DNA of 55,674 nucleotides, taken from IMG/VR virus record IMGVR_UViG_3300020165_002390, positions 1 to 55,674 of that record; one strand, written 5' to 3'. The notes below the pieces were generated by a model, which worked only from the letters and a program-made list of their open reading frames with translations, was not told the origin of the DNA and ran no database searches. Origin of the DNA: a virus. This document shows, piece by piece, positions 1-55,674 of this stretch. A program made the position numbers and the translations under genes. Every line of letters begins with the position of its first letter. The first letter of the stretch is position 1.

Positions 1-2
1 CC

Positions 3-1352
3 AAGGTGGCAATGACAGACACGGGACACGTGTCCGCAGGCAAACAGATCCAGTCACCAGCCAGTGCAGGTAGCAGGGGTCTGGCAAAAACAACACAATT
101 CACAAACGACAGGACACAGATGCAGATGGGCAACTCACCGATAGCAGAATCAATGGTAGAAATAAGAAACATACTAAACAGAATTGACGGTGTGAACGCA
201 CCAGTGCAGGAAGACGCAGGCGAGAAGATCGCCAACATGGCACAGAACATGACCAAAGACCAGTTCATGAGTCATGCTGATGAGTTAGGTTTAACTCCAG
301 AAGAGGCCGCGGAACACTACGAAAAGATGCAGGGCGGTGCACACGTGCAGGAAAAACAATCACCATACACCACAGACAAAGCAGGTGCGGGATACATAAT
401 GGCAAACAAAGACAAGATCATCCAACAACTGTACGCTGGTGGCGTACAAAGTGTGCTTGATCCCAAAGATGCGGTCAAGGCCATATCAGACCTAATACCT
501 GATGTCACTGAAAAAGAAATAATAGACATCATCAAAAAAGACAATGCTTTCGCTGGCGAATCAGCGGTGCAGGAAGACGAGAACGAACTGGTCAGACTCA
601 AGGAACTGTCAGGCATTGAAGAAGACGCAGGACTGACCGACGAACAGAAGAAAGGCCTTGATGCGATAGCAGAGAAATACAAAGACCGTGAGGGCGGAAA
701 TGGTGACATGTTGGCATACGGATATCTTGACGTATCCGACACTGGAATTCCAACAGACGGTTACGACAAAGAAGAAATGGAAGCCTACTCGAAAAAGATA
801 GGCGTAGACTGGAGAGAATGGGACGGTCAGCAGACAGAAGATTTTTTAGATCAAAGCGAAACTACAGGTGGCGTAACAGCATTTATGATCGATGACCTTA
901 TAAAAGTTCTAGGACCAAATTTCATGAACGATGAAAAACTACAATTCAGTGCTAAAGAATATCTAGATGACTCAGATAAATTATACCAACCAATGCCAGA
1001 GGGTGATGAATTTGACATAGAAGAGGACGAGGACTTCGAAGAAGTGCTTGGTCCACTGGGTTTCCCAGAAGACGAGACAGAACTTTTTGACGCAGAGTAC
1101 CAAGGCAGGAAAGTTCCACTGAACAAACCAATGCGTGGTGATGTCAAGAAATTCAAAGTGTACGTGAAAGATCCTAAAACAGGCAATGTTAAAAAAGTCA
1201 ACTTCGGACACGGTGGTACAAGTGCGAAGAGACCAACCATGAGGATCAGGAAATCAAATCCAAAAGCGAGAAAATCATTCAGGGCGAGACACAACTGTGC
1301 CAACCCAGGACCAAAGACCAAAGCGAGATATTGGTCTTGCAGGAAGTGGTAA
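3..1352 (+). CDS. Phage protein with basic Cys-containing C-terminal domain (probably 5'-partial)
   Basis: The reading frame is open to the left edge, and the first possible starts (GTG at 6, ATG at 12) have no ribosome site in view, so the gene probably begins upstream. The first ~340 residues are acidic and low in hydrophobicity. The last ~70 residues are strongly basic, with the motifs VYVKDPKTGNVKKVNFG, RIRKSNPKARKSFRARHNC and KARYWSCRKW. I recall this tail, with its paired Cys, as a recurrent C-terminal module of marine T4-like phage proteins (similar to what is called DUF5872). The next genes carry related modules. Function unknown; a structural or nucleic-acid-associated role is possible but not shown. 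Confidence 0.7.
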   Translation, partial: KVAMTDTGHVSAGKQIQSPASAGSRGLAKTTQFTNDRTQMQMGNSPIAESMVEIRNILNRIDGVNAPVQEDAGEKIANMAQNMTKDQFMSHADELGLTPEEAAEHYEKMQGGAHVQEKQSPYTTDKAGAGYIMANKDKIIQQLYAGGVQSVLDPKDAVKAISDLIPDVTEKEIIDIIKKDNAFAGESAVQEDENELVRLKELSGIEEDAGLTDEQKKGLDAIAEKYKDREGGNGDMLAYGYLDVSDTGIPTDGYDKEEMEAYSKKIGVDWREWDGQQTEDFLDQSETTGGVTAFMIDDLIKVLGPNFMNDEKLQFSAKEYLDDSDKLYQPMPEGDEFDIEEDEDFEEVLGPLGFPEDETELFDAEYQGRKVPLNKPMRGDVKKFKVYVKDPKTGNVKKVNFGHGGTSAKRPTMRIRKSNPKARKSFRARHNCANPGPKTKARYWSCRKW

Positions 1353-1353
1353 C

Positions 1354-1539
1354 ATGCAGATCCGTGAAGTAGTAGGAATCACAGAAGAAGAATTCGAACA
1401 ACTAGCAGAGAAGAAAGACGCCTGCTATCATAAAGTGAAATCAAGATATAAAGTATGGCCATCGGCCTATGCCTCTGGTGCTCTAGTTCAGTGTCGTAAA
1501 AAAGGTGCGGCCAACTGGGGTAACAAGAGCAAAAAATGA
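1354..1539 (+). CDS. Small basic phage protein (Cys-containing module)
   Basis: A 61-residue protein. I chose the ATG at 1354, just after the upstream stop and preceded by AGGAAG, rather than an earlier in-frame ATG at 1297 inside the previous gene. It holds the motif KKDACYHKVKSRYKVWPSAY followed by a second Cys and a basic GAANWGNKSKK end. I recall this pattern as a free-standing or fused module in many marine T4-like phages, related in style to the basic domains of the genes on both sides. It overlaps the next gene by an ATGA junction, so the three are co-transcribed. No function known to me. Confidence 0.75.
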   Translation: MQIREVVGITEEEFEQLAEKKDACYHKVKSRYKVWPSAYASGALVQCRKKGAANWGNKSKK

Positions 1540-2153
1540 GGGTATTCGAAGTAGCACATCTAGATCCCGAAGAACAGTACTGGCAGAATCCAGATCCTGA
1601 CACCATGTGGCTGACGGACAAATTGATACTGGCAAGTAAAATGGGTTACAAGTGCGGACCTGCAGGCATAGACGTACCAGAATCAGGCGATTACATTGTG
1701 CGTCCTGTGGTCAATGCATACGGTCTAGGCATAGGTGCAGAGAAGATGTTCATCGAACAAACAACCACACACATACCGCCAGGATTTTTCTGGTGTGAAT
1801 GGTTCGAAGGCAGACACCTGTCAGTGGATTACAAAGATGGTGAACAATCGCTCTGTGTGGAAGGATTCAAAAAGGAAAACACTTTCTTGAAATGGGATCG
1901 ATGGGCGAGGACAATGGATGTGATGCCAATGCCAGAGCAGATACAAGATGCAGTATCAGGACATGATGTTGTGAACTGTGAATTTATCGGTGACAAACTG
2001 ATAGAAGTGCACCTGCGACACAATCCAGACTTCGAAGGTGGCATAATGGAGTTCGTTCCGGTGTGGGAAGGTGATGACACCTCTCCCCCAAATGGGTATA
2101 AATACCGAGAGTATCCAGACGTACACGGAAGAATAGGGGCATTTGTAAGATGA
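1536..2153 (+). CDS. Hypothetical protein, weakly ATP-grasp-like
   Basis: A 205-residue soluble protein starting in an ATGA overlap with the previous gene and ending in one with the next. The segment GDYIVRPVVNAYGLGIGAEK followed ~20 residues later by GFFWCEWFEGRHLSVDY resembles the layout of an ATP-grasp fold (substrate strand, then a specificity patch), but I cannot point to the metal-binding Glu/Asn residues, so the resemblance is weak. No signal peptide or membrane segment. Its position between genes with basic phage modules suggests a conserved three-gene unit. Function unassigned. Confidence 0.7.
   Translation: MRVFEVAHLDPEEQYWQNPDPDTMWLTDKLILASKMGYKCGPAGIDVPESGDYIVRPVVNAYGLGIGAEKMFIEQTTTHIPPGFFWCEWFEGRHLSVDYKDGEQSLCVEGFKKENTFLKWDRWARTMDVMPMPEQIQDAVSGHDVVNCEFIGDKLIEVHLRHNPDFEGGIMEFVPVWEGDDTSPPNGYKYREYPDVHGRIGAFVR
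2097..2104 (+). promoter_or_regulatory. Candidate T4-type late promoter (TATAAATA)
   Basis: An exact match to the T4 late-promoter octamer TATAAATA, lying near the 3' end of the upstream gene and ~45 bases before the ATG at 2150. T4 late transcription uses the sliding clamp as activator, and a clamp gene is present in this window. A single 8-mer can occur by chance in AT-rich DNA. Confidence 0.35.
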
Positions 2154-3067
2154 GAATAAATGAATTACTAGAAGAACAGGCCAACTACGACAACTGGGAT
2201 CACCAGGAATCGGCCGACTATTCCAAATATCTTGAAAAACATTTCGGATCGCCAGACGAATTCACAAACGAACAGACAGTTTGGCACAACATCGATGGGT
2301 TCAAAAGGGTTGTGTGCAGGGATGAATACATACTACACGGGTCTCCAGCACCACACTACGACTTCGTCTATTGTTACGTTGACCTAGAAGTGCCTGAAGA
2401 CATGAGTGACGAACTGGCAAAATGTTCTGGAAGCATACTGATCGATCACCTTAAAAATGAGGTTGGTGCCAGATGTGGTTCACTGACAGCCAATGCCACT
2501 ACACTTAATTTTGTAATGGATGTGGTTGCTGGACGTACAGAAGCAGTAAAAGACGAATACGAAAAAAGAATACTAGGCATGAAAGCCATGTTCGACAATG
2601 GCGAGAAATACGAATTGGATTGGTGGCCGGATGAGTCGGGCGATGCAGATCCAGGAAATGAATACTACAAAGAAGGTTACATCACTTTGGAAGGCACAAG
2701 ATGTTGGAAAGGTTACACAAAGAAGGGCATGAAGACCATGTTCGGCAAACGTGTACCCAACTGCGTAAAAGCAGAAGATGTTCAAATAGGATCAGACGGC
2801 AACTTAATTTTTGCAGAAGGTCTAAATGAAAATTTAAAAAAATGGTTCAAGGACAAATGGGTGCGAATGGGCCCAAAAGGAAAGATCAGAGGATCATGTG
2901 GTGGTAAGAGCAAAGGTGAGGGGAAACCCAAATGCTTACCTGCCAAGAAAGCATACGCACTAGGTAAAAAAGGCCGGGCAAGTGCGGCGGCGAGGAAGAG
3001 AAGAAAAGATCCCAATCCCAACAGACGTGGTAAAGCGATCAACGTCAAAACCAAAAAGAAAAAATAA
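2150..3067 (+). CDS. Phage protein with basic Gly/Lys-rich C-terminal domain
   Basis: A 305-residue protein. The N-terminal ~220 residues are acidic and unrecognised. The middle carries YKEGYITLEGTRCWKGYTKK and a nearby FGKRVPNCVK patch. The last ~75 residues are a basic module with KDKWVRMGPKGKIRGSCGGK, then KPKCLPAKKA and KRRKDPNPNRRGKAINV. I recall this end from other marine phage proteins (DUF5872-like). It is the third consecutive gene here with such a module. It follows an ATGA overlap, and a TATAAATA octamer lies just upstream. Function unknown. Confidence 0.7.
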   Translation: MRINELLEEQANYDNWDHQESADYSKYLEKHFGSPDEFTNEQTVWHNIDGFKRVVCRDEYILHGSPAPHYDFVYCYVDLEVPEDMSDELAKCSGSILIDHLKNEVGARCGSLTANATTLNFVMDVVAGRTEAVKDEYEKRILGMKAMFDNGEKYELDWWPDESGDADPGNEYYKEGYITLEGTRCWKGYTKKGMKTMFGKRVPNCVKAEDVQIGSDGNLIFAEGLNENLKKWFKDKWVRMGPKGKIRGSCGGKSKGEGKPKCLPAKKAYALGKKGRASAAARKRRKDPNPNRRGKAINVKTKKKK

Positions 3068-3068
3068 T

Positions 3069-3097
3069 TTGCATTCATTGTAGATTTGTTATATACT
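3069..3097 (+). promoter_or_regulatory. Sigma70-type promoter upstream of the dsbA-like gene
   Basis: TTGCAT (3069-3074) and TATACT (3092-3097) are separated by 17 bases. The predicted start at about 3104 leaves a ~19-base leader containing AGGAG before the ATG at 3123. It lies in one of the few true intergenic gaps. Confidence 0.65.
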
Positions 3098-3122
3098 TGT
3101 TGGATAACAACAGGAGAAACAA

Positions 3123-3380
3123 ATGGCAGTAAGAAACTTTAATGACGCTGAAAAGCAGAAATTGATCCAGATCATTTCACAGGGCTCACAGGTACTAGGT
3201 GAGGTCGAGGACTTGAAAGGTGGATTGAAAGACACAGTGAAAGCAATCGCAGAGGAACTAGAATTGAAACCAGCCCTGATCAACAAGGCAATATCAGTTG
3301 CACACAAGGGCAACTACCAGAACATCGCAGATGAGATGGACACCCTGGAGAGCATACTAAACACAGCCGGCAAACTTTAA
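3123..3380 (+). CDS. dsbA: DsbA-like dsDNA-binding protein
   Basis: An 85-residue, highly charged, helix-rich protein. It matches T4 DsbA (89 residues) in length and in the pattern of its second half: LKDTVKAIAEELELKPALIN, then HKGNYQNIADE, comparable to T4's stretch where AKDELGVD is followed by a LYHKDNRDVFEAE segment. In T4, DsbA binds double-stranded DNA near late promoters and is not essential. The start has a clear AGGAGAAACAA ribosome site and its own sigma70-like promoter. Its stop overlaps the next start. The assignment rests on remembered similarity, not an alignment. Confidence 0.6.
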   Translation: MAVRNFNDAEKQKLIQIISQGSQVLGEVEDLKGGLKDTVKAIAEELELKPALINKAISVAHKGNYQNIADEMDTLESILNTAGKL

Positions 3381-3664
3381 TGTTAGACAAAGTCAGATCA
3401 TTCTGGCTTCGTAGTTTTGAAAGTGACCGGACAGCGTTCTATTTTGAACTTGTCAGTTTCATATTCACAGTTGGAGCCAGCCTTACACTAGCGATCACAG
3501 CCTCAGATCCGGACATGACTATCGTGTATCCGGGATTCTTGGTAGGAGCACTCACACAATGTTATGCTTCATACAGAAGAGAAGCGGCATTCGTGATGAT
3601 GATCACTGGCTACTTCGCAATCATAAATGTCTACGGTTACGGCGTGGCAAGTTATTGGTGGTAG
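3380..3664 (+). CDS. Small inner-membrane protein
   Basis: A 94-residue protein with three predicted membrane segments, roughly residues 20-40, 46-62 and 68-90. The first contains YFELVSFIFTVGASLTLAI and the second is followed by a short YRREAAF loop. I recall near relatives as conserved hypothetical membrane proteins in T4-like marine phages. It starts on the last base of the dsbA-like stop codon, so the two form an operon. No transport signature that I can recognise. Confidence 0.75.
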   Translation: MLDKVRSFWLRSFESDRTAFYFELVSFIFTVGASLTLAITASDPDMTIVYPGFLVGALTQCYASYRREAAFVMMITGYFAIINVYGYGVASYWW

Positions 3665-3670
3665 TATAAA

Positions 3671-4339
3671 ATGAAAAAATGTCTTTTAATAGGTTGTAGT
3701 AATGGTATTCCATTGCATAAGCAGTTCTCCAAATTTTTTGGTTCCGAAGACGTTGAATGGATAAATCTATCCGCCAGCGGATTTGGCAATAGGTATATCA
3801 CCTCACGTTTATTTGAATATGTGGACGAAAGTGGAATACCAGATTACGTGTATCTACAATATTCCGGATTATCAAGAATTGACCTACCGTTTGACCCCAA
3901 AGTGACTATACCCGATTATGGAGGCCAGAGTAAAACCAACAGAAGAAATTGGGTTGCCAGTGGCGGTCGCAATGGATCTTGGCTTGCCTGTGATATGCTG
4001 AAAAAACTGTTTGCATACATGTATGATATCACATCAGAAAAGGGTCCTTACGATTTAAGTTTACATGAAATCTTTCGAGGTATAGAATTATGCAAGACCC
4101 TGAAAATACCTTACAACTGGAGCAGTTATTATGACTATACCAATCCCCCAAACAAAATGACAACTATTGATGGGTCGGTGTTCAAACTACCAGATTACAT
4201 AGACATGTCTGGTCATATTGGAGAATCTCCATTAAACGTTGCTTATGAGTTAGGAGACATTCCCGATGACGGGGTGCATTATACCAATAACACTGGTGAA
4301 CAATTTATTTTAAGAAATAAGGACAAATTTAATTTATGA
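3671..4339 (+). CDS. SGNH/GDSL-hydrolase-like protein
   Basis: A 222-residue protein beginning with a hydrophobic strand and the Ser-containing turn KKCLLIGCSNG, then NLSASGFGNRYITSRL, which resembles blocks I and II of SGNH hydrolases (catalytic Ser early, Gly in block II). A terminal Asp-x-x-His of the usual form is not obvious; DDGVHY near the C-terminus is a candidate. Two other proteins here share this architecture (31198-31980 and 46333-47127). Its base composition looks more AT-rich than the flanking core genes, and it sits immediately before DNA polymerase, so it may be a later insertion. It overlaps the polymerase start by 4 bases. Confidence 0.5.
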   Translation: MKKCLLIGCSNGIPLHKQFSKFFGSEDVEWINLSASGFGNRYITSRLFEYVDESGIPDYVYLQYSGLSRIDLPFDPKVTIPDYGGQSKTNRRNWVASGGRNGSWLACDMLKKLFAYMYDITSEKGPYDLSLHEIFRGIELCKTLKIPYNWSSYYDYTNPPNKMTTIDGSVFKLPDYIDMSGHIGESPLNVAYELGDIPDDGVHYTNNTGEQFILRNKDKFNL

Positions 4340-6999
4340 GTTACATAGATGCACTATTCAAAAAAGATGAGGACAAGATATACGTCGTAGAACGTGATCC
4401 CAAGAAGGGTCGAATATTCACAGAGTACGATGCCAGGTACGTGTTCTACTACGAGGACGCAAGGGGCAAACACAGATCAATGACGGGTGCACCATTACAG
4501 AGAGTGCAGTGTGCCACCAACAAGGAATTCATAAAAGAACAGAGGATAAGATCCAACAAGCAATTATACGAGAATGACATCAATCCTGTGTTCAGGTGTT
4601 TGGAAGAGAACTACTTGGGCAAGGAAACCCCAAAACTCAACGTGATGTTTTTCGATATTGAAGTTGACTTCGATCCAGATCGAGGTTATTCAACAACAGA
4701 TGATCCGTTCATGCCCATAACTGCCATAAGTTGTTACATGAGCTGGACGGACCAACTGGTCACATTTGCAGTACCTCCCAAGACCATCAGCATGACAGAC
4801 GCGAAAGAACTTACAAAGAGATTCGAGAACACCATGTTGTTCGAGAAGGAGAAGGACATGCTGGACGCATTCCTGGAACTAGTGCAGGACGCAGACATAC
4901 TGTCAGGTTGGAACTCAGAGGGATATGATATTCCATACACAGTTGGTAGGATACAAAAAGTATTAAGTTCAGATGACACAAGGCGTTTGTGTTTTTGGGG
5001 TGAAAAACCTAGAAAGAGAGTATTTGAAAAATATGGTCGAGAACAGTTAAGTTTTGATCTGGTAGGTCGTGTACACTTAGACTTGCTGGAACTATACAGG
5101 AAATACACATACGAAGAAAGACACAGTTTCAGACTGGACGCAATAGGCGAGCATGAATTGGACGAGAGAAAAACAGTATACGAGGGGTCACTGGACAACT
5201 TGTATAAAAATGACTTTGGACTTTTCATAGAATACAACAGACAGGATACTGCACTGTTGGCCAAGCTCGAGAAGAAACTGAAGTTCATAGAACTTGCCAA
5301 CGAGATAGCACACCAGAACACTGTGTTGCTACAGACCACAATGGGTGCAGTGGCGGTGACTGAACAGGCCATAGTGAACGAGACACACAGACGTGGTATG
5401 CAGGTACCAGGTAGGAAATACAAGAAGGACGGTGAGGAGAACCAACCGGCCGCAGGAGCCCACGTGGCAACCCCACAAAAAGGGATACACGACTGGATCG
5501 GTTCTGTTGACATCAACTCGCTCTATCCGAGTGTGATCCGTGCCTTGAACATGGGGCCTGAGACTATAGTAGGACAGATAAGGCCAGTGATAACATCAGC
5601 AGAGATCAACAGGGCCAAACACGCCAAGAAATCATTCGCGGCCGCATGGGACAGCCAGTTCGGTAGTTGGGAATACCAAGCAGTCATGAATCAAGAGAAA
5701 GGCACAGAGATCATAGTAGACTGGGAAGACAAGACCAGTGTGCGTATGAGTGCCGCTCAACTTTATGACATAGTGTTTGACGGCAACAACAAATGGATGC
5801 TGAGTGCCAATGGCACAATATTCACATACGAGTATGAAGCGATCATACCAGGACTGCTGAAACGTTGGTATGAGGAAAGACAAGAGATGCAGAGAAAAAT
5901 GCGTGACTGTGGAGACAACGAGATTGAACGGGAGTATTGGGACAAGAGGCAACTTGTTAAAAAGATTAACTTGAACAGTCTGTATGGTGCAATACTTAAT
6001 CCGGGTTGTAGGTTCTTTGACATGAGGATAGGACAATCGGTCACACTCACTGGTAGATGTATAACCAAACACATGGCCAGCAAGGTCAATGAAATAGTCG
6101 CAGGCAAGTATGACCACAAAGGTGAGAGTGTTGTGTATGGAGACACAGACTCTGTGTATTTCTCAGCATACAAAACATTACAAAAAGAGATCAACGAAGG
6201 CCTCATACCATGGACCAAAGATTCTGTGCTAGGACTATATGACAAGATAGCGGAAGAGGTCAACGGGTCATTCAAGTCATTCATGACTCGGGCATTCCAC
6301 ACACCAAGTACACGTGGAGAGGTCATTGCGGCGGGTAGAGAACTTGTTGCGTCGAAGGGACTGTTCATCACAAAGAAGAGATATGCGGTGCTGTACTATG
6401 ACAAGGAAGGCAAACGTGCAGACGTAGAAGGCAAGGATGGCAAGATGAAAGCGATGGGACTGGATCTTAAACGTTCTGACACACCTGTGTTCGTGCAGGA
6501 TTTCTTGAGTGATCTTCTTTACATGGTGCTACAGGGCAAGGAAGAAAAAGAAGTGTTAAAAAAAATAAGCGAGTTCAGGTCAGAATTCAAAGCAAGGCCA
6601 GGATGGGAGAAAGGTTCTCCAAAAAGAGCGAACAACATGACCAAGTACACAGCGGCAGAAGAAAAGGCCGGTAGGGCAAACATGCCAGGGCACGTCAGGG
6701 CCAGCATGAACTGGAACAGGTGTAGGGAGATGTATGGTGACAAATATTCCATGCCAATAACAGATGGTGCAAAAGTGATTGTGTGCAAACTTAAAAATAA
6801 TCCCATGGGCTATACCAGTATCGCATATCCTGTGGATGAGATGCGTATACCAGAGTGGTTCAAGGAACTGCCGTTTGACGGTGATGCCATGGAGGCCACA
6901 ATACTGGACCAGAAGATAGACAACCTCATAGGAGTGTTGGATTGGGACGTGCAAAGCACAGAGACCACAAACACATTCAATAAACTGTTTACTTTCTAA
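4336..6999 (+). CDS. 43: Family B DNA polymerase (T4 gp43 type)
   Basis: The 887-residue replicative polymerase with 3'-5' proofreading; T4 gp43 is 898 residues. Exonuclease motifs are present: FFDIEVD (~106-112), GWNSEGYDIPY and YNRQDTALL. Polymerase motif A is DINSLYPSVIRA (~393), motif B is KKINLNSLYGAILN, and motif C is YGDTDSVYF with catalytic Asp pair near 603/605. All the catalytic residues I can check are intact and there is no intein or split, both of which occur in some phage polymerases. It starts in an ATGA overlap with the SGNH-like gene. The sliding clamp lies one gene downstream. Confidence 0.97.
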   Translation: MSYIDALFKKDEDKIYVVERDPKKGRIFTEYDARYVFYYEDARGKHRSMTGAPLQRVQCATNKEFIKEQRIRSNKQLYENDINPVFRCLEENYLGKETPKLNVMFFDIEVDFDPDRGYSTTDDPFMPITAISCYMSWTDQLVTFAVPPKTISMTDAKELTKRFENTMLFEKEKDMLDAFLELVQDADILSGWNSEGYDIPYTVGRIQKVLSSDDTRRLCFWGEKPRKRVFEKYGREQLSFDLVGRVHLDLLELYRKYTYEERHSFRLDAIGEHELDERKTVYEGSLDNLYKNDFGLFIEYNRQDTALLAKLEKKLKFIELANEIAHQNTVLLQTTMGAVAVTEQAIVNETHRRGMQVPGRKYKKDGEENQPAAGAHVATPQKGIHDWIGSVDINSLYPSVIRALNMGPETIVGQIRPVITSAEINRAKHAKKSFAAAWDSQFGSWEYQAVMNQEKGTEIIVDWEDKTSVRMSAAQLYDIVFDGNNKWMLSANGTIFTYEYEAIIPGLLKRWYEERQEMQRKMRDCGDNEIEREYWDKRQLVKKINLNSLYGAILNPGCRFFDMRIGQSVTLTGRCITKHMASKVNEIVAGKYDHKGESVVYGDTDSVYFSAYKTLQKEINEGLIPWTKDSVLGLYDKIAEEVNGSFKSFMTRAFHTPSTRGEVIAAGRELVASKGLFITKKRYAVLYYDKEGKRADVEGKDGKMKAMGLDLKRSDTPVFVQDFLSDLLYMVLQGKEEKEVLKKISEFRSEFKARPGWEKGSPKRANNMTKYTAAEEKAGRANMPGHVRASMNWNRCREMYGDKYSMPITDGAKVIVCKLKNNPMGYTSIAYPVDEMRIPEWFKELPFDGDAMEATILDQKIDNLIGVLDWDVQSTETTNTFNKLFTF

Positions 7000-7007
7000 A
7001 TACAATT

Positions 7008-7805
7008 ATGTTGAGCATTGAAGAAATAAAGTTACTGATAGAAAAACTGGAACGGGTCAAGAAAGAGGACCTACAACAGTTGATAGACTCAAACCTCAAG
7101 ATTCTCAAGGACATAGAGTTGGCCGTTGACGCAAACAACAAGGAAGTAATAGATAGGCTTGACAAGACACCCGAATGGTTCAGACGTGATCTTGACCAGA
7201 AAAAACTCACGCCCATGATCGATCCCACTCTACAGAGATTCGTGCAGAGCAAGATATTCCAGTTCGCAAAGACCAATATCTACAACAGCCTCGAGATAGG
7301 ACCAGGGGACGGCATGTTCTCCATGGATTTCAGGGCATGGAGATTGAATTACTTCGTGGACGTGCTTCTTTGCAGGGAGAAAGTGATTAGGGCACTGTTC
7401 AATACACAACACCACAAATACCTAAAATTTATTACCACAAAACAAACAGATTGTTCAAGTGTGCCGGAGAACAGTTGCAACCTTGTGTTCAGTTGGGACA
7501 CATTTGTTTTCTTCACACAGAAACACATACAACAGTACCTACATGACATCAAGAGGGTTTTGATCCCAGGCGGTTATTGTTTCATACAGTACGCTGACTG
7601 CCACTTCGATCAGGAACTTGACCTTGCCCAAAGAGGTTACTGGAACTACAACACAAAAACTGCGATGACGCAGATCATCAAAGACGAGGGATACGAATTG
7701 GTAGAGATGAATCAATTCAGGCCCGGTGCCAGTTACGCCATATTCAAAAATCCTGGTAAACAAAATCCGGCTGTGTACAGAGTTTCTGAAATAACACTAG
7801 ACTAA
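7008..7805 (+). CDS. Class I SAM-dependent methyltransferase
   Basis: A 265-residue protein. The N-terminal ~70 residues are predicted coiled/helical. The methyltransferase core follows with motif I LEIGPGDGMFS (~91-101), a motif IV-like NLVFSWDTFVFF and the post-IV strand VLIPGGYCFIQY. This is the ubiquitous SAM-binding Rossmann fold; the substrate cannot be read from sequence. Similar stand-alone methyltransferases occur between replication genes of T4-like marine phages. The start at 7008 has no ribosome site and follows a CTAAATA element at 6996-7002. It lies between polymerase and clamp. Confidence 0.85.
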   Translation: MLSIEEIKLLIEKLERVKKEDLQQLIDSNLKILKDIELAVDANNKEVIDRLDKTPEWFRRDLDQKKLTPMIDPTLQRFVQSKIFQFAKTNIYNSLEIGPGDGMFSMDFRAWRLNYFVDVLLCREKVIRALFNTQHHKYLKFITTKQTDCSSVPENSCNLVFSWDTFVFFTQKHIQQYLHDIKRVLIPGGYCFIQYADCHFDQELDLAQRGYWNYNTKTAMTQIIKDEGYELVEMNQFRPGASYAIFKNPGKQNPAVYRVSEITLD

Positions 7806-7826
7806 GACCTAAATATCCTATACAAT
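7798..7826 (+). promoter_or_regulatory. Candidate promoter of the sliding clamp gene
   Basis: TAGACT (7798-7803) and TACAAT (7821-7826) are 17 bases apart, with a CTAAATA element (7809-7815) in between. The predicted sigma70 start at about 7833 is 3 bases before the ATG at 7836, giving an almost leaderless mRNA. If CTAAATA instead acts as a late-type element, the leader would be ~14 bases, still without a good Shine-Dalgarno site. Confidence 0.45.
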
Positions 7827-7835
7827 AAGAACATT

Positions 7836-8573
7836 ATGATAGACATCTTAAAAGACATCGTTAAACATACGCATGGACTGGGATTCTTGGATCTTGTTAA
7901 AATTACTGGCGACGACAAAGAGACTGCGATCGACAGTATGGCAGAAGACAGATCTGTGATCCTGCAAGGGTCTTTCCACAAACCACAAACGGAGATGACG
8001 GGTACGTTCGGTATGCCACAGATGGGCAAACTGGACATACACTTGAAGTGTCCGGAATACAAGGAGAAGGCAAACATAACTGTGTTGTCCGGTGAGAGAA
8101 ACGGTGCAACCATTCCAACAGGAATCCATTTCGAGAACGAAAAGGGTGACTTCAAGAATGACTACAGATTCATGAATGCCGAGATCATCAATGAGAAACT
8201 TAAGACCGTGAAGTTCAAAGGTGTTAAGTGGGACGTTGAGATCGAACCAAGTGTGGCAAGTGTGCAAAGATTCAACTTCCAGGCAACAGCAAACACAGAA
8301 CACAACTCATTCGTTGTGAGAACCGAGGATGGAAACTTGATTTTCACTTTTGGTGATCAGGCATCGCATGGTGGTGAATTCGTGTTCGCGACTGACGTTG
8401 AGGGAACACTCAACAAAGGTTGGAGTTGGCCGGTAGGACAGGTGCTACAAATACTTAAACTGTCTGATTCAGCGAAAGTTACATTACACTTCTCTAACGA
8501 GGGTGCTATGCAGGTTTCGGTTGATTCAGGACTGGGCAAGTATCAATACATCATACCAGCACAGGCGCAATAA
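7836..8573 (+). CDS. 45: Sliding clamp (T4 gp45 type)
   Basis: A 245-residue protein; T4 gp45 is 228 residues and forms the trimeric DNA clamp that holds the polymerase and activates late transcription. The length, the acidic character, the alternation of beta-strands with few helices, the GTFGMPQMGKLDIHL stretch and the C-terminal KVTLHFSNEGAMQVSV followed by KYQYIIPAQ all fit phage clamps. The family is poorly conserved, so the call also leans on position right after polymerase. It overlaps the next start by one base. Confidence 0.85.
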   Translation: MIDILKDIVKHTHGLGFLDLVKITGDDKETAIDSMAEDRSVILQGSFHKPQTEMTGTFGMPQMGKLDIHLKCPEYKEKANITVLSGERNGATIPTGIHFENEKGDFKNDYRFMNAEIINEKLKTVKFKGVKWDVEIEPSVASVQRFNFQATANTEHNSFVVRTEDGNLIFTFGDQASHGGEFVFATDVEGTLNKGWSWPVGQVLQILKLSDSAKVTLHFSNEGAMQVSVDSGLGKYQYIIPAQAQ

Positions 8574-10021
8574 TGACGACAGATAATAGTAAGCAAGAAC
8601 ACTTAGGGGAGTTGAGCAGAGACTTCGCTGTGTTCTTGCCTGCTATATCAAACTTCTACAACACATTCATAAGCAAACAGAGAGTTTCAGAAGGCAAACA
8701 CATATCAGCAGAGAGAATACCACAAGGTTTTGAAAATGGTGTTGAAGGGTTGAACTTCATAAATCCTGAGAAGGGCATGTTCACCTATCCAACAGCACTG
8801 TACTCGGCGGGACACGCCTGCCTTGACATGGACAAGGTCGGTGACAGGGATCACATGTTCGTCAACAGAGATAGGAAGTTCAGCACAATAGTAGGTGACT
8901 CGGGCGGATACCAGATAGGAAAAGGTGTGATCAAGTTTGATTGGAAAGACTTCGAGGGTAACAAGGCAAACACTGTAAGAAGCAATATTTTAAATTGGCT
9001 AGAACTTACTAGCGATTGGGCCATGACACTAGACGTACCCACATGGGCGGCGGATGATCTAAACAGTCCAAAGACAGGACTTACAAGTTTCCAGGACACA
9101 CTGGATGGAACAATATACAACAACAAATTCTTTCAAAAGAATAGGCTAGGGCAAACAAAACTTTTAAATGTACTACAAGGCGATGACTGGAACACGGCAC
9201 AGATATGGTATGACGCTGTCAAAGACTTCGAATTCGAAGGATGGGCGATGGGTGGTATCAACATGTGTGATATGGAAGTCATGCTCAAACGTTTGATCAT
9301 AATGAGAGATGAGAAGAAACTGGATGGCAAGGATTGGATGCACGTACTAGGAACATCACAGATGGACTGGGGTTGTTATCTTACACAGGTACAGAGACAG
9401 GTAAGGAAACATATTAATTCCAACTTCACGATAAGTTTTGACAGTGCATCTGCATTTTTATCAACTGCTAATGGCCTAGTTTACACACATAACTCATTCA
9501 CCCCAGACAGATGGTCATTTGTGATGGACAAGGCTCCAGATGATAAAACACTGAAAGGATCTGACATACAGTTTCCATTTGATAGCGGAATAGGACGTAG
9601 ATTGAAGATGAAGGATGTTTGTTGGTATGGTGAGCAGGACGTCAACAAGAATGGCAAGATTGGTGCTACCAGTTGGGACAGTTTCAGTTATACTTTGATG
9701 ATGGCCCACAATGTATACAACCAAATCAGAGCGATACAGATCGCAAACGATCTCAATGACATAGAATCTAGAAAATACAGACCAGAAGTAAAACACTGGC
9801 GTAAGACCAAAGCAAGTGACAAGACTGATGAGCCAAGCATTTATGTTCCCAGGAACATACTGTACTTCAATACTTTGGTGGAAGAAGTGTTCACCAGCGA
9901 GAAGCCTATGGATGTGATCTCAAACGCATCAAGTTATCTAGCAGACATCAGAGGCAACAGATGGGCCAGGGCCACAGGCGGTGGTAAAGGCACAAACAAT
10001 TTCAGTTCTTTATTTGAATAG
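8573..10021 (+). CDS. dpdA: DpdA-like 7-deazaguanine DNA transglycosylase (TGT family)
   Basis: A 482-residue member of the tRNA-guanine transglycosylase superfamily. The substrate-binding loop GDSGGYQIGKG (~108-118) carries the Asp equivalent of the DSGGFQ motif of bacterial TGT. It is followed by MTLDVPTWA (~151-159), GWAMGGIN (~224-231) in place of the usual GGLAxGE, and ISFDSASAF with the candidate catalytic Asp. The Cys-rich zinc site of tRNA enzymes is not seen. In phages, DpdA proteins exchange guanine in DNA for preQ0-type bases, blocking restriction. FolE, QueE, a QueD-like protein and a precursor transporter in the same window support the DNA role. Confidence 0.85.
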   Translation: MTTDNSKQEHLGELSRDFAVFLPAISNFYNTFISKQRVSEGKHISAERIPQGFENGVEGLNFINPEKGMFTYPTALYSAGHACLDMDKVGDRDHMFVNRDRKFSTIVGDSGGYQIGKGVIKFDWKDFEGNKANTVRSNILNWLELTSDWAMTLDVPTWAADDLNSPKTGLTSFQDTLDGTIYNNKFFQKNRLGQTKLLNVLQGDDWNTAQIWYDAVKDFEFEGWAMGGINMCDMEVMLKRLIIMRDEKKLDGKDWMHVLGTSQMDWGCYLTQVQRQVRKHINSNFTISFDSASAFLSTANGLVYTHNSFTPDRWSFVMDKAPDDKTLKGSDIQFPFDSGIGRRLKMKDVCWYGEQDVNKNGKIGATSWDSFSYTLMMAHNVYNQIRAIQIANDLNDIESRKYRPEVKHWRKTKASDKTDEPSIYVPRNILYFNTLVEEVFTSEKPMDVISNASSYLADIRGNRWARATGGGKGTNNFSSLFE

Positions 10022-10030
10022 GAGGACACA

Positions 10031-10234
10031 ATGAAGATAGCAAAGAGAAGAAGCAAAAAACTTAAGAAACTTGAGGAAGAACACACATACCTCGATAAGA
10101 AAGTAAAACAACTTACCAAAGACAGGCTCAAAGACAGAAGTACCGAGAGTAAGGATATTTTGTCAAGATTGAAGAGGACTAAATTAATGGTCAAAGATGC
10201 CATTGCAAAGGCAAAAGCCACGTTGACAAGTTGA
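10031..10234 (+). CDS. Small basic coiled-coil protein
   Basis: A 67-residue protein, about a third Lys/Arg, with a heptad-like run containing KKLKKLEEEHTYLDKKVKQL. It has a strong AGGAGG ribosome site 6 bases before the ATG and follows dpdA by 9 bases, so it is probably translated from the same mRNA. No family recognised. It is a plausible accessory or nucleic-acid-binding peptide, but that is only inferred from charge. Confidence 0.7.
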   Translation: MKIAKRRSKKLKKLEEEHTYLDKKVKQLTKDRLKDRSTESKDILSRLKRTKLMVKDAIAKAKATLTS

Positions 10235-10251
10235 TCAAACCGTAATATAAT
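10223..10251 (+). promoter_or_regulatory. Strong sigma70-type promoter, leaderless geometry
   Basis: TTGACA (10223-10228) and TATAAT (10246-10251), both perfect consensus, are spaced 17 bases. The last T of the -10 box is 7 bases before the A of the ATG at 10258, so the predicted start coincides with the start codon. No Shine-Dalgarno sequence lies between them. Confidence 0.75.
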
Positions 10252-10257
10252 AATAAC

Positions 10258-10794
10258 ATGGACAGAGATTACAAAACAGGCAAGAGCGACAGTGTAGGCA
10301 TATTTTCAGGATTAGAGATAGAGCATACACCAGCATATGGATTACAGACGTTGTTCCTTGCGAGGAATGATCTACTGTTTGATCGGATAATAGAACTAGC
10401 AGAACAAGTGAATGCCAAGGCAATCTATTTTGGAGCAAACAGAAGTTTCATGCACAATATAGCCAACACATCACAATTAATCAAAAGATTAATGGACAGC
10501 GGTTATTGGTGCACAATAGACTACCAACACAGTGTACACGCAGAAGTCAAGGAGAGATTCAAGGATATTTGGAAGGAAGAAAAGTTTATACCATTCTGTT
10601 CTGTGATATTCCCTAATTCGGAGGATGACGATAATCTATGTATCAAAGTGGATGACGTAGACTTCGATGCAACAGGGCCTGGAGTATGGACAATGAGCAT
10701 GAACCATTTCAAACAGAGTGCAGGATTCACATCTTGGAACGAATACAAACAAGACGAACCATTAGAGGAGAAAGATGCCAAGAAAGTTGTCTAA
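10258..10794 (+). CDS. Conserved phage hypothetical protein (near DpdA)
   Basis: A 178-residue protein of unknown function. Recognisable landmarks are EIEHTPAYGLQTLFLAR (~21-37), KAIYFGANRSF (~55-65) and a C-terminal GPGVWTMSMNHF then FTSWNEY. I recall relatives in cyanophage-type genomes but no defined activity. I considered a missing 7-deazaguanine enzyme (QueC), but there is no SGGxDS pyrophosphatase motif. The gene is preceded by a consensus promoter whose start falls on this ATG, and no alternative Met exists before residue ~66. It overlaps the next gene by 20 bases. Confidence 0.75.
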   Translation: MDRDYKTGKSDSVGIFSGLEIEHTPAYGLQTLFLARNDLLFDRIIELAEQVNAKAIYFGANRSFMHNIANTSQLIKRLMDSGYWCTIDYQHSVHAEVKERFKDIWKEEKFIPFCSVIFPNSEDDDNLCIKVDDVDFDATGPGVWTMSMNHFKQSAGFTSWNEYKQDEPLEEKDAKKVV

Positions 10795-10969
10795 AGAGGC
10801 TCTAGCATATAGAGAAGGTGTAAGAAGTTTCAATGCTTGGATGAAAGATAATAAAAAACTCGAGAAGATGGGATTGTATGGCACAGACTACTACGTGAGA
10901 AGGGTCGAAGAACTAGAAGCAAAAGTAAAAAGATTAGAAGCAAGACTAAAAACAAAGGGGAAAAAATGA
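10775..10969 (+). CDS. Small coiled-coil protein
   Basis: A 64-residue basic protein whose C-terminal half is a predicted coiled coil (VRRVEELEAKVKRLEARLK). The N-terminal half contains AYREGVRSFNAWMKDNKKL. It overlaps both neighbours and so belongs to the operon leading into the QueD-like gene. No family recognised. Confidence 0.6.
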   Translation: MPRKLSKEALAYREGVRSFNAWMKDNKKLEKMGLYGTDYYVRRVEELEAKVKRLEARLKTKGKK

Positions 10970-11406
10970 GTACTGAGGAAATGAGAGATCAAGCACTAAC
11001 AGAACAAGCCAACAGAGGCCATAAAATGATTTGGATTACTTTTAGAAAAGAAGGATTGCACAAATACCCAGCGGCATTGGATGATCCTAAACTAGCAACA
11101 GGTGATGAGTATGATGTGAGTTTCTTAGGATATGTACACAGACACATATTCCATTTCAAGGTAGCAATAGAAGTGACGCATGACGACAGAGATATAGAAT
11201 TCATACAGTTCAAGAGATGGATTGAGAACATGTATGCAGACGGCACAATGAAACTGGATTACAAATCGTGTGAGATGATGAGTGATGACTTGTACATGGC
11301 CATAACAAAGAAGTATCCAGGTAGAAAAATTGAAATAGACGTGAGTGAAGATGGCGAGAATGGAAGCCATGCAGTTTACGAAGTACCAGTGATGGGTGGA
11401 ATATAA
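10966..11406 (+). CDS. QueD/6-pyruvoyl-tetrahydropterin synthase-like protein
   Basis: A 146-residue protein. The order of elements matches the tunnelling-fold family: an HxH-type zinc motif in HRHIFHFKVAIEV (~51-63), then IEFIQFKRWIENMY at the place of the family's MDFxxLK helix, then SCEMMSDDLYMAI at the place of the PTxENxA helix, and a final strand with DVSEDGENGSHAVYE where the catalytic Glu normally sits. The usual N-terminal Cys and first His are not convincing, so activity is uncertain. QueD makes carboxytetrahydropterin, the QueE substrate, and QueE and FolE are both encoded nearby. Context raises the confidence. Confidence 0.5.
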   Translation: MSTEEMRDQALTEQANRGHKMIWITFRKEGLHKYPAALDDPKLATGDEYDVSFLGYVHRHIFHFKVAIEVTHDDRDIEFIQFKRWIENMYADGTMKLDYKSCEMMSDDLYMAITKKYPGRKIEIDVSEDGENGSHAVYEVPVMGGI

Positions 11407-11735
11407 TGAAAGAGATTCATATACAACAGAAGAGAGCAACAACTAGAATGGGACACCTGCCTGTAGAGGGTGGTGGCTTGAATGCTGGATATGATACAGT
11501 TGACGCAGTGGCTAACATCTGCACAACAGCAGGTAACCTCGGCATGGAGTATGGCAAGGACTTTATCTGGGCATACGCAGGATATGAAGATGTGGGAGAA
11601 GACCTTGATGAGTGTATCACACTGATGGTCAAGGAAGAAAAATACGAATCATTCCTACAACTTGCTATCCAAAACAATCACAAAATAAAACACACTAACG
11701 ACGGAACAGTCAAACTAATCAAGGAGAGAAGATAA
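11406..11735 (+). CDS. Conserved hypothetical protein
   Basis: A 109-residue soluble protein beginning on the last base of the QueD-like stop codon. It contains EGGGLNAGYDTVDAVANICT and DFIWAYAGYEDVGEDLDECI. No motif I can assign. Close coupling to the QueD-like gene suggests a shared role in the same operon, but nothing in the sequence shows it. Confidence 0.65.
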   Translation: MKEIHIQQKRATTRMGHLPVEGGGLNAGYDTVDAVANICTTAGNLGMEYGKDFIWAYAGYEDVGEDLDECITLMVKEEKYESFLQLAIQNNHKIKHTNDGTVKLIKERR

Positions 11736-11736
11736 T

Positions 11737-12273
11737 ATGAGAGTACCATACACGAACTTTAAGACAAGAACAGGTGATGACAACGCAGTAGGCGGTTGTG
11801 CATTCATAGGCGGTGAATGGAAAGATGTAGACACAGCAGAAATTTTTGATAATAAGAAAATTGTAGTATTTGCACTTCCTGGAGCATTCACGCCCACTTG
11901 TAGTTCACAACAGGTCCCAGGATACGAAGAAATGTACGATGAGTTCAAAGCACAGGGCATAGACGAAGTATACTGCTTGTCAGTGAACGATGCATTTGTA
12001 ATGAATGCTTGGTTCAACAACCAAGAGATCAAGAAAGTCAAACCAATTGGTGACGGCGAAGGTGTATTCACACAAGGCATGGGAATGTTGGTCAACAAAC
12101 CTTTACAAGGTTTTGGCATGAGATCTTGGAGATATTCGATGCTAGTCGACAATGGAGAGATTATGAAGCAGTTTGTCGAAGAAGGACAGAATAATGCAAG
12201 TGATGATGACGACCCATTTGAAGTGTCTGACGCAAAAACAATGTTAGATTTTATCAAGTCAAATGCCGGGTAA
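11737..12273 (+). CDS. Peroxiredoxin (Prx5/AhpE-like)
   Basis: A 178-residue thiol peroxidase that reduces hydroperoxides. The active site is FALPGAFTPTCSSQQVPGYE with peroxidatic Cys near 55. The following DEVYCLSVNDAFVMNAWF and the C-terminal SWRYSMLVDNGEI are characteristic of the Prx5 branch. Length (~160-180) is normal. The additional Cys in VYCLSVND is common in this family. Recycling would need glutathione or thioredoxin; a thioredoxin reductase lies in the minus-strand island (44726-45673). It overlaps the next small gene by 11 bases. Confidence 0.92.
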   Translation: MRVPYTNFKTRTGDDNAVGGCAFIGGEWKDVDTAEIFDNKKIVVFALPGAFTPTCSSQQVPGYEEMYDEFKAQGIDEVYCLSVNDAFVMNAWFNNQEIKKVKPIGDGEGVFTQGMGMLVNKPLQGFGMRSWRYSMLVDNGEIMKQFVEEGQNNASDDDDPFEVSDAKTMLDFIKSNAG

Positions 12274-12472
12274 CTGGGACGGAAAATCCAGACCAGTTAA
12301 CAACAAGTATCGGGAGAACTATGACGACATCTTCAAAGGAAAAACCACACGGGTGGCTAGAGGCAAAACAGTCAACGGGAGCAGTCTATGGGCTGGGAGT
12401 GGAGGAATCAAAAAGAGGCAAAGCGATAAGGAGAATCGCTCAGCCATTGACCGACAAACACTGGATAGGTAG
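12263..12472 (+). CDS. Small conserved phage protein
   Basis: A 69-residue basic protein that starts with NWDGKSRPVNNKYRENYDDI and a FKGK motif. I recall this opening (NWDGKSRP, then YRxxYDxIF) from small proteins of T4-like marine phages, which favours this frame as the real start. The second half overlaps another reading frame that begins at 12321 and runs to the SET gene. Either both are translated or one is disrupted. Confidence 0.5.
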   Translation: MPGNWDGKSRPVNNKYRENYDDIFKGKTTRVARGKTVNGSSLWAGSGGIKKRQSDKENRSAIDRQTLDR

Positions 12473-12551
12473 TGGGCAAAGTGTCACATTGTTGCATAGG
12501 ATCAACAGGATTGCCGAATATCTATTCACAAGAACAAAGAGGCACAAATAA
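12321..12551 (+). CDS. Possible overlapping small basic protein
   Basis: A 76-residue frame that overlaps the previous small gene by 152 bases and ends on the first base of the SET gene's ATG. That fit to the downstream start, plus open sequence from 12473 to 12550 with no other gene, argues that it is translated. It contains GLGVEESKRGKAIRRIAQPL and HWIGSGQSVTLLHRINRIAE, predicted helical and basic. The start at 12321 is uncertain. A programmed or accidental frameshift joining it to the upstream frame is an alternative. Confidence 0.4.
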   Translation: MTTSSKEKPHGWLEAKQSTGAVYGLGVEESKRGKAIRRIAQPLTDKHWIGSGQSVTLLHRINRIAEYLFTRTKRHK

Positions 12552-12871
12552 TGTATAGACCACTACCGGACGGTGTAACGATAAAACAATCGGAAGTGCA
12601 AGGCCTTGGATTGTTTGCAACAAAAGACTTTGAAGCAGACACGATCCTGGGTATTGTGCATATCATGAATAAAAACTTTCCACATGGTAGTATTCGTACT
12701 GCCTTGGGAGCATTTTATAATCATCATGATGATCCTAACTGCAAAAACCTAAAAGGTTTCTGGCATCAACTGCCTGTCTGTTATTTGATGACAGTGAGAC
12801 CAGTTAAGGCAGGCGAAGAACTAACAGCAAAATACACTTTGTACAAAGATTTCAGTGACAAGTGGGAATAA
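12551..12871 (+). CDS. SET-domain protein (putative lysine methyltransferase)
   Basis: A 106-residue minimal SET domain. The opening SEVQGLGLFATKDFEADTI matches the start of SET folds (G-x-G-LFA). FYNHHDDPNCKN stands in for the NHxCxPN motif, and PVKAGEELTAKYTLY matches the GEELxxxY motif with its catalytic Tyr. SET enzymes transfer methyl groups from SAM to protein lysines. The domain is shorter than eukaryotic forms because the insert region is small. The target could be a host or phage protein; none can be inferred. It is preceded by an AGAGG ribosome site. Confidence 0.8.
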   Translation: MYRPLPDGVTIKQSEVQGLGLFATKDFEADTILGIVHIMNKNFPHGSIRTALGAFYNHHDDPNCKNLKGFWHQLPVCYLMTVRPVKAGEELTAKYTLYKDFSDKWE

Positions 12872-12883
12872 AGGAGTTATAAT
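12855..12883 (+). promoter_or_regulatory. Sigma70-type promoter, leaderless geometry
   Basis: GTGACA (12855-12860) and TATAAT (12878-12883) are 17 bases apart at the end of the SET gene. The start site predicted 7 bases after the -10 box is the A of the ATG at 12890. An AGGAG lies at 12872-12876, so translation from a longer readthrough mRNA is also possible. Confidence 0.55.
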
Positions 12884-12889
12884 AAGCAT

Positions 12890-14059
12890 ATGAAAATATT
12901 TTACATGGGACTAGAACCCTACGAAGGCAGATACACACTGCAATTACAAGACTGGACAGAACGTGCATACAAGAAAAGAGGTATAGAATACGTTGTTGTT
13001 CCGGGTACTACCATAGATGACACAAAAGCGATCAGTGTTGGACAGGTGCTTGACGCACACGGAAGATCATACTTTGGCATGAGTCAGATGATGAATCTTG
13101 TACAGATGATGCGTAATGGAGAAGTAACAAGTAAGGACATAGTATTCTTCGAAGACATGTTCCAGCCAGGCATGGAATCATTGCCCTACATACTACATCA
13201 AGTTGAAGACAAACACAGACCAACGATATATCTTAGATGCTTGGCACAGGCCATAGATCCAGATGACTTTGTACATGTATGGGGCATGAGCAAATGGATG
13301 AGCATGTATGAACAGATGTGTAATGAAATTCCTAATGTAAAAATACTCGCAACCAACGAAGAGATGGTGGCACACATGAAAATAGCAAATTGGTCAGCAC
13401 CCATATACAACATATCGGGCTTGAGTTTTGGCAAGGAAGAAGTGCAAAGCAGGGTTCCAGACAGGAAACCTTTCAATGAAAGAAAACAGAGAGTCATATT
13501 TGGAGCGAGATGGGATCAGGAGAAACAGCCACAGTTCTACATGACGCTGGCAATGAAATACAAAGATAAACACCCAGATGTGGAATTTGCAATATGCCAA
13601 GGTGGTCCTTTGAGATCAAACAACCAAATCTTCGTGGACGAGGCAAAGTATCTTGCAAAACAAGGCACAATAACCATACATGAGAACCTGAAGAAGAACG
13701 AGTACTACGAACTACTCGCAGACTCGAGGGTGATGTTCAACTGTGCTTTACAGGACTGGGTATCCAACACAGTGAGTGAAGCGGATGCAATGGGGTGTAA
13801 CACACTGTTTCCGGCATACAGATCATTCCCAGAGACATTCGCAAATGACCACACAAGAATGTATGTTCCATGGTCAGAGCAAGACGCAATGGAAAAACTA
13901 GAAGTATTATTAAGCAAACCATCCCCTAGTATAGGTAAATTATCTGATTGGACCGACGGTACCATAGACAGGATGATTGACATCATGACAGGCAAGGGAG
14001 AACAATGGAGAAGAGATGGAAGACACTACAGGACACCAGTTTCCGAAGCAAAATATTAA
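12890..14059 (+). CDS. GT-B fold glycosyltransferase (GT4-like)
   Basis: A 389-residue protein. The C-terminal half has the nucleotide-sugar domain features of GT4-like enzymes: a strand and loop RVIFGARWDQEKQP (~205-218), DVEFAICQGG, then NEYYELLADSRVMFNC and the E-x7-E-like VSNTVSEADAMGCNTLFPAY. The N-terminal half is an acceptor-type Rossmann domain with VFFEDMFQPGMESLPYI. Donor and acceptor are not readable; targets could be phage DNA, a structural protein or host glycan. The next gene, UDP-glucose 4-epimerase, overlaps by 44 bases and could supply UDP-galactose. Confidence 0.75.
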   Translation: MKIFYMGLEPYEGRYTLQLQDWTERAYKKRGIEYVVVPGTTIDDTKAISVGQVLDAHGRSYFGMSQMMNLVQMMRNGEVTSKDIVFFEDMFQPGMESLPYILHQVEDKHRPTIYLRCLAQAIDPDDFVHVWGMSKWMSMYEQMCNEIPNVKILATNEEMVAHMKIANWSAPIYNISGLSFGKEEVQSRVPDRKPFNERKQRVIFGARWDQEKQPQFYMTLAMKYKDKHPDVEFAICQGGPLRSNNQIFVDEAKYLAKQGTITIHENLKKNEYYELLADSRVMFNCALQDWVSNTVSEADAMGCNTLFPAYRSFPETFANDHTRMYVPWSEQDAMEKLEVLLSKPSPSIGKLSDWTDGTIDRMIDIMTGKGEQWRRDGRHYRTPVSEAKY

Positions 14060-15047
14060 CACACTGAGCAAGGCCGTGCTGGTCACGGGCGGAGCGGGTT
14101 ATGTGGGTTCACACACCTGCAAACTGTTGGCCAAGAATGGATTCACTCCAGTCACGATAGACAGGCATTACAGAGAGGGTCTGAAGTCGTTTGGCCCGAA
14201 CTACAATTTGAATCTCCCACAGGAGATGGACAGGGTTGACGAGATAGTCAACAGATACAACATAAGCAGTTGCATACACTTCGCGGGTAGCACCAGTGTA
14301 CCTGAGAGTGTTGCAAATCCTTCATTGTATTACAAAAACAATTTGATCATGACCATATCATTACTGGACAAACTTATCGAGTGTGGAGTCAAGACATTCG
14401 TTTACAGTTCAAGTGCGGCCACGTACGGTGATCCAGGAATGCAGTTGGCCATGGAGTCTGATGTTGCTGACCCGATCAGTGCATATGGAGGTAGTAAGTT
14501 AATGATAGAGATGGTGTGTAAAGATTATCTGAGAGCATACGGATTATCAAGTGTTGGATTGAGATACTTCAATGCCGCAGGAGCAGACCCAGAAGCAGAG
14601 GTAGGAGAGTTAAGGGAAAAAGAAACACACATCATACCACTGGCCATCGAGGCCGCGAAGCAGGGAAAAACATTTAAAATCTTTGGTGACAAGTATCCTA
14701 CCGATGACGGGACCTGTGTGAGAGATTACGTGCATGTGATGGACCTAGCAGACGCACACATAAAAGCATTGAATCACGCTTCGGAGAATCCAGTGGCGGA
14801 AGTGTTCAACCTAGGATCAGGGGAACCTGCTTCAAACAAGCAGTTGATAGAAGCGGTACAGAAACATGCAGGGGAGATGAACATAGAGATGCATGACAAC
14901 AGACCCGGAGATCCTGCATACCTTGTGGCAGACACCAGCAAGGTAAAGGAAATTTTAGAGTGGGAGCCCACACAGAGCAGTCTTGACAACGTGGTGGCAA
15001 CTGCTGTACAATGGTATAACAAGACACACAAGAAGGAGATACAATGA
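14016..15047 (+). CDS. galE: UDP-glucose 4-epimerase
   Basis: A 343-residue short-chain dehydrogenase/reductase of the extended type. NAD-binding motif VTGGAGYVGSH (~23-33), VYSSSAATYGDP with catalytic Ser/Thr, and the YGGSK catalytic pair. FNAAGADPEAEVGE and CVRDYVHVMDLADAH are hallmarks of GalE. It interconverts UDP-glucose and UDP-galactose with bound NAD. Length is typical (~338). The start at 14016 lies within the preceding glycosyltransferase; a later non-ATG start near residue 18-20 is possible because the first ~18 residues are outside the conserved fold. Confidence 0.92.
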   Translation: MEDTTGHQFPKQNINTLSKAVLVTGGAGYVGSHTCKLLAKNGFTPVTIDRHYREGLKSFGPNYNLNLPQEMDRVDEIVNRYNISSCIHFAGSTSVPESVANPSLYYKNNLIMTISLLDKLIECGVKTFVYSSSAATYGDPGMQLAMESDVADPISAYGGSKLMIEMVCKDYLRAYGLSSVGLRYFNAAGADPEAEVGELREKETHIIPLAIEAAKQGKTFKIFGDKYPTDDGTCVRDYVHVMDLADAHIKALNHASENPVAEVFNLGSGEPASNKQLIEAVQKHAGEMNIEMHDNRPGDPAYLVADTSKVKEILEWEPTQSSLDNVVATAVQWYNKTHKKEIQ

Positions 15048-15274
15048 CAGACTCAGATGAAAAACAAAGAGCACTAGACGCCTCAATGGAAAACGAGAGC
15101 CAGGAATCACAATCAGGTTATAGCCCAATGGTGCAGATATCTTTGAAGGAATATGACAAGTTGAAGGAGAGATCTAAATACATCACCGACAGGGATCTGA
15201 TCGGTTGCATTGACAAGATAGAAGAACTTGTAAGGGCATTAAGGAAACACATAGTCAGAGGAGATTTTGAATAG
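15044..15274 (+). CDS. Small acidic hypothetical protein
   Basis: A 76-residue protein starting in an ATGA overlap with galE and ending at the first base of the GTG start of folE. The N-terminal ~35 residues are polar and probably disordered. The rest is helical (ISLKEYDKLKERSKYITDRD). No family recognised. Translational coupling places it in the galE-folE operon. Confidence 0.6.
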   Translation: MTDSDEKQRALDASMENESQESQSGYSPMVQISLKEYDKLKERSKYITDRDLIGCIDKIEELVRALRKHIVRGDFE

Positions 15275-15993
15275 TGGAAGATACATTAAAAGATAGTTGG
15301 GAACCCAAGGCTTCAACAAGCCAAGAGATTAGGAAACGTGTAGAGGAGGCTGGTGCACGAGCATGGGCCAACGACAATATCAGTGAATTCATTGAAGAAG
15401 GTGAGAAACAAAAACTTATAGACGAGGCCATACCGGCATTTGAAAATGTGTTACAAAGCCTCGTGATTGACACGAAGACTGATCCAAACAGCATGGACAC
15501 TGCAAGACGAATGGCCAAGATGTACATCAACGAGATCATGTCTGGTCGTTATGACGAAATGCCTAACCCTAGTGCATTTCCTAACTACATTGAAGGTGGA
15601 TATGAGGGCATGTTGGTCGTGAGGAGTGAACTTACGAGTTTGTGTTCACATCATCACCAAACGGTCAAGGGCGTGGCATACATTGGTATCATCGCAGGAC
15701 CTAAACTACTAGGACTGAGCAAGTACACAAGGATCGCTCAATGGTGTGCAAGACGTGGTACACTACAGGAAGATCTAAATGTGATGATTGCCAATCAGAT
15801 AGAACAAACAACTGGCAGTAAAGATGTCGGTGTGTATGTTCAGGCCACACACGGATGTTGTGAGAACAGAGGTATCAAGGCTCACAGCAGTTTGACACAG
15901 ACGACTGTGTTGCGTGGAGCATTCAAGAATGATAATGCCACTAAGAAAGAGTTCATGGACAACGTTAAACTACAACAACAGTTTGCGTGTTAA
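15274..15993 (+). CDS. folE: GTP cyclohydrolase I
   Basis: A 239-residue enzyme that converts GTP to dihydroneopterin triphosphate, the first step to both folate and 7-deazaguanines. Zinc and active-site segments are intact: SLCSHHHQTVKG (~127-138) with Cys and His ligands, LGLSKYTRIAQWCARR and THGCCENRGIKAHSSLTQT, where the second zinc Cys sits. CCENRG replaces the common CMxMRG. The start is GTG at 15274, supported by GAGGAG upstream; the N-terminal ~60 residues are less conserved. With QueE, a QueD-like protein and DpdA in the window, its product probably feeds base modification. Confidence 0.93.
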   Translation: MEDTLKDSWEPKASTSQEIRKRVEEAGARAWANDNISEFIEEGEKQKLIDEAIPAFENVLQSLVIDTKTDPNSMDTARRMAKMYINEIMSGRYDEMPNPSAFPNYIEGGYEGMLVVRSELTSLCSHHHQTVKGVAYIGIIAGPKLLGLSKYTRIAQWCARRGTLQEDLNVMIANQIEQTTGSKDVGVYVQATHGCCENRGIKAHSSLTQTTVLRGAFKNDNATKKEFMDNVKLQQQFAC

Positions 15994-15996
15994 CGG

Positions 15997-16284
15997 ATGC
16001 CTAAGAAAAACATTACAAAAAAAGAGAAAAAAATTGTAGACGACCTGTGGGAATATACAAAACAGGCCAACATGAAATCGGACAACATAGAAATGGGTTC
16101 AGATGGAATACAGAACACTGGAGACTTCTCTTACAGTTTTAGAGACCTAGGTGACATGGGACAGTTGGATCTTTTTGACGAGATGGACATGAGGGACAAG
16201 TACCCAGCACTGAATCAAGCATGGGAACACTACCAGAGTGTGCTACAAGTCTGTAAAACTAAGGAAAAAGAAGATGCGGATTAA
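15997..16284 (+). CDS. Small acidic hypothetical protein
   Basis: A 95-residue protein with a Lys-rich first ~15 residues and an acidic remainder (FRDLGDMGQLDLFDEMDMRD). It follows folE by 3 bases and overlaps the GMP reductase start by 11. No motif recognised; it is probably a small phage-specific protein in the operon. Confidence 0.65.
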   Translation: MPKKNITKKEKKIVDDLWEYTKQANMKSDNIEMGSDGIQNTGDFSYSFRDLGDMGQLDLFDEMDMRDKYPALNQAWEHYQSVLQVCKTKEKEDAD

Positions 16285-17323
16285 CACAGAACCAAAACTT
16301 AATTTTGAGGACGTACTGCTTCAGCCAAAACGTTCTACACTGTCTAGCAGGAGAGATGTAGACATGACTCGTAAGTTCACGTTCCGTAACTCAGGCAAGG
16401 TGATGGATTTCCTTCCTATATTTGCAAGTAACATGGACGGTGTTGGTACATTCTCTATGGCAAGGGAAATGCAGAAGCACAAGATGATGACCGTTATCAC
16501 AAAAACTACCACACCAGAGCAATGGAAAGAGGCCGCAGGCACAGGATTGAGAATGCAATCGGTGTCAGTGTGTACAGGAACCAACGTGATGTGGGATCCG
16601 GAAGCACCTGATTGGGCGACCATGAATAGAGTTTTAGAAATGTTTCCAGATGTAAAGATGATCACTGTTGATGTAGCGAACGCATATCACCAGAACATGG
16701 TAGATTTCATAAAAAAGGTTAGAGATGAATATCCAGACAAGGTTATCATAGCAGGCAACGTAGTGACACCAGAGATGACAGAAGAGTTAATAATAAATGG
16801 TGCCGACGTGGTCAAAATAGGGATAGGGCCTGGATCGGTTTGCACTACAAGAACGATGACCGGTGTTGGTGTACCACAATTTTCGGCAATAGTGGATTGT
16901 TCAGATGCGGCAAACGGTGTTGGTGGACACATAATGGCTGACGGTGGTTGTGTGTATCCAGGAGATATAGCAAAAGCATTTGGTGGAGGAGCCCACATGG
17001 TCATGATTGGTGGCATGTTGGCAGGACATGATGAATCAGAACAGCCAGTAGTAGATGGCAAAGTAGAATTTTATGGAATGAGCTCGGACAGGGCTCGTGA
17101 GAAACACGGCAAACGCAAGGACGGATACCGAGGCAACGAAGGTCGACTGATATCCTTGCCCCACAGAGGACCTGTTGAAGGAACCTTGGAAGACATACTA
17201 GGCGGAGTAAGAAGTGCCTGCACATACATAGGTGCAAGAAGACTCAAAGACATGGCCAAGTGTGCTAGTTTCGTGACAACCAACAACGTGATCAACAGGG
17301 TCTATGAGCGATACACAAAATAG
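16274..17323 (+). CDS. guaC: GMP reductase
   Basis: A 349-residue enzyme of the IMPDH/GMPR family; the preferred start is the ATG at 16274. The catalytic Cys loop is IGIGPGSVCTTRTMTGVG (~182-199). FYGMSSDRAREKHG and the C-terminal RGPVEGTLEDILGGVRSACT are characteristic of GMP reductase rather than IMP dehydrogenase, and there is no CBS insert. It deaminates GMP to IMP with NADPH, pulling guanine nucleotides back to the common purine branch. Placement next to folE and a phosphoribosyltransferase suggests phage control of purine supply during replication. Confidence 0.9.
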   Translation: MRINTEPKLNFEDVLLQPKRSTLSSRRDVDMTRKFTFRNSGKVMDFLPIFASNMDGVGTFSMAREMQKHKMMTVITKTTTPEQWKEAAGTGLRMQSVSVCTGTNVMWDPEAPDWATMNRVLEMFPDVKMITVDVANAYHQNMVDFIKKVRDEYPDKVIIAGNVVTPEMTEELIINGADVVKIGIGPGSVCTTRTMTGVGVPQFSAIVDCSDAANGVGGHIMADGGCVYPGDIAKAFGGGAHMVMIGGMLAGHDESEQPVVDGKVEFYGMSSDRAREKHGKRKDGYRGNEGRLISLPHRGPVEGTLEDILGGVRSACTYIGARRLKDMAKCASFVTTNNVINRVYERYTK

Positions 17324-17639
17324 AATAGAAGATCTAGAACAAAAAATTGAGACACTCGAAGATCAATTGACCAGTGTTCGCAAGGTCACACCATTGCACG
17401 ATATCACTTGGTATGTTAAATGGGTATCTGTGTTCTTTGTGTGTTGTGCGGTGCTTTGCAGATCAATTGAAGAAGTACCAAAGATATATGATGTGTTCTT
17501 TTCAATAATTGGAACAGCAGGCTGGCTTTGGGTGGGATTCAAATGGCATGACCGGGCACTTATAGTTTTAAATACGATACTACTGGCGATGTTGGTATCA
17601 GGAGGAGCGAGGTATATTGTACAATGGCTGATGATGTAA
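17304..17639 (+). CDS. Small membrane protein with N-terminal coiled coil
   Basis: A 111-residue protein. Residues ~3-25 form a coiled coil (RIEDLEQKIETLEDQL), followed by hydrophobic segments at about 35-52, 63-78 and 85-108. It overlaps guaC by 20 bases and the phosphoribosyltransferase by 16, so it is embedded in their operon. No family identified; the topology suggests an inner-membrane anchor or holin-like size class, but there is no specific evidence for lysis. Confidence 0.65.
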   Translation: MSDTQNRIEDLEQKIETLEDQLTSVRKVTPLHDITWYVKWVSVFFVCCAVLCRSIEEVPKIYDVFFSIIGTAGWLWVGFKWHDRALIVLNTILLAMLVSGGARYIVQWLMM

Positions 17640-18088
17640 AGAAGAACTATTTCACAACAGGACAGATGCGTAACGCATTAATACAGATCGAGGACAAGAT
17701 GGTCCATAGCAACTGGATGCCAAACATCATACTGGGAATAAACAGAGGTGGTTGCATACCCGGTGTGTACCTTTCGCACAGGTTAAAAACAGCACACGAA
17801 GTGCTAGATGTGAGATTGAGAGATCACACTGCCAAGCCTAACCTAACCGTGTTGGAGAAAGCATTCGCATTCCAAAAGAAGATACTGATCATAGACGACA
17901 TAAATGATTCCGGGGCAACATTCCAGTACATACTTGACCACTTCGGAAAGCGTGAGGACAGGATCAAATTCGCGGCCTTGATAAACAACAAACCTTCAAA
18001 AGTAAAAGTAGATTACCATGGATACGAGATCAACAAGGACGAAGTGCCCAGTTGGATAGTATTCCCATGGGAAGAATGGGACAAGTGA
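17624..18088 (+). CDS. Phosphoribosyltransferase family protein
   Basis: A 154-residue type I phosphoribosyltransferase. The PRPP-binding loop is KILIIDDINDSGATF (~85-99), the classic acidic pair plus DSGAT. An upstream ILGINRGGCIPGVYLSHRL matches the first PRPP loop of xanthine/guanine-type enzymes. Length fits the small Gpt/Hpt class, which salvage purine bases to nucleotides. Substrate (hypoxanthine, xanthine or guanine) cannot be decided from sequence. The GMP reductase two genes upstream makes purine salvage plausible. Confidence 0.85.
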   Translation: MADDVKKNYFTTGQMRNALIQIEDKMVHSNWMPNIILGINRGGCIPGVYLSHRLKTAHEVLDVRLRDHTAKPNLTVLEKAFAFQKKILIIDDINDSGATFQYILDHFGKREDRIKFAALINNKPSKVKVDYHGYEINKDEVPSWIVFPWEEWDK

Positions 18089-18840
18089 AATACATCCTAG
18101 TTTTCTCATTTATCTACAAACACTATACAAAAAGTTTCGATATAAAACTGTACAGCGATGACACTATGTTGGACGACATATCGCTGACCCACGATATAAA
18201 TTATCGCACAGTAGACAACACCCAATCAAAAAAGTACAAGGGAATCAAACAATTCAACTGGTGGTATTCTAAACTCAGAGACAAGGCCCAAGAATTACCA
18301 GAAAAAATTTTCGTGTATGAAGTGGACGAGTCCGTCCTAGGCAATTACATAAAGATAAAAATAGCAGACGATGGATCTAACAGCACAAACGGTTTCATGA
18401 CCAAGTCTAACATGTTCATGATCGATAAGTTATTCCTTTTTCCAAAATTCTTATTTGAGTCACATGACAAACTGCGGAAGTTGGGAGACATGCTATGGAG
18501 AAATCCAAAGTTCATACAGCACACAGAAGCAGGAGCGGATCCAATCGACAGAGACAACGACAACGCCGTAGAATGGCCAGGCACTGATGCTGTGCTTGAA
18601 AATGGTAATTTGACCAGTGCAACATGGCACGGCGGGGTCAAACAATTAGATGTGCCCTTAATCAAAAAATTCAACACTTATTTTTTGCACCCTTGCAAAA
18701 AGAACATGCGAGATGGAAGACCAATCAAATGGAATTTTGATCCAAGTATCTTTGAGTACGATGAAACCTTCAATATCCTACAAAACGTTAAAACACGGCC
18801 GCCACAGTATTCAAGTAACGTAAAAGTTGTATCACTGTAA
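18085..18840 (+). CDS. Hypothetical protein
   Basis: A 251-residue protein. I chose the GTG at 18085, which overlaps the upstream stop as GTGA, over an ATG at 18052 deep in the preceding gene. It begins KYILVFSFIYKHYTKSF and has YKGIKQFNWWYSKLRDKAQE in the middle. It is AT-richer than the neighbouring metabolic genes. Its general style (NWW/NxxW, charged loops) resembles the protein at 32117-32914, but I cannot show homology by eye. Function unknown. Confidence 0.6.
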   Translation: MKYILVFSFIYKHYTKSFDIKLYSDDTMLDDISLTHDINYRTVDNTQSKKYKGIKQFNWWYSKLRDKAQELPEKIFVYEVDESVLGNYIKIKIADDGSNSTNGFMTKSNMFMIDKLFLFPKFLFESHDKLRKLGDMLWRNPKFIQHTEAGADPIDRDNDNAVEWPGTDAVLENGNLTSATWHGGVKQLDVPLIKKFNTYFLHPCKKNMRDGRPIKWNFDPSIFEYDETFNILQNVKTRPPQYSSNVKVVSL

Positions 18841-18858
18841 AAAATCTTGTTTCAGTGT

Positions 18859-18888
18859 TTGACACATCCATGGTAAATCCTGTACAAT
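18859..18888 (+). promoter_or_regulatory. Sigma70-type promoter of the transporter gene
   Basis: TTGACA (18859-18864) and TACAAT (18883-18888) with an 18-base spacer in the 81-base gap before the transporter. The predicted start near 18895 leaves a leader with TAGGAGATTAA before the ATG at 18922, a conventional leadered arrangement. Confidence 0.7.
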
Positions 18889-18921
18889 TAAGGTAACATT
18901 AAAAAACCTATAGGAGATTAA

Positions 18922-19524
18922 ATGTTCAAAAACGTAGACAAATCAATGCTGTTGAAATTAGTGGCACTTCACGTGATAGTGATCACTGTTTCAAATGCGT
19001 TAGTGGCTATACCGGTAGAGATATTCGGTGTGAAATTGACGTGGGCGGCATTCACATTCCCATTAGTAGTAATAGCAACTGACTTGACTGTCAGGCTACT
19101 GGGTAAAACAATAGCAAGACAAACAATCGCGGCGGCTTATCCATTAGCAATAATTGGATCCATTGCAGTTGTCTTGGCAGAAGGAGCACCGGGATCGGTC
19201 GCAGTAAGAATTGGTTTCGCAAGTGCCACTGCTTATGCAATTGGTACAATGCTTGACGTGTATGTATTCCAATACATCAGAGAAGGGTTCAAGAACAATT
19301 GGTGGTTGGCACCAGCGGTATCAACTATCGCGGCTAACATCATTGACACTTACACTTTCTTTGCTGTTGCATTCAACAACAGTGCAGACGAGTACATGGC
19401 GGCAAACTGGATGGAGATCGCAGGATCTCAAGTTGTAATTAAAATTGCAGTCGGCTTGTTAGTATTCCTACCAGCATATGGTATTTTACTGAACAGACTA
19501 CAAAAAAGTTACAAACTGAAATAG
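18922..19524 (+). CDS. Queuosine-precursor transporter (YhhQ/QPTR family)
   Basis: A 200-residue integral membrane protein with about six membrane helices. The family signature is visible: VSNALVAIPVEIFGVKLTWA (~23-42), TFPLVVIATDLTVRLLGKTIAR with the conserved TD/G-AR pattern, and AANIIDTYTFFAVAF. YhhQ-type proteins import preQ0/preQ1 or related bases across the inner membrane. With DpdA, FolE and QueE in the window, it probably tops up the pool of 7-deazaguanine precursors. It has its own promoter and is followed by a microprotein and a hairpin. Confidence 0.85.
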   Translation: MFKNVDKSMLLKLVALHVIVITVSNALVAIPVEIFGVKLTWAAFTFPLVVIATDLTVRLLGKTIARQTIAAAYPLAIIGSIAVVLAEGAPGSVAVRIGFASATAYAIGTMLDVYVFQYIREGFKNNWWLAPAVSTIAANIIDTYTFFAVAFNNSADEYMAANWMEIAGSQVVIKIAVGLLVFLPAYGILLNRLQKSYKLK

Positions 19525-19525
19525 T

Positions 19526-19609
19526 ATGATGAACAAAGTCTACACAGGCGCCGGTATACTAGCAGTAGTACTAGCGGTTACGGCTGTCGTGGCATTCACA
19601 CTACTTTAG
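19526..19609 (+). CDS. 27-residue single-span membrane microprotein
   Basis: A short frame starting ATGATG one base after the transporter stop and ending at TAG 19607-19609. The product is MMNKVYTG followed by a hydrophobic helix rich in Ala, Val, Leu and Gly, enough for one membrane span. Tight placement after the transporter and right before a terminator hairpin argues for translation from the same mRNA. Possibly an accessory subunit of the transporter, but this is inferred only from position. Confidence 0.55.
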   Translation: MMNKVYTGAGILAVVLAVTAVVAFTLL

Positions 19610-19611
19610 AA

Positions 19612-19639
19612 TCAATGGGGGATTTATTTCCCCCATTGA
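19612..19639 (+). terminator. Hairpin terminator after the transporter unit
   Basis: TCAATGGGGG (19612-19621) pairs perfectly with CCCCCATTGA (19630-19639) around the loop ATTTATTT. Ten uninterrupted base pairs with a G-rich core is typical of an intrinsic terminator stem, though an A-rich stretch rather than a T-run follows. The 3' arm overlaps the -35 box of the next promoter. Confidence 0.7.
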
Positions 19640-19664
19640 CAAAACATCTAAATACATTTATAAT
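19636..19664 (+). promoter_or_regulatory. Strong sigma70-type promoter, nearly leaderless
   Basis: TTGACA (19636-19641) and TATAAT (19659-19664), both consensus, spaced 17. The predicted start at about 19671 is 3 bases before the ATG of the cupin gene and no ribosome site is present. A CTAAATA element lies between the boxes (19648-19654), as at the clamp promoter. The -35 box uses bases of the terminator stem. Confidence 0.7.
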
Positions 19665-19673
19665 AAAAACATC

Positions 19674-20072
19674 ATGGGAAACAAAGCAGGAAAAATTTGG
19701 GGATCAACAGAACTAATCGAAGCGAACGGTTCTTGTGAATTTCACAGGATAGATTTTGTGAAAGGTGGCACGTGTTCAAAACACAAACACGAATACAAAT
19801 GGAATGGTTTCTACGTGATGTCAGGCGAGATGAAGATCCGTGTGTGGCAGAAGGACTACGACCTAGTAGACGAGACCATACTTAAAGCCGGTGACTACAC
19901 AGCAGTGAAGCCAGGACTATATCACTCTTTCGAGGGATTAGAAGATGGTGTTGCGTTTGAGTTGTATTGGGCGGAATTCAGACACAACGATATACAAAGA
20001 GAATCTGTGGGTCATTTACAGACAGGCAACGTAGTAAGGCTTGATAAAAAAAATGACAAATCAAGAAAATAA
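19674..20072 (+). CDS. Cupin-domain protein
   Basis: A 132-residue single-domain cupin. Motif 1 is SKHKHEYKWNGFYVMSGEM (~41-59) with the two His and Glu metal ligands. Motif 2 is GDYTAVKPGLYHSFEG (~78-93) with the final His. Such small cupins may be isomerases, oxygenases or binding proteins; in phages they often accompany sugar or amidinotransferase genes. It starts from a strong promoter and overlaps the amidinotransferase start by 20 bases, so the two are an operon. Confidence 0.85.
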   Translation: MGNKAGKIWGSTELIEANGSCEFHRIDFVKGGTCSKHKHEYKWNGFYVMSGEMKIRVWQKDYDLVDETILKAGDYTAVKPGLYHSFEGLEDGVAFELYWAEFRHNDIQRESVGHLQTGNVVRLDKKNDKSRK

Positions 20073-21066
20073 AATACCTATCAAAGGTTACGCAACTTTC
20101 GATCCATTAAAACACTGTTGGATTGGATCCGGATTTCAAGCAGAATGGTTTCATGACCTACCTATATACAAGAACAACAAGATCATGGATCCTCTCAAAC
20201 GTATTGCAGATGAAACAGAAGAGGATTATCAAACACTTGAAAAAATATTAAAAGACGCAGGTGTAAAAACATATAGAAGTTTTTTAGATATTAACAAAGT
20301 AGGATCACTTAAAAATATATTTAGGCCTCCAGTAAATCCAAGAGATCATTTCGCAGTAATCGGAGAAACACTTTATGCTGTGTGTGGACCTATCGACGGC
20401 TATACTGATGTATTAAAAAGAGTTCCTAGAAAAAATTTAAGGATAGATAATACTCCTCCTGTCATTTCTACGGCTTCTATCTGTCGTGTTGGTAAAGATT
20501 TATGGTGGGACATACATTCTGAAGTACCAAAACAAATAATGAACAAGTATGCCCAAAAATGGAGAGATGAAGGATTCAGAGTACACATTTCGGATAGGGG
20601 ATATCACAGCGACGGAGTATTTTGTGTGGTTAAACCAGGTTGCATCGTATCTTTGAAAGAAATACAGAAATACGAGGAAAACTTTCCAGGATGGGACGTC
20701 CTCTACCTACCCGATCAATCATGGGACAAGGTAAGTCCTTTTTTGAAGATGAAGGACAAAGTGGGTGGACAGTGGTGGCTCAACGGTGAAGAACACAATG
20801 ACCAATTAATACAATTTGTAAACACCTGGTTGAAGGACTGGGTTGGGTATGTAGAAGAGACAGTGTTTGATGTGAACATGCTTTCTATTGATCAAAACAC
20901 GATTATATGCAACAATTACAACAAAACAGTTTTTGACCATTTTAAAAAACACAAAGTCGAGCCTATTGTTTTCAACTTTCGACACAGGTACTTCTGGGAT
21001 GGCGGCATACACTGTATCACACAAGATTTGTATAGGGAAGGCACACAGGAGGATTATTTTGGCTAA
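20053..21066 (+). CDS. Glycine amidinotransferase-like protein
   Basis: A 337-residue protein of the amidinotransferase/deiminase (pentein) superfamily. The catalytic Cys segment is DGGIHCITQDLYREG near the C-terminus, matching the GGxxHC-T-D-R-G pattern of arginine:glycine amidinotransferases. The His segment is ISDRGYHSDGVFCVVKPG. I could not confidently place the catalytic Asp: the aligned region PPVISTASICRVGKD has Ser where I would expect Asp. Family members move an amidino group from arginine to an amine acceptor. The start is the ATG at 20053 (an upstream TTG at 20041 is possible). Acceptor unknown. Confidence 0.8.
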   Translation: MTNQENKIPIKGYATFDPLKHCWIGSGFQAEWFHDLPIYKNNKIMDPLKRIADETEEDYQTLEKILKDAGVKTYRSFLDINKVGSLKNIFRPPVNPRDHFAVIGETLYAVCGPIDGYTDVLKRVPRKNLRIDNTPPVISTASICRVGKDLWWDIHSEVPKQIMNKYAQKWRDEGFRVHISDRGYHSDGVFCVVKPGCIVSLKEIQKYEENFPGWDVLYLPDQSWDKVSPFLKMKDKVGGQWWLNGEEHNDQLIQFVNTWLKDWVGYVEETVFDVNMLSIDQNTIICNNYNKTVFDHFKKHKVEPIVFNFRHRYFWDGGIHCITQDLYREGTQEDYFG

Positions 21067-21487
21067 CATATATACTATATACGCAGACCACAAAAAAAAT
21101 ATTACAGCACATGATTTTGTTGCCAAAATGAGTCTGTTCCTTGATAAACTTGTTGAACACAACAAGATGATTACGTACAGAATCACGAGAATGAAACTAG
21201 GTTTTAGATCAATGGACATGCCTGAGTTCAGGATAGACATGGAGTTTGTAAACATGCAGGCACTCGACGACGCCATGACAATAACCATAGCAGACAAGGA
21301 TGTTGACAAAGTACACGTAGGTTTCAACCAATATGTGGATGTTGAAACTATACAACATTTCCTTTACCGAGATTTCCCAGACGACCTAAATAAACCAAAG
21401 TTGACAGAAAAGCAAGAACAGTTTACAATGGATGATATAGTCAAGGCAACAAAAGATATAGATCCGGACCTATGGAAAAAGAAATAG
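21059..21487 (+). CDS. Conserved phage hypothetical protein (TTG start)
   Basis: A 142-residue protein. The longer open frame begins inside the amidinotransferase gene, but an exact AGGAGG (21047-21052) sits 6 bases before a TTG at 21059 that gives the protein start MANIYTIYADHKKN. That position overlaps the upstream stop by 8 bases, like the other junctions here. The product contains YRITRMKLGFRSMDMPEFRI and a C-terminal EQFTMDDIVKATKDIDPDLW. No catalytic motif. It overlaps queE by 16 bases. I recall relatives in T4-like marine phages (DUF6614-like); function unknown. Confidence 0.7.
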   Translation: MANIYTIYADHKKNITAHDFVAKMSLFLDKLVEHNKMITYRITRMKLGFRSMDMPEFRIDMEFVNMQALDDAMTITIADKDVDKVHVGFNQYVDVETIQHFLYRDFPDDLNKPKLTEKQEQFTMDDIVKATKDIDPDLWKKK

Positions 21488-22377
21488 AAAAAAAATATTA
21501 CTATTCAGAGATATTTCACAGCATACAAGGTGAAGGACACTACACGGGTGTGCCCACTGCATGGATAAGATTCTTCTTGTGCAATTTACAGTGTAGCGGA
21601 TTCGGACAAGTGGATCCAACCAATCCGGACACGTATGATCTACCGTTTGAAGACTTTGACGTCGACAGTGTAAAGAGGGTTGAAGATTTACCCGTGTGGG
21701 AGAAAGGTTGTGATTCCAGTTACACATGGGCAAAGAAGTTCAAGAAATTGATGGGACACGAGACTCCTACTGTGATGGCGGACAAGATCGTAGACATACT
21801 CAAGACTGACACAAACGCAAATGGATTGTTCCTACATCCAAACTCACGACAACACCAACACCTGTGTTTCACAGGCGGAGAACCACTGATGATTACAGGG
21901 CAGGCCGCCAGCATGGGCATATACAAGGCATTGGAAAAGAGAGCAAACTTGCCAAGTTCAATGACATATGAAACAAACGGCACACAAAAACTTACTGAAC
22001 CATTCAAACAGTGGGTAAAAAATATTCCGGAAGAGATATTCTTTAGTGTGAGTCCCAAACTATTCACAGTGTCAGGGGAGAAGACAGAGAAGGCAATCAA
22101 ACCTGAGAACGTAGCAGAATATAAGGAGTGTTCGGACAGAGGACAACTGAAATTTGTTGTGGGAGATGAAAGACGACAATGGGAAGAACTAGAAAACACA
22201 GTGAGAAAATTCAGAGAGGCTGGTGTAGATTGGCCAGTATGGATAATGCCTGTAGGAGCAAGAGAAGAAGAACAAACAGCAGGTGCTGGTAAAGTGGCAG
22301 AAGAGGCATTCAAAAGAGGGTACAACGTGGCGGCCAGAGTACACGTATACCTGTTCGGTAATGCAATAGGCACATAG
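21472..22377 (+). CDS. queE: 7-carboxy-7-deazaguanine synthase (radical SAM)
   Basis: A 301-residue radical SAM enzyme that converts carboxytetrahydropterin to 7-carboxy-7-deazaguanine. The N-terminus YYSEIFHSIQGEGHYTGVP and WIRFFLCNLQC are diagnostic. Two cluster Cys are 37 and 41, but the third appears displaced to Cys80 in KGCDSSYTW by a ~36-residue insert, where most QueE have CxxxCxxC. FTGGEPLM and TYETNGTQ follow, and PVWIMPVGA near the C-terminus fits QueE. I recall a similar insert in other phage QueE proteins. With FolE, the QueD-like protein and DpdA it builds the modified base. Confidence 0.9.
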   Translation: MEKEIEKKYYYSEIFHSIQGEGHYTGVPTAWIRFFLCNLQCSGFGQVDPTNPDTYDLPFEDFDVDSVKRVEDLPVWEKGCDSSYTWAKKFKKLMGHETPTVMADKIVDILKTDTNANGLFLHPNSRQHQHLCFTGGEPLMITGQAASMGIYKALEKRANLPSSMTYETNGTQKLTEPFKQWVKNIPEEIFFSVSPKLFTVSGEKTEKAIKPENVAEYKECSDRGQLKFVVGDERRQWEELENTVRKFREAGVDWPVWIMPVGAREEEQTAGAGKVAEEAFKRGYNVAARVHVYLFGNAIGT

Positions 22378-22455
22378 GATTGCACATAAGTACATTATAT
22401 TTTGTTGTAACGCTCCCAGAGAAGTTCACAGCATTAACCCCCAAAAATTATTGAT

Positions 22456-23892
22456 ATGGAACTTGTTATATTATTGGCAGGTATTGTGTACGGCTTGATC
22501 ATTGGCCTAATACCAGCCGCGGGAGCAACGACAGGACTAATCACACTATTTGGATTCATGCCCTACTTTGTGGGCGACCCCTACCTGGGTGTGATCTTTT
22601 GTGTGGCAGTCGTGGCATCCTCAACAACCGGTGATTCTTTCAGTGGTGTGCTATTAGGCATACCCGGGGCCAACTCTGCGGCGGCAACAATGGTTGACGG
22701 ATTCCCAATGGCCAAGAACGGTGAGGCGACACGGGCATTGAGTGCCGCGATAACATCAAGCACAGCGAATGGTTTGTTCTTTGGATCACTTACATTTTTA
22801 TTCTTGCCATGGTACACCAAGGTTGTCATGTACATGGGCATACCAGAGTTATGGGCATTGGTACTACTAGCATTTGTGACTGTGGGCTTTGTATCCACTA
22901 GGAAATATTTCAGGAGTGCGTTGGCGATAGCATTAGGAGTCACCATAGGTCTGGTAGGAGTTGATGTAAACAACGTTCCACGTTTCACAATGGGTTGGAG
23001 ATATTTAGAAGATGGTATACAAATACTGCCTTATGTTGCAGGACTGTTCGCAATACCAGAACTTTGGAATGGATGGTTCAACAGAAAGAAGACTACAACA
23101 ATCAAAGCAGAACACGGCAGTTGGCAAGATCTAAAACAAGGTGTAAAAGATACTATTAGATGTTGGAAGGATAGCATCAGGGGAGGAGCCATAGGTTCTT
23201 TCATAGGACTGCTACCTGGACTGGGTGGTGCAATGGCAGACTGGTTAGCATACGGTGCCACGGTGGCGGCCAATCCCAAAGAGAAGTTTGGTGTGGGCAA
23301 CGTCAAAGGCGTGATAGGTGCCGAAGGTGCCAACAACGCACAGAAGGCCGCATCGTTTATTCCAACTGTGCTGTTTGGAATCCCAGGTGCAAGTTTCGCC
23401 GCGATACTGATGGGACTATTTTTATACCTGGGCATTGACCTAGGTTCACCTGATACATTTTACGACGACAGATTATTTGACAGCATGACATTTGCTTTTT
23501 TAATAGGAACAATCATAACTGCTGTCATCTGTTATGGACTGGCATATTTCGCGGGGTGGGTTACAAGAGTACCATATGTGTATTACTTTCCTTTCATACT
23601 TGCTGTGATAGTTTGGGCGACCTTGCAATACACAGGCGGGTGGGAAGACCTTGCAGTGCTATTAGTGTTCTCAATCATGGGACTACTATGTAAAAAATTC
23701 CAAGTGAGCAGGCCAGCACTGCTTATTGGATATCTATTAAGTGATCGAATATATAGCCTCACTTATCAACTAACAACACTCCACACGGTAAATGATTTAG
23801 TCACGAGACCGATCTTTATTTGCATAATGATCTGTGTTATACTTTTACTGTATTGGGGATTAACAAAACGGAGTAAACTAGACTATGCTTAA
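22456..23892 (+). CDS. tctA: Tripartite tricarboxylate transporter large permease (TctA)
   Basis: A 478-residue polytopic membrane protein with about ten to twelve helices. It shows the internally repeated TctA signatures: GLIPAAGATTGL (~17-28), LLGIPGANSAAATMVDGFPM (~73-92), then the second-half copies FIGLLPGLGGAMADW and VLFGIPGASFAAILMG. In bacteria TctA is the channel subunit of TTT systems that import citrate or other carboxylates with a cation gradient. The small subunit TctB is not encoded next to it. It lies 78 bases after queE and overlaps the tctC start by 8 bases. Confidence 0.93.
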   Translation: MELVILLAGIVYGLIIGLIPAAGATTGLITLFGFMPYFVGDPYLGVIFCVAVVASSTTGDSFSGVLLGIPGANSAAATMVDGFPMAKNGEATRALSAAITSSTANGLFFGSLTFLFLPWYTKVVMYMGIPELWALVLLAFVTVGFVSTRKYFRSALAIALGVTIGLVGVDVNNVPRFTMGWRYLEDGIQILPYVAGLFAIPELWNGWFNRKKTTTIKAEHGSWQDLKQGVKDTIRCWKDSIRGGAIGSFIGLLPGLGGAMADWLAYGATVAANPKEKFGVGNVKGVIGAEGANNAQKAASFIPTVLFGIPGASFAAILMGLFLYLGIDLGSPDTFYDDRLFDSMTFAFLIGTIITAVICYGLAYFAGWVTRVPYVYYFPFILAVIVWATLQYTGGWEDLAVLLVFSIMGLLCKKFQVSRPALLIGYLLSDRIYSLTYQLTTLHTVNDLVTRPIFICIMICVILLLYWGLTKRSKLDYA

Positions 23893-24931
23893 GAAAACAA
23901 TAATGGCCTTGTTCTTAATAACAACAACAGCATTGGCAGATTACAATTTAATCGTGCCACAAAAACCATCTGGTGGAACTTCTGTGTGGGCACAGATAGT
24001 TGTAGCAGAATGGGAGAAACACCTAGGTGAGAAGATTAACTTGATATACAAGCCAGGTGCAAGAGATCAACTGGGGCCAAACGAGTTCCAAAATGAACTT
24101 AGATTCAACAACAAGACTATACTTGTATCACATGGCGGTAACGGTATATCATATCTTACTGAGCCAGTTGATTACAACTACTTTGACTGGGAATCAGTGG
24201 GACACATGAATCTCAACATCATTGTTGGTGCGAGGAATAAAGCAGACACCACAAATGGCCCAATACAGTTTCCGTCAGGATCTGGAATGACCCCAGAGAT
24301 TATGGCAATCGTTATGTTGCTTACAGGTCCCAACGGTGATCCAATCAAAACATTTGAAGACAAGATCATTTGGGTAAAAGGAATGAAAGGCTCAGAGAGA
24401 AGACTTGCATTCATCAGAGGTGACTTGAACGCAACCAGGGAGAACCCTGCCGCATACAAGAAACACGTTATGCCAGTAATAGGCAAAGGTGACGCATACA
24501 CTTGGTTCCATCATGGACTACTAAATGTTAACACAGGTGATCATGATGAAGATCCTAACTTCACAGAACCAACGTTTGAAGCACTGTATGAATCTACATA
24601 TGGCGTTGCACCAAGTGGTGACTTCTATGATGCATACAAACTTGTAAAGAGTTGGAGAGATGCATTACAGAAAGCATTCTGGGTGAACGCAGGCAATCCA
24701 AACAAACAAAAACTTGTCGACGCTTTAGACAAGATGATCAAGGATCCTGAGTCGGTGGCCGCCATCGAAAAGAAAGTGGGCAAGTACGAGTGGAGAACAG
24801 GTGAGGAAGGTGATGCCGCAGTGAGAACACTGAAGTCATTCATCACACCTGGTGCATTGAAAACACTATCTGATTTTGGAAAGAATCAATTGGGCTACAA
24901 TGCCATCTACAAGGAAGAGTTGACCAAGTAG
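23885..24931 (+). CDS. tctC: TTT-family periplasmic substrate-binding protein (TctC)
   Basis: A 348-residue secreted protein. Residues 1-18 form a signal peptide (Lys pair, hydrophobic TIMALFLITTTALA, then cleavage near ALA-DY). The mature start YNLIVPQKPSGGTSVWAQIV matches the opening strand and P-G-G-xxD/S-x-x-AR loop of TctC proteins, which bind carboxylates in the periplasm and hand them to TctA. It is slightly longer than usual (~320). The internal region is divergent, so the ligand cannot be predicted. Translation is coupled to tctA by an 8-base overlap. Confidence 0.82.
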   Translation: MLKKTIMALFLITTTALADYNLIVPQKPSGGTSVWAQIVVAEWEKHLGEKINLIYKPGARDQLGPNEFQNELRFNNKTILVSHGGNGISYLTEPVDYNYFDWESVGHMNLNIIVGARNKADTTNGPIQFPSGSGMTPEIMAIVMLLTGPNGDPIKTFEDKIIWVKGMKGSERRLAFIRGDLNATRENPAAYKKHVMPVIGKGDAYTWFHHGLLNVNTGDHDEDPNFTEPTFEALYESTYGVAPSGDFYDAYKLVKSWRDALQKAFWVNAGNPNKQKLVDALDKMIKDPESVAAIEKKVGKYEWRTGEEGDAAVRTLKSFITPGALKTLSDFGKNQLGYNAIYKEELTK

Positions 24932-25528
24932 ATGTATATTTTGTTTACAGGGGCACCAGGATCAAAGTGGAGTAGTGTTGTCAAGAACATCTACTGGAGT
25001 GATGACATAGATCACACAGACTACTCCGAGGCAAGGACCTACTACCACGATGCCGATACCCCTGGACGCAAACATCTTATGCATACAGGAGCCTATTGGG
25101 ATCCAGGCATGGAGTACGACAACGGTCGAGACGAATGGGACAAGCCATTCTCGGGCACGGGCCGGAGGATCATCAAGTCACACACGTTCGCACACCAACT
25201 GGACGAACTGAAGACGCTGGGACACCCCATCGTGCTGGTCCGCAGGAGCAACATGGAATGTTATGACTGGTGGAAACTGTGTGGGGAGTTCAGCATAACA
25301 TATCCCAACTACCAACACTTCGAGAACTTGGACAAGATGTGGACGCACATACAGGATGAAAACACAGACATCACACGGTTCATACAGCAAAACCTAAACA
25401 GGATAACCTGTCCCGTGGACAATTTTGACCTGTGCCGGGTCCTAGGAATAAAAGAACCAGGTCCCAGAGACAGCATACATACACACAACTACACGAACAA
25501 GGATATCAAGGTATATGTCTACAAGTAA
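24932..25528 (+). CDS. Sulfotransferase-like P-loop protein
   Basis: A 198-residue protein starting directly after tctC. MYILFTGAPGSKWSSVV (~1-17) resembles the PAPS/phosphate loop of sulfotransferases (strand, then G-x-x-x-S-x-W-S/T), and HPIVLVRRSNMECYDWWKLC (~93-112) resembles the Arg/Ser 3'-phosphate segment. The central GAYWDPGMEYDN and KSHTFAHQLDEL are also retained in relatives I recall from T4-like marine phages. Catalytic competence is unproven. It overlaps the oxygenase-like gene by 14 bases, so the two may act on the same substrate. Confidence 0.6.
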   Translation: MYILFTGAPGSKWSSVVKNIYWSDDIDHTDYSEARTYYHDADTPGRKHLMHTGAYWDPGMEYDNGRDEWDKPFSGTGRRIIKSHTFAHQLDELKTLGHPIVLVRRSNMECYDWWKLCGEFSITYPNYQHFENLDKMWTHIQDENTDITRFIQQNLNRITCPVDNFDLCRVLGIKEPGPRDSIHTHNYTNKDIKVYVYK

Positions 25529-26171
25529 TTGGGAAGACGCAAAATTAAGAAGCAACTACCACTTCAACAAATGGCACAAGGACACAGAATGTGTTGAACA
25601 CCTGGGCAAGTTTACAGGTGGATGGCAGACAGAACTACAAGCAGTGATAGAAGATGGCAAACCTCTGAACTGGGGCAACCGTAGAGAAGGTACAGGCAGA
25701 GAAAACACCAACATCAATGTCGAAGCAGAAGAGAATGATCTAAAGACAGCAGGTGCAGATCCCAAGATGACAATATACAGAGGACTAGCAGACTTCACTA
25801 AATGTCCAACACTGCAAAGAATGACAGACTACTTTGCAATGACTTCTACAAAATCTAAACTACACATACAGTTCACTGGAGAAGTATTGAACACGCACAT
25901 AGACAAATTGTATGATCTAGATGCCAACCCTAATAATGTTGTTCGTATAATGGTAATGTTGCAGGATTGGGAACCAGGACAATTCATAATGTACGGTAAC
26001 GAACAGTTCGACAGATGGCGGACAGGAGACATACACAAATTTGATTGGCAGAACCTACCACACTCAACAGCAAACGCCAGCAACAAGCCTAGGCCCATGT
26101 TGGTAATTACAGGTGTCATGACTGATGAGACTAGACAGATATTGTCAAAGCCGATAAAAAAAAATATATAG
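25515..26171 (+). CDS. Fe(II)/2-oxoglutarate oxygenase-like protein (Asp/Asn hydroxylase type)
   Basis: A 218-residue protein. The C-terminal half shows the double-stranded beta-helix signature: LNTHIDKLYD with the HxD iron ligands (~122-131), VVRIMVMLQDWEPGQFIMY, NLPHSTAN with the distal His (~178-185) and RPMLVITGVM with the 2-oxoglutarate Arg. This is close to aspartyl/asparaginyl beta-hydroxylase-like phage proteins. The N-terminal ~75 residues are less conserved. The substrate might be a protein side chain or small molecule. It overlaps the upstream sulfotransferase-like gene. Confidence 0.75.
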   Translation: MSTSNWEDAKLRSNYHFNKWHKDTECVEHLGKFTGGWQTELQAVIEDGKPLNWGNRREGTGRENTNINVEAEENDLKTAGADPKMTIYRGLADFTKCPTLQRMTDYFAMTSTKSKLHIQFTGEVLNTHIDKLYDLDANPNNVVRIMVMLQDWEPGQFIMYGNEQFDRWRTGDIHKFDWQNLPHSTANASNKPRPMLVITGVMTDETRQILSKPIKKNI

Positions 26172-26197
26172 ACTTTCTTGCTACTATTATATAATAT
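26169..26197 (+). promoter_or_regulatory. Candidate promoter, leaderless geometry
   Basis: TAGACT (26169-26174) and TAATAT (26192-26197) with 17 bases between; an overlapping TATAAT is at 26190-26195. The predicted start with the 17-base spacing falls on the A of the ATG at 26204. The -35 is identical to the one before the clamp gene. No ribosome site is visible. Confidence 0.45.
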
Positions 26198-26203
26198 AAC
26201 AGT

Positions 26204-26878
26204 ATGAATAAAAAGATATTCGCAAAACTGCTAGTACACAGCCAAAACGACCTAAACAAGATAACACAACCCTACATCAAAGAAACATTTGGGGTGGAAG
26301 TTAAGAGATGTGACACCATAGAACAATACGTACAAGTAATAGACGACGCCTGCCTAAACAAATACTTCTCCAAATACTGGCAGAACGACATGAAGAAATG
26401 GAAGTACTCTGGACTTGCACTGATAGACGAAGTCAACAATCTTAAGCCTAGGGCAGTGCTTGATGTTGGGTGTGGGTACAATGAGTTTAAGGGCAAAATA
26501 GATAATTTGATAGGAATAGATCCATACAACGATGAAGCAGACCTTAAAGTTAGCACACTGGAATACAAGACAAATCAGAAGTTTGATGCGATATTGTGTC
26601 TTGGTTCGGTGAACTTTGGTAACAGAGACAAGATCATTGCAGAGGTATCGAGATGTGTGCATCTGCTGGCAGACAGTGGTATCATGTTCTTCAGGGTAAA
26701 CCCAGGTGTGCAACACGACAAGCCAGAAGCATACTGGATAGAGTTCTTTGGATGGAATGTTCCTTTTATCATAGAACTTTCCAATATGTTTAATTTGGAT
26801 ATATTGGATATTAGAGACGACACTAACCAAAGGAAATACTTTATATTTAGAAAGAAGTTGACTAATCTGGAAAAATAA
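26204..26878 (+). CDS. Class I SAM-dependent methyltransferase
   Basis: A 224-residue protein with motif I AVLDVGCGYNEFKG (~85-98), acidic motif II LIGIDPYND (~103-111), motif IV FDAILCLGSVNFGN (~126-139) and a following strand SGIMFFRVNPG. Small-molecule-type methyltransferases of this size are common; the acceptor is not evident. The N-terminal ~75 residues are helical. It is the second SAM methyltransferase in the window and is not closely similar to the one at 7008. Confidence 0.82.
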   Translation: MNKKIFAKLLVHSQNDLNKITQPYIKETFGVEVKRCDTIEQYVQVIDDACLNKYFSKYWQNDMKKWKYSGLALIDEVNNLKPRAVLDVGCGYNEFKGKIDNLIGIDPYNDEADLKVSTLEYKTNQKFDAILCLGSVNFGNRDKIIAEVSRCVHLLADSGIMFFRVNPGVQHDKPEAYWIEFFGWNVPFIIELSNMFNLDILDIRDDTNQRKYFIFRKKLTNLEK

Positions 26879-26886
26879 AGTAAAAT
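26858..26886 (+). promoter_or_regulatory. Sigma70-type promoter, leaderless geometry
   Basis: TTGACT (26858-26863) and TAAAAT (26881-26886), 17 bases apart, overlap the end of the methyltransferase gene. The start predicted 7 bases after the -10 box is the ATG at 26893. The intervening ATACAT contains no ribosome-binding sequence. Confidence 0.6.
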
Positions 26887-26892
26887 ATACAT

Positions 26893-27219
26893 ATGAAGGT
26901 AAAGAAAACAGCAAAGACAACTATTAAGAAAAAACTAAAAAAAGGTTCTAAGAAAAGTGAAGAGCCAATTGTAAAAGTTCTTAATCTAAATGTTAATCCT
27001 GAGAATCCTAGGAATGGTTTCTTTGAGCTAGACTGGAATCCTGAGTTTGTAAATATGTTGAAACAATCTGGATATCAAGGCGAGAGCGAAGAAGAGATTG
27101 TCGACAAGTGGTTCCAAACACTATGTCAGACTATTGGCAACGAGCAAGGCTTAGACGTTAATGCTTCGGGCTATGTAAAGATGACTAGAAGAGATGACGG
27201 AAAAACTGAGGTGTCGTAA
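26893..27219 (+). CDS. Conserved phage hypothetical protein
   Basis: A 108-residue protein with a Lys-rich disordered start (~30 residues) followed by a compact domain containing ENPRNGFFELDWNPEFVNML and ESEEEIVDKWFQTLC. I recall relatives directly upstream of the phage RNase H/exonuclease in T4-like marine phages. The stop overlaps the exonuclease start by one base, so the two are coupled. Confidence 0.7.
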   Translation: MKVKKTAKTTIKKKLKKGSKKSEEPIVKVLNLNVNPENPRNGFFELDWNPEFVNMLKQSGYQGESEEEIVDKWFQTLCQTIGNEQGLDVNASGYVKMTRRDDGKTEVS

Positions 27220-28208
27220 TGACACACATCCTAGTAGACACAGCAAACACATTCTTTAGAGCTAGACACGTAATCAGAGGCGACACCTCCGAGAAGGTGG
27301 GCATGGCCATTCACATCATGATGAATTCAATTAAAAAAGCCTGGCAAGACTTTGGCGGCACACATGTTGTATTTTGCCTAGAGGGTAGATCATTCAGGAA
27401 AGATATGTATGCTCCATACAAACGTAATCGTAAAGAGATGGCAGATGCCATGACCGAGAAAGAAAAGGAAGAGAATGAAGTGTTCTGGGAAGTGTATGAT
27501 GACTTTGTTGACTTTGTAAAGACGAAAACAAATGCAACAGTTCTAAGAAATGGCAGAACAGAAGCAGATGATCTCATCGCACGTTGGATAGACAAACATC
27601 CTGAACAAAACCATGTTATCATCAGCACGGACAAGGATCTGAATCAATTGATTACACCTAAAGTAAAGCAATACAATGGGGTCAATGAAACAACAATGAC
27701 ACACGAGGGTTGGTTTGATAGCAAGGGCAATCCTGTTATAGATAAAAAATTAAAAGCACCCAAGCCTGCACCTGACACGGAATGGCTTGTGTTTGAGAAG
27801 GCCATGAGAGGTGACCCAAGCGATAACATATTCAGTGCTTACCCTGGTGTGCGTACAAAGGGCACAAAGAACAAGATAGGACTACAAGAAGCATTCGCAG
27901 ATCGTAAAGAGAAAGGATACACATGGAACAACCTGATGTTGAGCAAATGGGTGGACCATGATGGCAACGAGCACAGAGTAATGGAAGACTATGAGAGAAA
28001 CAGATCACTGGTAGATCTACACGCACAGCCAGAGGCCATAGTGGAAGAACTTGATCAAACAATCGCACAGGCCAAGACAGAGAACAAAAGCATTGATCAA
28101 GTTGGAATCAGATTCATGAGGTTCTGTGGCAAGTACGATTTGAATAGGATCAGTGAGCAGGCACAACTTTACGTTGAGCCTTTCAATGCGAGACTAGAAA
28201 ATGCATGA
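27219..28208 (+). CDS. rnh: RNase H/5'-3' exonuclease (T4 Rnh, FEN family)
   Basis: A 329-residue flap-endonuclease-type nuclease; T4 RNase H is 305 residues and removes primers during lagging-strand synthesis. Metal-ligand segments are present: ILVDTANTFFRARH (~4-17), CLEGRSFRKDMYAPYKRNR (~53-71), RTEADDLIARW (~109-119), ISTDKDLNQLI and RGDPSDNIFS (~197-206). The C-terminal part carries the helix-hairpin-helix region in degenerate form. It fits with the polymerase and clamp as part of the replication machinery. Confidence 0.92.
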   Translation: MTHILVDTANTFFRARHVIRGDTSEKVGMAIHIMMNSIKKAWQDFGGTHVVFCLEGRSFRKDMYAPYKRNRKEMADAMTEKEKEENEVFWEVYDDFVDFVKTKTNATVLRNGRTEADDLIARWIDKHPEQNHVIISTDKDLNQLITPKVKQYNGVNETTMTHEGWFDSKGNPVIDKKLKAPKPAPDTEWLVFEKAMRGDPSDNIFSAYPGVRTKGTKNKIGLQEAFADRKEKGYTWNNLMLSKWVDHDGNEHRVMEDYERNRSLVDLHAQPEAIVEELDQTIAQAKTENKSIDQVGIRFMRFCGKYDLNRISEQAQLYVEPFNARLENA

Positions 28209-29334
28209 CCTTGGAATTTATTTTGATTTAATTTACAAAGACTTCCTGCGGTCACCTCAGGCTAATTGCTATGACATGGTGCATCAAATACTATTCGAAG
28301 ATTTTTCAGAACAGGACTTAGAGGAAATAAAAAAGAAATCTGGTGATAAACTCAAGTGTATATTAATACACATCGACGAACCCCATTGGTACGACGAGGG
28401 TGACTCAGTCAGCCAACAGTTTAAAGTGTTCATGGGCCTATGCAGGAAAATTGGCATATACAACGCCGACTTCTATGTTCCATTTTTTGGAAGTGATCAC
28501 CAACAGGATTTCAAAATAATGAACAAAAACTATTTTGGTTGGAACTTCATGCCGTACAATGTTGCCTTTCCATGGTGCCACAATGATTTTACATCAATTA
28601 CAAACTCAAATGTTGAGCAAGATATACATGTAGATAAAGTGCAATACAAGTTTCTACACATGAATTTCACACACCGGATGCATCGACAACTTTTTTCCAA
28701 GTTCCTGATCAGAGAAAATCTAATCGACACCAACTGCGTGGCGATCAACTTAGAAGATAGGGCACGAACTAGCAAAACGACTAATTCCTCTAGACCTAGA
28801 TGCATATCTGTAGATCAGAACGATGATTGGCACCTTAACAAGAACTTAAAAAATTTATGGCGAGACACGCCTTTAAAAAAGGTCAGTAATACATCAATTG
28901 ATAACCATTTTTACTTGTGTCACTATGGCTTTTTAAAAAAAGCCGGTGTTTACATTGTGAGCGAGACAATGTTCAACCATCCCAGCCCATACTTCAGTGA
29001 GAAGACTGTGAGTGCCCTGTTGTCGAACAGGCCGTTCATCATCATAGGAGAACATGGCAGTCTCCGAGCTCTCAAGCAGAAGGGTTACAAGACGTTCAAT
29101 GACATGTTTGACGAATCATACGATAACATCATAGATCCCTCTTCCAGGATGGAATCAATATTTGAATTGGTCAAAGACATAAACGCCAGATCGTTAGACG
29201 AAATCAAGGAAAATGTTTTAAAATGCCAAGATAAACTATCCCACAACAGAAATTTGATGATGGCATCTATCAGTAGGTACACAAAAAAAGTCAATGCAAC
29301 ATCAGATGTTTCGTCAAACCGTAAACAGATATAG
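28201..29334 (+). CDS. Putative glycosyltransferase-like protein, tandem copy 1
   Basis: A 377-residue protein overlapping the exonuclease stop by 8 bases. The C-terminal region VSETMFNHPSPYFSEKTVSA, then LLSNRPFIIIGEHGSL and GYKTFNDMFDESYDN, resembles the conserved C-terminal half of fucosyltransferase-type GT-B enzymes (TEK-like motif, then ALL-xxPF-I-x-G). The middle contains KFLHMNFTHRMHRQLFSKF. It has a diverged tandem duplicate immediately downstream. Activity is inferred only from the C-terminal pattern. Confidence 0.6.
   Translation: MHDLGIYFDLIYKDFLRSPQANCYDMVHQILFEDFSEQDLEEIKKKSGDKLKCILIHIDEPHWYDEGDSVSQQFKVFMGLCRKIGIYNADFYVPFFGSDHQQDFKIMNKNYFGWNFMPYNVAFPWCHNDFTSITNSNVEQDIHVDKVQYKFLHMNFTHRMHRQLFSKFLIRENLIDTNCVAINLEDRARTSKTTNSSRPRCISVDQNDDWHLNKNLKNLWRDTPLKKVSNTSIDNHFYLCHYGFLKKAGVYIVSETMFNHPSPYFSEKTVSALLSNRPFIIIGEHGSLRALKQKGYKTFNDMFDESYDNIIDPSSRMESIFELVKDINARSLDEIKENVLKCQDKLSHNRNLMMASISRYTKKVNATSDVSSNRKQI
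28655..28711 (+). repeat. 57-base exact repeat, copy 1
   Basis: This stretch, encoding HMNFTHRMHRQLFSKFLI, is identical base for base to 29804-29860 in the neighbouring paralogue, although sequence on either side has diverged clearly. This fits recent gene conversion or strong nucleotide constraint. Confidence 0.9.
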
Positions 29335-29340
29335 GACAGC

Positions 29341-30492
29341 ATGTACGAGTACAAACACAACATTTATGATAAATTGGTATTCAGTGATTTCATTAAATCT
29401 AACCATGCCAAATACTACGATCAAATATTTCTACTGAGTTTGGAAGTGATGTCCATGGACGAGTTAGAGTCAATTAAGCAGAAGCATAACGCACAAAAAA
29501 AGAAATGCATATTCCTGTCAATGAGCGAACCACAGTGGTATGATGAAGGATCCTCTATAAGCACTCAATGGAATAAACTAGCAGAATTATTGAAACAAAC
29601 ACAAATTTTTGATACAGATTTCTTCGTGCCATGCTTTGGCAACGAGTACCAGAATGAATTGAATGTGCTGAATCAAAATTACTATGGTTGGAATTTTATA
29701 AAATACAATGTTGACCTACCTTTTGCCAACGATGATATCTTGGAACTACAAAACAAAGATGACTTTGGGAACAGCAACTTAGGTGACATCCAGTACAAGT
29801 TTATACACATGAATTTCACACACCGGATGCATCGACAACTTTTTTCCAAGTTCCTGATCAAAGAAGATCTGACTGCTGGCAACTGTGTGGCAATAAACAC
29901 TGGATCAACCGAAGCAGGGGATACCATTCACAACGAAAGCCATGAAATCCTATTTGGATCCAAGGCTTGTGTACCTGTGAATCAAAGGGATGATTGGCAT
30001 TACAGTAAAGATTTGCTGGACCTATGGGCAGAGATTCCTGTCACTGATCACGGACATCCTGCGATAGATCAAAATTATGGCCGAGCCAATCACAGTTTCT
30101 GTAGACTAGGAGCCGTGTATGTGGTAAGTGAAACCGTTTTCAATCACCCACACCCAAATTTCAGCGAAAAGACAGTGAGTGCCCTGCTTTCCAACAGGCC
30201 ATTCGTTATAATCGGGGCCTACGGAAGTCTCAGGACATTAAAAGAAAAAGGTTTTAAAACATTTAACAACTTCATAGATGAATCATATGATAACATTAAG
30301 GACCCAAACCAAAGAATGAAACAATTATTCAACACAGTCAAGAAAATTAATGAGAAAACATTAGATGAACTAGTAACACATGTAAAGGATTCTACTGAGA
30401 AATTTTTTCACAACAGCAAACTGATGATGAATAACATAGGCAAATACAAAAATAACTATGAATCGCAAGAGGAGATAAAAAATGCCAGTTAG
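29341..30492 (+). CDS. Putative glycosyltransferase-like protein, tandem copy 2
   Basis: A 383-residue paralogue of the preceding gene. Shared landmarks occur in the same order: SEPQWYDEGSSIS near residue 60, NQNYYGWNF, HMNFTHRMHRQLFSKFLI, QRDDWHYSKDLLDLW, VVSETVFNHPHPNFSEKT, LLSNRPFVIIGAYGSLRTLK and NFIDESYDN. Unlike copy 1 it has an insert around residue 200 with ETIHN-type acidic sequence. Two diverged copies side by side suggest duplication followed by specialisation, for example to different sugar acceptors. It overlaps the next gene by 11 bases. Confidence 0.6.
   Translation: MYEYKHNIYDKLVFSDFIKSNHAKYYDQIFLLSLEVMSMDELESIKQKHNAQKKKCIFLSMSEPQWYDEGSSISTQWNKLAELLKQTQIFDTDFFVPCFGNEYQNELNVLNQNYYGWNFIKYNVDLPFANDDILELQNKDDFGNSNLGDIQYKFIHMNFTHRMHRQLFSKFLIKEDLTAGNCVAINTGSTEAGDTIHNESHEILFGSKACVPVNQRDDWHYSKDLLDLWAEIPVTDHGHPAIDQNYGRANHSFCRLGAVYVVSETVFNHPHPNFSEKTVSALLSNRPFVIIGAYGSLRTLKEKGFKTFNNFIDESYDNIKDPNQRMKQLFNTVKKINEKTLDELVTHVKDSTEKFFHNSKLMMNNIGKYKNNYESQEEIKNAS
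29804..29860 (+). repeat. 57-base exact repeat, copy 2
   Basis: Identical to 28655-28711 in the upstream paralogue; the two lie 1149 bases apart in direct orientation. Confidence 0.9.
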
Positions 30493-30973
30493 AGCAAAGA
30501 CCTTAGTCAAAGACAAATTCTGGATCGTTGAAGAAAACGGCCAGAAGTTGGGCACACTACAGAAACAAGAGCATAATGGATGGATCTTCCTAAGTAAACA
30601 GGACAAGAGGCAGGTGTTTCACACGCAGGAAAGTCTGTTCACCAAGTTTGGGTTTGGCATATTTGATGAATCAAATATTACTAAACCGGAAGAAGAAATA
30701 CAGAAGGACAACTTTGATGTACATGGTTATCCATGTTCACAACACCCTTACAATCCAATGTTTGATGTGCAGAATCAACTGCCTGTGTACACCAAGACTC
30801 CAAAAAGCAAGAGCCAATTTTGTGCAGGATATTATATAATATGTTTTGAGAAAGGTTGGAGAAAGGCATATTGTCCTAAAATGATAACGCTTTCGAGGTA
30901 CCAATACAAAGGACCGATGAAAACAAAACTAGAAATGCAACAGAGGTTAAACAATGCAATCAAAGAGTTCTAA
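30482..30973 (+). CDS. Conserved phage hypothetical protein
   Basis: A 163-residue protein with an AGGAG ribosome site inside the preceding gene. Landmarks are KDKFWIVEENGQKLGTLQKQ, FTKFGFGIFDES and CSQHPYNPMFDVQNQLPVYTK, followed by a C-terminal half with FCAGYYIICFEKGWRKAYC. I recall relatives as hypothetical proteins in T4-like cyanophages. The Cys/His content could bind a metal, but no defined motif is seen. Confidence 0.7.
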   Translation: MPVRAKTLVKDKFWIVEENGQKLGTLQKQEHNGWIFLSKQDKRQVFHTQESLFTKFGFGIFDESNITKPEEEIQKDNFDVHGYPCSQHPYNPMFDVQNQLPVYTKTPKSKSQFCAGYYIICFEKGWRKAYCPKMITLSRYQYKGPMKTKLEMQQRLNNAIKEF

Positions 30974-31217
30974 AATACAGACCAGACCCATAGAGGATCT
31001 TATAGGAAGAATAAGGACACTGAGACAAAAAGGTGAAAGACAAATTATTATTCCTGCCAAAGAAGCAGACCAACTGGCAGACAGTCTCACACAAGTAATG
31101 ACTAGAATGGTTACCATACAGGAAGAGATAATCGAGGCCTTGAAAACGGCCAGGGAGGCCCAGACTGTAGATATAGAAATGGATGGTGGCAACTTTTCTA
31201 AGACAGATAAGGAATAA
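30954..31217 (+). CDS. Small helical hypothetical protein
   Basis: An 87-residue protein, mostly predicted helix, with IEDLIGRIRTLRQKGERQII and EADQLADSLTQVMTRM. It overlaps the preceding gene by 20 bases and ends inside the convergent minus-strand SGNH-like gene (20-base overlap). No family identified. Confidence 0.6.
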   Translation: MQSKSSKIQTRPIEDLIGRIRTLRQKGERQIIIPAKEADQLADSLTQVMTRMVTIQEEIIEALKTAREAQTVDIEMDGGNFSKTDKE

Positions 31218-31980
31218 TAAACTCACACATTTTTCTGTTGTAAGCGGGATCCACAGGGTGTCCGCATATGCCTCGTTTGTGGCCAGACCAAAATACACTG
31301 AAATCATTCATCACAATTTTGCCATTGAACTCTTCGGGTACATCATTACCTGTTTGAAAGATGTACAGGTCATCTATGTTGTGCCCATAGGAAACACTTT
31401 GTATCCTTTTTAATATCCTAGAATATTGATTTTTTATAAATCCATCTCGAGTAATAAAATGTTTGAATTTTTTTTTAACTCGCTCAATTTCTGCACGTGA
31501 CTCTTGGATATCAAAACCAAAATTATCATCAAGTTCTTGCGGCAACACGTTGACTCGGCCATGCAATTTACTAAACCTCATGTACTGCCTGCCCGACTCA
31601 GGCAGTTGATGTATCACTAAGATCTTCTTTGCTAATTTGTAACTGTTGTTTTTCAAGTGTTGTGAATAATCTAATAAGATCCTTGGCAACGATGAACCTA
31701 TTTCTGCTAAATTGACCACTGGAATACCAGTTTGCTGTCGTAGTTGTGCTGGCCAACTGCCTTCCTGCTTCTCTTTATGTTGCCATTCTTTACGACTTGC
31801 GTTCAACACATGCAAGTTGTCTTTGCCTGTGGTGTCAAAATTGTTTTTGTACCATCTAGTAATACTGTGTCCTCGCTCTTTGGCAGTGTTAAATTTGGGC
31901 AATAGATGATCAATCATCTCCATGCCCGATGACAGACTGCAACCGGTAACAATGATTAAATCGTAACGTTTTGAAAACAT
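31198..31980 (-). CDS. SGNH-hydrolase-like protein on the opposite strand
   Basis: A 260-residue protein. The N-terminal YDLIIVTGCSLSSGMEMIDH has the block I Ser turn seen in the proteins at 3671 and 46333 (GCS-x-G), and VVNLAEIGSSLPRILLDY provides a block II-like Gly/Ser. Near the C-terminus, DFSVFWSGHKRGICGHP could hold the Asp-His pair. It is the only minus-strand gene between 1 and 38394, convergent with its left neighbour and divergent from its right. It is notably AT-rich. This suggests a recent insertion (moron-like). No substrate evident. Confidence 0.55.
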   Translation of the reverse strand: MFSKRYDLIIVTGCSLSSGMEMIDHLLPKFNTAKERGHSITRWYKNNFDTTGKDNLHVLNASRKEWQHKEKQEGSWPAQLRQQTGIPVVNLAEIGSSLPRILLDYSQHLKNNSYKLAKKILVIHQLPESGRQYMRFSKLHGRVNVLPQELDDNFGFDIQESRAEIERVKKKFKHFITRDGFIKNQYSRILKRIQSVSYGHNIDDLYIFQTGNDVPEEFNGKIVMNDFSVFWSGHKRGICGHPVDPAYNRKMCEFIIPYLS

Positions 31981-32116
31981 AAGCCTATTTACAGTTAGAT
32001 GCCACCTGATAAAAAATTACAGTGCGTAAAACACTCCTTAAATAGAAGCATGGCCGCAGTACAAAAAAATATAATAGAAGCCATTAACATATAGATGCAC
32101 GGAGTTAAATTCAAGG

Positions 32117-32914
32117 ATGGCACATAAAGCATTCAAAATTATCTTCACTGATAAAAGTAATAGGGCCGTAGACATCGATTATACACTGCACGACACCGAA
32201 TTGGCAGTAAAATGGTTTTCAAAAATCAAACACCTTAGTAAAATACAGATAGATCCAATAGAATCAGATTTAGAAGATGTTTCTAACCTCGAACTGATCT
32301 ACGAGGAATTTTGTGATTTTGCTGGATTAATTAAGATGCCTTTGCAAAATCTCGATCAGCTCACATACAATATGTTACACAAAATTTTCGAAGACAATCA
32401 CGATAGGCTAGCGGGCAAACAAGATAATGGTATCATGTACAGATTCCACCATGCCATACACGACGCGGAAAGAGGTAACGGGAAACCCAGGAGCAAACTG
32501 AATGTAGGATGGGGGGTCAAAGAAGGACTGTTGACCCAAGACATGAATTGCCACCCGTTTTATGAAAACTTCATAAAAAAAAATAATCTATATCTCCCAT
32601 GGGCAGAACTGGCCAAAACACCTTACACCTATTGGCTCAACAAAGAACCCAGTGATCAAAAGCGATTTAATGAATTGTGTAAACCACACATTACATTTAG
32701 AGCCAAATTTTTTGTAGCATTTTCTGATATCGAGAAGCCTATACCTTTCCCTAACCAATTCAACCAATATTTCAACCAATTCAAATCTCAATGGTTGAAA
32801 AGGTACAATATGGACGATTGGACAGAAAGAGATGAATGTTGTGCGCCGTTGTTGGCATACACTGATACAAATATTGACATTAGGCACCTTCGTTTTAACA
32901 AAATAATACTATAA
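32117..32914 (+). CDS. Hypothetical protein
   Basis: A 265-residue, charged soluble protein. Landmarks are HKAFKIIFTDKSNRAVDIDY at the start, YRFHHAIHDAERGNGKPRSK in the middle (a His-rich helix) and DWTERDECCAPLLAYTDTN near the end. It is preceded by 136 bases of AT-rich sequence with no recognisable gene. The start has only a weak ribosome site (CAAGG). High AT content, like the neighbouring minus-strand gene, suggests both came in together. Function unknown. Confidence 0.6.
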   Translation: MAHKAFKIIFTDKSNRAVDIDYTLHDTELAVKWFSKIKHLSKIQIDPIESDLEDVSNLELIYEEFCDFAGLIKMPLQNLDQLTYNMLHKIFEDNHDRLAGKQDNGIMYRFHHAIHDAERGNGKPRSKLNVGWGVKEGLLTQDMNCHPFYENFIKKNNLYLPWAELAKTPYTYWLNKEPSDQKRFNELCKPHITFRAKFFVAFSDIEKPIPFPNQFNQYFNQFKSQWLKRYNMDDWTERDECCAPLLAYTDTNIDIRHLRFNKIIL

Positions 32915-32950
32915 TTTTTTTGGTAAATATAGATGTATAGAGTTACATTT

Positions 32951-33238
32951 ATGAGTAGACCAAAACCAATAGTGCTGTTGCAACACAGCAATAAAAGTAC
33001 CTTCAAAATGGACGAGGTCTTAGCGGCCGAGGGCATCTGGGCGGTGTTCTACGATGATAAACCTATCAACCTCAAGTCATCCAGTTTGGTTGCAAACTAT
33101 CCAGGACCAAAATACAAGAAGGTTTCATTCTCCAACCCGGGTCACGCAGAGAATCTAGCAAAGAAACTGAACACACAACACAACACGGACAAGTTTGGTG
33201 TTTACCTTTTAAAAACCGGCGACAAATTCTCAAGATAA
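32951..33238 (+). CDS. Conserved phage hypothetical protein
   Basis: A 95-residue protein. I chose the ATG at 32951 (protein begins SRPKPIVLLQHSNKSTF) over the ATG at 32933, because relatives I recall from T4-like marine phages begin in this way. Landmarks are AAEGIWAVFYDDKPINLKS and YPGPKYKKVSFSNPGHAENL. It is a small alpha/beta protein; no function known. Confidence 0.7.
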   Translation: MSRPKPIVLLQHSNKSTFKMDEVLAAEGIWAVFYDDKPINLKSSSLVANYPGPKYKKVSFSNPGHAENLAKKLNTQHNTDKFGVYLLKTGDKFSR

Positions 33239-33246
33239 TTAACTGT

Positions 33247-33642
33247 ATGGATCGCAAGACTGCATACACCCGTACCTTCATGGAACTGCTGGAACAACCA
33301 GTGCATGACGAGACTATAAAGAACAACTACTACGCATGGTGGCAGAATGTACGTGAGAGCTATCAGGCCAGATCACTGCGTTTGACCAAACCAGGACTAG
33401 AGATGTTGGAAAATTTGGACATCAAGACCTATGACATCAAGTTTCCTGCAAAGGTGATATTCACACCCCAGACATATCTCTGGTTGGATGAGTTCGTTGA
33501 CTGTCCATACTATGTTGACAAAAAGCACATCAAAGTGACCCTGGAGAAAATGGCCCTACAACTGATGCTTTTCGCAGGAGATATCACAAAATACGGACTT
33601 GCCCGTGCAATGAGCAAGATGGACGATCAAAATACCCAATAA
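33247..33642 (+). CDS. Conserved phage hypothetical protein
   Basis: A 131-residue protein starting 8 bases after the previous stop, without a clear ribosome site. Landmarks are RKTAYTRTFMELLEQPVHDE and a C-terminal VTLEKMALQLMLFAGDITKY. Predicted mostly helical. I recall similar sequences upstream of the MoxR-type ATPase in marine phages. Function unknown. Confidence 0.65.
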   Translation: MDRKTAYTRTFMELLEQPVHDETIKNNYYAWWQNVRESYQARSLRLTKPGLEMLENLDIKTYDIKFPAKVIFTPQTYLWLDEFVDCPYYVDKKHIKVTLEKMALQLMLFAGDITKYGLARAMSKMDDQNTQ

Positions 33643-33672
33643 AATAGCGACTTTCTAGCCAAATTTACCAGG

Positions 33673-33700
33673 TTGACGCACAACACATTCCTGCTATAAT
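33673..33700 (+). promoter_or_regulatory. Sigma70-type promoter of the MoxR/VWA operon
   Basis: TTGACG (33673-33678) and TATAAT (33695-33700) with a 16-base spacer in a 92-base gap. The predicted start near 33707 leaves a leader with CAGGAGTG before the ATG at 33735. Confidence 0.7.
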
Positions 33701-33734
33701 GATACTATAAACATTTTAAACAGGAGTGTACAAA

Positions 33735-34841
33735 ATGGCGAGAACAAACAAAAACAAAGAGGCCGCAATAGGCAGTCAAAACAGAACAGTTTCACCCAAC
33801 GAGGCGAAATCAGCACTAACACATTGTATCAAATTACAGAGACCCATAATGATGTGGGGAGCACCAGGTATTGGTAAGTCCGATATTGTAAAACAGATAG
33901 CAGATGCAGAAGGCAGAGAAGTCATTGACATCAGACTTCCACTATGGGAGCCAACAGACATCAAGGGTATTCCTTATTACAATGCAAAAGAGAACAACAT
34001 GGTATGGGCGAGTCCGGCAGAACTGCCAACTGATCCTAAGTCTAAGGCAATAGTGTTCTTGGACGAGTTGAACTCGGCGGCACCGGCTGTACAGGCGGCG
34101 GCATATCAATTAATTTTAAACAGAAGAGTAGGACAGTATCACCTACCAGAAGGCGTTTCGATCGTGGCGGCAGGTAACAGGGACAGTGACAAGGGTGTCA
34201 CTTACAGAATGCCGGCTCCATTGGCAAACAGATTTGTCCACGTAGAATTAAGAGTGGACTTCGAAGACTGGATGGAATGGGCAACCAACCAACACGTACA
34301 CGCAGATGTCGTAGGGTACTGCACATTTGCCAAACAAGATTTATACGACTTTGACCCTAGAGGTAGCTCTAGATCATTCGCAACTCCTAGATCATGGAGT
34401 TTCGTATCCCAACTTCTATCAGATGACCTGCCAGAAAGTACGCTCACTGACCTCGTAGCAGGTTGCGTAGGAGAAGGCCTGGCCGTTAAGTTTATGAATC
34501 ATCGTAAAATTAGCGGTCAGTTACCTAACCCATCTGATATATTGAGCGGCAAGGTCCGAGACCTTAAGAGCAAGGAGATATCAGCAATGTACTCCCTAAC
34601 AGTTTCTTTGTGTTATGAACTACAACAGGCACACGAGAAGAAAGACAAGACTTGGAATGAACAAGCGGACAGGTTCTTCAATTACATGATGGACAATTTC
34701 GAAACAGAGTTGGTTGTGATGGGTGCCAAGATTGCCTTGACAAACTACAAACTTCCGTTCGATCCTAGCAAGTTGAAATCATTTGATAGGTTCCATAAGA
34801 AGTTTGGCAAGTATGTCATTACTGCTATGGAGTCTAAATAA
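33735..34841 (+). CDS. MoxR-type AAA+ ATPase
   Basis: A 368-residue AAA+ ATPase. Walker A is WGAPGIGKSDI (~41-51), Walker B is AIVFLDELNSA (~103-113), sensor 1 VSIVAAGNRDSD (~147-158), and MPAPLANRFVH carries the Arg finger region. MoxR proteins act as chaperones that mature or insert metal centres, usually together with a VWA-domain partner. That partner lies two genes downstream. The start at 33735 is supported by AGGAG; an upstream in-frame ATG at 33726 lies within the leader. The protein ends at the first base of the next gene. Confidence 0.92.
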   Translation: MARTNKNKEAAIGSQNRTVSPNEAKSALTHCIKLQRPIMMWGAPGIGKSDIVKQIADAEGREVIDIRLPLWEPTDIKGIPYYNAKENNMVWASPAELPTDPKSKAIVFLDELNSAAPAVQAAAYQLILNRRVGQYHLPEGVSIVAAGNRDSDKGVTYRMPAPLANRFVHVELRVDFEDWMEWATNQHVHADVVGYCTFAKQDLYDFDPRGSSRSFATPRSWSFVSQLLSDDLPESTLTDLVAGCVGEGLAVKFMNHRKISGQLPNPSDILSGKVRDLKSKEISAMYSLTVSLCYELQQAHEKKDKTWNEQADRFFNYMMDNFETELVVMGAKIALTNYKLPFDPSKLKSFDRFHKKFGKYVITAMESK

Positions 34842-35056
34842 TGTATCTGTACAAACACATCAACAGACGTAAAGAACACAAACCAACTGGATTGTTTGCT
34901 TCGAGAGTTTTCCAGATAGGAGACACATGGAGAGTAGACAGATACAAAAAGGTAAATGGACAATATGAAATTGATGAACAATACGGTGATGGATACTTTG
35001 ATTCAAAGGAAAGTGCTGAGACAGAAGCAAGATCAATTGAGTGGGGTATAGCATAA
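34841..35056 (+). CDS. Small hypothetical protein between ATPase and VWA gene
   Basis: A 71-residue protein whose ATG overlaps the ATPase stop by one base and whose stop overlaps the VWA start by one base (TAATG). It contains GLFASRVFQIGDTWRVDRY and a SKESAETEARSIEWGI helix. A CTAAATA element (34834-34840) directly precedes the ATG. Being locked between the two partners suggests a role in the same complex. Confidence 0.6.
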   Translation: MYLYKHINRRKEHKPTGLFASRVFQIGDTWRVDRYKKVNGQYEIDEQYGDGYFDSKESAETEARSIEWGIA

Positions 35057-36288
35057 TGCAAGATCAAAGAATCATAGACAAACTGGTCACAGGAAGGATT
35101 GCCTTACTACTGAAGCATCCGTTCTTTGGCAACCTTGCAACAAGACTGAAACTTGTGAATGCAGATGATTGGTGTCCAACAGCAGGTACAGATGGTAGAC
35201 ACTTCTATTACAACACCAAGTTCATAGATTCACTCACACCCAAAGAAACAGAATTCCTGTTTGGACATGAGGTTCTACACAATGTATTCGAACACATGCT
35301 GGTGAGGATTGGTGACAGAGATCCACAACTTTGGAACATAGCGGCGGACTATGCCGTGAACCAGATATTGAAAGATAGCAACATAGGTGACATGCCCAAA
35401 GGCAAGAAAGGTGAGAACAAAGGCTTCCAGGATGACAAGTACAAGGACTGGGCATCAGAAAGAATTTACGATGACTTGATGAAGACTGCCAAGAAGAACG
35501 GTAAGAAGTTCCTAGAGAAGTTGGGTGAACTGATGGACGATCACCAGGAGTGGGGCAAAGGCGATGGTCAAGGTGAGGGAAAAGGTAATGATAAAAAAAG
35601 TGGCAAGAGCGGTAAGCCTGTTTACACAAAAGAAGAATTGAAGAAGATCAGAGATGAAGTAAAAGAAGCAATGGTAAGTGCGGCACAGAGCACAGGTGCT
35701 AGTAATCTGCCGGGTGCTTTACAGAGACTGGTAAAGGATCTCACAGAGCCTAAGATGGACTGGAGAGAAATACTACAACAACAGATAATGAGCACATTGA
35801 AGTCGGACTACACTTGGATGAGACCCAGCAGAAAAAGTTGGCACACATCTGCCATACTGCCAGGACAGAACAATGACGAGATGATTGACATATGCTTGGC
35901 ACTTGACGCCAGTGGTAGTATCAGCAACGAACAGTGTAAAGAGTTCTTGACAGAAGTAAAGAACATAATGGATCAATACAAGGACTTCAGAATACATCTT
36001 TGGAGTTTTGACACCGCGGTGTTCAATCCTAAAGTGTTCACACCAGACAACGCAGATGAGTTACTAGACTACGAACTGGGTTCAGGTGGCGGTACTGAGT
36101 TTGAATGTAATTGGGACTACATGAAGGAAGAAGGCATAGAGCCCAAGAAGTTTGTTATGTTCACAGATGGTTGGCCTTTCGAGACGTGGGGTGACGAACA
36201 CTACTGTGACACAATATTCTTGATAAACAATCCATACGAGAGAGACATTGAAGCACCTTTCGGAATGACGGTACAGTACAATGACTAA
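35056..36288 (+). CDS. VWA-domain / zinc-metallopeptidase-like partner of MoxR ATPase
   Basis: A 410-residue protein; I use the ATG at 35056 in the TAATG overlap rather than a GTG at 35041. N-terminal domain: FLFGHEVLHNVFEH with a HExxH zinc motif (H71-E72-H75) and a following Asn-Ala-Asp helix, as in DUF2201-type proteins. A charged linker rich in Gly and Lys follows (~165-200). The C-terminal VWA domain has the MIDAS motif ALDASGSIS (~279-287) and MFTDGWPFE. MoxR-VWA pairs assemble or activate metalloproteins; in phages the target is unknown. Confidence 0.88.
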   Translation: MQDQRIIDKLVTGRIALLLKHPFFGNLATRLKLVNADDWCPTAGTDGRHFYYNTKFIDSLTPKETEFLFGHEVLHNVFEHMLVRIGDRDPQLWNIAADYAVNQILKDSNIGDMPKGKKGENKGFQDDKYKDWASERIYDDLMKTAKKNGKKFLEKLGELMDDHQEWGKGDGQGEGKGNDKKSGKSGKPVYTKEELKKIRDEVKEAMVSAAQSTGASNLPGALQRLVKDLTEPKMDWREILQQQIMSTLKSDYTWMRPSRKSWHTSAILPGQNNDEMIDICLALDASGSISNEQCKEFLTEVKNIMDQYKDFRIHLWSFDTAVFNPKVFTPDNADELLDYELGSGGGTEFECNWDYMKEEGIEPKKFVMFTDGWPFETWGDEHYCDTIFLINNPYERDIEAPFGMTVQYND

Positions 36289-36367
36289 CGACACAAAGGC
36301 ACTATACATATCAACCGCAATATTCGTACTTTGCATAATATGGGCGACTGTGAGGTACTACCAATGA
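36281..36367 (+). CDS. 28-residue single-span membrane microprotein
   Basis: A frame starting 8 bases before the VWA stop and ending in an ATGA overlap with the next membrane protein. The product is TNDTKALYISTAIF followed by a hydrophobic VLCIIWATV and a short YYQ end, enough for one membrane span. I recall a very similar peptide in T4-like cyanophages, supporting its reality. Function unknown. Confidence 0.6.
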   Translation: MTNDTKALYISTAIFVLCIIWATVRYYQ

Positions 36368-36726
36368 TGTTGTTTCCAAACACCAATCCTTATTCTGGCA
36401 AAATGCACAAAGTAAAGTGTTTCCGTAATTGGATGATTGATACTGCAACTGTGTTGTTCGACGATAACCACAACGATTTGAGGGCATTGCCAAAGACTGT
36501 GAGATTACAGTTACTAGTAGTGTTGAGTTTTGTATGGAGTACCGTATTCACTGTGTATTTCTTTTCAATAGCCACTATGCTTTGGGGTTGGGTAGGACTA
36601 GTGATAGGACATTTGGCAGTGGTATTTGCTATGTACTTCACTTTCAAACAATTCCACAAACAACCCTACAAAAAAGTTCCTGACAGAGATGAGCCTCCAA
36701 TGTACGATGACGTGTGGGGAGCATAG
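36364..36726 (+). CDS. Small membrane protein
   Basis: A 120-residue protein starting at ATGATG in an overlap with the microprotein stop. Two membrane segments at about 53-78 (LLVVLSFVWSTVFTVYFF) and 80-100 (IATMLWGWVGLVIGHLAVV), with a charged N-terminal region (CFRNWMIDTATVLFDDNHND). The C-terminus is hydrophilic with PDRDEPPMYDDVW. It is in the MoxR/VWA operon. No family identified. Confidence 0.65.
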   Translation: MMLFPNTNPYSGKMHKVKCFRNWMIDTATVLFDDNHNDLRALPKTVRLQLLVVLSFVWSTVFTVYFFSIATMLWGWVGLVIGHLAVVFAMYFTFKQFHKQPYKKVPDRDEPPMYDDVWGA

Positions 36727-36915
36727 ATGAGTAAGTGGATAATAGGTATCATGATGCTCGTTGTCATAGCAATGTTCTGGAAAGGCGTGGAAGTGCTTGG
36801 TCCAAGTAACACCAATCGAGACGTGCTTTACGAAGGACCAAAGAAGTCGGTAAAGGAAAGATGGGACGCGGCCTATGAATGGATGGAGAAGAAGCGTGAA
36901 AATCAATCCAAATAA
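36727..36915 (+). CDS. Small single-span membrane protein
   Basis: A 62-residue protein beginning right after the preceding stop. One N-terminal membrane helix (IIGIMMLVVIAMFW), then a hydrophilic cytoplasmic or periplasmic tail with KSVKERWDAAYEWMEKK. No signal-peptidase site. Overlaps the next gene by 20 bases. Confidence 0.6.
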   Translation: MSKWIIGIMMLVVIAMFWKGVEVLGPSNTNRDVLYEGPKKSVKERWDAAYEWMEKKRENQSK

Positions 36916-37162
36916 TTTTTTCAAAAGAGAACTAGACACATTGCCACCACACTTCGTGAACACAGTGGTAAAGGCACACGAGGCAGATGTAGAGAAGATG
37001 CGTAAGTGGATCTATGAGAACTGCCATGGCAGGTACTCAATTACCAAAGATGTAATCTACCAAGGCGACACGTCTAGATCATGCACAGTGATTGGTTTCG
37101 AGAATCCAGGAGATCTAACCCTGTTCGCATTGAGTGGTAAAGCCCAAATAAATCAAAACTAA
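36896..37162 (+). CDS. Conserved phage hypothetical protein (GTG start)
   Basis: An 88-residue protein. The GTG at 36896 with GGAGAAGAAG upstream gives a start (KINPNNFFKRELDTLPPHFV) matching relatives I recall from cyanophages, which begin shortly before the F-F-x-R-E-L motif. Its middle (EADVEKMRKWIYENCHGRYS) and CTVIGFENPGDLTLFAL end suggest a compact alpha/beta fold. Function unknown. Confidence 0.65.
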   Translation: MKINPNNFFKRELDTLPPHFVNTVVKAHEADVEKMRKWIYENCHGRYSITKDVIYQGDTSRSCTVIGFENPGDLTLFALSGKAQINQN

Positions 37163-37165
37163 CCG

Positions 37166-37194
37166 TTGCACTCCATAACTAATTTTAGTATAAT
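37166..37194 (+). promoter_or_regulatory. Sigma70-type promoter
   Basis: TTGCAC (37166-37171) and TATAAT (37189-37194), 17-base spacer, in a 72-base gap. The predicted start near 37201 leaves a leader containing TTAGGAGAAATAAC directly before the ATG at 37235. Confidence 0.75.
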
Positions 37195-37234
37195 ATACGT
37201 ATATTAATACCAATTGCAATTAGGAGAAATAACA

Positions 37235-37552
37235 ATGGCAACAAAAAAGAAAAACTTGAAAAAGTCTGCCACAACTGCTACTGCACCTCAGGCGACAGCG
37301 ACGGCTCAACCTCAGGCGGCACAGGCACAGGCACAGGCTCCACAACCGGATCCCACTGCTTTATCAATCGGCGACTTGAAGAACCTATTAACCATACTTG
37401 ACGTGGCATCCACAAGGGGTGCATTCAAGGCCAACGAGATGGCAGGTGTAGGAATTCTATACAACAAACTACAGGCGTTCTTGGCCAAAGTGGCACCAGA
37501 ACAAGCACCTGAAGGTACAGCAGGAGCACCAGCGACTGCGGAAGGACAATAA
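37235..37552 (+). CDS. Conserved small phage protein with Ala/Gln-rich linker
   Basis: A 105-residue protein. The first ~45 residues are Lys then Ala/Gln/Thr repeats (AQPQAAQAQAQAPQPDP), probably disordered. The conserved part is LSIGDLKNLLTILDVASTRG followed by AFKANEMAGVGILYNKL, a helical module I recall in T4-like marine phages. It has a strong promoter and ribosome site and overlaps the next gene by one base, suggesting high expression of this pair. Confidence 0.75.
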   Translation: MATKKKNLKKSATTATAPQATATAQPQAAQAQAQAPQPDPTALSIGDLKNLLTILDVASTRGAFKANEMAGVGILYNKLQAFLAKVAPEQAPEGTAGAPATAEGQ

Positions 37553-38088
37553 TGGCAACACTAATGAACGTTAATGACCAAGCCATGCCAATGGGTGCAG
37601 ACTCAGGAGCAGGTGAGGGAGCGACCGGTCCTAAGAGACACTTCAAACACATTGGAGAGCTCGTGGACGGTGGAGCAAAGGTAGTAATCATGTACAGGAC
37701 TGTTCCTGGTGAGGCCGACAACTGTCTTGTGGTGGGAACCAAGTTCTTGCCTGACATGTATCACAACGCATTGATGAAGGCCGTTGAATCAGAGGGCGGA
37801 CAAGACGCTGAGGAATTTGCGGACTTCGCCAGCAGACAGACGTTCCCAGATGGAACGAACATGTTGGCCATGATGCACAACGACAACTACATCAAGAAGT
37901 TCAAGACCAAGGAAATCATGGTCACTTTCGGCAACACCGCTGACGGTAGGATACTACTGAACAAGTTGAACGAGATGATAGCCAAGGAGAAGGGAACCAC
38001 TGTCAAGGACATGGCAACCGATCCGGAGGCACCAGCCAAAAAGACAACCAAGAAAGCGGATGCCAAAAAGACAACCGCCAAAGAATAA
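37552..38088 (+). CDS. Conserved phage hypothetical protein
   Basis: A 178-residue protein. A Gly/Ala-rich start is followed by a beta-rich domain with GELVDGGAKVVIMYRTVPGE and NCLVVGTKFLPDMYHNALMK, and a Lys/Ala/Thr-rich basic tail (~155-178). I recall relatives in T4-like marine phages adjacent to the same upstream gene. Function unknown; the basic tail could contact DNA. Confidence 0.7.
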   Translation: MATLMNVNDQAMPMGADSGAGEGATGPKRHFKHIGELVDGGAKVVIMYRTVPGEADNCLVVGTKFLPDMYHNALMKAVESEGGQDAEEFADFASRQTFPDGTNMLAMMHNDNYIKKFKTKEIMVTFGNTADGRILLNKLNEMIAKEKGTTVKDMATDPEAPAKKTTKKADAKKTTAKE

Positions 38089-38404
38089 GACTTGGGTACA
38101 ACTGACGCAAGATTTCGTCAAGGAATGGCCGGAGGTTCTAGAGGGATTACATCTCAGGAACATGCCGGTCAAGTACCTGATGTACATAGACCTTTTACTC
38201 AAGAACAACATCACCATACACTACGACATAGCCAAGGAATTAAAATCCAAGAAACAGGAAACCATCGCTAGGTATCTGAGGAAAACGATAGAGGATAACT
38301 ACGTCAAGATAAAGAGCGTGGACATGAAGTTTGACATACCGGCATTGAAGCGTGACATGGAATCTCGAACTTCGTTAATAATGGCTAAGACTTTTAAGAA
38401 ATAG
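38060..38404 (+). CDS. Conserved phage hypothetical protein
   Basis: A 114-residue helical, basic protein overlapping the previous gene by 29 bases. Landmarks are TWVQLTQDFVKEWPEVLEGL, VKYLMYIDLLLKNNITIHYD and a possible winged-helix-like recognition segment KSKKQETIARYLRKTIEDN. It is the last plus-strand gene and ends 11 bases inside the convergent minus-strand island. No terminator hairpin is apparent. Function unknown. Confidence 0.7.
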   Translation: MPKRQPPKNKTWVQLTQDFVKEWPEVLEGLHLRNMPVKYLMYIDLLLKNNITIHYDIAKELKSKKQETIARYLRKTIEDNYVKIKSVDMKFDIPALKRDMESRTSLIMAKTFKK

Positions 38405-39689
38405 AATTGAACTTATTTTTTAACCATTCCAATTCATAAGACAACTGTAAAGCGTTTTTATCGCCTTTAACTTCATCGAAATATTGTACGGCGTCGAGAG
38501 CACCTTTATGTACATATGATGCATATTTGCCTACACCCAACTCACACCATTTTTTCAGCCTGTGCCGAGATTCTACTGTGGGTTTCATTTCACACAACTT
38601 GAGCACTTCTCTAAATGCCACACGCCAACTGATCTCTGGTGTTTGATTAAAATAACTTGTTCCACACAACTGTGGAACTACTGTGTGTGGTTGCGACAGC
38701 GTGAAATCTAAACTAGGATGAATTGTTGATAGGCATAGGTGTTTATTGTACAATATCACTGCCCTGTGTCCATACGACAGTCCATTCACAGGATTTTTAG
38801 CATGGAAGATGTAATGACAGGCTTCTCGTAGCCTATCAGGTTGGAAAGTGAAGTCAAAAGTAGGATCCAAATCTATTGTAGGGAACACTGCAAAGAAATA
38901 GGCCGTCTCACTCATAACGGCCGCGGCGTGGTATGCCTGTGTTCTTCCCTTAACCCCTTGTATGCGTTTTGCCCTTGGATATGCATCCTTGAGTGCCTTC
39001 CAATATTTGTCCGCACTGGGCTCGTCATAGGACAGGAAAACTATATCCATCGGCCTACGTGCATAATCTAAATTGAAGTGTACCTGTCTATCTATGTCAT
39101 AGAACTGGTTTATATCCTTGTCTCCAGGAACCAACATTATGTCCTTGGTTTCGCCCCATGTGTAAATCTTCTCATCCTCCCAAAAACTAGGATAAAAATC
39201 AGGAACAGGTTCGTCCTCTAGATCTTTATTGATCATCCATGTGTACAAAGTCTTTTGTTTTTTGTAGGCATCAACAGGATCTTTCAATTTGAAAATAGTT
39301 TTTGTAATTGGTCTTTGAAACAAAGTTTCGTGTTCATGGTAATTGATATCTTTGAAATCTCTGAGGAATCTTATAGAGTGCATCTGTTTTTTGAATTCCA
39401 TGGTAGGTATCAGCATCACGTTTCCCTCCTTGTTAAGTCCTCCCTGCGGATGTGTGGTATACCAAACGTGTATCTGGTCTCGTTCGTGCTGTTCGGGAAT
39501 GAAATCTAAGTCGATATCTTGCATATCAACAAAGTTACTAAAGAACCAAAAATATTCTGTTTTTATATCATTGATAACAGATTTAAGAACTGTGAGATAA
39601 CTCTCAACAAACGGCACTATCCTTGTGTTTGCAAAGGGCGATAGTATGTGCTTTGTTTGTTTGAATCTAACTTGCACACTATCGAACAT
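38394..39689 (-). CDS. Putative phage glycosyltransferase-like protein
   Basis: A 431-residue protein. Residues ~215-275 contain MDIVFLSYDEPSADKYWKAL, then PRAKRIQGVKGRTQAYHAAA and SETAYFFAVFP. The same arrangement appears in the protein at 53592-54494 (FVYISFKEP, AKRVDGVVGFDSAHKAAA, TDFFISVDGDN), so the two share a nucleotide-sugar-transferase-like (GT-A) domain. In this copy the DGD metal triad is replaced by FPT, so it may be inactive or metal-independent. It is the last gene of the minus-strand island. Confidence 0.6.
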   Translation of the reverse strand: MFDSVQVRFKQTKHILSPFANTRIVPFVESYLTVLKSVINDIKTEYFWFFSNFVDMQDIDLDFIPEQHERDQIHVWYTTHPQGGLNKEGNVMLIPTMEFKKQMHSIRFLRDFKDINYHEHETLFQRPITKTIFKLKDPVDAYKKQKTLYTWMINKDLEDEPVPDFYPSFWEDEKIYTWGETKDIMLVPGDKDINQFYDIDRQVHFNLDYARRPMDIVFLSYDEPSADKYWKALKDAYPRAKRIQGVKGRTQAYHAAAVMSETAYFFAVFPTIDLDPTFDFTFQPDRLREACHYIFHAKNPVNGLSYGHRAVILYNKHLCLSTIHPSLDFTLSQPHTVVPQLCGTSYFNQTPEISWRVAFREVLKLCEMKPTVESRHRLKKWCELGVGKYASYVHKGALDAVQYFDEVKGDKNALQLSYELEWLKNKFNSIS

Positions 39690-40740
39690 GTATAAATTCC
39701 TTTATTCTATCACAAATGTAATCAACTTCCTTTATTTTCAAATGTGGATATATAGGCAAACTCAACGCCATAGCACAAACCTTTTCAGCATTGGGGTATT
39801 GTCCGATATTCATACTGTCTAATGTCTTAGGATAATGTATTTTAGTCTCTATACCGTTTTGTGCAAGAAATGTTTTCAAGTCATCTCGCCTATCGGATAG
39901 AATGACTAACTTGTGATGACTGGATTTTGCGTTGTCTTGCGATTCTATGATAAGACTATCTGGTAATAGTTTTTTATATCGTTTGAATACCTTCTCCCTC
40001 TTCTTCTGCAGTTTATTAAATTTGCTTAACAACAACAGTAATTGGTTTGCATGATCTTCGGATATTAAACTGTTGTACCCATATGGCAAATTGCTGTTCT
40101 GTCCGTGCCTACGTAACGATATCACTGTGTCGTACACATCCTTGCTGTCGGTCAGCACCATACCACCTGCGCCAAAACTAGGCATGTTCTTCATAGGATC
40201 AAAACTGAAAACGCTGACATCTCCTAGAGCACCTGACGGAGTCTTGCCGTGCATCGCTCCCTGTGATTGTGCGGCGTCTTCTATCAATGGTATCTTGTGA
40301 TTATCACAGTATTTTCTTATCCTGGTGTAGTCGGCCGGATTCCCAAACATGTTGACATAGAGAATTGCATTTGGTAGGCCCATTATGCCCCAGTCACCTA
40401 TGTTTCCATTCTCATCCGTGTCAACAAATCGTATGTCTGCACCCAGACGTTTTATCGCACCCGCGGTTGCCACGTAACTAAATGCTGGACACAGTACCGT
40501 ACTACTTTTGTTTAGACCAACTGCCTTCATGGCGAAGTACAGTCCGTCTGTGGCACTGCCCACACCTATGGCATATTTCCGTTTGTATTTTTTTGCAATT
40601 TCTGTTTCCAATTGGTTGAGGTACTTGCCTTGTAGGACGTCTCCAGACTCCCATACTGCTTTGGCTCTTCTTGAAAGTCTCCAACTGTAATCCTTGTAGA
40701 GCCTGTCAACACCATTAAATTTAATTTTGTAGCCAGTCAT
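39679..40740 (-). CDS. DegT/DnrJ/EryC1-type sugar aminotransferase
   Basis: A 353-residue PLP enzyme that adds an amino group to keto-sugars. Diagnostic segments: CPAFSYVATAGAIKRLGADI (~80-99), the ELDAAQ-like IEDAAQSQGAMHG (~153-165), and the PLP-Lys region SVFSFDPMKNMPSFGAGG (~176-193) with Lys184. Length is typical (~370). It overlaps the epimerase gene by 20 bases. Such aminotransferases usually act on nucleotide-linked 3-keto or 4-keto sugars during glycan synthesis. Confidence 0.9.
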   Translation of the reverse strand: MTGYKIKFNGVDRLYKDYSWRLSRRAKAVWESGDVLQGKYLNQLETEIAKKYKRKYAIGVGSATDGLYFAMKAVGLNKSSTVLCPAFSYVATAGAIKRLGADIRFVDTDENGNIGDWGIMGLPNAILYVNMFGNPADYTRIRKYCDNHKIPLIEDAAQSQGAMHGKTPSGALGDVSVFSFDPMKNMPSFGAGGMVLTDSKDVYDTVISLRRHGQNSNLPYGYNSLISEDHANQLLLLLSKFNKLQKKREKVFKRYKKLLPDSLIIESQDNAKSSHHKLVILSDRRDDLKTFLAQNGIETKIHYPKTLDSMNIGQYPNAEKVCAMALSLPIYPHLKIKEVDYICDRIKEFIHVR

Positions 40741-41665
40741 AATAACTTTTTAGTCCTTGATCTAGTGTAAACTGTGGTTCATACTCCAGCAAGTCTTTTG
40801 CCCTACTAATGTCTAGTGTACCACGCATTGGATACAGTTTGTGATTGCCGATGTCCTCTATGTCTGAATCACTACCTGTGATATCTATAATTTTTTCTGC
40901 CAATGTCCTCAGGCTTATGGCGTTGCCGGCCGTTATATTGAAACTGACGTTGGCCACAGATGACAGAGCCGCTAGTATTATACCTCTTGCCGCATCTTGC
41001 CTGTACGTAAAATCAACTTTGTTTTCACCATTGTGTAATGTAATTGTTTTGTTGCTCATTGCTTTCTCGAAAAATTTAGATACTACCCTATCAGGCATAT
41101 CGCCAGGTCCATACACGCCGCTTGGTCTTATGATGTTGTAGTTTAACTCATCTCTCTTTGCAAACAGTTTAACCATACGTTCGCCTGTTAATTTTGCTTC
41201 ACCGTAAATGTTCTTTGGCTTTGTATTTGCATCTTCTTTGGTGCCATCTACAAAATCTCCATAAACCATACTGCTACTAATATAAACAAATTTTTTAATA
41301 TTCCATTTTGACGAGTGCCACAATAAATTAGTGGTTGTGTTGATTACTTTTGGGATTCCAAGAATAGGATCTTCGTCGACTATTTTTGCTCTGGGATAAG
41401 TTGCTAAATGAATCACTATTTCCGGATTGTGTGAAAATGCTTTCAAGCAAACAAGCCTATCCAATATATCTCCTGGTATCATTGACACGTTTTCTAGTTT
41501 CCAATTCCTGGTTCGCCATTCGTAAAGTTTGTATAATTCTTGTTTGGTCATTATGCCATATGTGTCATGATTATCAACTACGGTAACTTTGTGCCCGTCA
41601 TTAGACAACATCTCTACGATCTTCGAACCTATAAAGCCTTTTCCGCCTGTTACTAAAATTTTCAT
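40721..41665 (-). CDS. NAD-dependent nucleotide-sugar epimerase/dehydratase
   Basis: A 314-residue extended SDR. NAD motif VTGGKGFIGSKIVE (~5-18), active site VYISSSMVYGDF (~121-132) and the YGEAK Tyr-Lys pair, then RPSGVYGPGD. The C-terminal LRTLAEKIIDITG fits sugar-nucleotide enzymes. Whether it is an epimerase, dehydratase or reductase cannot be told. Coupled to the DegT-type aminotransferase, a keto-sugar step is likely. Confidence 0.9.
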   Translation of the reverse strand: MKILVTGGKGFIGSKIVEMLSNDGHKVTVVDNHDTYGIMTKQELYKLYEWRTRNWKLENVSMIPGDILDRLVCLKAFSHNPEIVIHLATYPRAKIVDEDPILGIPKVINTTTNLLWHSSKWNIKKFVYISSSMVYGDFVDGTKEDANTKPKNIYGEAKLTGERMVKLFAKRDELNYNIIRPSGVYGPGDMPDRVVSKFFEKAMSNKTITLHNGENKVDFTYRQDAARGIILAALSSVANVSFNITAGNAISLRTLAEKIIDITGSDSDIEDIGNHKLYPMRGTLDISRAKDLLEYEPQFTLDQGLKSYYDWLQN

Positions 41666-41666
41666 A

Positions 41667-42764
41667 TTAATTTGTATAGTAGCCTACTCCGTATTTTTTG
41701 TCAACAACATTCTTACCGCATTTTTGAGAACATTCAACAAATGCATTTTTATTAAAACTATCAAATAAAGTTTGCCATAAGTCATCATTTAAAATTTGTT
41801 CTAAAGATCTGTTGCCCTTTGCGTTTACTAGATGCTTATTCTTAACGAAGAAACTATCCTTCCAATTTATAACTTTTCCGTCATGTTCTAAACTCTTATA
41901 CGGAAAACTTGTCCAACTACACGGAAATATTGTTCCTTCTGCATTCATGTACAACCCTCTGTTTCCTATGAGGCACATAGGCACAATGTCTCCAGTAAAT
42001 TGTTTTTTAATTTCATTAAATTTTTTATAATTTGTTTTCATGTAATTTAATCTTACTGGTATTCTGCCGGATAAATTTTTTATGTGCCGTTCATATCTGT
42101 GCGTCTTGCTGATAAATTTATCGCTTGGCTCCAAAGGATCACTTTCTCCGCCATAAGCATCACCATACTTCGATCCAAATTTGGTGCTATACGTGAGTTG
42201 TAATTGATCACACCCTTGTTTTTGTGCTAATTGTTTTATATGGTCTAACTTCTCTTCGTTGAATTTAAATATTATAGTCGCCCAGTTTACAAAAATCTCA
42301 CTTTCATCAGCACATATTTTCATTCCGGTCATAATACTATCCCAATGATTGTTTACCCTGTATAAATCATTAGACTCTTGATCATAGCCATCTACACTAA
42401 AGTTTATTGAATCGTGCTTGTTAGATACTGCGGCAAAATCCTTCCACCATTTAGCGGTTTTATAACTTCCGTTAGTTATTGTGAATATTTGTATTTTTGG
42501 ATTGTATGATTTTATGTAATCTATTATTGCAACATAGTCTTTAGCATAAATTGGATCACCTACGTCACCACACATTGTAAACCTTTGTGTATATTCAAGA
42601 ATGTTATGGGGGAATACCCTTTTAAATTCTTGTAATGAAATCTCTTTTTGCATCCAACTTATATCTGGATGTTCCTGTCTAGGACATCTTGGACACTTTA
42701 GGCTACACTTTGAACTTGGCTCTATATGCCAATGATACATCTGCCACCCATATCTATTCAACAT
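41667..42764 (-). CDS. Radical SAM protein (SPASM-like C-terminus)
   Basis: A 365-residue enzyme. The cluster motif is SSKCSLKCPRCPR (CxxxCxxC, Cys ~19-26). MCGDVGDPIYA takes the place of the usual GGEP motif, and FSVDGYDQESNDLYRV follows. Near the C-terminus, additional Cys in VPMCLIGNRG, FPCSWTSF and VECSQKCGKNV may bind an auxiliary cluster as in SPASM/twitch proteins. It is separated from the five-gene radical SAM run by five other enzymes. Substrate unknown. It sits between an SDR and the sugar epimerase/aminotransferase pair. Confidence 0.85.
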   Translation of the reverse strand: MLNRYGWQMYHWHIEPSSKCSLKCPRCPRQEHPDISWMQKEISLQEFKRVFPHNILEYTQRFTMCGDVGDPIYAKDYVAIIDYIKSYNPKIQIFTITNGSYKTAKWWKDFAAVSNKHDSINFSVDGYDQESNDLYRVNNHWDSIMTGMKICADESEIFVNWATIIFKFNEEKLDHIKQLAQKQGCDQLQLTYSTKFGSKYGDAYGGESDPLEPSDKFISKTHRYERHIKNLSGRIPVRLNYMKTNYKKFNEIKKQFTGDIVPMCLIGNRGLYMNAEGTIFPCSWTSFPYKSLEHDGKVINWKDSFFVKNKHLVNAKGNRSLEQILNDDLWQTLFDSFNKNAFVECSQKCGKNVVDKKYGVGYYTN

Positions 42765-43260
42765 AAAAATAAATCTCCGGTATGTATAATTTATGTTCTA
42801 AAACAAATCTTACTATACTGACCACGTCGCTTGTGGTCATTTTTTTTCTGCTTTGATTTGCTGTTAATTTTGTATCAGTAACTCCTGGATTAATAAGATA
42901 TGATTTGCATTTGGTTGTTTTCAAATTTACAATATCACAGTGTGCTTTCCTTAAATCTCTTTTGTAATCAACATAGTCTTGATAATTCGAACCTGTAGGC
43001 ATATATGAAGATACTGAACTACCAATTGATATTATTTTCTTTGATTCATCTTTCCATTTGGTAAAGAAAAAATTAAGCAGTTTAGTTTGGCAATCGTTGT
43101 GCCATGCATTGTTTATGAATACTTTGCAATCTTTTAGTTTATTATATACCACTTCTGGGTCATTTATATCTCCATGTGCTCTATCAAATATTACAAAGTT
43201 GTAGGGCATATCCAGTAATGCTTTTCCTATTCCAGAAGTAGTTCCTGTTATACCTATCAT
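42754..43260 (-). CDS. Short-chain dehydrogenase/reductase (short form)
   Basis: A 168-residue protein with the SDR cofactor loop GITGTTSGIGKALL (~3-16), the NNAW variant of the NNAG strand, SIGSSVSSYMP with catalytic Ser and YVDYKRDL with the Tyr-Lys pair, then LINPGVTDT. It is far shorter than typical SDRs (~250) because loops and the C-terminus are trimmed, yet the catalytic residues are all present. Overlaps the radical SAM gene by 11 bases. Presumably reduces or oxidises a sugar or small molecule. Confidence 0.8.
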   Translation of the reverse strand: MIGITGTTSGIGKALLDMPYNFVIFDRAHGDINDPEVVYNKLKDCKVFINNAWHNDCQTKLLNFFFTKWKDESKKIISIGSSVSSYMPTGSNYQDYVDYKRDLRKAHCDIVNLKTTKCKSYLINPGVTDTKLTANQSRKKMTTSDVVSIVRFVLEHKLYIPEIYFYVE

Positions 43261-44726
43261 AACACTTTTACCCCATACTTTGCTGTCCAGTCTTTACCAT
43301 CTTTGGTGTCATTTACCATGGGCATACCCTTGATGTTCAAACTAGTATTCAAAAGTATGGGACAACCTGTCTCTTTCTTCCATGCTTTCAGCAGTTCATA
43401 AAACCCTTCATTGTCGCTTTTTGACACGGTTTGCACCCTAGATGTGCCGTCATAGTGCAATATGGCAGGACAGTCTTTACCATGCGTGTACGCCGCTGTG
43501 TATTGCATATAGGGGGTGTTTTTCACGCCGGTAGGTAGGTCAAAATAGTCGTTTACATCCTCTTCTAGTATGGCTGGAGCAAACGGTCTGAACTTCTGTC
43601 TTTTCTTTATACCATTTACCAGATCCTTGATCTCCTCACCCCTGGGGTCGGCTAATAACGATCTATTACCAAGTGCCCTTGGTCCAAACTCTGCCCTACC
43701 ATTTGCAACTCCCACCATCTTGTTTTCTTTCAATTCTTTAATAATTGCGTCCACAGGATACTCACCTTCTATGTTGTGCCCTAGGAATGGATGTTTCCAA
43801 TTGATGTGTGATTTTTGGTGTGCCGCTATACAACCCAGACTGGATCCTGCATCTCCTGGATTTGGTATGATCCATATGTTGTCAAACAATCCTAAATTTG
43901 CAAGTAACTTGTTGGCCGCACAGTTAAGTGCTACCCCGCCGGCATATACCAAATTACGTGAACCGTACTTGCTGGCCCTGTGCCATAGATCTGCAAGGCA
44001 TTCTTCTGTGACTGCCTGTATGCTGGCCGCTAGGTCCATCGGGTCTGCTTCCGGATGCCATTCACTCAGTCCTCTGTGTAAATTTTTCTTAAGTTTGAAA
44101 GGTGACTGATGCACAAAGTCATTGTATATGTCTTCCTTATATTTGGGTTTGCCGTATGCGGCCATGCCCATTAGGATATATTCTTCTTCCGCAGGTTTCA
44201 ATCCACAACGATGTGTGAATGCTGAATACAATATACCTATGCTGTGTGGATACTTAATTGTTTCTTTTCTTTCTATCCAAATTTTGTCCGCAGTTGATAT
44301 GGAAACAGTATCCCATTCACCTATGGCGTCCACTGTGAGTATTGTTGCTCCTGTGTCCTTGAATGGTGACGTGAAATAACCTGCCGCGGCGTGTGAGTCA
44401 TGGTGTTTCACATACTCATCAATCTTGATGTTGAAGTGATCCAGGTGCCACTGTGGCATCTCTGTGTAACTGAAGGCATCTGCCCATTGTCCTGCGTACA
44501 GTTGCCTTGTTTTCTTAAGCCATGGTTTTTCGTAGTAAACAACTTTATCGAATGGACCATAGGTCATTGCTTCATTCACTATTGCCCAATTCAAGTAATG
44601 ATCATTCTTAACTTTTGAATAACGTTCACTGTGTGCCGCCCACAATATTTCACCTATGCCAGAGCTATAGTCCACAACACTCATGGACGCATCGTGGTTC
44701 ATGCAGTTTATTCCTAGTATCCTCAT
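43257..44726 (-). CDS. NodU/CmcH-type carbamoyltransferase
   Basis: A 489-residue enzyme; the start is the ATG at 44726 in a TAATG overlap with trxB, giving RILGINCMNHDASMSVVD. HHDSHAAAGYF (~110-120) and ILTVDAIGEWDTVSI are the Kae1-like nucleotide site. AEEEYILMGMAAYG and VYAGGVALNCAANKLL, then GRAEFGPRALGNRSLLADPR, are typical of O-carbamoyltransferases. The C-terminal YrdC-like part includes SRVQTVSK and LLNTSLNIKGMPMV. These enzymes add carbamoyl groups to sugar hydroxyls in antibiotics, Nod factors and glycans, so a decorated sugar is likely made by the island. Confidence 0.93.
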   Translation of the reverse strand: MRILGINCMNHDASMSVVDYSSGIGEILWAAHSERYSKVKNDHYLNWAIVNEAMTYGPFDKVVYYEKPWLKKTRQLYAGQWADAFSYTEMPQWHLDHFNIKIDEYVKHHDSHAAAGYFTSPFKDTGATILTVDAIGEWDTVSISTADKIWIERKETIKYPHSIGILYSAFTHRCGLKPAEEEYILMGMAAYGKPKYKEDIYNDFVHQSPFKLKKNLHRGLSEWHPEADPMDLAASIQAVTEECLADLWHRASKYGSRNLVYAGGVALNCAANKLLANLGLFDNIWIIPNPGDAGSSLGCIAAHQKSHINWKHPFLGHNIEGEYPVDAIIKELKENKMVGVANGRAEFGPRALGNRSLLADPRGEEIKDLVNGIKKRQKFRPFAPAILEEDVNDYFDLPTGVKNTPYMQYTAAYTHGKDCPAILHYDGTSRVQTVSKSDNEGFYELLKAWKKETGCPILLNTSLNIKGMPMVNDTKDGKDWTAKYGVKVL

Positions 44727-45673
44727 TAGGATTCCTTTGTGGCTAGATATTTCTCGGCCTCTAGTGCGGCCATACAACCCATTCCTGCGGCCGTGACTGC
44801 CTGCCTGTAAGTTTTATCTTTCACATCACCTGCGGCATACACACCAGGTATATTTGTTTCTGTACTGTCTGGTCTAGTAATGATGTAGTTTTCATCGTCC
44901 ATTTCTATCTGTCCTTTGAAAATTTGTGTTGCTGGGTCATGTCCTATTGCTATAAACACACCATCAACATCTACAGTTGTAGTGCCTAAACCAAAATCAT
45001 CTTTTGTATTTTTTAATTTTACGCCAGTAACATTTAGTGGATCGTCATTTCCGATCACTTCTTCTATTTGGCTATTCCATATAACTTCTACTTTTGGATT
45101 GCTGAACAACCTATCTTGTAATATTTTTTCCGCTCTTAGACTGTCTCTTCTGTGTACAAGGTAAACTTTACTAGCAATATTTGTTAAGTATAATGCTTCT
45201 TCAACAGCACTGTTACCGCCGCCTACCACTAATACTGTTTTGTCTTGGAAAAAGAATCCATCACAAGTAGCACAGGCACTTACACCATAACCGTTAAATT
45301 TCTTTTCACTGTCGATGCCTAACCATCTTGCTTGGGCGCCTGTTGATATAATCACACTGTCTGCCGTGTATGTTTCCCCACTTTCTCCAATTGCCGTGAA
45401 AGGCCTTTGACCGAAGTCCACTGACTTGATCATGTCTGTGATGATATCTGTTCCAACACTCTTTGCTTGTTGTTGCATTTGTTCCATTAACCACGGACCT
45501 TGTATCACATCACCAAATCCTGGATAGTTTTCAACGTCTGTCGTTATCGTCAACTGACCACCTGGTTGTGTGCCTTGCACCATCATTGGCTTCAGCATGG
45601 CCCTCGCTGTGTATATTGCGGCTGTGTATCCTGCGGGTCCTGATCCGATTATCAATACTTTCGAGTGTTTCAT
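44726..45673 (-). CDS. trxB: Thioredoxin reductase
   Basis: A 315-residue flavoprotein with FAD motif VLIIGSGPAGYTAAIYTAR (~6-24), redox-active disulfide CATC in SACATCDGFFF (~136-146), NADPH motif VLVVGGGNSAVEEALYL and the C-terminal FAD contact GVYAAGDVKDKTYRQAV. Length matches bacterial TrxB (~315-320). The start at 45673 overlaps the upstream stop as ATGA. It reduces thioredoxin; in this operon it may reactivate radical SAM partners or serve the phage peroxiredoxin, or support ribonucleotide reduction elsewhere in the genome. Confidence 0.95.
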   Translation of the reverse strand: MKHSKVLIIGSGPAGYTAAIYTARAMLKPMMVQGTQPGGQLTITTDVENYPGFGDVIQGPWLMEQMQQQAKSVGTDIITDMIKSVDFGQRPFTAIGESGETYTADSVIISTGAQARWLGIDSEKKFNGYGVSACATCDGFFFQDKTVLVVGGGNSAVEEALYLTNIASKVYLVHRRDSLRAEKILQDRLFSNPKVEVIWNSQIEEVIGNDDPLNVTGVKLKNTKDDFGLGTTTVDVDGVFIAIGHDPATQIFKGQIEMDDENYIITRPDSTETNIPGVYAAGDVKDKTYRQAVTAAGMGCMAALEAEKYLATKES

Positions 45674-46227
45674 CTTATATTGAACCATCCTTTCGCTCTG
45701 TTTTTTAACACTTCCCATGTTTCCAATTCAATGTCATATTCAAAGTTCTGTGTTGTTAGATGTTTTCCCACCAACTTGGCTCCGTTCTTCAGATGGAACT
45801 TCTCTGCCATTTCTGTTAGAGGTGAGAGTGTGACCAATCTGTTCAAGTGATTGGATTGCTTGATCATCTTGTACACTTCGTTGACCATGTGCTTTCCGCC
45901 ACCTTTCTTCTTGGCCCACACCGTGTAGGCTATTGCCGTTGAACCTTGTACTCCTGCCCTGTTTACTGCCTGCATGGCGGCGTCCCGACTCATGGTATCC
46001 ATCTCCTCCACGCTCTTTGGTATTCCGTGTGTGAAGGCGAAACACATAACAGCCGCTATGTCACCTTCCTCGTCTTTGATCCCAAATATCTTCCTGCCAT
46101 GGGATTGTCTAAACTCTAGGCTTAATTCTGGTCGTACCGGATCTTCCGTGACATCTATGTACGGCAACTCTATCAGTTCGAACTTGGCCTTCTTTTCCAG
46201 TGCCTTTTTAATTTTTGTTAATACCAT
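45670..46227 (-). CDS. GNAT-family acetyltransferase
   Basis: A 185-residue protein. The core pattern is EEGDIAAVMCFAFTHGIP (beta 2-3), then AIAYTVWAKKKGGGKHMVNE with the strand and the basic Gly-rich acetyl-CoA loop, and LSPLTEMAEKFHLKNGAKLV matching the A and B motifs of GNAT enzymes. I recall relatives in T4-like marine phages. Substrate not evident; sugar or protein amines are possible. Confidence 0.75.
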   Translation of the reverse strand: MVLTKIKKALEKKAKFELIELPYIDVTEDPVRPELSLEFRQSHGRKIFGIKDEEGDIAAVMCFAFTHGIPKSVEEMDTMSRDAAMQAVNRAGVQGSTAIAYTVWAKKKGGGKHMVNEVYKMIKQSNHLNRLVTLSPLTEMAEKFHLKNGAKLVGKHLTTQNFEYDIELETWEVLKNRAKGWFNIR

Positions 46228-46228
46228 T

Positions 46229-46333
46229 TTACTTGTATATGAATGGGTCTTTCTTTTTCAGCTCTTTGAGTCTTTTCCTGTACTTCAGTTCTTGTTTGAT
46301 CTTGTCGATCATTTTACGTATCCATGTTAACAT
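46229..46333 (-). CDS. 34-residue basic helical phage peptide
   Basis: A short frame in the only gap of the island. It starts in a TAATG overlap with the SGNH-like gene and stops one base before the acetyltransferase start. Sequence elements are TWIRKMIDKIKQELKYRKR and KKKDPFIYK: an amphipathic, strongly basic helix with no Cys, Ser or Thr core. I recall a nearly identical small protein ending RDPFIYK in many T4-like cyanophages, which supports it as a genuine gene. Function unknown. Confidence 0.65.
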   Translation of the reverse strand: MLTWIRKMIDKIKQELKYRKRLKELKKKDPFIYK

Positions 46334-47127
46334 TATTTGTCTCCTATCAGTTTGTTAAAAGTTGGTAACATTAATTGTACAGCATCCTGGTGTGATTCGT
46401 CAAGTGGATGTGTGGTGGCTCGGGCGTAGTCATTCAGCAGTGCCCATTGGTTGAAACCCATCATGCGTTCTCCAAAAGTGAACCATTTGGTAATGTCTAT
46501 CTCTGAGTGCAGTGCAGTCATCAGATCATCCTTGTCCTTGTGGTGTCGCATGTGATCGTAAAACAGCGTGTTGTCCGCTAGTGTGAAGAAAAATGGTATT
46601 TTCCTCTTCTCCAGTATGTTCTGCAACCATGTGATCGATTTCCAACTGAGATATATCTCATGATACTCGTTGGCGGCATTTTTATAAAGACTGTCTGCGA
46701 AGTCTCGCACTCCTATCTTTGCAGTTTCCTCGGATCTCTTTTGCCAGATCTCTTGCTGTATGTCTGAGTCCGACAATTTAGACATGGCTTCTTCATGCCC
46801 TTTCCTGGTGTCCCAAGGCGATATCGAAACCCAACGACTGCCATCTAACTTCTTGTATTCTGGCATGGCCCAGTCATACCTTGAGGGGAAACTCCACATC
46901 ACTGCGACGGCACCAATGTACTCGTTTGAATTTATTGCCATGAACACACGGCGTGCTATGGCTTGGTTGCCCAATCCACCAGAGGCTGTGCAGACGTATT
47001 CCATTCCTGCGTTCTCGCAAAGGCGGTGTGCCCATGTCTTCGCTGATGGCGTGTTGCCATTGACATCGTCACTGAGTTCGTTCCCGAATGTGAAACTGCA
47101 ACCACCTGCTATGAATTTCTTAGTCAT
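46333..47127 (-). CDS. SGNH-hydrolase-like protein
   Basis: A 264-residue protein. Block I Ser turn is FIAGGCSFTFGNELSDD (~5-21), block II TASGGLGNQAIARRVF (~47-62) with the conserved Gly-Asn, and VAVMWSFPSRYDW. The C-terminal THPLDESHQDAVQL carries the H/D-x-x-H-type ending (HPxxxxH) typical of the DUF6071-like phage group. Probably hydrolyses or binds an ester on a glycan. It overlaps the neighbouring radical SAM gene by 8 bases. Third member of this fold in the window. Confidence 0.65.
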   Translation of the reverse strand: MTKKFIAGGCSFTFGNELSDDVNGNTPSAKTWAHRLCENAGMEYVCTASGGLGNQAIARRVFMAINSNEYIGAVAVMWSFPSRYDWAMPEYKKLDGSRWVSISPWDTRKGHEEAMSKLSDSDIQQEIWQKRSEETAKIGVRDFADSLYKNAANEYHEIYLSWKSITWLQNILEKRKIPFFFTLADNTLFYDHMRHHKDKDDLMTALHSEIDITKWFTFGERMMGFNQWALLNDYARATTHPLDESHQDAVQLMLPTFNKLIGDK

Positions 47128-48301
47128 ATATTTTTAGTATGTTATTTAAAAGTGGAAACACATCTCCGAAATTTTCTTTCCTATACTGATCCGTTTGTAG
47201 TATTCTTCTTTTTCTTTCTGCTCTTATTTCAGGAGAATCCCTGTCAGCGGCATTCATGAATCTTATGCTGGGTTGATAGTCTGTAAGCATGTGGTATCTA
47301 TCTACTACTATGTCTTTGACTTGTTGTGGCAGTGTTTGAATGTTGAACACATCTGGGTCAAAGCAAGTGTTCACATAGAAAAACTTGGGTTGAAACTGTG
47401 CCACCCACAATGCCATCTTGGCCCAGTTGAACACGTTGAATATATTCACTGTCGAACATATTTGAAAATCCATGTTAGGAGTTTTCATTTCTTTAAACTT
47501 GACAAGATTTTGATTTACTTCTCTCCACTTGGCAGGATGTCTTTGATACTCAAAAGGTTCTCCCACATCATCAATACTAAATGCCACTTCCACATGTTTG
47601 AAGCAACTCCATAGGTCAAATATTTCCTGTGGTGGCAACTGTGTGCCATTTGTGTTGTAATGTATATCTATGTCCTTGGCATATCCCTTCTCAACACAGT
47701 GCATCAGTATCTTGAAGTGATCCTTGATCATAAACGGTTCACCGCCTGTGAATTCAAAGTACTCCACATATTTCAGATCCTCCTGCAACTCCTCGAAGAA
47801 CTGTGGGTTACGTTTTGGCCATCCTCCCTCCTTGAGTTGTTTCCTGGCCACAGGATTATCTCCACCCTTGGCCGTCTCATAATCTATTTCTTCCTGAGCC
47901 CATTTTGAGGAACTCCACGATCCACATATCCTACATTTAAGATTACACACGTTGCCCAACTTAAAGTCAATAAACTTCAGCGTTGGCTCGCTGTTAGGTG
48001 TCCAGTTTTCTAAACTGCTACGCATTTTGTAAATTGAATTCTGTCTTTTACTTGTTTTGCCGGCATCTTCTTCTTGCCAACAACTTTGACATCCTTTAGG
48101 ACGCTTACCTTCCCTGAACTTTTTCCTTAGAAGTTCCATGTACTCTGTTTGCTGTATGGATTTTAAACTTTGTTCGTACACTTTGACTCCAGGAATACTA
48201 CCCTTGTACAAACAGCAAGGAGACGCACCGCCATTTACATCAACTTCTAAATGGTTCCACGGTAATGGGCATATGTTTGAATCTATATACTTGTCCACCA
48301 C
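47120..48301 (-). CDS. Radical SAM protein with N-terminal twitch-like Cys domain (1 of 5)
   Basis: A 393-residue protein. N-terminal Cys segments NICPLPWNHLEVD (~10-22), SPCCLYKG (~27-34) and PKGCQSCWQEE (~68-78) form a probable auxiliary cluster domain. The radical SAM cluster is LGNVCNLKCRICGSW (~115-129), followed by FEFTGGEPFM and IHYNTNGT. This arrangement matches twitch-type radical SAM proteins seen in marine phages. It is the last of five consecutive homologues in transcription order. Substrate unknown; peptide, sugar and RNA targets are all known for the superfamily. Confidence 0.88.
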   Translation of the reverse strand: MVDKYIDSNICPLPWNHLEVDVNGGASPCCLYKGSIPGVKVYEQSLKSIQQTEYMELLRKKFREGKRPKGCQSCWQEEDAGKTSKRQNSIYKMRSSLENWTPNSEPTLKFIDFKLGNVCNLKCRICGSWSSSKWAQEEIDYETAKGGDNPVARKQLKEGGWPKRNPQFFEELQEDLKYVEYFEFTGGEPFMIKDHFKILMHCVEKGYAKDIDIHYNTNGTQLPPQEIFDLWSCFKHVEVAFSIDDVGEPFEYQRHPAKWREVNQNLVKFKEMKTPNMDFQICSTVNIFNVFNWAKMALWVAQFQPKFFYVNTCFDPDVFNIQTLPQQVKDIVVDRYHMLTDYQPSIRFMNAADRDSPEIRAERKRRILQTDQYRKENFGDVFPLLNNILKIYD

Positions 48302-49635
48302 TCTAACGCCTTTTTGTTTTTTGCTAATATTTTCTTGATGTCTGTGCCACGTATGCGATCTAATCTTTCAATTTCTGCCTTGCCGTCTTTCTGCCCTTTT
48401 TTGTAAATTTCCTCATCATACACCAGCTCATTGTTTCTCTTCTGTTTCTGCATTTCATCTAACTGTGCAAAGAAATTGTTAAGATTTTTATTTTTATATT
48501 TGATGGTTTTTTCTCTTGCGTCATCGATCATCTCACTCATTATATCATATGGCATGAACAGTGGTGCCATTGCATTGTCCTCGGAGAAGTTGAAAACCTG
48601 TTTGGTCAACAGTTCTATTCCTAGTTCGTTGCTGAGTAAAACCATATTTTCAAGATCGAACAATCCTGGCATGGTTATAGTGAGGTCCAGTTGTATACGC
48701 TGGTAAGGTCCCTGGACGTATTTCAACCCATACCTCATGTTTTCAAGCCATTCGGAATATTTCAACCCTGTCCTGATGTACTCTCCAGTTTCACCTGTCC
48801 CGTCGATAGAAGCACAAATCTGAAATTGTTGGTAGTGTTTCAATATGTCTTCGAATAAATTTTTACCATAAAAGTTGATACGACTCATGTTTGAGTTGTA
48901 CCTGGCCAAGACATTTTCAGCATATCCTAGTTCCTTGATCCTCTCCATTGCCGTCCAATGTATCTTCCACATCAAAGGTTCTCCACCGCACCAGTATATC
49001 TCTGTTATTCTTTTTTCCTCCACTGCCGCCGTAAACTCCTTAACCACTTGCTGGTCATGGAACTTTTCTAATTTTTCCTTTATGTCCTTCCTGCCCCATA
49101 TCCTGTGATCTTTGTACACGTACTCCGGATCGATTTCTCCCAGGCCGTACTTCCTGTTCTCCGCTTCCCATGTGCTACTCAACATGTCACCGCACATCCT
49201 ACAACTGAAATTGCAAAGGTTTGTAAAACGATAGTCAAAACTTTCTACTTTCATTTTCGTTTCACCTGTTTCGTCCGTGCTGGCAAATGCTTCGTCAACT
49301 TTGTGCTTGTACAGATGGTTGAAGTGCTGTCTGTACACCTGCTCGTTAAGCAATTTGTCGTTGCACACGGCACACTGTGGTATCTCCTCACCGGCCAGTA
49401 ATTTTTGTCTCACAGTCTTCATGTATTCTGAATTCCAATGCTGGTCGAGGGTTGTAAGGTTTATTTTGTCATTGTGTCCTTTAGGATCAATTGTGTCTAT
49501 GTACTGTTTGAAGTTTGCCGATGACTCACGTGAACTGCAACACAGTCTTCTTTCCATCTGTGGTGATAGGTATGTGTGCGTCCACGGCGCCATGCAGAAC
49601 GTTTTGTTGCCTTCTGACGGTTTAATCTTCTTCAT
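48283..49635 (-). CDS. Radical SAM protein with N-terminal twitch-like Cys domain (2 of 5)
   Basis: A 450-residue homologue. N-terminal Cys set TFCMAPWTHTYLSPQ (~12-26), RRLCCSSRESS and IPQCAVCNDK; radical SAM motif FTNLCNFSCRMCGDM (~132-146); IYWCGGEPLMW with the GGE motif. The C-terminus is Lys-rich. It is longer in the region after the cluster than the 47120 copy, suggesting a different substrate pocket. Overlaps neighbours by 19 and 14 bases, so all five are translated from one mRNA. Confidence 0.88.
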   Translation of the reverse strand: MKKIKPSEGNKTFCMAPWTHTYLSPQMERRLCCSSRESSANFKQYIDTIDPKGHNDKINLTTLDQHWNSEYMKTVRQKLLAGEEIPQCAVCNDKLLNEQVYRQHFNHLYKHKVDEAFASTDETGETKMKVESFDYRFTNLCNFSCRMCGDMLSSTWEAENRKYGLGEIDPEYVYKDHRIWGRKDIKEKLEKFHDQQVVKEFTAAVEEKRITEIYWCGGEPLMWKIHWTAMERIKELGYAENVLARYNSNMSRINFYGKNLFEDILKHYQQFQICASIDGTGETGEYIRTGLKYSEWLENMRYGLKYVQGPYQRIQLDLTITMPGLFDLENMVLLSNELGIELLTKQVFNFSEDNAMAPLFMPYDIMSEMIDDAREKTIKYKNKNLNNFFAQLDEMQKQKRNNELVYDEEIYKKGQKDGKAEIERLDRIRGTDIKKILAKNKKALEWWTSI

Positions 49636-50905
49636 ACAATTCCTTCAACTCGGGAAAAGTTTCAAGCATGTTTTCGTCACGGAGGTCGTCTAGCCTCTTC
49701 ATCCACGATTTGAATTGGTCTATGTGCTCGTGGTTGTCTCTACGCATCATGTAGTCTATGCCTGACTGGAAGCCTTTGGTCGCCCTTGTCAATGGATCTA
49801 GAGGTGCTAGCCATTCTATGTGCTTTTCGATCTTGTCCTTTACTTTTTGTTTGTATGCCAATGGCGCTAAATCTATCCTCTGTCCAAACGGAGACTGTAA
49901 TAAGTTGAAGTTGAAGTCTTGTGGTTTTAAAAATCCCATGTCAACCCAATTCCTATGGAAGTCTGTGATGTGCCAGGCATTTATAAGTCCTACTGTGGAA
50001 CTGATGTAGAAGTCAACTTCGGGACACACCTCCAACATCCTTTTCCTGTTGGCCACCACATCGTCCCATACCGTTCCTTTCCTCATTAGTTCAGCACGTT
50101 TACCTTCTGCGTCAAGGCTGGCACCTATAGAGACTGTGTCAAATTTTTTCCATAATTCTAGTACATCCATGTCCTTGAATTTTGTCTTAGTGAAATTGGT
50201 GTTGTAGATCAGTCTCACGTGATACATTTTTCTTTTGTCCAGCTCTTTCAATATCCTGTAGTGTTCCTCCATTATCAAAGGTTCTCCGCCTGCGAAATAG
50301 AACTGCTCAACATGATCAAACTGTTCTAACATCTGATCCCATATGTCATTGGAACTTCTTCCGACACGTAATATCTTGGCATGTTTTGGTGGTTCGCCTG
50401 CTAACTTCTTATGGTCCTCATACCAATTTGAACTGAACCATGTGCCGCAACTCCTACAGGCCAAATTACATAGATTGCTGAATCGTATATCCCAGTACTT
50501 GATCACAAAATCTGCACTGCCGTCTTCTTTGGTGTTATCAATCATTCCTATGTTGTGTCCAAAGTGTTTGTTCGAACTCATACGTAAACTGAAAAATCCC
50601 GACTTTTCTTGATCATAACATTTGGTGCAGTTTTTACTGGATTTGTTTGACAACATGTTTTGTCTCAACTGTTTCATGTCCTTGCCATTGAACACAGTTT
50701 CCATGGAATCCTTGTTTAAGTTTCCCACAGGATAATCATCTATTGCGAAGCAACATGGATAGGCCCTGCCGTCTGGAAAAGCGTGGAGATGTAGCCATGG
50801 CATCATACAAAATGTGTCACTGTCGATCAACAACTCACGCTGTCTCTCGGTCATGTCTTTAATCTTTAACTTCTCGGGCTCCTTGGCCCCGTAATCATAT
50901 GCCAC
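49622..50905 (-). CDS. Radical SAM protein with N-terminal twitch-like Cys domain (3 of 5)
   Basis: A 427-residue homologue. N-terminal set TFCMMPWLHLHAFPDGRAYP then CCFAIDDYPVGN, and SKNCTKCYDQE; cluster motif FSNLCNLACRSCGTWFSSNW (~142-161); FYFAGGEPLIM and VRLIYNTNFT. By eye it is closest to the 48283 copy in its opening. The internal SIGASLDAEGKRAELMRKGT matches the substrate-contact helix common to the group. Overlaps the next gene by 11 bases. Confidence 0.88.
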   Translation of the reverse strand: MAYDYGAKEPEKLKIKDMTERQRELLIDSDTFCMMPWLHLHAFPDGRAYPCCFAIDDYPVGNLNKDSMETVFNGKDMKQLRQNMLSNKSSKNCTKCYDQEKSGFFSLRMSSNKHFGHNIGMIDNTKEDGSADFVIKYWDIRFSNLCNLACRSCGTWFSSNWYEDHKKLAGEPPKHAKILRVGRSSNDIWDQMLEQFDHVEQFYFAGGEPLIMEEHYRILKELDKRKMYHVRLIYNTNFTKTKFKDMDVLELWKKFDTVSIGASLDAEGKRAELMRKGTVWDDVVANRKRMLEVCPEVDFYISSTVGLINAWHITDFHRNWVDMGFLKPQDFNFNLLQSPFGQRIDLAPLAYKQKVKDKIEKHIEWLAPLDPLTRATKGFQSGIDYMMRRDNHEHIDQFKSWMKRLDDLRDENMLETFPELKELYEED

Positions 50906-52238
50906 GGTACCATTCTCCTATTATTGGGAAAGTCTTTTCAAATTCTTTTCCTGATCGTTTGTCATATTGACTGTAGAATGCCTTGAAGTCTTTTTGTAGT
51001 TTACTCTGTTCGGCCGCACCTGCATGTGGTGTTTTGACAACATCCAAGTAGTCGATAAGTCTTTGTGTTTGATTAATTTCCATGTGTTCTAAATGTTTTT
51101 CGTTAGTATTTAAAAACTTTACCAAGTCCAGTTTAAATTTATTTCTTAAATCATCCGGTAGCACAAGCGGTGATTGGAAACTCGGAAACCTCAATATGTT
51201 CAGTGTAAAGTTAACTTCTGGTCCGTACACCTTGCCTGCACTCTTGAACCAAACCATTTTCTCTAAAAACTCAGGTAATGACTCTAGACATAGTGCGTTA
51301 ATTGTACACATATTGTGGAGGGCACGTGGAACCTTATCCACCATCATGTGCAAGAAGTTGGAATGCCAATCTCCATAAACTAGTCCGTCTCTGATGTATT
51401 CTGCTTGTCCAAATGTTGCTTCACAACTAGTATACAATTCGAAGTTATCAAACTTCTTTAATTTTGTTTTGAATCTATCAATGATGCTCTGCTTTGCACC
51501 TAGGTTAGAGTTTATTGCGAGGGTCATGTTGGGATTCATTTTATCTCCCTGTGTTTCTATCCAATCTAGTAGTCTCCATAAATTAGGTGACATCATAGGT
51601 TCTCCGCCTGTTATCCTCAGTTCATCTAGGCTCTTGTGTAGGTCTGTTTCCCACCATTTGTAGAATGCTTCCACGTATGGATTGGTCTCATCTTTCTTGT
51701 ACGGCTCTGCACTTTCATGGCTGTGTGTGAAATGATTCCTGCCATCTGTTTTCATATCGGTGTATGGTCCTTGCCTCTTGATGTTGTTTGCCCAAGTGGA
51801 ACTGAATGCAGGATTACAATACGTACAAGCAAAGTTACAGGTTCTGTCAAATGCTATTTCTAGTGTTTTCAAGTCTACGTCTTCCTTGTGATCTAGGTTA
51901 TATGCTGTGTCTAGATCTTCATCTGTGAATATTTGTGATTTATACACCCTATCACTTATGTTGTCTCTGTTGATGTCTTCAATCTTCCAACAGTACTCGC
52001 ATCCTGCAGGCCTCTCTCCGCACTGCATCTGCCTACGCTGTTCTTTTTTCTCAGGTGTGTTGTGTAGCAGTTTCGGATTTGATTGCACAGCGATTGGATC
52101 AATCTTGTGCGGAAGCGGATGGTGACAACTTGTGGTCATCCCACTGCCCAGCCATATAGTCGCATTGTACCATTTGGCCCCACAGAAACTTGCAGATTTG
52201 GTGTCTAGTATTTTTTTCTTGTATTCTAAATCATTCAT
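50895..52238 (-). CDS. Radical SAM protein with N-terminal twitch-like Cys domain (4 of 5)
   Basis: A 447-residue homologue; I use the ATG at 52238 in an ATGA overlap instead of one at 52250. N-terminal set SFCGAKWYNATIWLGSG, TTSCHHPLPHKI and PAGCEYCWKIED; cluster motif FDRTCNFACTYCNPAFSSTW (~132-151); LRITGGEPMMS. The CHHP form of the second Cys segment and the CNPAFSSTW motif pair it with the 52235 copy. The two therefore form a subfamily distinct from the other three. Confidence 0.88.
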   Translation of the reverse strand: MNDLEYKKKILDTKSASFCGAKWYNATIWLGSGMTTSCHHPLPHKIDPIAVQSNPKLLHNTPEKKEQRRQMQCGERPAGCEYCWKIEDINRDNISDRVYKSQIFTDEDLDTAYNLDHKEDVDLKTLEIAFDRTCNFACTYCNPAFSSTWANNIKRQGPYTDMKTDGRNHFTHSHESAEPYKKDETNPYVEAFYKWWETDLHKSLDELRITGGEPMMSPNLWRLLDWIETQGDKMNPNMTLAINSNLGAKQSIIDRFKTKLKKFDNFELYTSCEATFGQAEYIRDGLVYGDWHSNFLHMMVDKVPRALHNMCTINALCLESLPEFLEKMVWFKSAGKVYGPEVNFTLNILRFPSFQSPLVLPDDLRNKFKLDLVKFLNTNEKHLEHMEINQTQRLIDYLDVVKTPHAGAAEQSKLQKDFKAFYSQYDKRSGKEFEKTFPIIGEWYRGI

Positions 52239-53605
52239 ACGTTTCTGCACTCCTCCCAGAACTCTTCCATCTCAGGAAAGGTGTTCAAGAACCTTGTGAG
52301 ACGTCTGCGGTCGTGTTCGTTGAAGAAAGCGTAAAAGTTTTTTTTATTTTGCGTACTTGCGTCAGCGTTTTCGCGCCAGTATGCGAGATTACGTTGCATC
52401 TTCTGGATCTCGAAATCGTTGAACTTGCTGTACCCTCTGTCGTTCCCACAATGCTTCTGCATGTATTCTATGTTTTCCTCATGTATTATTTGGTAGGATT
52501 CCGGGAGCAGTGTGATCTGTTGCCATGTGGGTTGCCTCAGCAGTGGCACGTCAAACCATATACGTTGGTATGTGGTGCTGTACTTGGCACGCAGTTCCAG
52601 TATCTTTTCAAGTAATTGGTCCATGCTGGTTATACTGAGATTGTTGTATGTGCATATGAACGTTATGGAATTCCTCCCTGGTATACGCTCCAGGAACTCC
52701 TCCACGTTGTCCATCATGTAGTTGAAATCCAATCCGTTCCTGATGTACTCCGCACGTTTGCCCCATGCATCCACGCTCACGAACTGCATCATGTGTTCCA
52801 CCTTGTCCTGCATACATATCTCCTGTGCCATGTTGAAGTATTTCTCCTTCAGTTTCTTGTCCGGGGGACACATGTTGCTGGTCACGTTCAGGTGTAGGTC
52901 CTGTTTGGGGTTGTCAATTATGTACTGGAACACCTTGTATGTGTTCACATCCATCATGGGTTCCCCTCCCGTCATACGGAAGTGTTTTAGATTCTTGTAC
53001 AGCGTTGGCCACCATCTCCAGAACGCTTCAACGTATGGATTATCTTCACGATTTGTTAAAGGCCTGTTCTCTCCTTGGAAGTGTTCCGGCATGTTGTGGG
53101 GTGGTGACGTTGGATATTCTCCATAACGATCGACTTCCTTGCCCCACGTGGTGGAGAACTGTGGTGAGCAGTAACTACACTTGAAATTGCAGGCGTTGTT
53201 GAAGTTGACCTCAACGTACCTCGGAGTCCACTTGTCGTCCAGTGGTTTTTTCATGATGTCATCGAAGTCCTGCATGGCCCATGGTTCGCCCGACCTGTAG
53301 TGCCTGTCACTCATCTCTCCAGTCTTCTCTATGTTCCAGCAGTAGGAACACCCTTCTGGCTTCTTGCCCTCCAGCATCTCCTTCCTCTGTTGCAGTTTAT
53401 CAGTGGTGTTGTGCAGGCTCGCGGGGTTGTAGTTGAGCTTGTCTGGGCTGATCTTGTGCAGTGGAGGATGATAGCAACTGTTTGTCTTGCCCGTGGGCAG
53501 GTGCAGTGAGGTCTGGTTCCACTTGGCCAGGCACATGGTGGGAGACACGGTCTCTAATTTCTCTCTGGCCTTGTCTGCGTCTGACTTGTAATCACTGGTA
53601 CTCAC
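52235..53605 (-). CDS. Radical SAM protein with N-terminal twitch-like Cys domain (5 of 5)
   Basis: A 456-residue homologue and first of the run in transcription order. N-terminal set TMCLAKWNQTSLHLPTGKT, NSCYHPPLHKI and PEGCSYCWNIEK; cluster motif FNNACNFKCSYCSPQFSTTW (~136-155); FRMTGGEPMMD. CYHP and CSPQFSTTW make it the sister of the 50895 copy. It overlaps the glycosyltransferase-like gene upstream by 14 bases, linking the radical SAM run to sugar transfer. Confidence 0.88.
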   Translation of the reverse strand: MSTSDYKSDADKAREKLETVSPTMCLAKWNQTSLHLPTGKTNSCYHPPLHKISPDKLNYNPASLHNTTDKLQQRKEMLEGKKPEGCSYCWNIEKTGEMSDRHYRSGEPWAMQDFDDIMKKPLDDKWTPRYVEVNFNNACNFKCSYCSPQFSTTWGKEVDRYGEYPTSPPHNMPEHFQGENRPLTNREDNPYVEAFWRWWPTLYKNLKHFRMTGGEPMMDVNTYKVFQYIIDNPKQDLHLNVTSNMCPPDKKLKEKYFNMAQEICMQDKVEHMMQFVSVDAWGKRAEYIRNGLDFNYMMDNVEEFLERIPGRNSITFICTYNNLSITSMDQLLEKILELRAKYSTTYQRIWFDVPLLRQPTWQQITLLPESYQIIHEENIEYMQKHCGNDRGYSKFNDFEIQKMQRNLAYWRENADASTQNKKNFYAFFNEHDRRRLTRFLNTFPEMEEFWEECRNV

Positions 53606-54494
53606 GGTCTTGCACTCCTTTGTTCCTGTGCTCCGGCAACGTGAACTTGAAGAACTTGCTGTCCTCTGGTGTGAAGTCTGCTATTGGTATGTCCAACCTC
53701 TGTTTGATGCTCTCACCATACATCCGTATCTCGTCGTCCATGTTGTTGGCGTCTATTTTGTTGAAGAACATTTCTCTCATGCCTCCTATGTCACTGATGT
53801 CACTTTGTTCATTGGAGTTGCCCAGCACAGTGTGATACAGTCCCATCCTGGCGCCCAGCATGGCGTATTTGCCATTCTCTACATCGGCCCCCACTGTCAT
53901 CCAGGTGCTCAGCACACGCAGGTTCTCAGGCCACACATTCTTGTTGAAGTCGTTGGCCGGTATGGGTTTGCCTTTGTCCAATCCCATTTTCACGCCCTCC
54001 CTGTATCCGGCAGTGAATGCCTGGTCCTTTTCCGCATTGATCACTGTGGTCGAATAACAGTTGTGTAGATTTTCATGTGGTACACCCCAACAGAAGTCTA
54101 ATCTGTTCTCCTCGGTGTCTGCGTTTTCGTGTGTACGCATGTTGAGGCAAGTCTGTTTTGGCCATCCTACCAACCCGCCGTTTCCGTACACCAGTCCATT
54201 CACATTGTTTTTAGCACGCCACCTGTGGACAGCGTCAGGATTGGTCTTGCTCCAATCCAAAGTCTCTAGTAGGAATTTCTCATTTATGATGTTGTCTCCG
54301 TCCACACTGATAAAGAAATCAGTTTCCGCTAGTTCCGCCGCGGCCTTGTGTGCAGAATCGAATCCAACTACCCCATCGACACGCTTGGCCCATGGCACCT
54401 TGTTTTTTAGATCTGCCCAATTCAGTTCCTTGTTGGGTTCTTTGAAACTTATGTAAACGAAATCTAGATCGCTTACTCGTACTCGAGCAACCAT
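53592..54494 (-). CDS. Putative GT-A-like phage glycosyltransferase
   Basis: A 300-residue protein; the chosen ATG at 54494 gives a start VARVRVSDLDFVYISFKEP. Nucleotide-sugar-domain features: FVYISFKEPNKELNW, VPWAKRVDGVVGFDSAHKAA and TDFFISVDGDNII with a DxD metal motif (D-G-D). Lower down, KNNVNGLVYGNGGLVGWPKQ could be the acceptor loop. It shares this domain with the protein at 38394-39689 at the opposite end of the island. Overlaps the upstream gene by 22 bases. Confidence 0.7.
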   Translation of the reverse strand: MVARVRVSDLDFVYISFKEPNKELNWADLKNKVPWAKRVDGVVGFDSAHKAAAELAETDFFISVDGDNIINEKFLLETLDWSKTNPDAVHRWRAKNNVNGLVYGNGGLVGWPKQTCLNMRTHENADTEENRLDFCWGVPHENLHNCYSTTVINAEKDQAFTAGYREGVKMGLDKGKPIPANDFNKNVWPENLRVLSTWMTVGADVENGKYAMLGARMGLYHTVLGNSNEQSDISDIGGMREMFFNKIDANNMDDEIRMYGESIKQRLDIPIADFTPEDSKFFKFTLPEHRNKGVQDREYQ

Positions 54495-54796
54495 GCTTTT
54501 CCTCCATCTACGATCCCAATTGGCCAATGTATGTCCCCGTCCAAGAACACGTAACCTTTGTGTGGTGTTGATATCAACTGAGAATACTGTGTCTTTGCCT
54601 TGGGTTTTATTTGATCTTTTTCAACTATGTCTGTTTTGCCATCCACGTTGGACAGCGTGTAGTATTGCTCGCCTCTCCTCATTATTTCCAATTTCTTGTC
54701 AAGAGGCACTTCTATCTGTTTGCCGTCTATGTTTACAAAGTGTCTCTTGGGAGGTCGAACCTTGAAATCCTTTAGTGCTTTAAAAATCTCTGACAT
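54473..54796 (-). CDS. Hypothetical protein in the glycan island
   Basis: A 107-residue protein; the ATG at 54796 overlaps the end of the glycosyltransferase gene. It begins SEIFKALKDFKVRPPKRHFV and ends in a beta-rich stretch with TPHKGYVFLDGDIHWPIGIV. The frame extends upstream, but that part would lie inside the neighbouring gene. No family recognised. Confidence 0.65.
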   Translation of the reverse strand: MSEIFKALKDFKVRPPKRHFVNIDGKQIEVPLDKKLEIMRRGEQYYTLSNVDGKTDIVEKDQIKPKAKTQYSQLISTPHKGYVFLDGDIHWPIGIVDGGKAWLLEYE

Positions 54797-55574
54797 TAAT
54801 CTCCTTGTCGAAGTAGTGCCATGGCCTGGACACACGACGTTCTCCTAGGTAATATGCATCTCCTGACTTGTTGGGGAACAGGAAGTTGTTTTGATCTTTG
54901 ACCCAGTCTAGATTATTTACACCAGGCTTATGATGAAGGAACTTGAACCATTCGTAGTCTATGAGATGTTGATTGGTTGGATCTAAAATCCTATATGCCA
55001 GGGCGAACACCACATCCGTGCTAGGATAAGTGTCGTGGCAATTGATCAACATGTGCTCCTTGACTTCATTCCACTTGTAAGTTATCTGTTCTGCCAATTC
55101 AAAAAATTTCTTAGATCTTTCTGATTTACGGAAGTACATCAGTCCATTGTATATGTTGGGTAGATGATTTCTTTTGAACAAGTTCCTGTACGGTGTCTCC
55201 TTGACCACTTGATCCTTGTAGTTCCTGCAATCAACACTGAACACCAGATCGTGTTGCCATAGGTGGTACCACCACCAGTCCGTGTTGGCCGTCCACAGCA
55301 TGTCCGCTTCTAGTTTGATCGTGTACTCGAAAGGAGTCCACCAACATGCCTTGTGCTCGTTGGCCCATTTTATTTTGTGTTCCGAGGCATCATCCTCCTC
55401 CAACACCTGTACCACGTCTACCGCTTCGTGTTCAAATTTACTTTTCTCATCAGTGATCACGCACACACTGTTCTCACGATTCCATTTCTTTATGGACTTG
55501 GCCAATCTTATGGACAGTTCGACGTAGTCTGTTGTGTCATTGTTCTGGGCGAACCACAGGAATCCCTTAGACAT
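54780..55574 (-). CDS. Glycosyltransferase-like protein (GT-A, GT8-like)
   Basis: A 264-residue protein. SKGFLWFAQNNDTTDYVELS is a GT-A-like first strand and helix. ENSVCVITDEKSKF follows, and YTIKLEADMLWTANTDWWWY (~84-103) has a Glu-Ala-Asp in place of the DxD metal motif next to an acidic strand. A YNGLMYFRKSERSKKFFELA segment is typical of GT8-like acceptors. It is the first complete gene of the island in transcription order and overlaps the partial upstream gene by 8 bases. Confidence 0.7.
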   Translation of the reverse strand: MSKGFLWFAQNNDTTDYVELSIRLAKSIKKWNRENSVCVITDEKSKFEHEAVDVVQVLEEDDASEHKIKWANEHKACWWTPFEYTIKLEADMLWTANTDWWWYHLWQHDLVFSVDCRNYKDQVVKETPYRNLFKRNHLPNIYNGLMYFRKSERSKKFFELAEQITYKWNEVKEHMLINCHDTYPSTDVVFALAYRILDPTNQHLIDYEWFKFLHHKPGVNNLDWVKDQNNFLFPNKSGDAYYLGERRVSRPWHYFDKEINVRDF

Positions 55575-55674
55575 CGGCTAACTCCTTGTTTAGCACATGC
55601 ACGTCTTGTCCTACGGTGTGCATGATCTTGCCGTCGCCCTGCCAGGCCAAACCTTCGTCACTGATCGACAGTAC
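55567..55674 (-). CDS. 3' end of an upstream gene (5'-partial)
   Basis: The right edge cuts a minus-strand frame; 35 C-terminal residues are visible, ending GQDVHVLNKELADV before TAA at 55567-55569. It overlaps the next gene's ATG by 8 bases, as in the rest of the operon, so the island continues beyond the window. SDEGLAWQGDGKIMH is visible. Identity unknown. Confidence 0.65.
   Translation of the reverse strand, partial: VLSISDEGLAWQGDGKIMHTVGQDVHVLNKELADV

Follow-up and report, generated by a model that had tools for sequence, protein, structure and literature searches.

Five consecutive N-terminal-twitch radical SAM enzymes in T4-like phages: a putative modification line linked to glycosyltransferase-like genes

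Five consecutive radical SAM genes were found on the minus strand of the virus record IMGVR_UViG_3300020165_002390, a DNA of 55,674 nucleotides which was analyzed over its whole length (the window) and which also encodes a T4-type DNA polymerase. The five genes, designated A to E, would encode separate, working radical SAM enzymes for successive steps of one glycosyltransferase-linked pathway, with the glycan on the infected host's surface as the likeliest target. As a whole, this is our best explanation, held tentatively and with a probability somewhat below even. That the target is a sugar, and which chemistry A to E perform, we infer. Radical SAM enzymes carry out chemistry that is hard to achieve otherwise, and five consecutive conserved ones are unusual in a virus. 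Uncultured T4-like phages from metagenomes commonly carry the set, which is located next to their tail fibre genes.

Beginning with the first radical SAM gene after the glycosyltransferase-like gene f4, the set comprises E (52235..53605; 456 aa, CYHP type), D (50895..52250; 451 aa, CHHP type), C (49622..50905; 427 aa), B (48283..49635; 450 aa) and A (47120..48301; 393 aa), all on the minus strand. The five overlapping genes reported for 47120-53605 by a first-pass annotation, made from the sequence alone, were found at exactly these places, and all of them belong to the family NF033640 (N_Twi_rSAM) of N-terminal-twitch radical SAM enzymes. E-values were 2.1e-97 for E, 1.1e-86 for D, 2e-123 for C, 3.2e-92 for B and 1.1e-109 for A, equivalent to 291-412 bits at a curated cut-off of 170 bits, and the profile was covered end to end (1 or 2 to 396-398 of 398). 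Pairwise identity of the other four genes to the middle gene C is 22-29%. Each protein contains the CxxxCxxC motif and an N-terminal cysteine domain, as had been noticed by eye. The cluster cysteines are 100% invariant in the 102-111 orthologues available per gene (109/109 for E, 111/111 for D). At least four further N-terminal cysteines are invariant in every subfamily, and a SPASM Pfam match above cut-off was obtained at the N-terminus of A and C. An N-terminal twitch-type cysteine domain able to bind an auxiliary cluster is thus predicted as a feature of all five. In D and E, the second cysteine of the CC pair is missing. Compared to the near relative L087, amino acid identity of A to E is 84-94%, and dN/dS was 0.02-0.05 for C, D and E (where computable; dS was saturated), which points to strong purifying selection on the genes.

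The AlphaFold2 model of C was confident (pLDDT 89.6) and matched radical SAM structures, with the sactipeptide maturase CteB and anSME as top matches in Foldseek. The model of E was weak and gave the same kind of matches, BlsE being first and SkfB second. The N-terminal domain of C showed a weak similarity (E 0.006) to the twitch domain of the aminocyclitol dehydrogenase BtrN. Sequence and fold searches thus point to different kinds of substrate, the former to the BtrN type and the latter best to the CteB/anSME type.

A scan of viral contigs with an alignment of the five proteins gave at least 578 relatives among 600 stretches listed; narrower scans with C and with E gave 57 and 69 loci, respectively. 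After removal of duplicates, the matches listed fell into 130 distinct groups, of which 41 had the gene order E-D-C-B-A and 29 the order E-D-C-A-B; the remaining groups were cut or had extra copies. The composition of the set was determined in 112 loci (IMG/VR contigs) with at least four such genes; these loci were selected for carrying the genes, and the counts describe what the set consists of and not how frequent it is in phages in general. Orthologues of C were present in 112, of D in 111, of E in 109, of B in 107 and of A in 106 of these loci, and in most of them E-D-C is followed by B-A or A-B. All five genes were present in 98/112 loci; hence, the possibility raised beforehand that the neighbourhoods of relatives never keep more than one of the genes does not hold.

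When 100 proteins from 18 diverse loci were placed in a tree, the five types were separate, with a support of 100 for B and 99 for D; E, C and A were separate as well, apart from long-branch strays. D and E shared a common starred branch, in agreement with the two sub-types (D and E versus A, B and C) that had been distinguished by eye. In a larger tree, bacterial homologues were placed within each of the five clades. In a Bacteriovoracaceae contig (L211), all five clades are represented within one cluster, beside an Obg GTPase gene. The MAG contigs L202-L206 and L227 were left out, being regarded as phage contigs misbinned into bacterial genomes. Since bacterial proteins occur inside all five clades, the split into five subfamilies probably predates these phages. 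Homologues from Elusimicrobia carry fusions to long TPR-like arrays, which are usual in protein binding.

Several fusions were detected among the relatives, namely long C+A frames in three loci (L067, L038 and L037), an A-like+B fusion, an unknown domain fused to E, and an SGNH-like domain joined to D in L110. A fusion to a glycosyltransferase was considered as a direct clue, but only the fusions named here were seen. A tblastn search of INPHARED (50,697 deposited phage records) with E, f4 and the two further glycosyltransferase-like genes f6 and f7 gave no match, and C yielded only matches of 26%, in the Vibrio phages K566/K567 and in a single marine fragment. Common in metagenomic T4-like phages and, for these four queries, unmatched among deposited phages, the set appears to have escaped laboratory study.

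A reverse search was started from the neighbours f7 and f4. It revealed a constant block that opens with the fibre genes f11 and f9 and continues with f10, f7, f6 and f4, after which 0 to 7 radical SAM genes of the NF033640 family follow. Dependence between the genes was read from 52 loci in which 8 kb or more follow f4; the loci were ranked by similarity to the query. In this sample, whose counts ignore kinship and in which divergent genes were typed by a quick tree, E was present in 37 loci, D in 21 and B in 18. D always occurred with E, and B always with D and E; C and A were also seen without E. Large inserts may put genes beyond the flank, for example in L255, a contig with seven matches. 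In relatives with E alone, E being the usual single member, a DegT aminotransferase gene is accompanied by two further radical SAM genes, or there is a gene of the tryptophan-halogenase type. The graded series (none, E, E+D and so on up to the full set) amounts to a natural experiment on the order of the steps.

Directly upstream of E, f4 (53592..54527, minus strand; 106/112 loci) encodes a probable GT-A glycosyltransferase with invariant D76/D78 in a VDGDN context, for which Pfam gave only a weak GT2 match on a relative (E 0.05). The probable GT8-like glycosyltransferase f6 (54780..55574, minus strand; 100/112 loci) matched Nucleotid_trans in Pfam with E 0.003 and aligns with the DAD motif of glycogenin, a match not significant by itself. 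Between the two lies a small conserved protein, f16 (54473..54835, minus strand; 42 loci), whose place is occupied by f15 in the other clade. f6 and f7 are related (hhalign probability 99, E 7.6e-18), and both have a DxD-type motif at the right place. The genes at 53592 and 54780, named glycosyltransferases in the first-pass annotation, do have conserved DxD motifs, and their Pfam matches are weak. f7, f6 and f4 are probably glycosyltransferases.

Of the accessory genes, on the minus strand wherever both ends are given here, three names given beforehand were confirmed by Pfam: the NodU/TobZ-type carbamoyltransferase f8 (43257..44777; PF02543 6.5e-42, PF16861 7.6e-53; 89/112 loci), the NAD-dependent sugar epimerase/dehydratase (40721..41665; PF01370 9.3e-42; 35 loci) and the DegT/StrS sugar aminotransferase (39679..40740; PF01041 2e-69; 27 loci). 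The acetyltransferase at 45670 and the SGNH-like gene had no Pfam match, and their names are by eye only. The latter, f13 (46333..47127; 56 loci), follows A as a candidate SGNH-like hydrolase/acyltransferase and has a relative in the domain that is joined to D in L110. The gene at 41667..42764, listed before as a sixth radical SAM gene, is a radical SAM gene (PF04055 3.6e-10, with a weak C-terminal SPASM), but it is of another family, which was found in 5/112 loci only; it was therefore rejected as part of the enzyme line. Likewise, a thioredoxin-reductase-like flavoprotein (44726..45718; PF07992 7.7e-57, CATC motif by eye) was rejected as dedicated reductant because it is present in only 4/112 loci. 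Long phages of the group often encode an A-type Fe-S carrier (12/37) or IscU (4/37). Another gene, f24, looks amidinotransferase-like by eye. In the constant block, f11 showed weak matches to a chaperone (Peptidase_G2), to virion-structural and to tail-fibre proteins. No known family was matched in a family search with f10, which is conserved along its full length and has no Cys-rich or repeated core; on these grounds it was rejected as a peptide precursor.

From f7 to A, and for f12/f13, nearly every gene overlaps the preceding one (median -4 to -26 bases), and the gap before f10 has a median of 50 bases. f10, f7 and the promoter are located beyond the edge of the window, and all promoter data were read from relatives. 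A σ70-like promoter (TTGACA-17-TATAAT) is conserved in the gap before f10. At least 9 of the 12 consensus bases were matched in 83% and at least 10 in 60% of 83 loci, compared to 20% and 3% of random stretches. The spacing was 17 in 62/69, and the -10 box lay 6 bases ahead of the next ATG in 47/69. The latter suggests that the message of the f10 operon is leaderless in the clade of the window. Divergent phages have the same promoter, often as a perfect TTGACA-17-TATAAT, followed by a ribosome-site-like AGGAG; the nearest relative, L180, is below the 9-of-12 threshold. A terminator-like hairpin precedes f10 in 18/83 loci versus 1/444 random stretches. The T4-like late motif ATAAATA was found before f11 and f9 well above expectation, and since the motif of f9 is located within the final part of f11, common coding sequence may account for some of its signal. 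A late-motif scan upstream of the cassette genes found none. The operon is thus predicted to have its own σ70-like, early-type promoter, apart from the late fibre genes.

The multi-step modification line proposed by the first-pass annotation is well supported, by five distinct orthologous enzymes in conserved order under strong purifying selection, by the dependence pattern, by the fusions and by the one overlapping operon. A sugar-type setting is supported, though not proven, by the linked sugar-tailoring genes. In the proposed pathway, f7, f6 and f4 would build or transfer a sugar. E would act first and D next, with C, B and A as later steps, each of them using the 5'-deoxyadenosyl radical for oxidation, dehydration, epimerisation or cross-linking of the sugar or of its carrier. 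The linked accessory genes would add carbamoyl, amino and acyl groups. The most likely target would be the host surface glycan, remodelled in infection, for instance to block superinfection or the rebinding of progeny, rather than the virion itself. A more far-reaching version appears doubtful at present: an ordered radical assembly line, old enough to be common to predatory-type bacteria and T4-like phages, would convert a phage-built glycan step by step into a new radical-modified sugar, its length being tuned by gain and loss of enzymes.

In almost all loci the operon follows directly on the fibre genes f11 and f9. This position, together with the weak virion-structural, tail-fibre and Peptidase_G2 matches of f11, would also fit a decoration of the virion, in which glycosyltransferases and radical SAM enzymes make and modify a glycan carried by the phage's own fibre proteins. 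We regard this as rather unlikely, since late motifs precede the fibre genes, whereas the operon starts from a σ70-like promoter of its own, at times with a terminator ahead of it. Such an early-type promoter, apart from the late fibre genes, speaks for a sugar-tailoring line under separate control that works early and on the surface of the host. It does not decide the target, as enzymes produced early might also act on fibres produced later; it gives a testable prediction on timing and target of the enzymes.

Two observations count against a sugar: the structure search with C ranked peptide- and protein-modifying enzymes above sugar enzymes, and the glycosyltransferase matches are weak by themselves. 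The five enzymes might instead alter side chains or the backbone of a fibre protein, of f10 or of a host protein, as the fold of C (best like CteB and anSME), the second rank of SkfB for the weak E model and the TPR-like arrays of the Elusimicrobia homologues would suggest. Such peptide or protein chemistry is judged unlikely, given that no precursor-like peptide was recognised among the conserved neighbours, that f10 is conserved throughout without a Cys-rich or repeated core, and that the linked accessory genes are of sugar type. Quite improbable is a small diffusible molecule, i.e. an aminoglycoside- or nucleoside-like compound directed against host or competitors. The linked carbamoyltransferase and StrS-type aminotransferase, the amidinotransferase-like f24, the BtrN-like twitch and the top rank of BlsE for the weak E model would agree with it; the constant association of the operon with fibres and with three glycosyltransferase-like genes disagrees, and no transporter or resistance gene was recognised among the conserved neighbours. 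In favour of DNA bases hypermodified by glycosylation or radical chemistry would be the DNA glycosyltransferases of T4-like phages and the radical SAM steps known from thymidine hypermodification. Yet PF00303 (thymidylate synthase/hydroxymethylase) was absent from 17/20 contigs tested, including the window and several of >200 kb, and the linkage is to fibre genes; this explanation is hardly credible.

The first-pass annotation had considered the arrangement as not described. This applies to the ordered set only, since the family is curated as NF033640 and radical SAM genes in related phages were reported before (PMC5332604, PMC7029224). The ordered five-enzyme set, its dependence pattern and its promoter were not found in the literature covered, which leaves out most subscription papers and preprints and does not prove absence. 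As far as this search reaches, the parts are members of known families, and the ordered five-enzyme set and its job appear undescribed. The host recognition cluster of pelagimyophages and cyanomyophages (PMC7029224) is likewise a hypervariable region of T4-like phages with fibres and glycosyltransferases. According to the passages concerned, radical SAM cassettes in the cluster of pelagimyophages are the main difference between two such regions, and phage glycosyltransferases were suggested to alter the host O-chain; the radical SAM passages mention neither a set of five enzymes nor its order, its dependence or its promoter. The window, with its T4-type DNA polymerase, and its relatives, with fibre-type f11/f9 upstream of f10-f7-f6-f4, share the features of this island, the glycosyltransferases being probable ones. 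The marine T4-like genome TARA_ERS488813_N000010 resembles them in having many radical SAM genes, 12 in one genome, and an Fe-S carrier (PMC5332604), but these were treated as Fe-S-related gene content, and neither families nor an order or a pathway were given. BtrN, anSME and CteB have the radical SAM core and a twitch/SPASM-type auxiliary cluster domain in common with A to E, although at very low identity and with the auxiliary domain at the C-terminus instead of the N-terminus. Sactisynthase/anSME-type maturases combine a C-terminal SPASM with a nearby precursor peptide; in A to E, the auxiliary domain is N-terminal, and among the conserved neighbours no precursor-like peptide was recognised. 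Closest is NF033640 itself, which A to E match at full length far above the cut-off and which also occurs in bacteria, with all five clades in L211; that entry covers single proteins, whereas the phage operon presents five fixed subfamilies in order.

The promoter 5' of f10, the conserved gene heading the operon f10-f7-f6-f4 upstream of the radical SAM genes, is σ70-like as read from relatives, and its -10 box is overlapped by an inverted repeat, e.g. AACTGTATAATACAGTT. The repeat was located at 4270-4325 in the related locus L007, at 6960-6990 in L187 and at similar loci; it appears operator-like.

Genes for Fe-S supply were found mainly in the longest of the 37 contigs tested: an A-type Fe-S carrier in 12 and an IscU-like gene in four (G016, G018, G021 and G022 are among the contigs carrying such supply genes). 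Near a locus in which E is the single member of the five radical SAM genes A-E, a tryptophan-halogenase-type gene was detected (L339:12889-14385; PF04820, 3.5e-71). Within the window itself, several long ORFs between 22456 and 30492 (at 22456, 23885, 28201 and 29341) had no PHROG match, despite the T4-like character of the phage.

Phage contigs with the A-E cassette or a variant of it (L202-L206 and L227) are placed in bacterial MAGs among the GTDB genomes, the bins being Pelagibacter, Verrucomicrobia, Rickettsiales, Flavobacterium and others. A 117 kb phage contig (G070, locus L349) has 22 radical SAM matches, and several other phage contigs have 9-14 each. At least 64 matches to the NF033640-type family occur in one Elusimicrobia MAG (G053; L210 and L213), where many C-like domains are joined to long TPR-like arrays and arranged in tandem.

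The deposited Vibrio phage K566 (L240) has three adjoining genes annotated as radical SAM and distantly C-like, with a fourth such gene 12 kb from the trio. This phage might serve as a cultured model of a shorter radical SAM set.
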